In this document: positions 1-37,903 of the stretch, one piece after another
Position numbering within the stretch: position 1 is the first letter of the stretch
Layout: each line of letters opens with the position of its first letter
From: Bacillota bacterium
GTDB taxonomy: Bacteria; Bacillota; UBA4882; UBA10575
DNA length: 37,903 nucleotides
Assembly (NCBI GenBank): GCA_012727425.1
Contig: JAAYHQ010000014.1
Coordinates: 1-37,903 of the forward strand
Reading direction: 5' to 3'
Notes under the pieces: model-generated
Databases searched by the model: none
What the model saw: the letters and a program-made list of their open reading frames with translations, nothing else
What the model was told of the DNA's origin: nothing
Made by a program: the position numbers and the translations under genes

Positions 1-489
1 CGCCCAGGTCCGCGGAGGCCGGGGCAAAAGATCGCTCCGGTAAAAAAGTACCCCCGAATCGGTAAACCAGGGAACCGCCCAGATCCGGTTCTGATAGGTA
101 CAGCCTTCAATCGGACCCGGAAGGAAAAATTCCCGTTCCTCCACCGGGAAGAAGGAATCCAGTGGTTCAATCCAGCCCGCGGAGGCAAACTCGGACACCC
201 AAATAATGTCAGCGGAAAAAACATCAAAGCTGTTGTCCTGCGCCAAAAAGGCCGACACATAGAAGTTGCGGCAATCATCGGTACTCCAGGAAAGGGTGCG
301 GTGTTCGACCCGGATCTCCCGGTTTTCCGCATTAAACCGGTCGACCAAAGCCTGAATCGCCCCCGACGCGTCTTCAGCCGGGGTATAAAAGACCAAATTG
401 ACCGGTGGCTGATTATACCCTTTTGCCGTCAAGATGAAAACCAGCACACCGACGACGACCACGAACAAAAACAACCGGAACCTTCGCAT
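1..489 (-). CDS. ABC-type sugar solute-binding protein, family 1 (partial, N-terminal part)
   Basis: The reading frame is open from an ATG at 489 to the left edge, so 163 codons of the N-terminus are visible and the C-terminus lies outside the window. Residues 1-22 are a signal peptide or membrane anchor: MRRFRLF, then a run of Val, Phe and Leu. After it come the features of family 1 extracellular solute-binding proteins: the strand NLVFYTP, a helix with ALVDRFNAEN, the segment FDVFSADIIWVSEFASAGWIEPLDSF, and WAVPWFTDSGVLFYR, which is the typical ligand-cleft strand. Such proteins deliver sugars to an ABC importer at the outer face of the cytoplasmic membrane. No lipobox Cys is evident. The purine-rich GAGGGGTGG supports the ATG, and a near-consensus promoter lies at 541-569. 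The substrate cannot be told from this fragment. Confidence 0.85.
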   Translation of the reverse strand, partial: MRRFRLFLFVVVVGVLVFILTAKGYNQPPVNLVFYTPAEDASGAIQALVDRFNAENREIRVEHRTLSWSTDDCRNFYVSAFLAQDNSFDVFSADIIWVSEFASAGWIEPLDSFFPVEEREFFLPGPIEGCTYQNRIWAVPWFTDSGVLFYRSDLLPRPPRTWA

Positions 490-540
490 TCAGGCCACCC
501 CTCTCCCCTGTATCCCTGCCGATAAAACCTTGTCAACTTT

Positions 541-569
541 ATTCTACTTTTAGCCAGTCACCGTGTCAA
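541..569 (-). promoter_or_regulatory. Sigma-A promoter of the solute-binding protein gene
   Basis: Read on the minus strand, TTGACA (564-569) and TAGAAT (541-546) are separated by exactly 17 bases. That is a perfect -35 and a five-of-six -10 element. Transcription would start near 534, about 45 bases before the ATG at 489. Confidence 0.75.
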
Positions 570-681
570 ATTTAGGCCGGGACGCGTTTTCCCTCCCGTT
601 CAGCGGTTTTCGGTTAAAAGTTACTCTTCCGGTCGAGAATAAAAATAACAAGACCCGAACAAAAGGAGAAGAGAAACCGCC

Positions 682-1578
682 TTGTCCACCACCCTCACCC
701 ACCACCTCATGATCGACGGTCACCGCATCCCGGTGAAAAACTTGGACAAACCCTTTTGGCCCCAGGAAGGTTACACTAAAGGCGACCTCATGACCTATTA
801 TATAAAGGTCTGGCCTTATCTTGCCCCCCACCTCAAAGACCGCCCGCTTTCCCTGGTCCGCTACCCGGAAGGCATCAGCGGCCCTTATTTCTACCAAAAA
901 AACTTTCCCGCCGCCCCGCCCTGGGTGGAAACCATCCCGGTCCGCGCTAAAAAGCGGGTAACCCATTATGTCATGGCCAATAATCTGGCGACGCTGATCT
1001 GGGCTGTCAACCTGGGTTGTATTGAAGTGCACCCCTGGCTTTCCGCCCGGCCGCAGTTGGAGCACCCGACTTACCTCATCTTTGATTTGGACCCCATGGC
1101 CCCCGCCTCCTTTCAGGAGGCCGTCCAGGTGGCTTTGGCCGTTAAAACCCTCACCGACCACCTGGGGCTGCAACTCTTCCCCAAAATCTCCGGCGCGACC
1201 GGCCTCCACCTCTATTTACCACTCAAACCGGGCTATACTTATCAGGAAACGGCCACCTTTGTCAAGCGGCTCGGGGAAGCCGTGATCCGGGTCCTTCCTG
1301 CGCTCGCCACCAACGAACGCAAAGTCTCAGCCCGCGGGGGCAAAGTCTACATTGATCACCTCCAAAACCAGAAGGGAAAGACCATTGCTTCCGTCTACAG
1401 CCTCCGCCCCTTTACCAGCGCCCCCGTCTCCATGCCGGTCACTTGGGAAGAGCTCCCCACCGTCCAACCGGACAGTTTCACCATCACCAACGCCCCCGCC
1501 CGCCTGACCGCCACCGGCGATCTCTTTGCTCCCCTCCTCACCCTCCAGCAGGAACTGCCGGCCCAACTACTCCGCTGA
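682..1578 (+). CDS. ligD: LigD-type DNA polymerase/primase domain protein (non-homologous end joining)
   Basis: This 298-residue protein matches the stand-alone polymerase domain of bacterial LigD, an archaeo-eukaryotic-primase-type nucleotidyltransferase that fills and extends broken DNA ends in Ku-dependent end joining. Visible hallmarks are LDKPFWPQEGYTKGDLMTYY (20-40), the RPLSLVRYPEGI segment, the metal-binding pair D135/D137 in IFDLDPM, and the SGATGLHLYLPL motif with its catalytic His. The length equals a complete PolDom, and no ligase or nuclease domain is fused. The start is TTG at 682, with AGGAG 13 bases upstream. The next in-frame ATG (709) has no ribosome binding site and would cut into the fold. 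No ku or ATP-dependent ligase gene is in the window; the adjacent barrel gene is unrelated. Confidence 0.9.
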   Translation: MSTTLTHHLMIDGHRIPVKNLDKPFWPQEGYTKGDLMTYYIKVWPYLAPHLKDRPLSLVRYPEGISGPYFYQKNFPAAPPWVETIPVRAKKRVTHYVMANNLATLIWAVNLGCIEVHPWLSARPQLEHPTYLIFDLDPMAPASFQEAVQVALAVKTLTDHLGLQLFPKISGATGLHLYLPLKPGYTYQETATFVKRLGEAVIRVLPALATNERKVSARGGKVYIDHLQNQKGKTIASVYSLRPFTSAPVSMPVTWEELPTVQPDSFTITNAPARLTATGDLFAPLLTLQQELPAQLLR

Positions 1579-1719
1579 TTCCTGCTTAACTCTAAACGCA
1601 CCCAATACAGACCGCCCGTTGGAGAGTTTCGACATGACCACCAATGGCCAACTTCACTCTTCTTTTTTTCTACTTTTTGCCGATTAATAAATATAGAAAC
1701 AAGGAAAGAAGACTGCACA

Positions 1720-2969
1720 ATGTTAAAGTCTCTGCGTTATGGCATCGTTGTGGTGTTTACGTTTATTGCTGTCCTTTGCTGTATGGCGACACCCGCTTGG
1801 GGCTTTATCGCTTTATCTATGAAAACCCTGCTGAAGCCGCCTTCACTCAAACCCGTTTTGAACTGGTCCTTCCTTATATCGCCCTTCAGGGGCAGAATAA
1901 CCTGTTCACCATTGACCAACTCCAGCTTGATCTGAGCCAACGCCGCGCCAGAGAGGACCTCCTCGCCCGGCTGGACGGAAAAGACTTGTCCGCCGACTTT
2001 GCCACCGAGCTCCGCACCGGACTCACCATCGGCCGTCTCTCCATGCAACTGAGGCCTTTCATTACCGGGTCGGCCCGGACGGACTATGGTCTGCCCAAAC
2101 TCCTCCTCCTGGAAGGGGAAGGCGCCGGCGGACGGTATGATCTGGCCGGTTCGGAGCTGAATGCGCTGGCCGGAACCTCCTTCGATTTTACCTACGGATA
2201 TCCGTTCCCATTAACCGCCCACTCCCAACTGGGCGTCGGATTAACCGTGCGTTATGTGCAAGGTTATGCCCTCGCCAAAGCGGAGGTTACGAAGGGAACT
2301 GTTATTTTCCACGCGGACATGGACCAATGGAAAGAAACCGAGGTGGATATGGAGTACCGTTTTCTGTACACCGAACAATTGGACGGTGAAGCGCCCAATA
2401 GTGTCGGGGAACTGATCGAGACCCTTTTTGCGCAACCCGCCGGCAGCGGCGTCTTGGTTGATGTCGGCGTGATCTACGACTACGACCGCCTCCGGGCCGG
2501 TCTCGTCCTCAAAAATATCGGGCGCATCAAATGGCGCAACCTCCGTCAGGTCTCCTATAAAGTGAACGATGTGATCAAGGAAGATGATGGCGACATTTCC
2601 GAAGGCGAAGATCTCTTTAAAGAAGAAAAAACCGAGACCCGCCTTGCCGAGTATGACTTATCCTTGCCCTTGGTCCTCCAGGCGCAGGGTTCTTACCAAC
2701 TGCGGAACAACCTATACTGGCACTTGGGGATGGAGAAGGGTTTGTCCGATGGATGGGGCGTCTCCAGTAAACCCTGCTTCCAAACGGGCCTGGAGTGGTG
2801 CCCCCGGTTCCTGCGTTTGGCGGGCAACCTTTCTTACCACGATGGAAGCTTGGGTTATGACGGCCTCGTCGAACTCCGTCTTTTCTTCTTCTGGCTCAAT
2901 CTCCACCTCGGTTGGGTTGGCGAAGGCGACGGCGTCTATGCTTCCGCCATGACCGCCCTTCACTTCTAA
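1720..2969 (+). CDS. Probable outer-membrane beta-barrel protein, frameshifted after the signal peptide
   Basis: Two overlapping frames make one protein. Frame one starts at ATG 1720 behind AAGGAAAG and encodes a signal peptide (MLKSLRYGIVVVFTFIAVL to ATPAWG). The rest is in another frame that has no good start of its own (from about 1803: LYRFIYENPAEAAF). One extra G in the GGGG run at 1799-1802 would join them as ATPAWG-LYRFIYENPAEAAF. The body has the alternating aromatic/glycine strands of a DUF5723-like or PorV-like barrel. Examples are FDFTYGYPFPL, LGVGLTVRYVQGYAL, DVGVIYDYDRLRAGLVLKNIG and a final strand ending ALHF, with a C-terminal Phe like a BAM recognition signal. One acidic loop (DVIKEDDGDISEGEDLF) interrupts the barrel. 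The function beyond the envelope location is unknown. The frameshift may be a sequencing error or a real mutation. Confidence 0.6.
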
Positions 2970-3016
2970 ACCGCCAAAGCAGCCCCTGACACCAAAACCA
3001 CTGAATGATGATCTGA

Positions 3017-3048
3017 AAAAGGCTCCCCGCCGTAGCGGGGAGCCTTTT
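3017..3048. terminator. Bidirectional intrinsic terminator between convergent genes
   Basis: A perfect 14-bp stem, AAAAGGCTCCCCGC with its complement around a CGTA loop, gives a U-run in both directions. It sits between the plus-strand barrel gene ending at 2969 and the minus-strand gene ending at 3059, so it can serve both. Confidence 0.9.
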
Positions 3049-3058
3049 CGGTTGCTAA

Positions 3059-3769
3059 TCACTTCACCACCTTCAACCGCCGGCGCCGCCATTTGGTTTT
3101 AATCTTTTCCGCCCAGCCCTTACCGGGATAGTTGTGGGTCCAGGCCCAGTAGCGCACGCCACGGGCAAAGGGCCCTTGACCGGTAAACAGATACGCCACG
3201 GCCACGCTGCTGACGGCGGCCAACGCGAAGAGGAGATTATAATACCCGAGATAGTTGAAGAAGACCAGGCCGGCATGGATCCAGGCCAGCCATTCCGCCC
3301 GGATCGGAATCAACCCCCAGAACAAGAGCTCCCGGTCGGGGTAAAGCTTGGCCCACGCCCAGGTCAGGCCGGTCAGGGGTAACCATAAACCGCGAATGGC
3401 GATGTTCACGCCAAAAATTAAGGAGACCAGAAAAAAGGCCAAACTGGTGACCGCCGTCGTCAAACCCAGAAACAGACCGTAGGTTTGTCCACCCCAGGTC
3501 CGCTCCAGGCTGCCGCCGATATACCATAACCAGAGGAGGGCAAAGAGATCGCCCAGGCCCGGGTTGACTAAAGGATAAGTCAAGAAGGTCCAGGGCCGCC
3601 ACCACCAACGCAATGTCGGAAAATGAAAGAGGGCGAAGAGGTTAATCCGCAACATCGCCAGGACATAGTGGCCGATGAAAAGAGTCAGACTCAGAACAAT
3701 AATCCCCTTGGTCACCGGGATATATTCCCGATAGAGAAAACGCCGGAAATCTCTTGCGTACCGGTTCAT
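3059..3769 (-). CDS. Rhomboid-like membrane protein without catalytic residues
   Basis: The 236-residue protein has about six hydrophobic segments and a very basic tail (KTKWRRRRLKVVK). The stretch WRPWTFLTYPLVNPGLGDLFALLWLWYIGGSLERTWG matches the L1 loop and second helix of rhomboid proteases (in GlpG: WRYFTHALMHFS, then WWWYLGGAVEKRLG). Where active rhomboids have GxSG, this protein has PLTG (in LWLPLTGLTWAW), and no His occupies the partner position in the last helix. It is therefore probably a Derlin/iRhom-like pseudoprotease that binds or routes membrane proteins. Its start overlaps the upstream zinc-ribbon gene by four bases (ATGA), implying coupled translation. The product partner is unknown. 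Confidence 0.7.
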   Translation of the reverse strand: MNRYARDFRRFLYREYIPVTKGIIVLSLTLFIGHYVLAMLRINLFALFHFPTLRWWWRPWTFLTYPLVNPGLGDLFALLWLWYIGGSLERTWGGQTYGLFLGLTTAVTSLAFFLVSLIFGVNIAIRGLWLPLTGLTWAWAKLYPDRELLFWGLIPIRAEWLAWIHAGLVFFNYLGYYNLLFALAAVSSVAVAYLFTGQGPFARGVRYWAWTHNYPGKGWAEKIKTKWRRRRLKVVK

Positions 3770-4503
3770 TTCTGTTCAAACAACCCCCGTCCACAATTTT
3801 CACATAAGATCACACCGGAGCCGCCTTTTTTCACCTTTTCCAAAACCGCAGGGGGAATGATCACATGGCAAAAGCCACAGGTCTCATCCTTGATCGGCAC
3901 CACAACGATCCCCTGCAATGCTTCGGTGGAACGTTGATAAAACCCTTTTAAACTTTCCGGTAAAGCCCGTTCCAGTTCCGCCACTTCTTTTTCCAACTGG
4001 GCACAGCGTTGCTGAAGGGAATCAACCCGCCGGGCCACCTCTGCCGCAGCGGCGGTCAACTTGGTTTGCCGCGCCGCGGCTTGTTTTTCTGCTTTGGCCA
4101 GCTCCTGTTCCTTGGTTTCCAACAAATAGAGCTGATTGAGGAGCTTTTCCTCCCGCCCTGCTTTGGCCGTTTGGTACGCGGCAATCCTCCTTTGCAGTTG
4201 TTCCAGTTCTTTCGGCGCCGAAATTTTGCCACTGTATAAAGTAATTTCCAGGTCACGAAGTTGTGCTTCATAATCCTGGCATTCCTGCTCCAACCGTCGA
4301 TTCTCCCGTTGCAAACGGGCACATTCGGTCTGGAGTTGTTCGGTCGCCCGCTGCGCCGCCCGCACCCGCTCTTCCAGGTCGGCAAGGATTTTTTGCCTCC
4401 CCTCCACCTCAGCGGCCAACTGCTTGGCACAGACCGCTAGACGGCGCCGTGCTTCCTGATAGCGGTATAATAAAGACAAATCCGGATTATTATCCATCAC
4501 CAT
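3766..4503 (-). CDS. Coiled-coil protein with C-terminal C4 zinc ribbon (zf-RING_7 / DUF164)
   Basis: The 245-residue protein is almost entirely long coiled coil (about residues 8-180, rich in Glu, Gln, Leu and Arg). It is followed by the zinc ribbon CGFCHVIIPPAVLEKV...GVILCENCGRGLF, with four Cys arranged as two CxxC pairs. This architecture is typical of the zf-RING_7 family, which in Firmicutes is regularly encoded beside the Nif3 protein. The molecular role is not established; nucleic-acid or protein tethering has been proposed for the family. It starts directly after the stop codon of the small zinc-finger gene (TAGATG) and overlaps the rhomboid-like gene by four bases. All four genes of this group are probably one transcript. 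A second ATG two codons in is an equally possible start. Confidence 0.88.
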   Translation of the reverse strand: MVMDNNPDLSLLYRYQEARRRLAVCAKQLAAEVEGRQKILADLEERVRAAQRATEQLQTECARLQRENRRLEQECQDYEAQLRDLEITLYSGKISAPKELEQLQRRIAAYQTAKAGREEKLLNQLYLLETKEQELAKAEKQAAARQTKLTAAAAEVARRVDSLQQRCAQLEKEVAELERALPESLKGFYQRSTEALQGIVVVPIKDETCGFCHVIIPPAVLEKVKKGGSGVILCENCGRGLFEQK

Positions 4504-4686
4504 CTAACTGCGGATCGCACCCAGCAGATCTTTGTAGGTGTCAAGATCCATTCCGATCTCGGACCGGCGGGCCACTATATCGGAACCCTTCTCCTTTGCA
4601 CACTTGACACACCTTTTGGTCTCCGGTAAAGCCTCCAGCCGCTCCGCCGAAATAACTTTACCACACAGCTCACACTTTTTAACCAT
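4504..4686 (-). CDS. Small DksA/TraR-type zinc-finger protein
   Basis: This 60-residue protein has a CxxC...CxxC zinc finger (CELCGKVISAERLEALPETKRCVKC written in two parts: CELCGKVIS, then TKRCVKCAKEKG) like the C-terminal finger of DksA/TraR. It lacks the long coiled coil with the acidic tip that reaches into the RNA polymerase secondary channel, so a classical DksA action is unlikely. The start at 4686 is set by a perfect AGGAGGGG six bases upstream. A GTG 18 bases earlier would place that site inside the coding sequence. It lies between the nif3 gene and the coiled-coil zinc-ribbon gene. The function is unknown. Confidence 0.75.
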   Translation of the reverse strand: MVKKCELCGKVISAERLEALPETKRCVKCAKEKGSDIVARRSEIGMDLDTYKDLLGAIRS

Positions 4687-4752
4687 GGTGAACCCCTCCT
4701 TCACAGTCCTGGTCAGGCCAACGGTCGCGACACGCCCCTGCCTTCAGGGCGA

Positions 4753-5868
4753 CTAATATAGAGAATAGGGTTTGCTGTGGTGTTCGCTAAGATAGATTCG
4801 CGCTTTAAACTCGGCCGGCAAGGTCCGGTCTTGTTCCAAATAGTCTTTGATTCGCTTCAGACCAATCGCCTCCATGGTGTGGTGCCCCACTTCCACTATG
4901 GTCATGCCGAGCTGTTCGGCGTAGAGAAAATCGTGGTAACCCAGATCCGCGGTGATCAAAACCTCCGCCCCTTTCCGCTTCGCCTGGCTCAGGTATTTAC
5001 CACCGCTGCCGCCGATCACGGCAATCTTGTGTACCGTCTCCCGCGGAAAACCGCCCCAGCGGAGGGTTTCACCGTCAAATAAGGTTTTGATCTCCGCTAA
5101 AAATCCGGGGAAAGGTTTCGGTTCCGGTAAAACCCCGACCCGACCCAGACCGGCGCGGCCGCCCTTTTGGACGACCGGATAAAGGTCGTAGGCGACCTCC
5201 TCGTAAGGATGGGCGGCCAGCAGCGCTTTGATGACCCGCGGCCGCTTCCAGGCTGGAATAATCGTCTCCAACCGCACCTCCGGGACGGACGAAACAGTGC
5301 CCACCTCCCCCAAAAAAGGCTTGGCCCCGCTTTGCGGTAAGAAGGTCCCCACCCCCGGCGTCCGGAAAGTACAGTGGCTATAATTACCGATCCACCCGGC
5401 ACCCGCCGCCGTCAAGGCCGTAAAGACCGGTTCGACATGGTCCTCAGGGACAAAGACCACCAGTTTCAGAAGTTCCTCGGCCCCTTCCTCCACCGGTTCG
5501 ACCCGGGTAAGTTGCAAAAGCTCGGCCAGGTACTGGTTTAAACCATCAGCGGCCCGGTCGTAATTGGTGTGCATCGCATAGACAATAAAACCCCCAGCAA
5601 TAATCTCCTCCCAAAGCGCGCCTCCGGGCCGGTCAAACTGGAGGTTATTGAGGGGTTTAAAGATCAAGGGGTGATGGGTGACAATCAGATTGGCCTGTTT
5701 CTCCCGGGCTTCGGCCAGCACCGCCGGGGAAAGATCCAAAGCCAGCAAAAGACCGGAGACTTCGCGGTCGAAGCGGCCAACCTGCAAACCAACGTTATCC
5801 CAGGATTCAGCCAACGCCAAGGGCGCCAGTTCTTCTAAGATTGAGGTAATCTCCCGCACAGTCGGCAT
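4753..5868 (-). CDS. Nif3-like dinuclear metal center protein (YqfO family)
   Basis: The 371-residue protein belongs to the Nif3/YqfO family (once named GTP cyclohydrolase 1 type 2 homologs), which forms toroidal hexamers with a two-metal site. Metal ligands are visible as VTHHPLIF (H65, H66), AMHTNYDRAADGLN (H100, D104) and the C-terminal EVGHHTMEAIG. The length reflects the Firmicutes form with a roughly 100-residue inserted PII-like domain (about 125-235: KLVVFVPEDHVEPVF ... AHPYEEVAYDLYPV). The biochemical role is unsettled for the family. In Bacillus the orthologue lies close to sigA, as it does here. A 19-bp AT-rich palindrome (5912-5930) lies in its leader. It heads the group that continues with the two zinc-finger genes and the rhomboid-like gene. 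Confidence 0.92.
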   Translation of the reverse strand: MPTVREITSILEELAPLALAESWDNVGLQVGRFDREVSGLLLALDLSPAVLAEAREKQANLIVTHHPLIFKPLNNLQFDRPGGALWEEIIAGGFIVYAMHTNYDRAADGLNQYLAELLQLTRVEPVEEGAEELLKLVVFVPEDHVEPVFTALTAAGAGWIGNYSHCTFRTPGVGTFLPQSGAKPFLGEVGTVSSVPEVRLETIIPAWKRPRVIKALLAAHPYEEVAYDLYPVVQKGGRAGLGRVGVLPEPKPFPGFLAEIKTLFDGETLRWGGFPRETVHKIAVIGGSGGKYLSQAKRKGAEVLITADLGYHDFLYAEQLGMTIVEVGHHTMEAIGLKRIKDYLEQDRTLPAEFKARIYLSEHHSKPYSLY

Positions 5869-5911
5869 TGATGCTTCACCTTCTGTCTACGTCCCAAGCG
5901 GTTGCTTGCTA

Positions 5912-5930
5912 TTTATATTAATAATATAAA
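5912..5930. promoter_or_regulatory. AT-rich 9-1-9 palindrome upstream of the nif3 gene
   Basis: TTTATATTA and its exact inverted copy TAATATAAA flank a single A, about 45 bases before the nif3 ATG. It could be an operator or simply overlap a promoter -10 region; no matching regulator gene is nearby. The rest of the gap from 5869 to 6076 shows no gene. Confidence 0.35.
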
Positions 5931-6076
5931 CCAAGGACTGTACATAATAACTTTCATCTTACTATTTTCGCGATGGTCTTGCGCATTTCCTGCTTGCCCG
6001 TAATCTTTTCACTGTTTTTCCCTTAAATTACCACTCTAGCAGCGTCGTCAAACCGGCAAAGCCGCATGAAAACAAA

Positions 6077-6099
6077 AAAAGTGGTGTCATGCCACTTTT
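6077..6099 (-). terminator. Intrinsic terminator of the tRNA-Asn/tRNA-CAU unit
   Basis: On the minus strand AAAAGTGG and CCACTTTT form an 8-bp stem around a 7-base loop, followed by a run of seven T and more T (complement of 6071-6080). It lies 19 bases beyond the CCA end of the CAU tRNA. Confidence 0.85.
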
Positions 6100-6117
6100 A
6101 CCCAATAATTTATCAAT

Positions 6118-6192
6118 TGGTGGGCCCACCTGGATTCGAACCAGGGACCGATCGGTTATGAGCCGACTGCTCCACCGCTGAGCTATGGGCCC
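6118..6192 (-). tRNA. tRNA with CAU anticodon (Met, or Ile2 if modified)
   Basis: The minus strand folds into a complete cloverleaf: acceptor GGGCCCA/TGGGCCC, D stem GCTC/GAGC, anticodon stem GTCGG/CCGAT, loop CTCATAA and T arm CCTGG/CCAGG with TTCGAAT. CCA is encoded. Anticodon CAU may be elongator Met, or Ile2 after lysidine modification. The GGCTCATAACC loop context resembles Ile2 tRNAs, so the amino acid is left open. Initiator Met is excluded by the paired first acceptor position. Confidence 0.93.
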
Positions 6193-6201
6193 AATAAGTT
6201 A

Positions 6202-6276
6202 TGGCTCCTCGAGTTGGATTCGAACCAACAACCGCCCGGTTAACAGCCGGGTGCTCTACCGTTGAGCTATCGAGGA
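6202..6276 (-). tRNA. tRNA-Asn (GUU)
   Basis: The cloverleaf is complete: acceptor TCCTCGA/TCGAGGA, D stem GCTC/GAGC, anticodon stem CCCGG/CCGGG around CTGTTAA (anticodon GTT), T arm GTTGG/CCAAC with TTCGAAT, discriminator G and encoded CCA. It is the first gene of the two-tRNA unit. Confidence 0.96.
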
Positions 6277-6294
6277 ATTTCTTGCGCAAAGCTA

Positions 6295-6323
6295 ATTATA
6301 CCCTCATTTTTTTCTCCCGTCAA
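6295..6323 (-). promoter_or_regulatory. Sigma-A promoter of the tRNA-Asn/tRNA-CAU unit
   Basis: On the minus strand TTGACG (6318-6323) and TATAAT (6295-6300) are separated by 17 bases. Predicted start is near 6288, about 12 bases before tRNA-Asn. It lies just after the sigA stop codon, so the tRNAs do not depend on sigA readthrough. Confidence 0.85.
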
Positions 6324-6335
6324 GGGCAGCCGCGC

Positions 6336-7520
6336 TTATTCCAAAAAGTCCTTCAGTTTCTTACTCCGGCTGGGATGGCGCAGTTTCCGCAGGGCTTTGG
6401 CCTCGATCTGGCGGATCCGTTCTCTGGTCACCCCAAAGACCTGGCCCACTTCTTCCAAAGTCCGGGCCCGGCCGTCTTCCAAACCAAAACGGAGCCGCAA
6501 GACCTTCTCCTCCCGAGAGGTCAGGGTGTCCAGCACTTCCTCCAGTTGTTCCTTGAGCAACCGGAAAGAAGCAGCTTCAGCCGGTGCCGGAACATCCTGG
6601 TCTTCGATGAAGTCACCCAAGTGACTGTCTTCCTCTTCCCCGATGGGGGTCTCGAGGGAGACCGGCTCCTGCGCGATCTTGATGATCTCGCGCACCCGCT
6701 CGACGCTCATGCCCATCTCTTCGGCGATCTCTTCCGCCGTCGGCTCCCGCCCTAACGTCTGCAACAACTGCCGGGAGACGCGGATCAGTTTGTTGATCGT
6801 CTCCACCATATGGACGGGAATCCGGATTGTCCGGGCCTGGTCGGCAATGGCCCGCGTGATCGCCTGCCGGATCCACCAAGTCGCGTAGGTGCTGAATTTA
6901 AACCCCTTATGGTAATCGAATTTTTCTACGGCTTTGATCAGGCCCAGGTTCCCTTCCTGAATTAAATCAAGGAACAGCATACCCCGGCCGACATACCGTT
7001 TGGCAATACTCACCACCAGACGGAGGTTGGCTTCGGCCAGCCGCCGTTTGGCGTTTTCATCACCGGCTTGCGCCCGGCGCGCCAGCTCCAATTCGTCCTC
7101 CGGCGACAAAAGGGGGACCCGGCCGATCTCTTTCAAATACATCCGGACCGGATCATCCAGGGCGATGCCTTCCGGGAGGGAAAGATCGACATCTTGGTCG
7201 TCCTCAATGTCCGCAGCCTCGTTGTCTTTGGGGTCCTCATCTTCAGCCGCGAAATCAATCCCTTTACTGGTTAAAAGTTCGTAAATCCCATCGATTTCCT
7301 CCGGCGCAAGTTCAATATGGTCAAAGGTGTCCATAATGTCCTTGTACGTAACAACACCCTTCTTCTTGCCTAAAGAAAGGATCTCTTCGATCGCGGCTGC
7401 TTTGAGCGCTTCTTGATCTTCTTTCCCTTTGACTTGCTCATTAGAGGTAACTTGCTCATTAGAGGACGAATTCGGTTTTTTAACCTCTTTCTCTTTTTCC
7501 TTACTCACTTTTTCAATCAT
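6336..7520 (-). CDS. sigA: Housekeeping RNA polymerase sigma factor (sigma-A / RpoD)
   Basis: This is the primary sigma factor, directing RNA polymerase to -35/-10 promoters like those seen in this window. Of 394 residues, the first 65 are a lysine/glutamate-rich extension and a short region 1.1 ([21 protein letters not shown]). Region 1.2 follows ([22 protein letters not shown]), then regions 2.1-2.4 ([36 protein letters not shown]), region 3, and region 4 with the [32 protein letters not shown]. It follows dnaG by about 50 bases, the conserved macromolecular-synthesis order. The ATG at 7520 directly abuts GGGAAGG, an unusually short spacing, so an in-frame start a few codons later is possible. 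A short tandem repeat at 7432-7465 duplicates the SNEQVT codons in the variable extension. Confidence 0.97.
7432..7465. repeat. Tandem duplication (18-base unit, two copies) inside sigA
   Basis: The sequence ACTTGCTCATTAGAGG occurs twice with an 18-base period, adding six residues in frame ([11 protein letters not shown]) to the unstructured N-terminal extension of sigma-A. It is in frame and lies before region 1.1, so it should be tolerated. Confidence 0.85.
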
Positions 7521-7572
7521 CCTTCCCAGAGAAAACCGGTGAAATAATCAAGATCATCATCTATTTTTAATT

Positions 7573-9423
7573 CTATATTAAACCGGAAAAGGTCGGAAAC
7601 TCTTCCCGGAGTTTCTTGTGGAGTTCATTCAATAACGCTAAATTTTCCTGCAACTTGGATGGAGAAACACCTTCCGCCTCCCCGTCCAAGCTCACCGCCA
7701 CTTCTTGCTGTAAGCGGCGGATCTCGTCGGTCAATTGGCGCTGCCGCAAACGCTTCAGACAACCCTCCACATCAACCGGTAGGGGATTCATCTCGTTTTC
7801 AGCCAGAAGTTCCAGATATAAGGCACGTGTTTCCGGCGGAAAAGCACCGGCCGGCGGCGGCCACGCGCCGGAAAAATCCCCGGCCACCAGTTGGTGGCGT
7901 AAAGCGTCATAATGCGGGTCCGAGAACTTAACCTCTATTAACGTTCTTTTTATTCGCGCAAAATAATCTTTCTCCTGCAAACAGCCACGTAAAAGTTGTC
8001 TTTCCAGTAGTAAAAGTTCTTTTTCCCCCGCCAAAACGGCCGGTGGCTGCTGTGCGGCGGGGGCAATACCATTAGTATGCCGCTGGTTGTGCTTTATATC
8101 CAAACGTTGTTTATTTTTCCTTAAATTGTACAAGTGTATGCGCCATTGGTCGTAAATTGTCGTTTCGGAGACCCCCACCACCGCCGCGGTTTGCTTGAGG
8201 TAGGTTTCCCGCAGGATCCCGTCTTTAACCTGGGTAAGCAGGGAGAAGACCCGCTGGACCGCCCGGGCCTTGCCGGCCGGGGTCGTCACGTCTTCCTTCG
8301 CCAGAATGAACTCCAGTTTGAAGGTGAAAAGGTCTACACTCTCCGCTATGTAGCGCCGAAAACCCGCCGCCCCTTCCTTCCGCAACAGGGAATCGGGGTC
8401 TTCGCCCACCGGCAGACGAACCACACGGACCTGCACCCCTGCTGCCGCCAGGAGATCCAACCCCCGGATCGTCGCCGCTTGACCGGCGGCATCGGCATCG
8501 TAGGCAATAAGGACCCGATCGCTATAACGTTTCAGGAGACGAACTTGTTCCGGGGTCAAAGCCGTCCCGGAAGAGGCAACCACCTCGTCGATCCCCTGTT
8601 GGTGGGCCTGCAGCACATCCATATAGCCCTCAACCACAATCACCTGGCCCCGGCGGCGGATCCCTTCCCGGGCCTCCGCCAGCCCGTAGAGGGAACGGCC
8701 TTTCTGATAGACCAACGTCTCCGGGGAATTGAGATACTTGGGTTGTCCATCCCCTAATAAACGCCCGCCGAAACCAATAATCTGCCCGCGGGGATTGGTG
8801 ATCGGAAAAAGCAACCGGTCGCGAAAGCGGTCATAGAAACCATCGCCTCCGCCGCAGACCAGCCCGGCCTTTTCCGCCTCGGTCAGGGCAATCCCTTTCT
8901 TCCGGAAGAGGCCCACCAGCGCCGTCCATTGGGGCGGCGCGTAGCCAAGGCCAAACTTCTCGGCCGTCGCCCGGGTAATCCCGCGGGCTTCCAGGTAAGC
9001 CACGGCTTTTTCCCCCGTCTTCGTCTGCCAGAGGATTTTCTGGTAAAACGCGGCGGCAAAGGCGTTCAACCGGTAAAGCCGTTCCCGTTCTTCCCGGTGT
9101 TTGCGCCCCGTCGGCGACAATTGGAAAGCCGGCAACTGGATCCCGGCCCGCTCGGCCAAAAAACGAAGGGCCGCCCCGAAAGTCAGGTTTTCAATCCGCA
9201 TGATAAACGTGATGACATCGCCCCCAGCCCCGCAGCCAAAACAGTGGAAAAGCTGTTTTTCCCGGCTCACGGTAAAAGAGGGCGTCTTCTCGCTGTGAAA
9301 GGGACATAAGCCAGTGAAAGAGCGTCCGCGCTGTTTCAGGTTAACATATTCGGAGACCACGGCCACAATATCATTATTCTCTTTCACGTCGCTGATAAGC
9401 TGTTCCTTTGTCAACCGGTCCAT
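7573..9423 (-). CDS. dnaG: DNA primase
   Basis: The 616-residue protein is bacterial DnaG, which makes RNA primers at the replication fork. Residues 40-64 form the CHC2 zinc-binding domain (C40, H43, C61, C64: CPFHSEKTPSF ... HCFGCGAGGD). The catalytic core follows, with YLEARGITRATAEKFGLGYAP and RLLFPITNPRGQIIGFGGR. The TOPRIM part is VIVVEGYMDVLQAHQQGI ... RVLIAYDADAAGQAA, with the acidic E and DxD metal ligands. The C-terminal roughly 170 residues are the helicase-binding domain. The length is normal for Firmicutes. The ATG at 9423 has AGGTGAAG upstream. It lies between the RodZ-like gene and sigA, all on the minus strand. Confidence 0.97.
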   Translation of the reverse strand: MDRLTKEQLISDVKENNDIVAVVSEYVNLKQRGRSFTGLCPFHSEKTPSFTVSREKQLFHCFGCGAGGDVITFIMRIENLTFGAALRFLAERAGIQLPAFQLSPTGRKHREERERLYRLNAFAAAFYQKILWQTKTGEKAVAYLEARGITRATAEKFGLGYAPPQWTALVGLFRKKGIALTEAEKAGLVCGGGDGFYDRFRDRLLFPITNPRGQIIGFGGRLLGDGQPKYLNSPETLVYQKGRSLYGLAEAREGIRRRGQVIVVEGYMDVLQAHQQGIDEVVASSGTALTPEQVRLLKRYSDRVLIAYDADAAGQAATIRGLDLLAAAGVQVRVVRLPVGEDPDSLLRKEGAAGFRRYIAESVDLFTFKLEFILAKEDVTTPAGKARAVQRVFSLLTQVKDGILRETYLKQTAAVVGVSETTIYDQWRIHLYNLRKNKQRLDIKHNQRHTNGIAPAAQQPPAVLAGEKELLLLERQLLRGCLQEKDYFARIKRTLIEVKFSDPHYDALRHQLVAGDFSGAWPPPAGAFPPETRALYLELLAENEMNPLPVDVEGCLKRLRQRQLTDEIRRLQQEVAVSLDGEAEGVSPSKLQENLALLNELHKKLREEFPTFSGLI

Positions 9424-9489
9424 GATTCTTCACCTATTGGCTTATTCGTCCCCTCAAGCCGATCTCCTCTTTATAACAGTAAGTTCCCT

Positions 9490-10350
9490 TTAGTCCACCG
9501 TAAGCACCTTGCTGATCACCTGGCCGGAGGAGCCGAGTTTGCCCAGATCCTGTCCTTCGTAGACCACGCGCAGCCCGCCGGCGTTGCCAATCCGCAAGCT
9601 CACGTCGGTGGTCAACTGCCATTCCCGCCTTTCACCGGGCTGCAAGGTGCCTTCGAAGATGATGGTGCGGGATGGCAACTGGTAAAGGCCGAGCCAAACC
9701 ACCTCGCTGGCTTCAACAACCAGACGTCCTTCGTCGGCCGGCAAAACCGCCGCCGGTGCGGCCGCCGCCGGCACCTCCCCATTCCGTTCGCCGCCGGCGG
9801 CTTGTCCTGTCCGGCCCCGTTCGCCACCGGGTTCCACCACTGCCTCCGCGGCAGTGCCAGCCGCAGCGTTCGCCTCACCAACCGCCACCGGCCGGTGGTC
9901 CGTGGCCGGAACCGGGGCCGGTTTCCGGGCAAAATATTGCCCGACTGCAACCCCGACCACTAAGACCACACCGACACTGGCCATGACTAAGAGGTTGGCT
10001 TTCTTTTGTCCGGGAGCCGTCCAGACCAGGTTTTTCCGTCTCGCCGTCGACCGGAAGGACGGAGCATCTTCCGTACCGGTCTCCGCGGCGGCGTCGTCGG
10101 CCTCTTCCGGGGCCGCTTGTTTTTTCAACGCGTAATACTTGGCCAAGACCTGATCTTCATCCAAACCCACATGTTGGGCGTAGTTGATCAGAAAACCACG
10201 GATATAGACTTCGCCGGGAAGCTTATGAAAATCGCCCGCTTCCATGGCTTCCAACTGCCGGGCCCGAATCTTGGTTGCCATCTGTAGATCAGCCAAGGAT
10301 AGCCCTTTCGCTTCGCGCGCTGCTTTTAACATTGCACCGAGTTCTTTCAC
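9490..10350 (-). CDS. RodZ-like helix-turn-helix membrane protein (DUF4115)
   Basis: The 286-residue protein has the RodZ plan. A cytoplasmic Xre-type HTH at residues 1-70 (GAMLKAAREAKGLSLADLQ ... IRARQLEAMEAGDFHKLPG, VYIRGFLINYAQHVGLD) is followed by a linker. One membrane helix follows at about 118-138 (LLVMASVGVVLVVGVAVG), then a long Ala/Pro/Gly-rich extracytoplasmic linker, and a C-terminal DUF4115 beta domain (LVVEASEVVWLGLYQLP ... GGLRVVYEGQDLG). RodZ links MreB filaments to the envelope and helps set rod shape. The GTG start at 10350 has a perfect AGGAGG eight bases away. It is downstream of spoIIIE/ftsK as in other Firmicutes. No mreB is in the window. Confidence 0.9.
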   Translation of the reverse strand: MKELGAMLKAAREAKGLSLADLQMATKIRARQLEAMEAGDFHKLPGEVYIRGFLINYAQHVGLDEDQVLAKYYALKKQAAPEEADDAAAETGTEDAPSFRSTARRKNLVWTAPGQKKANLLVMASVGVVLVVGVAVGQYFARKPAPVPATDHRPVAVGEANAAAGTAAEAVVEPGGERGRTGQAAGGERNGEVPAAAAPAAVLPADEGRLVVEASEVVWLGLYQLPSRTIIFEGTLQPGERREWQLTTDVSLRIGNAGGLRVVYEGQDLGKLGSSGQVISKVLTVD

Positions 10351-10451
10351 TGATGGTCCCTCCTAAGCAAAGCGCCTGCTAAATAGGTCTTATTGTTGCA
10401 AAGAATTCGCTGAGCCGGCCGCAACTCCTCCTGCAAAATAAAGTCAACCGC

Positions 10452-12626
10452 TCAGGCGTCGGTCCTGCGCAACTCTTCCAACTGGCGGCGGTTGAGCAGC
10501 ACGGTCCGGGGCTTACTTCCTTCGTGGGGGCCAACAAAGCCTTTCTCCTCCATAATATCGATCAAACGGGCCGCCCGGGTATAACCGATCCGGAAGCGGC
10601 GTTGTAACGAGGAAGCGGAAGCCTGCTCTTGATCGACTACAAACTGGACCGCATCCCAAAACAGGTCATCCTCTTCCGCCGCCAGTTCGCCCCGGTTCTC
10701 CGACGCCGGGGGATTGGTCAACGCCTCCACATACTCGGGGGTGCCTTGCTGCCGCCAATGGTCGGTGACCATTTTAATCTCTTCATCCAGGACTAAAGCG
10801 CCTTGCAGACGGATGGGTTTTAACGCCCCCACCGGTGCAAAGAGCATATCGCCCCGGCCTAAAAGCTGTTCGGCGCCGGCGCTGTCCAAAATCGTTCGCG
10901 AGTCCACCTGCGACGAAACGGCAAAGGCAATCCGCGACGGAATATTCGCTTTAATTAAACCGGTGATCACATCCACCGAGGGCCGCTGGGTGGCCACCAC
11001 CAGGTGAATCCCGGTCGCCCGCGCCATCTGGGCCAGGCGGCAGATGGCGTCCTCCACGTCAACCGGTGCCACCATCATCAGGTCGGCCAATTCATCAATG
11101 ACCACAACCATATAGGGCATGGGAAGCTCATCGGCCTTCATCGCCCGGTTGTAGCGGACAATATCGCGCACCCCTTTTTGCGCAAAAGCTTTGTACCGCT
11201 CCTCCATCTCCATCGTAACCGCTTTGAGCACCGCGGCCGCCTTTTTCGCCTCGGTAACCACGGGAGCGGCCAGATGCGGGATGCCGTCGTAAACCGACAA
11301 CTCCACCCGTTTCGGGTCGATCAACACCAGTTTTACCTCCACCGGCGAGGCCCGGTACAAGAGGGAAAGCAGAATGGCGTTAAGACAGACGCTTTTTCCG
11401 GAACCGGTCGCCCCGGCAATTAACAGGTGGGGCATGCGGTCCAGATTGGCCACACTGGGTTCGCCCGTGATGTCGACCCCCAGGGCGATCCCTAATTTTC
11501 CGGCACTCCAAAAGGCGCGGGACGCAATGACTTCCCGGAGCGTAACCGGCCGTGCTTCCTGGTTGGGGACTTCGATCCCGACCGCCGATTTGCCGGGAAT
11601 CGGCGCCTCAATCCTTAAACCCCGCGCCGCCAGGGCCAAAGCCAAGTCGTTGGCCAGATTCACAATCCGGCTCACTTTGACGCCCGGTGCCGGCTGGATT
11701 TCGTAGCGGGTAATGACCGGACCCTGATGGACCGCGGTGACCTGCGCCTGCACGCCAAAGGAAGCAAGGGTCGCCTCCAGTTGGTCCGATTGGTCCAATA
11801 GTTTCAGATTACGCCGGGAGCGGGGCGGCAGTTGCAAAAGGTCCAGGGCCGGTAATTGATAAGGACCCAACTGCCGGCTGCTTTTTACCGTCATCAACGC
11901 CGGGGCCTCCTGTGCGGGCTGCTCCTTGCGACGCCGGGGTTTCCTCCGTTGCTCCTCCGTTTTTGCCCGCAACGCCCGCGGCGGGACGGCCGCTTTTTCT
12001 TCCGCCGCCGCCGAAACCTGCTCATAATGGAGACGAGCCGGAGTGCGCGGCCGCCGCAAAACCCGGAGCAACTTGCGACCGATCCGGCTGGTGAGGTCGG
12101 CTAAAAACTGGAGCAAAGGACGGTCAAGCACTAGAATAACCGCGATTAACAGCAATAAACTTAAGACCACCATCGTCCCCAGGACGGAGAAGATCCGGTT
12201 TAAACTGTACAAAATGACACTGGCCACCGCACCGCCGCCTTCTTGGTAAGCGGGAGACAGCGGTGCCATGGGCACCCCGACCGTCAGCAGATGGATCAGA
12301 AGGATTCCCCAGAAACAACCGATAATAACCCCCACATAACGGTAGGTTAAGGAAAATTTACGGTGATTTTTCAGTAATTGCCAGCCCAAGGCGGCAAAAA
12401 GGACCGGTAAAAGGAAGGAACCCTTCTTGCCGGTGACGGTATACAAAACCCGGCGGACCGCTTCCCCGAAGCTCCCTGTCTCTTTCATCTGTAAAGACAG
12501 AAAAAGCAGGACGGCCAGGCCTAAATAGACCACGCCCAAGATCTCCGTTTTTAACTCTTTCTGCCGGTCACAAGGCTCCGGACTGTGCTCGGTCCGGGGC
12601 GTTCGCCCGCTCTGTCTTTTCGCCAT
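10452..12626 (-). CDS. FtsK/SpoIIIE family DNA translocase
   Basis: This hexameric ATP-driven DNA pump moves chromosomes through division or sporulation septa. The 724 residues contain four N-terminal membrane helices ([67 protein letters not shown]). A basic linker and the alpha/beta motor follow, with Walker A GATGSGKS and Walker [13 protein letters not shown]. The C-terminal winged-helix gamma domain ([29 protein letters not shown]) reads polarity signals on DNA. The start at 12626 is preferred because MAKRQSG follows GGAGGAG. Longer in-frame readings only run into the upstream transporter gene, whose stop is two bases away. Linkage to tepA and ylzJ favours the SpoIIIE name over FtsK, but sequence alone does not settle it. 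Confidence 0.93.
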
Positions 12627-12628
12627 CC

Positions 12629-14368
12629 TCAGATCAGCTCCTCCTTCCCCACCAACGTAACCTCCGCGATATTGGCGGCATGATCCGCCACCCGCTCCAA
12701 GCTGGCCAGCAGCTCCAGATAGATAATGCCCGAACCGGGCCAGCACCGTCCTTGGTTGAGCCGGTTGATGTGGTTCTGGCGCATCTCTTCTTGCAGTTTG
12801 TCGATGGCGATCTCCCGCTCCAACACTTGCCGCGCCAGGAGCGGATCGTCTTCTTCCAGTGCAATCAAGGCTTTCTTGCAAATATCCAATACTTTATCGT
12901 AAAGCAGTCCGATCTCATCCATCGCCACCTGCGAAAAGGGCAGTTTTTCTTCCACCTTCGCCTCGGCAAACTCACCGATGTGCTCCGCATGGTCCGCAAT
13001 GCGTTCCACATCATTAATCACGTGAATTAAACCGGCCAAATACCGGGATTGGGGGGCCGTCAGGATGTTCTTCGAAAGTAACGTAGAAAGATAGATGGTG
13101 ATCTGCCGGCGTTTTTCATCAACAATCTCCTCTTTTTTGGCAATATCTTTAATGGCGGAAGATTGGCCTTTGAAAAAGGCGATCCGGGCGAAATAAAGCA
13201 TATCAATGGCGATCTGCGCGGTCCGCATGATCTCTTTGGCCGCCCCCCGCAAAGCCAATCCCGGCATCAGATAAAACCGTTCGTTCAAGTACTCCTGCTC
13301 CGTGCTGTCTTCCTCCTGCGGCCGCCAGAACCCGGTCACCCGTTCACCCAGGAACCGGGCGACTGGGCCGGTCAGGGGTAACCAGATCAGGACCATCACC
13401 AAATTGAATAAGGTGTGGGCCATCGCCACCTCCTTCGTCAGCAACCGGGCCCCGGTCGTAACCGAACTGACCGGAAAAGAAGAAAAAGCCAGATTATTAC
13501 CGGTAGCAAACAGACTCCAAAGCTGGAGAGTCGCCCAACTGGCAACCCGCGCCACAGGGGTGCGGAAAAGAAGGAGGCCCATCGTTGTTGTCCCCATGAT
13601 CAACCAATGGGCCCAGACGGCTCTTTTCGCTAAAAGATTACTTTTTAGCGCCGTGACCGTCGCCATCACCCCGATGCCTAAACCCGTTCCCAGTAAAAAG
13701 GGGAGCACCTCGGGTAAAGACAGGAGAAGGTTCTCCTGTCCACCTAAAGCCCCCTGCCGGAGAAAGGCTTGTAATATTCCGATGGCAGCGATGTTGTTCT
13801 GCAACAGGGCCGTAGTAAGAAAACCCAGTAAATAACCGTATAAAGGCGTTAACCGGATTTGCGTCAGCGTCGCCGGCAACAACCAGTGGTCAAGGACCGG
13901 TTGCATGGCGGCCGTCAAAGTATTTAAACCGATAAAAACCAAACCAAAACCGAGCGTGGTAAACCCAAGATACTGGATATGGTGTCTCTTCCCAAAGGCA
14001 TACAACAAAAAGCCCAGGCCAACGGCAAGATAGGCGTAACTGCCGATCTGAAATGATGTTAAGTGGACCAGCAAGGTCGCCCCGAGGTTAATCCCGAGCA
14101 TGACACAGATCCCTTGTTGCAGGTGGATCAACCGTGACCCTAAAAGTCCAATCAGCAAAACCGTCGCCGCTCCTGTCTTCTGCAGGATCAGCGTCATTAA
14201 AAAACCGGTCCCCATGGCGACCAACGGGTGGTTGGTCTTTTCCATAAACCGGTATATTTTCCCACCCGCGATATTCTGAAAACCGATGCCCATCAGCGCA
14301 AAACCCAGTAAAAAAAGACCAAGACCCCCGGCCAAGCCAAAAATAATCTCCTGCATCACGCCTGCCAT
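12629..14368 (-). CDS. Na/Pi-cotransporter-like membrane protein with PhoU-like domain
   Basis: The 579-residue protein has the NptA/YjbB layout. Two inverted membrane repeats (about residues 1-290) are followed by a cytoplasmic PhoU-like helical region (about 370-560: [21 protein letters not shown] ... [21 protein letters not shown] ... [16 protein letters not shown]). Family members move sodium with phosphate. The usual QSSS signature in each repeat is replaced by QKTGAAT (after LMTLIL) and QNNIAAI (after TTALL), so the ion or substrate may differ. The start at 14368 has AGGAGG five bases upstream; a longer reading from 14425 lacks one. It is inserted between ylzJ and the translocase gene, a position where Bacillus has no transporter, and is two bases from the latter. 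Confidence 0.85.
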
Positions 14369-14459
14369 TTTGCCTCCTATGCACAGTCGGATCCTTTTAG
14401 CATTATTTCGTTTCCACTGGCGCATTCTCCTCCCCTTGACCGGACCTGATCTTAAAGAA

Positions 14460-14482
14460 AAAACCTCTCTTTAAGAGGTTTT
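14460..14482 (-). terminator. Intrinsic terminator after the tepA-ylzJ pair
   Basis: AAAACCTCT and AGAGGTTTT form a 9-bp stem with a 5-base loop. On the minus strand it is followed by TTTTTT. It lies 14 bases after the ylzJ stop, so the transporter and translocase genes probably need their own promoter or partial readthrough. Confidence 0.8.
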
Positions 14483-14495
14483 AAGCGGTTTTTAA

Positions 14496-14705
14496 CTAAA
14501 CAATTACATTTCCCGGCGTCCAACGGGGATCCAAATAATCGGCCGGGTCGGTACTGAGCAAACGGGCAATCACCTGTTCGCCCCGGCTATTAACAGTCAC
14601 CAACACTTTTCTCCCCTCAATCTCCAACTCCCGCCACGGTTCCAGTTCTTCCGCCCCTTCCTCCTCAAGGACCATCGCTAACGGGTAGATTGAATAAAAA
14701 AGCAT
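14496..14705 (-). CDS. ylzJ: YlzJ-like protein
   Basis: This 69-residue protein matches the small YlzJ-like family. It starts MLFYSIYPLAMVLEEE, has a central EIEGRKVLVTVN, and ends in the family signature DPADYLDPRWTPGNVI. In Bacillus subtilis ylzJ lies between tepA and spoIIIE, the same order as here apart from the inserted transporter gene. Its function is unknown. It follows tepA by about 15 bases. Confidence 0.85.
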   Translation of the reverse strand: MLFYSIYPLAMVLEEEGAEELEPWRELEIEGRKVLVTVNSRGEQVIARLLSTDPADYLDPRWTPGNVIV

Positions 14706-14720
14706 TGCTTCACCTCATTT

Positions 14721-15521
14721 TCACCCGTCTTCCCTTTGCTGAACCAACTCCCGGAGTTTGCGCAGGGACTGTTTCAGACCCCCGATCTCATTGATTAAAC
14801 CGGCACTGACCGCATCCTTCCCCACCAGCACCGAACCGACATCGCGTACCAGATCGCCGGTACGAAACATCAACTCCCGGAACTTGTCTTCCGTAATCGC
14901 CGAATGACTGGTGACAAACTTAATGACCCGGTCCTGCATTTTTTCCAGATACTCATAGGTTTGGGGGACGCCGATCACCATTCCGGTCAGCCGGATCGGG
15001 TGGATCGTCATGGTGGCGGTCTCGGCAATAAAGGAATAATCGGCCGCCACCGCAATCGGCACGCCGATAGAATGCCCCCCACCCAGAACCAAAGAGACCG
15101 TCGGTTTGGAGAGGCTCTCCAGCATTTCGGCGATGGCCAGCCCGGCTTCCACATCACCGCCGACGGTGTTCAAGATCACCAGTAACCCTTTGATCCGTTC
15201 ATTCTGTTCAATCGCCACCAACTGCGGAATGATGTGCTCATACTTGGTCGTCTTGTTTTTCGGCGGCAGGACCATGTGGCCTTCAATCTGGCCGATAATC
15301 ACCATGGTATGGAGATCGGTCCCCGCGGCCGGTGGCGGCGGCATTTGCCCCAACTGTTTCAGACTCTGCAACGCCAACCGCTGGCGGCGGGGTGCACTCG
15401 GCTTCGGCTCTTCCCCTTCCGGGTCCGCTTCATCCGGCGGCGGAGTGGCTTCGCTATTTTGGTATAAAGGGCGCCAGGCCCCGTTATCCCGCTCCCAGCT
15501 TGCTCGGATCTTATCCTTCAA
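14721..15521 (-). CDS. tepA: ClpP-class serine protease TepA (translocation-enhancing protein)
   Basis: The 266-residue protein has a variable proline/glutamate-rich N-terminus (about 1-75) and a ClpP/crotonase-like domain. The domain includes [36 protein letters not shown], the nucleophile Ser in [11 protein letters not shown], and the His in [10 protein letters not shown]. The C-terminal [31 protein letters not shown] includes the candidate Asp. TepA degrades signal peptides or aids protein secretion in Bacillus and has been linked to spore maturation. The start is a TTG at 15521 with GGGGGG five bases upstream; the open frame continues upstream without any plausible start. A long acidic-proline linker is unusual but sits outside the catalytic core. 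Confidence 0.88.
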
Positions 15522-15850
15522 AATATCCCCCCTGTCCTTCGCCTCCCGTTTGTCTCCCCCTATTATTTGCTTTGGACAGGAAAATAATACTGTAATACTG
15601 TTTTTTACCGCACCGCCCGCTGTACGGTCAGGGACACCGGCCGTGCCCTCTGCATATGATAAAAAGCAAAATACTTCACCCCACCTATTGCTTGTGCTGG
15701 TCGCGCCCATGCTTTGCCCTCCGCCGCTATGCGCGCGGAGCATACCGCTTGGCAACAATTCGGCGAAGAAAACAGCCCTCGATTCTCAGTGCTTACTCCA
15801 CCCCGGCCAGTATGAGCAACTACGCAAAAACCAGGAAAGCAGGGTTAGCC
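15522..15850. other. Divergent intergenic region between tepA and the glycan cluster
   Basis: These 329 bases separate the minus-strand tepA gene from the plus-strand nucleotidyltransferase gene. No coding sequence with a ribosome binding site is apparent. An 8-base direct repeat, TAATACTGTAATACTG (about 15583-15598), sits about 65 bases upstream of tepA. Promoters for both directions are expected here, but none is close enough to consensus to call. Confidence 0.6.
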
Positions 15851-16903
15851 TTGAAAGCACTTCTTCTTTGTGGCGGATCAGGGACACGCCTCCGCCCCTT
15901 CACCCACACACAACCAAAAGCGCTCCTTCCCCTCGCCCACCAGCCAATTTTATTTCACATCCTCAACACCCTGGCGGCTACCACCATCCGTGAGGTTGTG
16001 ATCATCATTGGGCCCAACGGAAAGCCCATTGTGGAACTGCTGCGCAAAACCAACCCGTGGGGTTTTGATTTCACCTTCGTTGACCAACCCATACCGTTGG
16101 GCCTGGCCCATACCGTCTTGCTCGCCCGGGAAGCACTGGGCAACGCCCCGTTCCTGATGCACCTGGGCGACAATATCTTGGACGAACCGCTGCGCCCGTT
16201 GGTCAACCGGTTCGTATGCGAAAAACCCGATGCGCTCCTCCTCTTAAGGCGGGTCAAAAACCCCCGCCACTTCGGGGTCGCCCGGGTTGACGGTAAAAAC
16301 GTTGTCCAAGTGGAAGAAAAACCGCGCGCGCCCCAGAGCAACCTGGCGCTGGTCGGTGTGTACTTGTTCTCCCCCGCCATCCACCAGGCCGTCCGGGCCA
16401 TTAGCCCTTCCCCCCGCGGCGAACTAGAGATCACCGATGCGATCCAACAACTGATCACCGAAGGTAAAGACGTTACCCACCACCTCCTCTCGGGATGGTG
16501 GAAGGATACGGGTACCGTAACCGATCTACTCGCCGCCAACCAATACTTAATGAAGAAACTGACGCCGACCGTCGCCGGCGAAGTGAAAAAGTCCACGGTC
16601 AAAGGGGTGCTGAGAGTGGCGGAAGGAGCGACGCTAAAAAACTGCCAGGTGAGAGGCCCCGTCACCATCGGGGCCGGCTGCCGGATCAGCGGTTCGACGC
16701 TCGGTCCTTATCTGGCGGTGGGCGACGGAGCCGAAATTACCGACTGTCACCTCAGCCACACGCTGGTGTTCGCCGGCGCTCAACTGAAGGGGGCAACGCT
16801 CTGTAACAGCATCATCGGAGAACGGGTTCGCATCCAAGGCCAGCAAAAAACGGCAACCGCCCGTTCGTTGCTGGTCGGGGCCGATGCCGTCCTGGAGCTT
16901 TAG
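15851..16903 (+). CDS. Glucose-1-phosphate thymidylyltransferase-like nucleotidyltransferase (RmlA long form)
   Basis: The 350-residue enzyme makes an NDP-sugar from a sugar-1-phosphate and an NTP. The N-terminal Rossmann-like domain starts with LLLCGGSGTRLRPFTHTQPK (residues 5-23, nucleotide binding) and has a metal-binding HLGDN (104-108), VEEKP and WWKDTGT. From about residue 250 a left-handed beta-helix follows, with repeats such as GATLKNCQVRGPVTIGAGC. This layout is the long RmlA/StrD type; UDP or GDP use cannot be excluded. The start is TTG at 15851, giving MKALLLCGG; the frame runs further upstream without similarity to the family. No rmlB, rmlC or rmlD is in the window, so the product sugar is uncertain. 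It opens the surface-glycan region. Confidence 0.87.
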   Translation: MKALLLCGGSGTRLRPFTHTQPKALLPLAHQPILFHILNTLAATTIREVVIIIGPNGKPIVELLRKTNPWGFDFTFVDQPIPLGLAHTVLLAREALGNAPFLMHLGDNILDEPLRPLVNRFVCEKPDALLLLRRVKNPRHFGVARVDGKNVVQVEEKPRAPQSNLALVGVYLFSPAIHQAVRAISPSPRGELEITDAIQQLITEGKDVTHHLLSGWWKDTGTVTDLLAANQYLMKKLTPTVAGEVKKSTVKGVLRVAEGATLKNCQVRGPVTIGAGCRISGSTLGPYLAVGDGAEITDCHLSHTLVFAGAQLKGATLCNSIIGERVRIQGQQKTATARSLLVGADAVLEL

Positions 16904-16982
16904 CCCGGCCGGCAAGGCGGCCTCACGTTGACCGGTCACAATTGGTACAAAATCCCCGGTCCGAAAGGGAAAGGAGGAAGCG

Positions 16983-17771
16983 ATGACCGCGACGGTTGAT
17001 CTGGTCGTCGTCAATTTCAACACCAAAAAACTGCTGGCCGCTTGTTTAGACAGCCTCCGCCGGTTCAGCGGCCCCCCGGGCACTTACCGTCTTTGGGTGG
17101 TGGATAACGCCAGCACCGACGGGAGTGTCGACTTCATCCGCAGTTTACCCTGGGTAACGGGACTTTTCAACCGCGAAAACCGGGGATACGCCACCGCCTG
17201 TAACCAGGGGATCAAGGCCGGAAACGCCCCGTACATCTTTATTCTCAACAGCGATACTATAGTAACGGCGGGCTGGCTCCCCCCGCTGATTGCGGCCTTG
17301 CAAGACCCGGAGGTGGCGGTGGTCGGGCCCCGTCTGGTCAGCCCCGCCGGTTATCTGGTTGGCGCCGGTGTGGTCGGCGAGGAATCCGCGCCCCGGATCC
17401 GTGGTTGGGGCGTCCCCGACGATCCCGCCCTTTTTGCCGAACCCACCGTCTGCCTTAGCCTCTGCGGCGCCTGCCTGGGCCTGAAAAGAGCACTCCTGCC
17501 GGAACTGGGTTATTTTGACGAAAACTACTTCCATTATTTCGAGGAGACCGACTATTGTTACAACGCCCGCCGCCATGGGTACAAAGTCCTCTACGTCCCC
17601 ACCAGCCGCGTCATCCATCTGGTCAACGGCAGCTGTCGCAACCGGCGGCGCTTACAAGCCTATTTTCGCCAAAGCAAAGCTTATTTCGACCGCAAATGGC
17701 AGACCGGGGAGGGAAAACATGAACGACCTGAAAAAACCGCGGTTGCTGGCGATGATGGCCGTCCGGAATGA
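16983..17771 (+). CDS. Glycosyltransferase family 2 (rhamnosyltransferase-like)
   Basis: The 262-residue GT-A fold enzyme shows VDLVVVNFNT, VVDNASTDGS, NRENRGYATACNQGI, the metal-binding FILNSDT (DxD position) and the acceptor-site FDENYFHYFEETDYCYNARRHG. The pattern is the WbbL-like branch that adds sugars, often rhamnose, to cell-surface glycans from NDP-sugars in the cytoplasm. The start has AAAGGAGG nine bases before ATG. The last 53 bases overlap the next glycosyltransferase in another frame, and the C-terminal roughly 18 residues in that overlap look unconserved (EGKHERPEKTAVAGDDG). Confidence 0.88.
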   Translation: MTATVDLVVVNFNTKKLLAACLDSLRRFSGPPGTYRLWVVDNASTDGSVDFIRSLPWVTGLFNRENRGYATACNQGIKAGNAPYIFILNSDTIVTAGWLPPLIAALQDPEVAVVGPRLVSPAGYLVGAGVVGEESAPRIRGWGVPDDPALFAEPTVCLSLCGACLGLKRALLPELGYFDENYFHYFEETDYCYNARRHGYKVLYVPTSRVIHLVNGSCRNRRRLQAYFRQSKAYFDRKWQTGEGKHERPEKTAVAGDDGRPE

Positions 17772-18456
17772 GGCCGGCCGTTTCTTACGTCCGGTTTTAG
17801 ACCGGCTGGGCACCCTGGTCGACGGCATTGTCATCCTGGACGACGCCTCTACCGACGATACGCCCGCACTCTGCCGGGCCCACCCACGGGTAATCCGGTT
17901 CGAACGCTTGTCCACGCCCCTTTTCCCCCAGGATGAAGCCAAGCTCCGCGCCAAACTGTGGCAACTGACCATCGCGCTCAACCCCGACTGGATCCTGGCA
18001 CTCGATGCCGACGAGCTCTTCGCCGCCCGCAGCAAACAGGAGATCCTGGCCTTCCTGCAACAAACCCGCTATGAACTAATCACTTTCCCCGTCTATCATT
18101 TTTGGGGAGATCTCCGCCACTACCGGGCCGACCGTTGGTGGCATCCGGCCCGTGGACGCACCGCCTGTCTGCACCGTTACCGAAAAAACCGGATTTACCA
18201 CTGGGCCCCCCGTCGCCTGCACTGCGGACGTTTTCCCCAGGAAGCCTACCGGACGCCCCGGTTTAACAGCAACATCCCCCTTCTCCACCTCGGGTATGTC
18301 CACCACTGGGATCGCCAGGCCAAATACCAGCGTTACCTGCACCTCGATCCACAGGGGGAATTCTGTCCACTGCTCCACTACCGGTCGATTTTGCATTCTC
18401 CCCCACAGCTACGGTGTTGGCGGGGGGAAAAGGTGGAGGCCTTGTTATGGAGTTAA
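17719..18456 (+). CDS. Glycosyltransferase family 2 (WaaE/SunS-like)
   Basis: The 245-residue protein starts at an ATG behind GGGGAGGG. It has LLAMMAVRNEAGRFL, the GT-A motifs VILDDASTDDT and LALDADELFA (metal binding), then ELITFPVYHFWG. Its compact C-terminus is rich in His, Trp and Arg (LLHLGYVHHWDRQAKYQRY). This is the layout of GT2 members that read D-x-D-E and act on peptide or glycan acceptors. It overlaps the upstream GT gene by 53 bases and the next by 10. The donor and acceptor are unknown. Confidence 0.82.
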   Translation: MNDLKKPRLLAMMAVRNEAGRFLRPVLDRLGTLVDGIVILDDASTDDTPALCRAHPRVIRFERLSTPLFPQDEAKLRAKLWQLTIALNPDWILALDADELFAARSKQEILAFLQQTRYELITFPVYHFWGDLRHYRADRWWHPARGRTACLHRYRKNRIYHWAPRRLHCGRFPQEAYRTPRFNSNIPLLHLGYVHHWDRQAKYQRYLHLDPQGEFCPLLHYRSILHSPPQLRCWRGEKVEALLWS

Positions 18457-19241
18457 GCATCATCATTGTCAACTACAACACCCGCCCTTTTTTGGCGCGT
18501 TGCTTGGCGGCCCTGACCGCCACAACGACGGTCCCCTACGAAATAATCATCGTCGACAATCACTCCACCGATGACTCCGTCCCCTGGCTCCGTTCCGTAA
18601 ACGCCCCCCGCATCCGGGTGATCTTCAACTCCGAAAACCGGGGCTACGCTGCCGCCTGTAACCAGGGTCTTGACCGGGCTACCGGCCGGTATCTGGTGAC
18701 GATGAATGCGGATGTCATCACCCCGCCGCACTGGGCAAACCGGCTCATTTGGCATCTCAAACACCATCCTTCGACCTTGATGGTGGGTCCCAAAAGTTTG
18801 GGCATTGGCGGCAAGCAGTGGGCCGGTCCCCGGTCCTTCTCCCGCCACTTACCGGCTGCGGACCGGAAATTCGCCGCCCTTTACGCCCGCCAGTCTCAAC
18901 GCGCCAAATTCCTCATTGGTTGCCTGGTCCTCTTTGACCGCCGCTTACCTGCCAAGATCGGTCTTTTCGACGAAAAGCTGACTTTGGGTGCCGACGACTT
19001 TGACCTGGCCCTCCGCATCCGCGAACAGGGCTACCAGTTACGGATCGCTCGTGATGTCTTGATCGACCACGCGGTTCATGCTTCTTTTAACCGCAGTGAC
19101 CCGGCGGTAAGCGAAAAACTGGCCACAGCCAGTTGGACGTATTTCCGCCGGAAATGGGCGGCCTATTTACAGGAGTACGGATGGGAACGGCTGTTTGAAG
19201 ACGAGGCTCCGGTTTTCCCAGGAGAACAGGCTTTTACTTAA
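18447..19241 (+). CDS. Glycosyltransferase family 2
   Basis: The 264-residue enzyme has LSIIIVNYNTRPFLARCL, IIVDNHSTDDSVPWL, NSENRGYAAACNQGL, the DxD-like VTMNADVITP and GLFDEKLTLGADDFDLALRIREQG. It is closely similar in plan to the product at 16983 and probably arose from a related duplication. ATG 18447 is seven bases from GGTGGAGG; an in-frame TTG 33 bases earlier is less likely. Its 3' end overlaps the convergent CgeB-like gene by eight bases, with no room for a terminator. Confidence 0.88.
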   Translation: MELSIIIVNYNTRPFLARCLAALTATTTVPYEIIIVDNHSTDDSVPWLRSVNAPRIRVIFNSENRGYAAACNQGLDRATGRYLVTMNADVITPPHWANRLIWHLKHHPSTLMVGPKSLGIGGKQWAGPRSFSRHLPAADRKFAALYARQSQRAKFLIGCLVLFDRRLPAKIGLFDEKLTLGADDFDLALRIREQGYQLRIARDVLIDHAVHASFNRSDPAVSEKLATASWTYFRRKWAAYLQEYGWERLFEDEAPVFPGEQAFT

Positions 19242-20304
19242 CACCCGGCGGGGGATTGAAGGTCCAGATTCCTTCTGGCCGCAGATACCCATTGTGAAAG
19301 GAAAAGGCCATCGGGCGCCGCCCACTGACCCGAGCCCAATAGGAAGTGGGCAATTTGGCCACTTCCACAAAGATCTGCTGCAAACGGTGGTAATAAGTAT
19401 GCTCGCGGTAGGCCCTTTGGCGCGCCGCGTCGCCAATCTGGCGGCGTAGTTTTGGTTTCCCCAGGTAGTACCGGATCTTATCGGCCAAGTCATCGGGGTT
19501 GGAGAAAGCAACGATCTCTTTGTTGACGGTAAAATAATCAAAAAGATCCGGTCGCGTCGCATCGACAATCTGGAAAGCACCACAACCGGCCAGCGCAAAA
19601 GCCCGGTCATTGGGGCTGGACGCACCCACCCCCCGGCTGTTCCCCGACGGCGGGTCAACCGGATCCCGGTGGATGTTCAGGTTGATCTTGGCCCCGTTAA
19701 AGTACTTCTGTACCTCGTGAAAATCATGGATCACCGGGCGGACGAATTTGCGCAGATCCGGGTGTAATTCCCCCCAGCGGTCCCAGACCCCGATTAATTT
19801 GACGTTTAATTTCTTAAGAAAGGGCGCAATCGCATTTAAGACCTTCAGCCGGTTGGGAAAACCCATGCCGATAAAACAGAGATCGCTGCGGTATTCTTCC
19901 GCCGTCTTCAAGCGCCGGTGAACATCGGGATTACAACACCAGGGCAGATAAAAGACGCGGGGGTGGTTGTACTCGGCCACTGCCTGCCGTTCGTTGGTAA
20001 AAACCAGGTCATAGGCGTCAACCATCGGACCGCGGTGCAGATCGATCTCATAGGGGTCTTCGACCAGCCACAGAACGGTTTTCACCCCTAAAGAACGGGC
20101 ATAATGGACCTGTTCCAGTGGCGTGCGGTTACCATGCACCACCAACAGCACTTCGGGGCGGAACTCCTTGATCAGGCGGGAAGAAAGCTTCCGCGGGCCA
20201 ACCTGCCGCACTTGATGCTCCATCTTCTTTAAGGTCATATAGATATCGTAAGCATAGCGATGGTGAAAGCCCATTGCTCCAGAGTCAACAAACAGGACCC
20301 TCAT
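19234..20304 (-). CDS. CgeB-like glycosyltransferase (spore-maturation protein type)
   Basis: The 356-residue GT-B-type protein has an N-terminal DUF3880-like half (MRVLFVDSGAMGFHHRYAYDIY, EVLLVVHGNRTPLEQVHYARSLG, VLWLVEDPYEIDLHRG). A C-terminal Glyco_trans_1_2 domain contains FIGMGFPNRLKVLNAI, SSPNDRAFALAGCGAFQIVDATRPDLFDYF and EIVAFSNPDDLADKIRYYL. In Bacillus subtilis CgeB takes part in the glycan of the spore crust; other homologues modify peptidoglycan-linked or flagellar glycans. The start at 20304 has AAGGAGG nine bases upstream. It is the only gene of the glycan region on the minus strand, ends inside the convergent gene, and has a likely own promoter. Confidence 0.85.
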   Translation of the reverse strand: MRVLFVDSGAMGFHHRYAYDIYMTLKKMEHQVRQVGPRKLSSRLIKEFRPEVLLVVHGNRTPLEQVHYARSLGVKTVLWLVEDPYEIDLHRGPMVDAYDLVFTNERQAVAEYNHPRVFYLPWCCNPDVHRRLKTAEEYRSDLCFIGMGFPNRLKVLNAIAPFLKKLNVKLIGVWDRWGELHPDLRKFVRPVIHDFHEVQKYFNGAKINLNIHRDPVDPPSGNSRGVGASSPNDRAFALAGCGAFQIVDATRPDLFDYFTVNKEIVAFSNPDDLADKIRYYLGKPKLRRQIGDAARQRAYREHTYYHRLQQIFVEVAKLPTSYWARVSGRRPMAFSFHNGYLRPEGIWTFNPPPGVK

Positions 20305-20348
20305 CTTCTTTCCTCCTTCGGTCATTAACCGGTTTCTAAGTTTGGAAT

Positions 20349-20377
20349 ATTATATGAGATCAATCTTTTTGGAGGAA
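20349..20377 (-). promoter_or_regulatory. Possible promoter of the cgeB-like gene
   Basis: A perfect TATAAT on the minus strand (20349-20354) lies about 45 bases upstream of the ATG. The -35 region at 17-base spacing (TTCCTC) is poor, so the assignment rests on the -10 element. Confidence 0.4.
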
Positions 20378-20494
20378 CAATCCGTACCGCGAAAAGGCCC
20401 TTCTACCAGGCCGCAAAGATGCCTTGACCCCATCACCCCCAACACGCCCGGGTCGTACACTAAAGCAAGGAGGTACCAGAAAGGATGAGTCGGT

Positions 20495-21334
20495 TTGCGA
20501 TTTTCGATTATTATCAACTGTTACAACACCTTGCCCTTAATCAAAAAATGCCTCGAAGCAGCACTGGTCAGCACGGACCAGAACAGTGAACTAATCCTGA
20601 TCAACAACCATCCCCCTTATGCGGATGCTTTAGCCTTTCTGCGGGAGTACAAACACCCCCGGGTCCGCATCCTGGATCCAGGACGGAACATCGGTTGTAT
20701 GCCCGGATTCCAATACGGCGCCGAACACGCCCACGGTCAATACCTCGTCAAACTGGACGATGATGTATTAGTCCCGAATAAAAACTGGACCGCCGCGATG
20801 TGCCAAGCCTTAAAGGACTTCCCAAAGCTGGCCTATGTTGCGCTTCTGCCCGCCGCCCTCAAAGGAAGCCCCCGGCCACAGGTGAAAAAAAACGGTTACA
20901 CCCTGGAATTCCGGCGGAGTACCATACTGTTCTGGTGCATGATGATTAATAAACAGTTATGGCGAAAACATTTCTACTTAGCCGATCTTCCCCTCTATGG
21001 CGTCGGCGAACGGCATTATGAACGGAAAGCAAATCAGCTTGGTCTGAAGAAGGCCTACCTGACTTCCCATGTTTGCACCAGTTTGGGACGGACCGAAGAA
21101 GCGGATCCGCTTTATGGAGCCTGGAAACTCTTTTATGTCAAAAAAAAGGAAAGCCGGAGCGACTTTGAGACCTGGAAAAAAAGTTTCGTTCTCGGCCCGG
21201 GCGAAGCCGAAATCATGCGGCGGTTCGGCTACCCTGAGGACCAGATCGCCGCGGTGCGGGCCTTGCTTACCGCCACCCAACAAGCGGATCGAACCTGCTC
21301 CCCAACAGAAGGAGGGGCCGAGCATGTCCCTTAA
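20495..21334 (+). CDS. Glycosyltransferase family 2 (GT-A type, divergent)
   Basis: The 279-residue protein begins FSIIINCYNTLPLIKKCL and contains ILINNHPPYADALAFL, RNIGCMPGFQYGAEHAHGQYLVKLDDDVLVPN (DxD metal site LDDD) and ILFWCMMINKQLW. It is a GT-A fold enzyme of unknown donor. The only in-frame start is TTG 20495. The good AGGAGG site fits instead an ATG at 20485 that is one base out of frame. Either the TTG uses the weaker AAGGATG as its site, or one T in the TTT run at 20494-20496 is extra and the true start is ATG (MSRLRFSII). It overlaps the next gene by 11 bases. Confidence 0.8.
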   Translation: MRFSIIINCYNTLPLIKKCLEAALVSTDQNSELILINNHPPYADALAFLREYKHPRVRILDPGRNIGCMPGFQYGAEHAHGQYLVKLDDDVLVPNKNWTAAMCQALKDFPKLAYVALLPAALKGSPRPQVKKNGYTLEFRRSTILFWCMMINKQLWRKHFYLADLPLYGVGERHYERKANQLGLKKAYLTSHVCTSLGRTEEADPLYGAWKLFYVKKKESRSDFETWKKSFVLGPGEAEIMRRFGYPEDQIAAVRALLTATQQADRTCSPTEGGAEHVP

Positions 21335-22106
21335 GGACTTCCCCGATGAAAAACTCCTCTCCGAACTAGAAGTCCTGCACCGGATTCACCGCGCCCTCCG
21401 CCAAAAAAAACCTTTTTCCCTGGTCCGGATCGGGGACGGGGAAAATATCGTCCTTGCCCAGGGCACATTCCTCAGCAACAAAGAGCTGGAACAGACCTAT
21501 TGGGTGCGGGACAGCCGTACCGGTGGAAAAGGGGTTGACCTGCCCAACCTCACCCTCCGCGACCGGATGCTGAAGGGGATCAAAGCCGCCGACATCGTCG
21601 GGATCTGTCGTCAACAGAACGACGAAGTCTCCGCCCCGACCAAATTCAAGCGGGCCCTCACCAACAAAATCTTCGACCATTACAACCTGCAGCCCCGTGC
21701 CCTCTGCTATGTCTTCTGCAACCGCAAGATGGTCGCTTACCGCTACTTCTGGAAGATTATCCACCAATACCGCACCCTCCTCATCTCCAAGTGGGCCGCC
21801 GACTACGCCAAACGGATCACCAGCAAATACACGAATTTACCCCCCCGGATCGTGGGGACCATCAATTTTGAGCATTATGACCAAATTCCCGCGGTCCTGA
21901 AAAAAGCGGGTCAATACGAATTTGATCTGGCCTTAATCTCCGCCGGGGTCAACGCCGTCATTCTCGCTCCGGCCCTGGCCAAACGCTACAAGAAAGTAGC
22001 GATCGACTTTGGAAAGACCATGATGTACACGGTCCGGCCCAACAACCGCATTCGCCCTTGGGACCCCCAGCCTAAACCGGCCACCGAGGAACGGGAACAA
22101 GCTTGA
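21324..22106 (+). CDS. GT-D fold glycosyltransferase
   Basis: The 260-residue protein matches the GT-D fold (DUF1792-type) glycosyltransferases. It has SLVRIGDGENIVLAQG with the DxE metal motif, RMLKGIKAADIVGICRQ, RIVGTINFEHYDQI and a C-terminal FDLALISAGVNAVILAPALAKRYKKVAIDFGKT. Such enzymes extend O-linked glycans on serine-rich adhesins in streptococci; the reaction here is unknown. The start has GGAGGGG nine bases upstream and overlaps the preceding gene by 11 bases, so the two are co-translated. Confidence 0.8.
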   Translation: MSLKDFPDEKLLSELEVLHRIHRALRQKKPFSLVRIGDGENIVLAQGTFLSNKELEQTYWVRDSRTGGKGVDLPNLTLRDRMLKGIKAADIVGICRQQNDEVSAPTKFKRALTNKIFDHYNLQPRALCYVFCNRKMVAYRYFWKIIHQYRTLLISKWAADYAKRITSKYTNLPPRIVGTINFEHYDQIPAVLKKAGQYEFDLALISAGVNAVILAPALAKRYKKVAIDFGKTMMYTVRPNNRIRPWDPQPKPATEEREQA

Positions 22107-22187
22107 TCCGACCGGAGTTGATCTGACCGACCGGCGGCGAAAAGCCCGTCCCGCGCCCCCAACAGTCCCAGGCTAACCTGAAAGGGA

Positions 22188-22925
22188 ATGATGCGCATGG
22201 AGCACCATGTCGATCTGGTCCTGGTCACTTACACGAGCCGACTTTGCCTGCCCACGTTTTTTCAGTCCTTACGGCAAACGACCAAACCGCCTTTCCGTTT
22301 ATTGGTGATCGATAACAACAGTCAAGACCAGACCAAGGCCTATTTACAATCGAAGCTGCAAGATCCCTTTTTCCGTCACCACCTGCGGCTCGTCTTCAAC
22401 AAAAAGAACCTGGGGGTGGCGAAAGCCTGGAACCAAGCGGTCAAGCTGACCACCGGCCGGTTTATTGTCTTCTTAAACCCCGATCTGATTTTTACCAGGG
22501 ATTGGCTCCACAAGTTGACTCAAAGCGCCATGCGGCATAAACAGGCCATGGTCGTTGGGGCAAAAATCCTCAATCCCGACGGCACCATTTACCATGCGGG
22601 GGCCAACGGAAAAATCCGGGGTAAGGGAGAGAAAAACCGTCCGGGCCTCTGTGACCGGGAAAAGAAGGTCCGTTGGGTCCAAGGCAGTTGTTTTCTGGTC
22701 AAGCGCGCAATTTTTCACGAAATCGGGGGCTTCGACGAACGGTTTTTTATGTACGGTGAAGAAGTGGACTTTTGTTGGCGGGTGCGACAAGCCGGTTATG
22801 AAGTGCTTTATGCCCCCGTTCCCGTCTACCATTACCGGCAAGGGTCGAAAATCACCCGTAAGGAGCGGCTTAAACTCCGCCGGCACAGCGCCCGGTTGTT
22901 AAGGGCAAAATGGAAGAAAAAATAA
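22188..22925 (+). CDS. Glycosyltransferase family 2 (rhamnosyltransferase-like)
   Basis: The 245-residue GT-A protein shows VDLVLVTYTSRLCL, LLVIDNNSQDQT, NKKNLGVAKAWNQAV, FLNPDLIF at the metal site, VQGSCFLVKRAIFHEIGGFDERFFMYGEEVDFCWRVRQAG and a basic tail (RLLRAKWKKK). It resembles the WbbL branch. Three in-frame ATG codons (22188, 22191, 22197) follow AAAGGGA, the second and third at better spacing, so the start is uncertain by three residues. It is followed at once by a strong terminator, ending the first glycan transcript. Confidence 0.86.
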   Translation: MMRMEHHVDLVLVTYTSRLCLPTFFQSLRQTTKPPFRLLVIDNNSQDQTKAYLQSKLQDPFFRHHLRLVFNKKNLGVAKAWNQAVKLTTGRFIVFLNPDLIFTRDWLHKLTQSAMRHKQAMVVGAKILNPDGTIYHAGANGKIRGKGEKNRPGLCDREKKVRWVQGSCFLVKRAIFHEIGGFDERFFMYGEEVDFCWRVRQAGYEVLYAPVPVYHYRQGSKITRKERLKLRRHSARLLRAKWKKK

Positions 22926-22950
22926 ATTCCGCTCCCGCGGAATTGTTTTT
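22925..22950 (+). terminator. Intrinsic terminator after the GT2 gene
   Basis: AATTCCGC and GCGGAATT form a perfect 8-bp stem with a TCCC loop, followed by GTTTTTATAT. It begins at the stop codon of the GT2 gene and separates it from the UDP-glucose dehydrogenase gene. Confidence 0.88.
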
Positions 22951-23043
22951 ATATCCCATCCCCTTCCCGCCGCCAGCGAAATAAGATGAAGAAACAGAGC
23001 AGATTTTGGGATACAAAGACGATTCCAGCGGAGGAGATGAAGC

Positions 23044-24396
23044 GTGAAAATAACGGTGATTGGTTGCGGTTACGTCGGTCTGGTGACCGCCGCCGGTCTG
23101 GCGGAGACCGGCCACTGGGTAACCGGTGTTGACCGCGACCCCGTAAAGATAAATAAACTGCGCCGTCAAGAAGTCCCGTTCTACGAGAAAGATTTGGAAC
23201 CGCTCTTGCGCCGCCACGCCAAGACCGGGCGGCTGGCCTTTACCACCAGTCTAGCCCTGGGCGTCACCAATGCCCAGATTATTTTCATCGCGGTCGGCAC
23301 CCCGCCCTTAAGCGACGGGTCGGTTGATCTTAGCCAGATCGAAGCGGTTGCCGCCGAAATCGGTCCCCAACTTCATCGTTATACGGTGATCGTTAATAAA
23401 TCCACCGTTCCGGTGGGAACCACCCGCCGGCTCAAAACCATCATCGGGGAGCACACCCGCCACCCGGTACCTTTTGACGTGGTCAGTAACCCCGAATTTC
23501 TGCGGGAAGGAAATGCGGTCTCCGATTTTATGAATCCGGACCGCATTGTCATTGGCACCAATTCTCCGCGGGCCCGCAAAGTCATGGCCGAGCTTTACCG
23601 GCCCTTTCTGAAAAAAAGGGTCCCTTTGCTTCTGACCAACCCGGAGACCGCGGAACTGATTAAATATGCCTCCAATGCCTTCCTGGCCACCAAAATCTCG
23701 TTCATCAATGAACTGGCCGAGCTCTGTGAGGCCGTTGGGGCCGATCTGCCGATGGTGGCCCGTGGAATGGGCCTGGACCACCGGATCGGCCCCGAATTTC
23801 TCGCCGCCGGACCGGGTTATGGCGGCTCCTGTTTCCCGAAAGACACCAAAGCCTTGATTCACCTCGCCCGGACCCACGGTAAGCAAGTTTCCATCGTCGA
23901 AGCCACCGATGCGGTGAACACCCAAATCCAACAAAAGATGTTGGCCAAGATCACCCGCACCCTCGGCCCGCCCGCCGGAAAAACCATTGCCGTTCTCGGT
24001 CTAGCCTTCAAAGCCAATACGGATGATCTCAGGGCTTCACCGGCTTTGCCGATTATTGAAGGCCTCCTGCGCGCCGGTGCGCAGATCCGGGTCCACGACC
24101 CAAAAGCTTTAGACAACGGTAAAAAGGTCTTCGGCAACCGGATTACCTACTGCACGGATGAGTACACCGCCGCCCAAGACGCGTCGGCGGTGGTGATTGT
24201 TACCGAGTGGGAGCAATACCGCGCCCTTGACCTGGACTTGTTGAAAGCCAAAATGGCCCAAGCCATCATCATCGACCTCCGGAACCTTTTAACTCCGGAA
24301 CGGGTCCGCGCCCACGGCTTTCTTTACGAAGGGATCGGCCGCGGCAGTACGCAAGAGATGGGGGAAGCGCATGGGAAAATATCTGCTTTACAGTGA
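23044..24396 (+). CDS. ugd: UDP-glucose 6-dehydrogenase
   Basis: The 450-residue enzyme oxidises UDP-glucose to UDP-glucuronate with two NAD+. It has the NAD-binding ITVIGCGYVGLVTAAGLAETG (residues 3-23) and IFIAVGTPP. It also has NKSTVPVGTT, VSNPEFLREGNAV, LIKYASNAFLATKISFINELAEL (catalytic Lys and Asn), GYGGSCFPKDTKAL with the catalytic C263, and the C-terminal AVLGLAFKANTDDLRASPAL. The family could also act on UDP-ManNAc, but the motifs fit Ugd/TuaD better. GTG start with GGAGGAG eight bases upstream. It supplies uronic acid for the adjacent glycosyltransferases and overlaps the FkbM gene by 26 bases. Confidence 0.93.
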   Translation: MKITVIGCGYVGLVTAAGLAETGHWVTGVDRDPVKINKLRRQEVPFYEKDLEPLLRRHAKTGRLAFTTSLALGVTNAQIIFIAVGTPPLSDGSVDLSQIEAVAAEIGPQLHRYTVIVNKSTVPVGTTRRLKTIIGEHTRHPVPFDVVSNPEFLREGNAVSDFMNPDRIVIGTNSPRARKVMAELYRPFLKKRVPLLLTNPETAELIKYASNAFLATKISFINELAELCEAVGADLPMVARGMGLDHRIGPEFLAAGPGYGGSCFPKDTKALIHLARTHGKQVSIVEATDAVNTQIQQKMLAKITRTLGPPAGKTIAVLGLAFKANTDDLRASPALPIIEGLLRAGAQIRVHDPKALDNGKKVFGNRITYCTDEYTAAQDASAVVIVTEWEQYRALDLDLLKAKMAQAIIIDLRNLLTPERVRAHGFLYEGIGRGSTQEMGEAHGKISALQ

Positions 24397-25450
24397 GGAC
24401 CTGGCCGGCTTCGTCGCCTTAAACGTCCTCAAAGCAAAACAACACCAGATCGTGGGGGTGATCGATTGTTCCGGACGCCTGATCCAACAAGCTCTGGAGC
24501 AAGGGTTCGCCGTCTGTCAAAACATGGAGATCCTGCCCGCTGAAGCCCTGAACCAGGTAGACGGGATCATGATTGGCGTGGCGACCGAACCGTTGGCCAC
24601 CCAACTGAAAAAAGAGTTGAAGGCCAAGTTTCCCCAGAAAAAGGTCAACACCCTGCTGGATCCGGAATACCTGCCGGATTATCTGGCGGCGCGGCAGTCC
24701 GCCCTTGAGCAGCTGGTGAACGATGAAACCCAAGTCATGCCGGTCCAATACGGGAAAGGCGATGTCCTCATCTGTGCGGAAAACAAGGCCGAAGCGAAAC
24801 GGGCCCGGCATGTCCAGGAAGCAAAGGTCCTCGCCTTGATCCAGTCTTTAATCAAACCACAGATGGTCTTCTACGATATCGGCGCCAATATCGGCATCCA
24901 CAGTCTGATCCTGGCCCGGGAGCATCCTGATTGCCAGATCCATGCCTTTGAACCGGAAACTCTGAATTTCTGGAAACTACTCCGCAACATTACGCTGAAC
25001 AAACTGGAGAACATTACCCCCCATCTGATTGCGGCCGGAGCCAAACGGGAAGTGCGGTTCCTCTCCCTGCAGGGGTATCTTTCCGGCCTTGGCCGGCACT
25101 CGCTCCAAAAAACGGTAAGCAGTCTGACCACCCCCGTGGAAGTCTGGAACCTGGATTCCTATACCCGCCGGAAAAAGATCCCCCGTCCTGACCTGGTTAA
25201 AATCGATGTGGAAGGCTTCGAGTTACAAGTATTGAAAGGGATGAACCATATAATTAAAGCGAAAAGACCCAGCTTCATCATTGAAGTCCATGAAGCCCTG
25301 ACGGACCGGACCAAGGTCGAAAATTTTCTACAAAAACACCATTATAAACTAAAAGAGATCGCCCGCCAGCCCAAAAGGGGTTTCCTCTACGCCAAACCCG
25401 GCAAAAAAACGACCGCCCCAAACCAAGGCGCTGGGGGAAAAAAGAAGTAA
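24371..25450 (+). CDS. FkbM family methyltransferase with an N-terminal nucleotide-binding-like extension
   Basis: The 359-residue protein has a SAM-dependent FkbM domain from about residue 150: MVFYDIGANIGIHSLIL (motif I), IHAFEPET, VWNLDSYTRRKK, LVKIDVEGFELQVLKGM and SFIIEVHEAL. FkbM enzymes O-methylate sugars in surface polysaccharides and antibiotics. Residues 1-110 (KYLLYSEDLAGFVALNVLKAKQHQIVGVIDCSG ... DGIMIGVATEPL) look like a Rossmann-type sensor half seen in some surface-sugar enzymes, and are not usual for FkbM. ATG 24371 has GGGGGAAG upstream and overlaps ugd, so methylation of a uronate-containing glycan is a reasonable inference. It is the last gene of the region. Confidence 0.87.
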   Translation: MGKYLLYSEDLAGFVALNVLKAKQHQIVGVIDCSGRLIQQALEQGFAVCQNMEILPAEALNQVDGIMIGVATEPLATQLKKELKAKFPQKKVNTLLDPEYLPDYLAARQSALEQLVNDETQVMPVQYGKGDVLICAENKAEAKRARHVQEAKVLALIQSLIKPQMVFYDIGANIGIHSLILAREHPDCQIHAFEPETLNFWKLLRNITLNKLENITPHLIAAGAKREVRFLSLQGYLSGLGRHSLQKTVSSLTTPVEVWNLDSYTRRKKIPRPDLVKIDVEGFELQVLKGMNHIIKAKRPSFIIEVHEALTDRTKVENFLQKHHYKLKEIARQPKRGFLYAKPGKKTTAPNQGAGGKKK

Positions 25451-25455
25451 AACCA

Positions 25456-25484
25456 AAGGCCCCTTCCCGGAATGAAGGGGCCTT
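25456..25484 (+). terminator. Hairpin terminator at the end of the glycan region
   Basis: AAGGCCCCTTC and GAAGGGGCCTT form a perfect 11-bp stem with a 7-base loop immediately after the FkbM gene. The following T-run is short (TTGCTAATT), so efficiency may be moderate. Confidence 0.75.
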
Positions 25485-25516
25485 GCTAATTGCAGATTAG
25501 GCTGAAAAACAAAAAC

Positions 25517-25532
25517 CGGAGTAAAAACTCCG
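25517..25532 (-). terminator. Intrinsic terminator for the tRNA-Gly/Cys/Leu unit
   Basis: On the minus strand CGGAGT-TTTT-ACTCCG is followed by GTTTTTGTTTTTC. It lies about 140 bases beyond the tRNA-Leu end. Confidence 0.65.
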
Positions 25533-25673
25533 TTGCGTTTTATACTATATGAGGCAAATGAGAAGCACTAGAATTCCAACAAAAGTCCCGACAAAAGTCT
25601 CAACAGTCGCGTTTTTTTCCTTGTATTTCCTTTTTTATGTCGTTGGGTTTTTCTCCTCAAACCCTTATCTAGC

Positions 25674-25762
25674 TGGTGGGAAAGGGGGGACTTGAACCCC
25701 CACGACCTAGAAAGGTCAACGGATTTTAAGTCCGTTGCGTCTGCCGGTTCCGCCACTCTCCC
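25674..25762 (-). tRNA. tRNA-Leu (UAA)
   Basis: The minus strand gives acceptor GGGAGAG with its partner CTTTCCC, an anticodon stem around CTTAAAA (anticodon TAA), a long variable arm typical of Leu, T arm GGGGG/CCCCC with TTCAAGT, and encoded CCA. It is the last gene of the three-tRNA unit. Confidence 0.95.
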
Positions 25763-25777
25763 GTGTTAAATAAAAGA

Positions 25778-25851
<74 letters not shown>

Positions 25852-25862
25852 ATAAATAAAAT

Positions 25863-25937
25863 TGGAGCGGAAAACGGGATTTGAACCCGCGACCCTCGCC
25901 TTGGCAAGGCGATGCTCTACCGCTGAGCTATTTCCGC
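25863..25937 (-). tRNA. tRNA-Gly (GCC)
   Basis: Acceptor GCGGAAA/TTTCCGC, D stem GCTC/GAGC, anticodon stem TCGCC/GGCGA around TTGCCAA (anticodon GCC), T arm CGGG/CCCG with TTCAAAT, and encoded CCA. It is the first gene of the unit. Confidence 0.96.
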
Positions 25938-25957
25938 TCTTTCTTCTTGCAAAAGTT

Positions 25958-25987
25958 ATATTACCACACATCCCGGTAAAATGTCAA
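25958..25987 (-). promoter_or_regulatory. Sigma-A promoter of the tRNA-Gly/Cys/Leu unit
   Basis: On the minus strand TTGACA (25982-25987) and TAATAT (25958-25963) are 18 bases apart. Predicted start is near 25951, about 14 bases before tRNA-Gly. It sits between the permease stop and the tRNAs. Confidence 0.8.
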
Positions 25988-26071
25988 GGGTATTTTTCGC
26001 CTGTTTCTTCTCCTTTGGCCGGGAAAAAGGATCAACACGGCCTTGAAGGCCCGGCCCGGGACCGGTCCGGA

Positions 26072-27706
26072 TTAAACCCCAGCCGGCAGCGAAAGGGCCA
26101 CCAGGGCGGCGATCAGGGTAAAAACCAGGCAGGGAACGAGGTTGCGCTTGATCAGCTCCCCTTCCGCCCCGTCAATGCCGACCGTGGCACAGACGGCGAC
26201 CACGCTATTGAAACAGATCATACTTCCAAAGGCCCCGCCCACCACTTGGAGGGCGACAATGCGCACCGGCAGGAGCCCCAGAAGCAGCGCCGTCTCGTAT
26301 TGAAACGAAGCAAACAGAATATTCGAGACCGTATTCGACCCGGACATAAAAGTCCCCAAAACTCCGATGAACGGGGCAAAAAGCAGAAAAGCATTCCCGG
26401 CCAAAGCGGCCATGGTGCGGGCCATGATCGTCATCATGCTGTCAAACCCGGCGGTATTCACCTGGGAATTCAACATGACCTGAACCATGGCCACCCCAAA
26501 AATTAAGGCCACCACCGCCCCGGAGATTTGCTGAAAGGTGTTCCGCCAAGCCCGCTTGGTTTGGGCTGGTGTCATCCCGTGCAAAAAAGGGGTGAGCAAA
26601 GCAACCAAGGTAAACGGGATAATTCCCGGCAAATAGGCCCAAGCCAGCTCATAATCCAAGCCGTTGATCCCCATGATCCGCGGAACCGTAAGCTTCATCG
26701 CAGACAACAGCTCCTTGAGCCCAAAAGCCGGGATCCGGGTCACCACCAGAATAGAGGCGATCAGCATATAAGGCAGCCAGGCCTTCCATAAAGACAACGT
26801 CGGCGCGGCCGGTTGCTGATCTTCCCGCACGAAATTGGCGCGCCAATCCGCCGCCCAGGCCCTGGGTGCCGGAAAATCCCACCGGGTTTTCGGCACTAAA
26901 AAGCCGGCTTTGGCCGCCCAGAGGAGAAAGGGCAGTCCCACCAGGCCGCCAATTAATGCTGGAAATTCCGGCCCCAGAAAAAGGGCCGTACAGTAATAGG
27001 GTACGACAAAGGCCAACCCGGCAAAGAGGGCAAAGGGCATGACGGCAAAGGCGTGTCGCAATGACTTATCTTCCCCAAACAGCACCACCAGAAAACAAAG
27101 GCCGAGCAAGGGAACGAAGAAGCCGACCGCGGTATGTAAAAAGGCCACCTCTTCGGTGAGGAGCAGGGTAAACCGCTCGGTGCCGCTTCCCAAATAAGCA
27201 GCCAGACTGTTCACGGCGCCAAAAATGGGCGTGCCAACCGCCCCGAACGAAACCGGGGTACTGTTGAGGACCAGCGCAATCATGGCCGCCGCCAACGGGG
27301 GAAAACCCAACCCCACCAGCAGGGGCGCCACTAAAGCCGGTGGCGTCCCAAACCCGGAGGCACCCTCAATAAAAGCGCTGAACATCCACCCGATAATCAG
27401 CGCCTGAATCCGGCGGTCACTGGTGATGTGCTGAAAACCATTGCTGATCCGCTGCATCGCCCCGGACTCTTTGAGCGTGTTCAAGATCAAAACCGCGCCA
27501 AAAATAATGATGATTACATCCAAAGCCTTAAAAGCCCCAAACAGCGAATACCCAAGCACATGGACGGGTTCCATCCGCCAGATGGTAAGCGCGACAAGGA
27601 CCACCAACCCCCAAGCCAGGGGCAGAACCCTTTTCGCGCTCCAGTTGAAGACGGCCATTAGCAAAACGGTGACCAAGATCGGCAAAAACGCAAACAAGGC
27701 GAGCAA
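26072..27706 (-). CDS. lctP: L-lactate permease (LctP family)
   Basis: The 544-residue protein is entirely hydrophobic, with about 12-14 membrane helices, and matches the LctP/LldP family of lactate (and glycolate) proton symporters. Family signatures are visible in [55 protein letters not shown] and [25 protein letters not shown]. The start is TTG 27706 with AAAGGGG eight bases upstream. No lactate dehydrogenase or lutABC gene is in the window. It follows the response-regulator gene by 125 bases and has its own likely promoter, so it may be a target of that regulator or a separate unit. Confidence 0.93.
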
Positions 27707-27806
27707 AGTGAAATCCCCTTTCTTCGTCTGGTCGTTGGTCTTGAGCTTTCTTCGTCGGCAAAACTTGCTCCTTTAAGTGCTTTTAACTTAACCCGATGTC
27801 AGCCCT

Positions 27807-27835
27807 ATTTTAACACCGTTTGGGCCTCCTGTCAC
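27807..27835 (-). promoter_or_regulatory. Likely promoter of lctP
   Basis: GTGACA (27830-27835) and TAAAAT (27807-27812) on the minus strand are exactly 17 bases apart, each five of six to consensus. The -35 overlaps the stop codon of the response-regulator gene. The leader would be about 95 bases. Confidence 0.55.
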
Positions 27836-29433
27836 TTTTTCACTAAATTTTCCCGGTACTCGCTGGGGGTTTGGTTGGTAAGTTTCTTAAAACAACTGCT
27901 GAAATAGTAGGGATCATTGTAGCCGACGGCGGTGGCGATTTCATAAATGCGCATCTCCGTATGTTTCAATAATTCCTTGGCTTTCCGGATCCGGCACTCG
28001 GTCAGATAATCGGAGAAGTTCTTCCCGGTGCGTTCAGTAAAAAGCAGACTGAGGTATCCGGGACTGAGTTTATATTTCTCCGCCATTGCGGAGAGGGTGA
28101 TCTCCGCCGCGTAATTCGTTTCCAGGTAACGACGGATTTCATCAACCCGCTGCTGGTTAAGGCTTTCCCGACTCCGGCTGATCAAGTGGTTGATCCGGGC
28201 AAAGATTTTTTTAAATTCGGCTTCGAGTTCATCCAGGGACTGCGTCCGGCTGATCATATTTAACGGCGGAACGCCCTCTTCAAAGAGCTCTTCCAAATTG
28301 TAGCCTAATTCATTGAGGGTGGCACAGGTTAAAAGCAACAAATTGGCGGCGATAATCCGGATCGGTTCCGGACCTAGACAGGATGAACGCAACTCGGTAA
28401 ACAACTTCGTCAAGTCTTCCAGAATCTCATCGTTGGCCCCAACCCGTAAATCATCAAAAATCCGGTTCTGATAAAGTTGGTAAAAGATTTTATGGTAGTC
28501 CGGATGCGCCAGATGCAGATCGCCGACGGCATAAACCCGGTTTAAACCGTAGAGGAACCGGTTTTGCAGCGCCATCCCCGCTTCCCGGTGCGCAACGAAA
28601 AGATCCAATAGCGTCTGGTAACAATTGCTGACGCCGATGGTGATGTCTTTATTTAAATGCACCCGAAGCCTGTTTAACCATTCTTCCAAGCACAACGGGA
28701 GATCCCGGTCCGGATCAAAAATGACCGCAACCATTTGACGGTGGTAGTAATTGAGGAGCAAGAACTGGTATGCGGAGTTGGCAAGCTCCCGCTCAAGATA
28801 CTGGTAAAACTGGAGGTCCAATAAATACTTGTCCTCTTCCGGAACAAGCTCGTCAGAACTGTCGTGCAGTTCCAGCACGACCACTTGGAAGGGTCTGTTC
28901 TCATGCTGATCCAAACCCAAAAACTGTAATTTTGCCGCAAAGTCGGCTTTCCCCACTTTTCCGTTTAACAGATCGGTAAGAAACTTTTCTCTTAAAACCG
29001 ACATGTTATTGCTAATCTGCGCCCGCAGGGCGGCAAGCTCTTCTTCTTTCGCCTGTTCTTCACCGAGCTCTGCTTTCAGCCGCAGCGCCACTTCCAAGAG
29101 GCGGCGCGTGGCAAAGGGTTTTAAGAGGTATTCGGAGACCGCCAGGTTAATCGACTCCCGGGCATACTCAAATTCAGCAAACCCGGAAATGACAATGATC
29201 TTCATCCGGTAGTTCCGCTTCTTAATCTCCTTAATCAGTTCGATTCCGTTCATCACCGGCATCTGGATGTCGGTCACCACAATCTGGATCGGGTGCTGTT
29301 CCAGGAGGGATAAAGCTTCCTCCCCATTACTGGCCCCGAGAACCGGATCGAAACCATAATCACGCCACGGGACATTGTTCATCAATTTCCGCTTGATCGC
29401 TTCCTCGTCTTCAACCAGCAAGATTCCGCTCAT
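27832..29433 (-). CDS. Response regulator with AraC-type DNA-binding domain (YesN family)
   Basis: The 533-residue protein has a receiver domain at 1-120: acidic pair E8-D9 in LLVEDEEAIKRKLM, phosphoacceptor D55 in VVTDIQMPVMNG, Ser in VISGFAEFEYA, and Lys in LLKPFATRRLL. A middle region of about 300 residues typical of YesN follows. The C-terminal AraC domain has two HTH motifs (EITLSAMAEKYKLSPGYLSLLF; IYEIATAVGYNDPYYFSSCFKKLTNQTPSEYR). YesN regulators usually activate sugar-import or glycan-degradation genes. The start has AAAGGAGGT nine bases upstream. It is 28 bases after the histidine kinase gene, so it is almost certainly the partner. The target genes are not evident; lctP is the nearest candidate. 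Confidence 0.93.
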   Translation of the reverse strand: MSGILLVEDEEAIKRKLMNNVPWRDYGFDPVLGASNGEEALSLLEQHPIQIVVTDIQMPVMNGIELIKEIKKRNYRMKIIVISGFAEFEYARESINLAVSEYLLKPFATRRLLEVALRLKAELGEEQAKEEELAALRAQISNNMSVLREKFLTDLLNGKVGKADFAAKLQFLGLDQHENRPFQVVVLELHDSSDELVPEEDKYLLDLQFYQYLERELANSAYQFLLLNYYHRQMVAVIFDPDRDLPLCLEEWLNRLRVHLNKDITIGVSNCYQTLLDLFVAHREAGMALQNRFLYGLNRVYAVGDLHLAHPDYHKIFYQLYQNRIFDDLRVGANDEILEDLTKLFTELRSSCLGPEPIRIIAANLLLLTCATLNELGYNLEELFEEGVPPLNMISRTQSLDELEAEFKKIFARINHLISRSRESLNQQRVDEIRRYLETNYAAEITLSAMAEKYKLSPGYLSLLFTERTGKNFSDYLTECRIRKAKELLKHTEMRIYEIATAVGYNDPYYFSSCFKKLTNQTPSEYRENLVKK

Positions 29434-29461
29434 GGTCCTGACCTCCTTTGTACCCGTTCCC

Positions 29462-31240
29462 CTATTCGATCAGCGGTAAACGAAGAACGGCCTTCGTGCC
29501 CTGATTAAGGGTGGAAGTTAGCCACAACCCATATTCTTGACCAAAAGCAAGGACAATCCGTTCATGGACATTACGCAACCCGAAACCGTATCTCTCTTGT
29601 TCTTCCGCGCATTCCCCCCGTAAAGAACGGTTGATCGTCTCAACCATCTCCGCCGGCATCCCCCGGCCGTTATCAACCACTTCAAAACAGATCGTTTCCT
29701 CCGCCCGGTAACCCTTGATGACAATTAAACCATCATTACTTTCTGTGGAACGTACCCCATGGTAAATGGCGTTTTCAACCAAAGGCTGCAAGAGGAGTTT
29801 TAATGTTTTATAGTGGGTAATCCCGTCCTCAACCTCGAACCGGTAATCATACTTTTCGCCATGGCGCAATTTTTGGATATAAAGATAGTTCCGGACATGA
29901 TCCACTTCTTCCTTGATCCTGATTAACTCCCGGCCCTGACTCAAACTGATCCGGAAGAAGGCCCCCAGGGCTTCCACCATCTTAATCACATCTTCGTTCT
30001 GGTTTGTTTCCAGCAGACCAATGATTACCTCCAGCGTATTATAGATAAAATGGGGTTTGATCTGTTCCTGCAGCGCCCGCATCTCAATTTGGCGCAGTTT
30101 CTTTTGCTCCTGAACACTTTGGCGCATCAACTGCCGGATCTGGGAAAGCATCTGATTAAAGGCCTGCCCAAGCTGGCCAATTTCATCATAAGTGCGGACG
30201 GGCACAACCGTATTAAGGTTTTCCGCCGCCGCCTGCATTGAGGACTGCAGTTCTTTCAGCGGCTTCGTTAAAACCCCGGACAGCAAAAGGGCCACCAGGA
30301 TCACAGCAATAATGGAACCCGCAATCAAAGCAAAAGAGATCCGGGCGACCGTCGTCATCTCTGCAATCAATTCCGTCCGGTCGGAGATGCCGATAATGCT
30401 CCATTGCGTCATAGGCAAGGTTTTCCCCATAATCACCCGGTTTCCGTAGGTGTAATAACCGCTCCGCCAGGATTCGCCCACCGGATTGCCCAAAAGCAGA
30501 CCGACGGATTTACCGATCAATTCGGGCTGGGGATGAAAGATAATCTGCCCGTTTTGGTCAACCAGGGTCACATAGCCGGTTTTACCCAGCCGGATATCAC
30601 GGCAGATCCGCGCCAGGAGATCCAACTCCACATCAATAAGCATAATCCCTAAAAAATTATCATAATCGCCGTAGATGGCACACCCAACGGAAAAGACTTT
30701 TCCCCCCAGCCAATCGTCATGGGGCCCGTAGATCGCCATCGTATTATCCTGCGCCGTCCGGTTGGCCAGGATTTGGAAAAGTTCGTTCTGGGAAAGATCC
30801 ACATTGGTCAGGCCATAACAACCGATTTTGACCCCTTTTAAGGTTATGATGGCCACATCCCGCAGATCGGTTTTGTATTTTTTAATATTGTTTAAATTCT
30901 CCCATAAACGGTAGGTGTATTTCTGGTTGCCCTCAATGTCATCGATCATACTGAGTTTTAAAAATTGCAGGATGTAATAGTCGTTCCTTAGATCAAGAAT
31001 GCGTTCCAGATCACTGAGGTAGATCTGGAGGTTGCGTTCCACCCGGTTAATAACCGTCTCCGTATAAGTCCGGACGTTTTGCTGGAGAATCTCAAGGTAG
31101 GTGTAATAGGAGAGAAAAGCCAATAAGAGCAGGGGGATCAAGATCAAGCCCGTAAAGGAGATAATGAACTTGGTCCGGAGCGACTTAATCCGAAAAGTCT
31201 GGCCCAAAAACTTACCCGCTGCGGTCATGGCCTTCTTCAT
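29462..31240 (-). CDS. Sensor histidine kinase (YesM/LytS type, dCache-HAMP-HisKA)
   Basis: The 592-residue kinase starts at ATG 31240, which overlaps the stop of the upstream binding-protein gene (ATGA). A GTG 12 bases earlier lacks a ribosome site. Order: membrane helix 1 (about 26-46), extracytoplasmic dCache domain (about 50-290, with GYVTLVDQNGQIIFHPQPELIGK), membrane helix 2 (about 300-322), then HAMP (TKPLKELQSSMQ). The His_kinase box EQIKPHFIYNTLEVI has the phosphorylated His at about 397, followed by an HATPase_c domain with QPLVENAIYHG, VVDNGRGMP and FGLRNVHER. The translational coupling to a sugar-binding protein suggests that the binding protein contacts the sensor domain, as in XylFII-LytS of Clostridium beijerinckii. 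The ligand is not known. Confidence 0.93.
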   Translation of the reverse strand: MKKAMTAAGKFLGQTFRIKSLRTKFIISFTGLILIPLLLLAFLSYYTYLEILQQNVRTYTETVINRVERNLQIYLSDLERILDLRNDYYILQFLKLSMIDDIEGNQKYTYRLWENLNNIKKYKTDLRDVAIITLKGVKIGCYGLTNVDLSQNELFQILANRTAQDNTMAIYGPHDDWLGGKVFSVGCAIYGDYDNFLGIMLIDVELDLLARICRDIRLGKTGYVTLVDQNGQIIFHPQPELIGKSVGLLLGNPVGESWRSGYYTYGNRVIMGKTLPMTQWSIIGISDRTELIAEMTTVARISFALIAGSIIAVILVALLLSGVLTKPLKELQSSMQAAAENLNTVVPVRTYDEIGQLGQAFNQMLSQIRQLMRQSVQEQKKLRQIEMRALQEQIKPHFIYNTLEVIIGLLETNQNEDVIKMVEALGAFFRISLSQGRELIRIKEEVDHVRNYLYIQKLRHGEKYDYRFEVEDGITHYKTLKLLLQPLVENAIYHGVRSTESNDGLIVIKGYRAEETICFEVVDNGRGMPAEMVETINRSLRGECAEEQERYGFGLRNVHERIVLAFGQEYGLWLTSTLNQGTKAVLRLPLIE

Positions 31241-32241
31241 TTGATATCCCACGGCTTTTTGGTCTGGAGTAATTGGCTGAAGTTGCTCTCATCGGCCAAT
31301 TCTATACCGGTATCGATAAAAGCGGAGGGAATGGGGAGGTCCTTGATGGCACAGACCAGGTAACTGACGGTAAACTCGCCCATTTTCCGGTAGTCCGGCC
31401 CCACCAGAGCCTGGGCGAAACCGCGCAGCGCCGCTTGTAACACCGGGTAGGAGGTATCCATCGCCACGGTAATCCCCCCGTTCTGGCACCATTGGTCATA
31501 AACAGGCATCGCTTCCGGCGGCCCAAGAAAAGCCCACCCCCCGGTGAAGAAGAAAGCGTCGGTCTCCGGGTGCTTTTTGAGGTAAGCCTCCACCTCCTTT
31601 GCGGCTGTGGTCGTATCCTCACCGCAGACCAGCAGGGTGCGATAGTTAAGTTTGATCCGGCCGGCCGTCGCCGCTTTAAAACCCCGGATCCTTTCGTTCA
31701 GATCATGGGCCTTCGTGCTGCCGGTCAGGATCACCGTGTTCAACTCCCGGTCCGCCCAACCTTTCGCGGTTACAATCCGGACCATGGCTTTTCCGCATTC
31801 CACCCCGGCGGCGTAATTATCGGTCCCGCAGTAAAACAAACGGTTGCTCTCCGGGGCATCGGCCTCCATCGTCGCCACTTTAATCCCGGCGGCCACCGCC
31901 TTGTCGATCACCGGCCGAAGCCGCTCGGCGTCGCTGCAACTGACCGCAATTCCATCGACCTTTCGCCGGATCAACCCTTCAACGATTTTAATCTGGGTCT
32001 CCACATCGACCTTAAAGGGGCCAATCCATTCCAATTTTACATTGAGCCGCCGTGCCGTTAACTCGGCTGCTTCTTTCGCCTCAATTAGCATGGGGTTGTC
32101 CAGGGATTTCGGGACAATTGAAATGGTGATCGGACGGGTCCGGACCGACGAACCCACGCGCCAAGCATTACCCGGGGGGAAACTGAGGACGAAAACCAGA
32201 AGGAGGAGGATTAACCCTTTTTTAAGCTTGAAGCGAGGCAC
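31237..32241 (-). CDS. Periplasmic sugar-binding protein (RbsB/LacI fold), likely co-sensor of the kinase
   Basis: The 334-residue protein has a signal peptide (FKLKKGLILLLLVFVLSFPPGNA) and a type I periplasmic binding fold: ITISIVPKSLDNPMLIEAKEAAELTARRL, IVEGLIRRKVDGIAVSCSDAE, GIKVATMEADAPESNRLFYCGTDNYAAGVECGKAM, NTVILTGSTKAHDLNERIRGF and TDAFFFTGG. There is no lipobox Cys. GTG 32241 has AAGGGAG seven bases upstream and is preferred; an ATG at 32271 after GGAGAG is the alternative and would give a longer n-region. It overlaps the histidine kinase gene by four bases, and no ABC permease or ATPase is nearby. It probably presents a sugar to the kinase. The exact sugar is unknown. Confidence 0.85.
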   Translation of the reverse strand: MPRFKLKKGLILLLLVFVLSFPPGNAWRVGSSVRTRPITISIVPKSLDNPMLIEAKEAAELTARRLNVKLEWIGPFKVDVETQIKIVEGLIRRKVDGIAVSCSDAERLRPVIDKAVAAGIKVATMEADAPESNRLFYCGTDNYAAGVECGKAMVRIVTAKGWADRELNTVILTGSTKAHDLNERIRGFKAATAGRIKLNYRTLLVCGEDTTTAAKEVEAYLKKHPETDAFFFTGGWAFLGPPEAMPVYDQWCQNGGITVAMDTSYPVLQAALRGFAQALVGPDYRKMGEFTVSYLVCAIKDLPIPSAFIDTGIELADESNFSQLLQTKKPWDIK

Positions 32242-32337
32242 GCGACCACTCCCTTGTTCGACATTTACCATGAACCGTTCTCTCCACGAAGGCAACGCAA
32301 AAGGCCTGTTCCGGACGTGTAGTGGAAGTCTGGCCGG

Positions 32338-33486
32338 TTAGTCGAGATGTTTATTAATGATGGAACTAACATAGAGTGAGCCGAGGACGGCAATCACGGC
32401 GCAGACCAGACCTAAAAACAAAGTAGTGACCCCAAACTTCCGGACATCCGCGTATAAATAGGCCGTCGGGGCCAGGCTCAAAAGGTGCCACCCGCTTTTG
32501 CCCCCGATCCCCACTTTACTCCCGATGGTCTTAAAAGTCACCAGGGTTTGGCGGCCATTCACCTCGGTAATGAAACTCCCCTGGTTAATCTCGCTCCCGT
32601 AATCCCGGTCGGAGACGAAAGTGAAGATCTCATCCAAAGGTTTTGTTTCTTTAATGATGCTGGAAAAGTTTTTCCCAATATCCTCTTTAAACGGGGTGGA
32701 AACGATCTCCCCCTCATTGTTGATGACCATCGAATAACTCTCAATCTCGGCCAAGGAAATGTAGAGCCGGTTATAGATATTTAAGTTGATCAGTTGGTCA
32801 ATCTTTTCTTCATCCACAATAATCGCCAATACGCCCAGGGACTCCCCGCTGGCCATATCTTTGATCTGCCGGCCCAGGAGCACGAAATGACTCCGGTTTA
32901 TTTTGATCGCCGACGACCAAACAATGCCCCCGCCGGCGGCGCATATATTACGGTAACCGTTATGTGCTTTAAAATTCTGAATTAGTTGGATAAAATCATC
33001 ATAATAATCCTTGGTAATGACCACCGACCGTTCGAGATCAGGATCACAAATAAACATGAAACCGAAGATATCCGGGTTACTAATCATATATTCCTTAAAA
33101 GAGGACTCCACTTCCCTTTTGGCCAGGAGAAACTGGTTTTCATCCTGGGCCCCGGCCAAGAGAGCCAAATTGCTGTTAAAACCTTTATTGATGAAAAGGC
33201 GCACAGAAGTATTTTCAAACTCCGCCAACTTCGACTGGATGTTGGCCACGGTCTGTCCCAACTCGGCTTGGGAGTACTGCTTTATTTTCTTCATAATCGC
33301 CGCTCGTGAACTGTTATACGCCAAAAACCCGATGAGCATGACCGGCGTCAGGGAAACCAACAAAAAGCAACAGATCAGCCGGTTGCGAATCAACCCTTTG
33401 GCCGCCTTGCCCTTTGGGGGCTCAACCTGGCTCTCTTCATTGGGGTGTGGCGTGTCACTTTGCAAATCCAAGACCACTCTGGCCAT
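32338..33486 (-). CDS. Tail-less dCache sensor protein (two membrane helices, no output domain)
   Basis: The 382-residue protein starts at ATG 33486 (AGGAGG eight bases upstream). It has an N-terminal cytoplasmic stretch, membrane helix 1 (LICCFLLVSLTPVMLIGFLAY), an extracytoplasmic dCache domain and membrane helix 2 (FLGLVCAVIAVLGSLYVSSI). It then stops after INKHLD, where the HAMP domain should begin. Over its length it parallels the chemoreceptor encoded at 34584-36758: NSSRAAIMKKI against TSSRAAITRKI, ISNPDIFGFMFI against ISNPDIFGFVFI, GGKSGWHLLSLAPTAYLYADVRK against GGQNGWHLLCFTRTSYLYAESRA. No HAMP or signalling remnant follows in the 96 bases before the next gene. It may act as an accessory ligand reader forming mixed dimers. 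Confidence 0.82.
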   Translation of the reverse strand: MARVVLDLQSDTPHPNEESQVEPPKGKAAKGLIRNRLICCFLLVSLTPVMLIGFLAYNSSRAAIMKKIKQYSQAELGQTVANIQSKLAEFENTSVRLFINKGFNSNLALLAGAQDENQFLLAKREVESSFKEYMISNPDIFGFMFICDPDLERSVVITKDYYDDFIQLIQNFKAHNGYRNICAAGGGIVWSSAIKINRSHFVLLGRQIKDMASGESLGVLAIIVDEEKIDQLINLNIYNRLYISLAEIESYSMVINNEGEIVSTPFKEDIGKNFSSIIKETKPLDEIFTFVSDRDYGSEINQGSFITEVNGRQTLVTFKTIGSKVGIGGKSGWHLLSLAPTAYLYADVRKFGVTTLFLGLVCAVIAVLGSLYVSSIINKHLD

Positions 33487-33614
33487 TTCTGTTCCTCCTG
33501 ATCTCATCAAGCGTTCTACTGCTAAATGTGTTATAAGCCGCACCGGCTCCGAACAGGTCCCGCTTTCAACCGGGCGGAAAACCCATGCCGGTTGCCGAGC
33601 ATAACTTGCCCGGT

Positions 33615-34571
33615 TCAATACCGGCGGGTCGGCAGCACATCCCTGGCCACCTCTTGGGGGAAGACGCCCTCCTCCACAATAATGCGTTTGGGTATCGGTT
33701 CGCCGGCCATGATGGCTTCCACCGCGTCAAAGAACTGCCGTCCCAACAAGGGATTACACTCGACCGTACAGTTGAGCTTACCTTCAATCATGGCTTCAAA
33801 AGCGGCGCGGATCGCATCGACGGAAACAATGATGATGTCCACACCGGGCCGGAGGCCGTAAGCCTCGATTGCTTGGATCGCCCCAATCGCCATATCATCA
33901 TTATGAGAAAACAGGGCGTCGATCCGGTCCCCTTCGGCCTTCAGAAATTCTTCCATCACTTCCTTACCCTTGGACCGCGTAAAGTCACCGTTCTTTGACC
34001 GGATAATCTTCATCCCGGGATAATTGGCAATCACTTCTTCAAACCCCTTTTTCCGGTCGATTGTCGGCGCCGAGCCAATGGTCCCTTGCAATTCAACAAT
34101 ATTCGCCTTGCCGTTCATCTTCTCCGCCAGCCAGCGCGCCGCCCGGCGGCCTTCCTCCACGAAATCGGAGCCGATCAAAGTCACCCAGAGGGAATCATCT
34201 GCACAATCAACCCCCCGGTCGGTCAGGATAACGGGGATGTTTGCCTGCTTCGCCTCCCGCAGCACTTCCTCCCAACCGGTGGTGACAACCGGTGAAAACC
34301 CAATCACATCGACCTTGCGTTCGATAAAAGACCGGAGCGCCTTGATCTGGTTGGCTTGCTGTTGTTGACAATCGACAAAGATCAATTCGATCCCGCGTTT
34401 CTTTGCTTCGGAGATAATTGATTCGGTATTGGCGATCCGCCAAGCACTTTCTGCGCCCACCTGGGCAAAGCCGACCACGATCTTTTTTTGCCCAGCCTCT
34501 ACGGAACTGCCGAGAACCAACGCTAAAGCCAACGCCCCCCAGAGCAAGCCGACTGCTGTTCGCCTGAGCAT
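33615..34571 (-). CDS. YtfQ-like sugar-binding protein (galactofuranose-type family)
   Basis: The 318-residue protein has a signal peptide (LLWGALALALVLGSSVEAG) and matches Escherichia coli YtfQ through most of its length from memory of that family. The segments are VVGFAQVGAESAWRIANTESI, ELIFVDCQQQQANQIKALRSF, VVTTGWEEVLREAKQANIPVIL, NIVELQGTIGSAPTIDRKKGF, IIRSKNGDFTRSKGKEVME and ALFSHNDDMAIGAIQAI. YtfQ delivers galactofuranose to the YtfRT-YjfF importer; no such importer gene is here. It follows the chemoreceptor gene by 12 bases, behind TAGGGAGGG, so it may serve chemotaxis or sensing. The true ligand is unproven. Confidence 0.88.
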   Translation of the reverse strand: MLRRTAVGLLWGALALALVLGSSVEAGQKKIVVGFAQVGAESAWRIANTESIISEAKKRGIELIFVDCQQQQANQIKALRSFIERKVDVIGFSPVVTTGWEEVLREAKQANIPVILTDRGVDCADDSLWVTLIGSDFVEEGRRAARWLAEKMNGKANIVELQGTIGSAPTIDRKKGFEEVIANYPGMKIIRSKNGDFTRSKGKEVMEEFLKAEGDRIDALFSHNDDMAIGAIQAIEAYGLRPGVDIIIVSVDAIRAAFEAMIEGKLNCTVECNPLLGRQFFDAVEAIMAGEPIPKRIIVEEGVFPQEVARDVLPTRRY

Positions 34572-34583
34572 TTTGTTCCCTCC

Positions 34584-36758
34584 CTACGAAACATTTGCTT
34601 CCGTTTCCGGATCAACCTGAAACCGTTCAATCATCTGAACCAGATTCTCGGCCATCCCTCGCAAAGCGGCCGCAAGACTCTTGACCTGGTCGGCAATGGC
34701 GGTCTGTTCTTCCGTCGCGGCGGAGACCTCCTCCGCTGCGGCGGCTGTCTGTTCCAGGATGGTACTGATCACTTCAATGGATTGGGTTGTTTCTTCCTTG
34801 GCCCGGTCAACCTCGTCGATGATCGCCGCCATCTCCATCATGCGCCCGGTTGTTTCATCCATGGCCGTGATGATCCGCGTAAAGGATTCCTGGGCTCCGG
34901 CCACCGACGCCATTTGTTTGGCCATAATCGTATATCCCCGCTCGATGGTGGTCGTCGACAGCACAATCTTTTCCAGGATGCTTTTCACAATCGTATTAAT
35001 CGTGTTGGCGCCATCCCGTGACTGACTCGCCAGCTTGTTCATTTCTTCGGCCACGACGGCAAAACCCTTCCCCATTTCCCCGGCCCGCGCAGCTTCGATC
35101 GACGCGTTCAACGCCAAAAGGTTGGATTGTTCCGCCAGATTGCCAATGACTTCCGTAATCCGGCTGATCTCGTCAATACTGGCCCGGAGGTCATTAATAA
35201 CCTCAAGCATCACCGTAGTTATTTCTTCCGTTTCTTTGGCATTAGTCATTAATGCACTGACCGTTTCTTGGGAATTGTAACTTAGTTCCCTGGTTGAACT
35301 GGATATTTCCCCGACTTCATCCGCTTTTTCATGGACTTTTTCAATCTGGACGGCCAATTGACGCATTCGGCCACTGGAATTCTCCGCTTCTTTGGTCTGC
35401 TCCGCCGTCCCTGTACTGACCTCCGCCATAATCCGGGCAATACTCTCCGCGGCCCGCGCCGATTCCTGCGAGCTTTCTTCCAACACAAAACTGTGCTCTA
35501 AAATACTTTTCACGGCAACCTGGGTTTCGGTGATCAGCTTCCCAATATTCACAATCATCCGGTTGAAACTCATCCCCAACACACCCAATTCATCCCCGGT
35601 GTTGACCCGGACCCGCACCGATAAATCGCCGTTTTCCGCCTTCGCCATTGCTTCCATTACTTCATTTAGAGGGTTTGAGATCCCGAAGGCGACGGTAAGC
35701 GAGATCGCAACGGCGAACAAAGCAAAGAAGCCGGCCATAAATAAAGTAGTGAGACCAACAGCGCGCGATTCGGCATAAAGATAGGAAGTCCGGGTGAAAC
35801 ACAAGAGATGCCAACCGTTTTGGCCGCCCAGCCCGCTTTCATAACTGATGGTCTTAAAAGTAATTAGGCTCTTTTTACCATCGACCCTCCCGATGTAACT
35901 GCCTTGGTTTTGTTCACTGCCGTTCGCACGGGCGGCACCCGGACCCGACAGTATTGGTTGTAAAGGTCCAGTCTTGGCCAAAAGGGCCGAAATCTGCTCC
36001 CCAATATAATCCTTCTGCGGAGAAGAAACGATCTTCCCTTCGTGATCGATGATCACTGAATATTTATTCAGGCCGGCGGCGCTTTCCCGGCCAGTATAGT
36101 AATGGGGGTTGATAATCCGCTCAATCTTTTCTTCCGCCGCCAAAATCAATAAAATCCCCAAGGGACTGCGGGTGACTTCATCCTGGATACTGCGCCCCAA
36201 ATACAAAAAGGGGGTGTTTTCCACCTTAAGTAAAGACCAACTTACATCACCCCCCGCCTGAATAATCTGGCGATAAGTTTCCGTCGTCCGCAGTTCCATA
36301 CTTATTTGTTTCAATTCCGGCCCATAATCTTGGGCATAGACCAACGGTTCACGGTCGGCAACTGCACTGATAAAGACAAAGCCAAAGATATCCGGGTTGC
36401 TAATAAGGTAGTTATTAAAGAAGCGGAAGACGATGTGCCGTTCGCCCTGGGCGATGGCGGAAGGCAGATTGTTGTAATTCCAGATCGCCTGATGGAACTG
36501 GGGGTCGATCAGAAGTTGAACCGATACCTTTTCAAATTCATCAAGTTTAAGCCGGACGTGGGCCGCCGTTTGGTTAAGTTCATCCAGAGTTGACTGGGTG
36601 ATCTTCCTGGTTATCGCCGCTCTTGAACTGGTATAGGACATCAAGCCAACAATAAAAACCGGAACAAGCGAAAGAAAGATAAAGGAGTAGATCAAACGGT
36701 CACGAATTGATGTCTTGCCAATGAACCCCATCACTTTCTTCTTGACATCGCCGAACAT
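34584..36758 (-). CDS. Methyl-accepting chemotaxis protein (dCache sensor)
   Basis: The 724-residue chemoreceptor has membrane helix 1 (LIYSFIFLSLVPVFIVGLM), an extracytoplasmic dCache domain of about 290 residues and membrane helix 2 (LFMAGFFALFAVAISLTVAFG). HAMP follows (ISNPLNEVMEAMAKAENGDLSVRV), then a long coiled coil with the conserved signalling tip (NLAEQSNLLALNASIEAAR, AGEMGKGFAVVAEEMNKLA). Glutamate/glutamine-rich stretches (EEVSAATEEQTAIADQ) are candidate methylation sites. It would report ligand to CheA/CheW. The start at 36758 has AGGGAGG six bases upstream; ATG codons 18 and 54 bases earlier lack good sites. It heads the sensory operon and has a tail-less paralogue two genes downstream. 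Confidence 0.93.
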   Translation of the reverse strand: MFGDVKKKVMGFIGKTSIRDRLIYSFIFLSLVPVFIVGLMSYTSSRAAITRKITQSTLDELNQTAAHVRLKLDEFEKVSVQLLIDPQFHQAIWNYNNLPSAIAQGERHIVFRFFNNYLISNPDIFGFVFISAVADREPLVYAQDYGPELKQISMELRTTETYRQIIQAGGDVSWSLLKVENTPFLYLGRSIQDEVTRSPLGILLILAAEEKIERIINPHYYTGRESAAGLNKYSVIIDHEGKIVSSPQKDYIGEQISALLAKTGPLQPILSGPGAARANGSEQNQGSYIGRVDGKKSLITFKTISYESGLGGQNGWHLLCFTRTSYLYAESRAVGLTTLFMAGFFALFAVAISLTVAFGISNPLNEVMEAMAKAENGDLSVRVRVNTGDELGVLGMSFNRMIVNIGKLITETQVAVKSILEHSFVLEESSQESARAAESIARIMAEVSTGTAEQTKEAENSSGRMRQLAVQIEKVHEKADEVGEISSSTRELSYNSQETVSALMTNAKETEEITTVMLEVINDLRASIDEISRITEVIGNLAEQSNLLALNASIEAARAGEMGKGFAVVAEEMNKLASQSRDGANTINTIVKSILEKIVLSTTTIERGYTIMAKQMASVAGAQESFTRIITAMDETTGRMMEMAAIIDEVDRAKEETTQSIEVISTILEQTAAAAEEVSAATEEQTAIADQVKSLAAALRGMAENLVQMIERFQVDPETEANVS

Positions 36759-37131
36759 AGCCACCCTCCCTGCCATCTTTTCAGCAACAACGCTTTGTTT
36801 TTTGGATTTCAAAAGATATGTAATCTATTATTTAAGTTAGGTCTTCGCCAAAAAACCGGCCGATCCTTCACTTTCCAGCCAAACAGACAGGTTAGGCTGT
36901 ATGTTTACCTTCTGTTAACCCAATATTCACTGATATTTATATTATATAAAACCTGGTACCTGCATTGGAATGGAGTTGTTTTTATTATCCTTTGATATTT
37001 TTAGCGTTCCTTGTTTAATTTTCTGTTGCAAAAAAGGTCTTCACTGTGTGCATAAAGAATAAGGGATGGCATAAGTATACAAGAATAACAGATATTTACC
37101 CCATAAAATATCCGTAAAGGAGAGATCGGAA
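36759..37131. other. AT-rich divergent intergenic region
   Basis: These 373 bases separate the chemoreceptor gene and the right-hand barrel gene. The sequence is markedly more AT-rich than its neighbours (for example 36940-36960). It holds several weak promoter-like elements for the plus strand, such as TTAACC-17-TATATT around 36916-36944 and TTGATA-17-TTAATT around 36991-37019, but no clear gene, repeat or terminator. Confidence 0.5.
36822..36851 (-). promoter_or_regulatory. Possible promoter of the chemoreceptor-led operon
   Basis: On the minus strand TTGGCG (36846-36851) and TAGATT (36822-36827) are 18 bases apart, about 65 bases before the ATG. No sigma-D-like motility element was found. 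Confidence 0.35.
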
Positions 37132-37903
37132 ATGCCCAAAAAAACCGGCGTTTTGCTGGTGATCATGCTCGCCCTTGCCCTGTTGTTTTCGTTAAACAGC
37201 ACTGCAGCCGGCGCGGTTAAACCGGCCAACGAATTCCGCAGTTCTTTCTGGTACACCCCGGAAGGTTCGCGCTTTCACTTCGACGGGTTACTCTTTCCCT
37301 TCAACGTCGACCTCTCCGCCAATACCGGTCTCCTCTGCGGCCTGGAATTTGGTTTTGGCTGGTACAACATCCTTGCTTACTACTACCACAACAACCTGCT
37401 TCAACCCCAGGACCAACTGGCCGTTGGCTTACTGCCGCTGACCTGGTCGGCCGGAACGTCGGTTACCTTGGCAAAGAGCCTGGCCCAACAGAGCTTTGGT
37501 GAGTACGTCAATGGCTCGATGTCTGATTCTTCCTTCGACTACCTGCCGTGCGGCGTTGGCCTCAAATACTCGGTTCCGCTTGGTCCGGCAACGCTCGCCG
37601 CATCTGTGACCAATAATCTGAAGGGAGATTGGGACATTGACATTGACAAACCCCTGGATGTAACCGCCCGTCTGGCGTTCCAGGCCGGAAAGAACATCAC
37701 CGTCGGGGCCGGGATCGCCTCCAGCAATACCTTCTCCGACGCCAGTAACTTTGGTTTTTTGGTGGATCTGGCCTATACCACCGGCCGCATGGGTTTACTC
37801 GGCGAGTTTGTCAGTTGGAACCGGGCCGGTACCGATGCCACCGCGTCCGGTCTTTACCTCGAGGGTTTTTATGATTTTACCGATCAGTCCCAGGTTTATG
37901 CCG
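37132..37903 (+). CDS. Secreted, probable outer-membrane beta-barrel protein (partial, N-terminal part)
   Basis: The reading frame is open from ATG 37132 to the right edge (257 codons), with AGGAGAG seven bases upstream. Residues 1-25 are a Sec signal peptide (VLLVIMLALALLFSLNSTAAG). The mature part has alternating aromatic and polar residues with Gly turns typical of beta-barrel strands: FHFDGLLFPFNVDLSANTGLLCGLEFGFGWYNI, LPCGVGLKYSVPLGPATLAASVTNN, VTARLAFQAGKNITVGAGIASS, NFGFLVDLAYTTGRMGLLGEFVSWN and GLYLEGFYDF. The short loops and even strand spacing resemble porin-like barrels. The domain family and function cannot be named. Together with the barrel gene at 1720 it argues for an outer membrane. 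Confidence 0.7.
   Translation, partial: MPKKTGVLLVIMLALALLFSLNSTAAGAVKPANEFRSSFWYTPEGSRFHFDGLLFPFNVDLSANTGLLCGLEFGFGWYNILAYYYHNNLLQPQDQLAVGLLPLTWSAGTSVTLAKSLAQQSFGEYVNGSMSDSSFDYLPCGVGLKYSVPLGPATLAASVTNNLKGDWDIDIDKPLDVTARLAFQAGKNITVGAGIASSNTFSDASNFGFLVDLAYTTGRMGLLGEFVSWNRAGTDATASGLYLEGFYDFTDQSQVYA

Follow-up and report, generated by a model that had tools for sequence, protein, structure and literature searches.

A six-gene run for putative sugar sensing in a Bacillota bacterium: a conserved output-less double-Cache protein and a probable promoter link to a distant transporter operon

Gene content of the locus

The window analysed here, a stretch of 37,903 nucleotides, is the entire contig C56 of the 2.18-Mb draft genome G000, and its flanks beyond the contig are invisible. 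It contains six consecutive genes on the minus strand. The first (34584-36758) encodes a methyl-accepting chemoreceptor with an N-terminal dCache-like sensor domain, a HAMP domain and an MCP signalling domain (MCPsignal, Pfam); the genome also carries chemotaxis genes, with CheW-domain proteins that include CheA-sized ones. It is followed by SBP1 (33615-34571), a probable furanose-sugar binding protein of the GafA/YtfQ type (Peripla_BP_4, NCBIfam YtfQ) that lacks transporter genes of its own, and by a tail-less double-Cache membrane protein (32338-33486) consisting of a first membrane helix (TM1), a dCache domain and a second helix (TM2), with the stop ahead of any HAMP or output domain. The next three genes encode SBP2 (31237-32241), a cluster-B sugar-binding protein of the sensing type (Peripla_BP_4 and phmmer), a YesM-type sensor histidine kinase (29462-31240) with dCache, HAMP, His_kinase and HATPase_c domains (Pfam), and a YesN-type response regulator (27832-29433) with a receiver, a GGDEF-like linker (GGDEF_2) and an AraC-type HTH domain (Pfam). 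The preliminary description of this DNA had given the same genes, coordinates and intergenic gaps (12, 128, 96, -4 and 28 bases), and the Pfam domains were those expected from it. The gap of 96 bases assumes that SBP2 starts at the GTG at 32241, the start being 32271 with an upstream ATG, and the kinase gene overlaps SBP2 by 4 bases.

The kinase is intact: its His_kinase and HATPase_c domains both score above the Pfam cut-off and it carries the invariant EQIKPHFIYNTL segment. As in three-component sugar sensors, the gene for a sugar-binding protein adjoins those for a YesM-type kinase with a dCache domain and for a regulator of the AraC type. SBP2 was matched by phmmer to 6gq0, to 6sw4 ('Arabinose binding protein') and to XylFII (5xsj). 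The best NCBIfam model for SBP1 was YtfQ, at 364 bits and under the curated cut-off of 510, and phmmer aligned it to the solved structures 6hbd, 5ocp and 2vk2 with E values of 1e-98 to 9e-87. These alignments keep the sugar-pocket segments QVGxESxWR, DR, IDRKxGF and NDDM, at the level of segments and not of individual contacts mapped on a structure. Omp85 was found in the genome, so soluble periplasmic binding proteins are to be expected. In the window itself, a DUF5723 protein is encoded at 1644-2969 and a barrel-like protein with no match at 37132-37903; together with the Omp85 matches they suggest an outer membrane.

Elsewhere in the window, an L-lactate permease gene (26072-27706) lies after the regulator on the same strand, and one is also found downstream in G005 (locus L041, 1622-3274). 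Positions 15656-25450 hold a run of glycosyltransferase-like genes together with genes for an FkbM methyltransferase and a UDP-sugar dehydrogenase-like protein. An Rfam scan of the window returned tRNAs only, and a promoter and terminator scan of it returned little beyond chance expectation.

Gene order in relatives and a shared promoter box

No permease or ATPase gene lies within the six-gene run, which thus lacks the ATPase and two permeases of a GafABCD operon. A search for the same gene order in related genomes found the run conserved: within the genus (G000, G001, G002 and G004-G007) SBP1, the tail-less gene, SBP2, the kinase and the regulator follow one another in this order, the contig of G004 stopping inside SBP2. 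Apparent gene breaks in the G001 locus proved to be runs of N, and SBP2, kinase and regulator are all present there. The arrangement differs beyond the genus, in members of other genera and of another family, where the tail-less gene is linked to a Gaf-type (furanose-sugar) ABC transporter. In five of them (G003, G008, G020, G021 and G022), a binding protein gene is followed by YtfR, YtfT, YjfF, the tail-less gene, SBP2, kinase and regulator. The leading binding protein is SBP1 in G021, where araA closes the run, and in the other four it is SBP1b, a protein ~33% identical to SBP1. G024 has, after YjfF and directly ahead of the tail-less gene, a second GafA-like binding protein, and the G009 contig begins within YtfR. 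NCBIfam matches served to name the open reading frames of G024 and G022, and BLAST against these to name those of the other genomes. At two of the loci (L049, 13716-15331, and L050, 12987-14605, from G008 and G003) two open frames, one receiver-sized and one output-sized, stand in place of a single YesN regulator gene, with the break at about residue 150; these loci are 93-99% alike in protein despite their different genera, which may reflect transfer or mis-binning.

The window genome has its own SBP1b-YtfR-YtfT-YjfF operon on another contig, C78, between a YifB-like gene and argS. Since the transporter lies in the operon of relatives and at C78 in G000, the lack of it in the window run is a derived state. 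The most plausible reading of the run is a three-component sugar sensor (SBP2, YesM-type kinase and YesN-type regulator) parted from its transporter by rearrangement. The claim of the preliminary description that the array has no transporter therefore stands for the window run alone: the relatives carry Gaf ABC genes in the same operon, the very finding that it had named beforehand as counting against its reading, and G000 keeps such an operon under the same promoter box, as described below. Its other proposal, a unit of binding protein, YesM-type kinase and YesN-type regulator of the XylFII-LytS-YesN kind, was borne out, the regulator orthologues coming after the kinase in relatives as well.

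A conserved 36-base promoter box with the core SATAATMAAARANNYTCYATT (36968..37003, minus strand) lies 210-245 bases upstream of the chemoreceptor start, with a TATAAT-like sequence ~20 bases downstream of it. This block is common to the promoters of SBP1b operons. A weight matrix was built from eight SBP1b-operon promoters, none taken from G000, and applied to 159,530 positions (~80 kb) of G000: the C78 promoter scored 40.9 bits and the window operon promoter 27.6 bits, the next best position reaching 8.3. With a seven-site matrix the window promoter scored 30.2, a value reached by 0 of 20,000 first-order Markov regions (maximum 19.95). An IUPAC pattern, written when the window site was already known, found 4 sites at two mismatches or fewer in the whole 2.18-Mb genome, the best two being the C78 and window promoters; its reversed control found none in the whole genome at the same threshold. 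Across 29 genomes the pattern has 7 perfect matches, each located ahead of an SBP1b gene at a distance of 144-201 bases; these sites had contributed to the definition of the pattern. The box also precedes the sensing operon in G002, G004 and G006 (2 mismatches) and in G007 (by the matrix), as well as SBP1 of G028 (2 mismatches), and was not found before the G005 chemoreceptor or the G001 SBP1. Judging from these promoter sequences, the window operon and the C78 transporter operon are probably one regulon. The conserved run and the box in common with a sugar transporter operon favour the earlier suggestion that expression and movement are jointly controlled.

The tail-less protein and the chemoreceptor

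The sole domain matched in the tail-less protein is dCache_1 (E 2.5e-9, short of the curated cut-off), and a membrane helix lies at each end. Of the 29 class genomes analysed, 15 encode it, in open frames of ~360-400 residues apart from the choice of start. In 13 of 13 orthologues compared it stops within ~15 residues of TM2. The protein ends at the point where HAMP starts in the chemoreceptor. A receptor paralogue ending there could be a truncated, decaying chemoreceptor relic, and the preliminary description had called it a receptor fragment. Against this, its length is similar in two families, its frame is open throughout, and its dN/dS in pairwise comparison with G000 is 0.086 (G002), 0.068 (G007) and 0.100 (G005), compared with 0.09-0.12 for the kinase and 0.22-0.24 for the chemoreceptor sensor domain. 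The tail-less gene is under purifying selection, with constraint as strong as that on the kinase. Frameshift or decay was rejected on the conserved length and the dN/dS range of 0.07-0.10, and a relic appears to us exceedingly improbable; the protein is a conserved family, not a broken gene.

Outside the class, a sample of 399 genomes of the phylum gave weak matches only (22-26% identical, in open frames of 464-717 residues). Two loci encode distant relatives of the sensor domain (L054, 8156-9535, and L055, 8469-9887), the first with a C-terminus of the LuxR type (GerE) and with ABC transporter genes of the phosphonate/polyamine type nearby. Among the titles and abstracts that literature searches listed, none concerned output-less dCache proteins, a result that is not proof of absence. 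An initial structure model, from 8 sequences, was poor, with a pLDDT of 52.8. The model from 12 sequences, chemoreceptor domains included, reached a pLDDT of 79.6 and a pTM of 0.69 and matched dCache chemoreceptor domains (PctA, E 9e-12).

The sensor domains of the tail-less protein and the chemoreceptor are paralogues, 41% identical over ~350 residues, a relationship that the preliminary description did not mention. In the sensor-domain tree the chemoreceptors of the window, G021 and G028 grouped together and separately from the tail-less clades, with a support of 90/89 that is not decisive, so chemoreceptor and tail-less protein are old paralogues and not a recent duplication. The chemoreceptor gene stands before SBP1 in G000, G002, G004 and G005, with a gap of exactly 12 bases in all four species. 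The loci of G006 and G007 have none; the G001 contig starts too near the locus for its presence to be judged. The pairing of chemoreceptor and binding protein proposed earlier thus held, and the chemoreceptor belongs to the array in those four species without being intrinsic to it: it is a variable addition to the operon.

An alternative is that the locus is an ordinary arabinose sensor of the AraPST or XylFII-LytS-YesN kind, with the tail-less protein a minor subunit of the kinase complex (a partner of the kinase sensor domain or an aid to SBP2 docking) and the chemoreceptor a mere neighbour without shared function. SBP2 and the kinase are indeed the most constant neighbours of the tail-less gene, which is followed by SBP2, kinase and regulator at every locus where the contig continues. 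However, the genome search that paired the tail-less sensor domain with that of the chemoreceptor did not bring the window kinase to the E 1e-5 threshold, and the fixed gap before SBP1, like a chemoreceptor sensor-domain relative located after the gaf permeases in G028, argues against chance neighbourhood. We consider this alternative rather unlikely. G010 has the whole module without the tail-less gene, so the tail-less protein is dispensable. Its tree and that of SBP2, kinase and regulator showed no significant conflict (AU p 0.40), and its apparent tracking of SBP1 type is thus no proof of pairing. Co-evolution with SBP1 type, at which pairwise identities had hinted, was weakened as both trees share the same split and the tail-less protein evolved faster throughout the second type.

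Ligand, proposed mechanism and known systems

The ligand is most likely a furanose sugar, L-arabinose or a close relative, to judge from related systems. The GafA family binds L-arabinofuranose and D-galactofuranose, and gaf genes are often linked to araBAD (PMC10191376); SBP1 shares sequence segments with GafA proteins that bind L-arabinofuranose. Both araA and araB adjoin the locus in G008, G020 and G022; in G021 araB diverges and araA follows the regulator, and in G010 araA diverges beside the locus. A copy of araA with one internal TAG stop lies beside araB and SBP1b in G002 (L173, contig C228). In the window genome, which is 95.7% complete, araA and araB (arabinose isomerase and ribulokinase) were not found, so the ligand there may differ, and araA is absent from G005. 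The array of the window species might accordingly sense another sugar, after ligand drift or loss of the arabinose pathway. This seems to us improbable, as SBP1 keeps the GafA segments, the C78 transporter and the box are retained, and a draft genome may miss genes.

The explanation that we regard as probable is a furanose-sugar sensing module that drives its own operon and the transporter, with a chemoreceptor and a docking protein attached. In this model, SBP2 would capture the sugar in the periplasm and then dock on the dCache domain of the kinase, which would phosphorylate the YesN regulator. The regulator would bind the box near the -35 region and activate both the sensing operon and the Gaf-type transporter operon on the other contig. 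SBP1, presumably derived from a transporter binding protein, would serve the chemoreceptor, such that the same sugar steers swimming. The tail-less protein would descend from a receptor by loss of the HAMP and output domains and would persist as a membrane docking site for sugar-loaded binding protein, a role that is our leading guess and a tentative one. Docking there could tune how much binding protein reaches the transporter, the chemoreceptor or the kinase. More doubtful, though conceivable, is a role as a fourth component of sugar-sensing systems, in which the tail-less dCache protein, as an output-less membrane receptor, would capture loaded binding protein and split it among transport, gene control and chemotaxis. 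The output-less receptor family is now defined and its role directly testable. What sets the locus apart is this conserved receptor together with the acquired chemoreceptor, both seemingly linked to one sugar. More broadly, a sensor tied to a sugar transporter can become separated from it, apparently remain in its regulon by means of a common promoter box, and acquire a chemoreceptor for what is probably the same sugar.

Among known systems, AraPST of Geobacillus stearothermophilus (a sensing binding protein, kinase and regulator) lies beside AraEGH, a system reportedly described by Shulami in 2011 (cited in PMC10384115). The system described here is of that kind, joining a sensing binding protein, kinase and regulator to an ABC transporter, probably for arabinose, and a second binding protein, except that the window genus has its transporter at a distant locus. 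We know of no tail-less dCache protein or chemoreceptor in AraPST/AraEGH. XylFII-LytS-YesN of Clostridium beijerinckii (PDB 5xsj/5xss), reportedly described by Sun in 2015 (cited in PMC10384115), likewise dedicates a sensing binding protein to a kinase and a regulator of the AraC type. The homology of SBP2 to XylFII is remote (E 2e-16) and at family level only, and the system described here differs in its extra components and in the sugar that we infer. In CuaDSR of Ruminiclostridium cellulolyticum, two binding proteins also divide sensing and uptake and a YesN-type regulator controls the transporter operon; its sugar is cellobiose, and the part of the account considered here describes no chemoreceptor or tail-less protein (PMC10384115). 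The transporters of the relatives, and probably SBP1, belong to the family of the GafABCD and YtfQRT-YjfF furanose transporters (PMC10191376), but in the window genus SBP1 adjoins a chemoreceptor, without transporter genes. The binding protein-kinase-regulator sensor described here is thus a variant, in which the transporter has split off, an output-less receptor is conserved and a chemoreceptor has been added in part of the genus.
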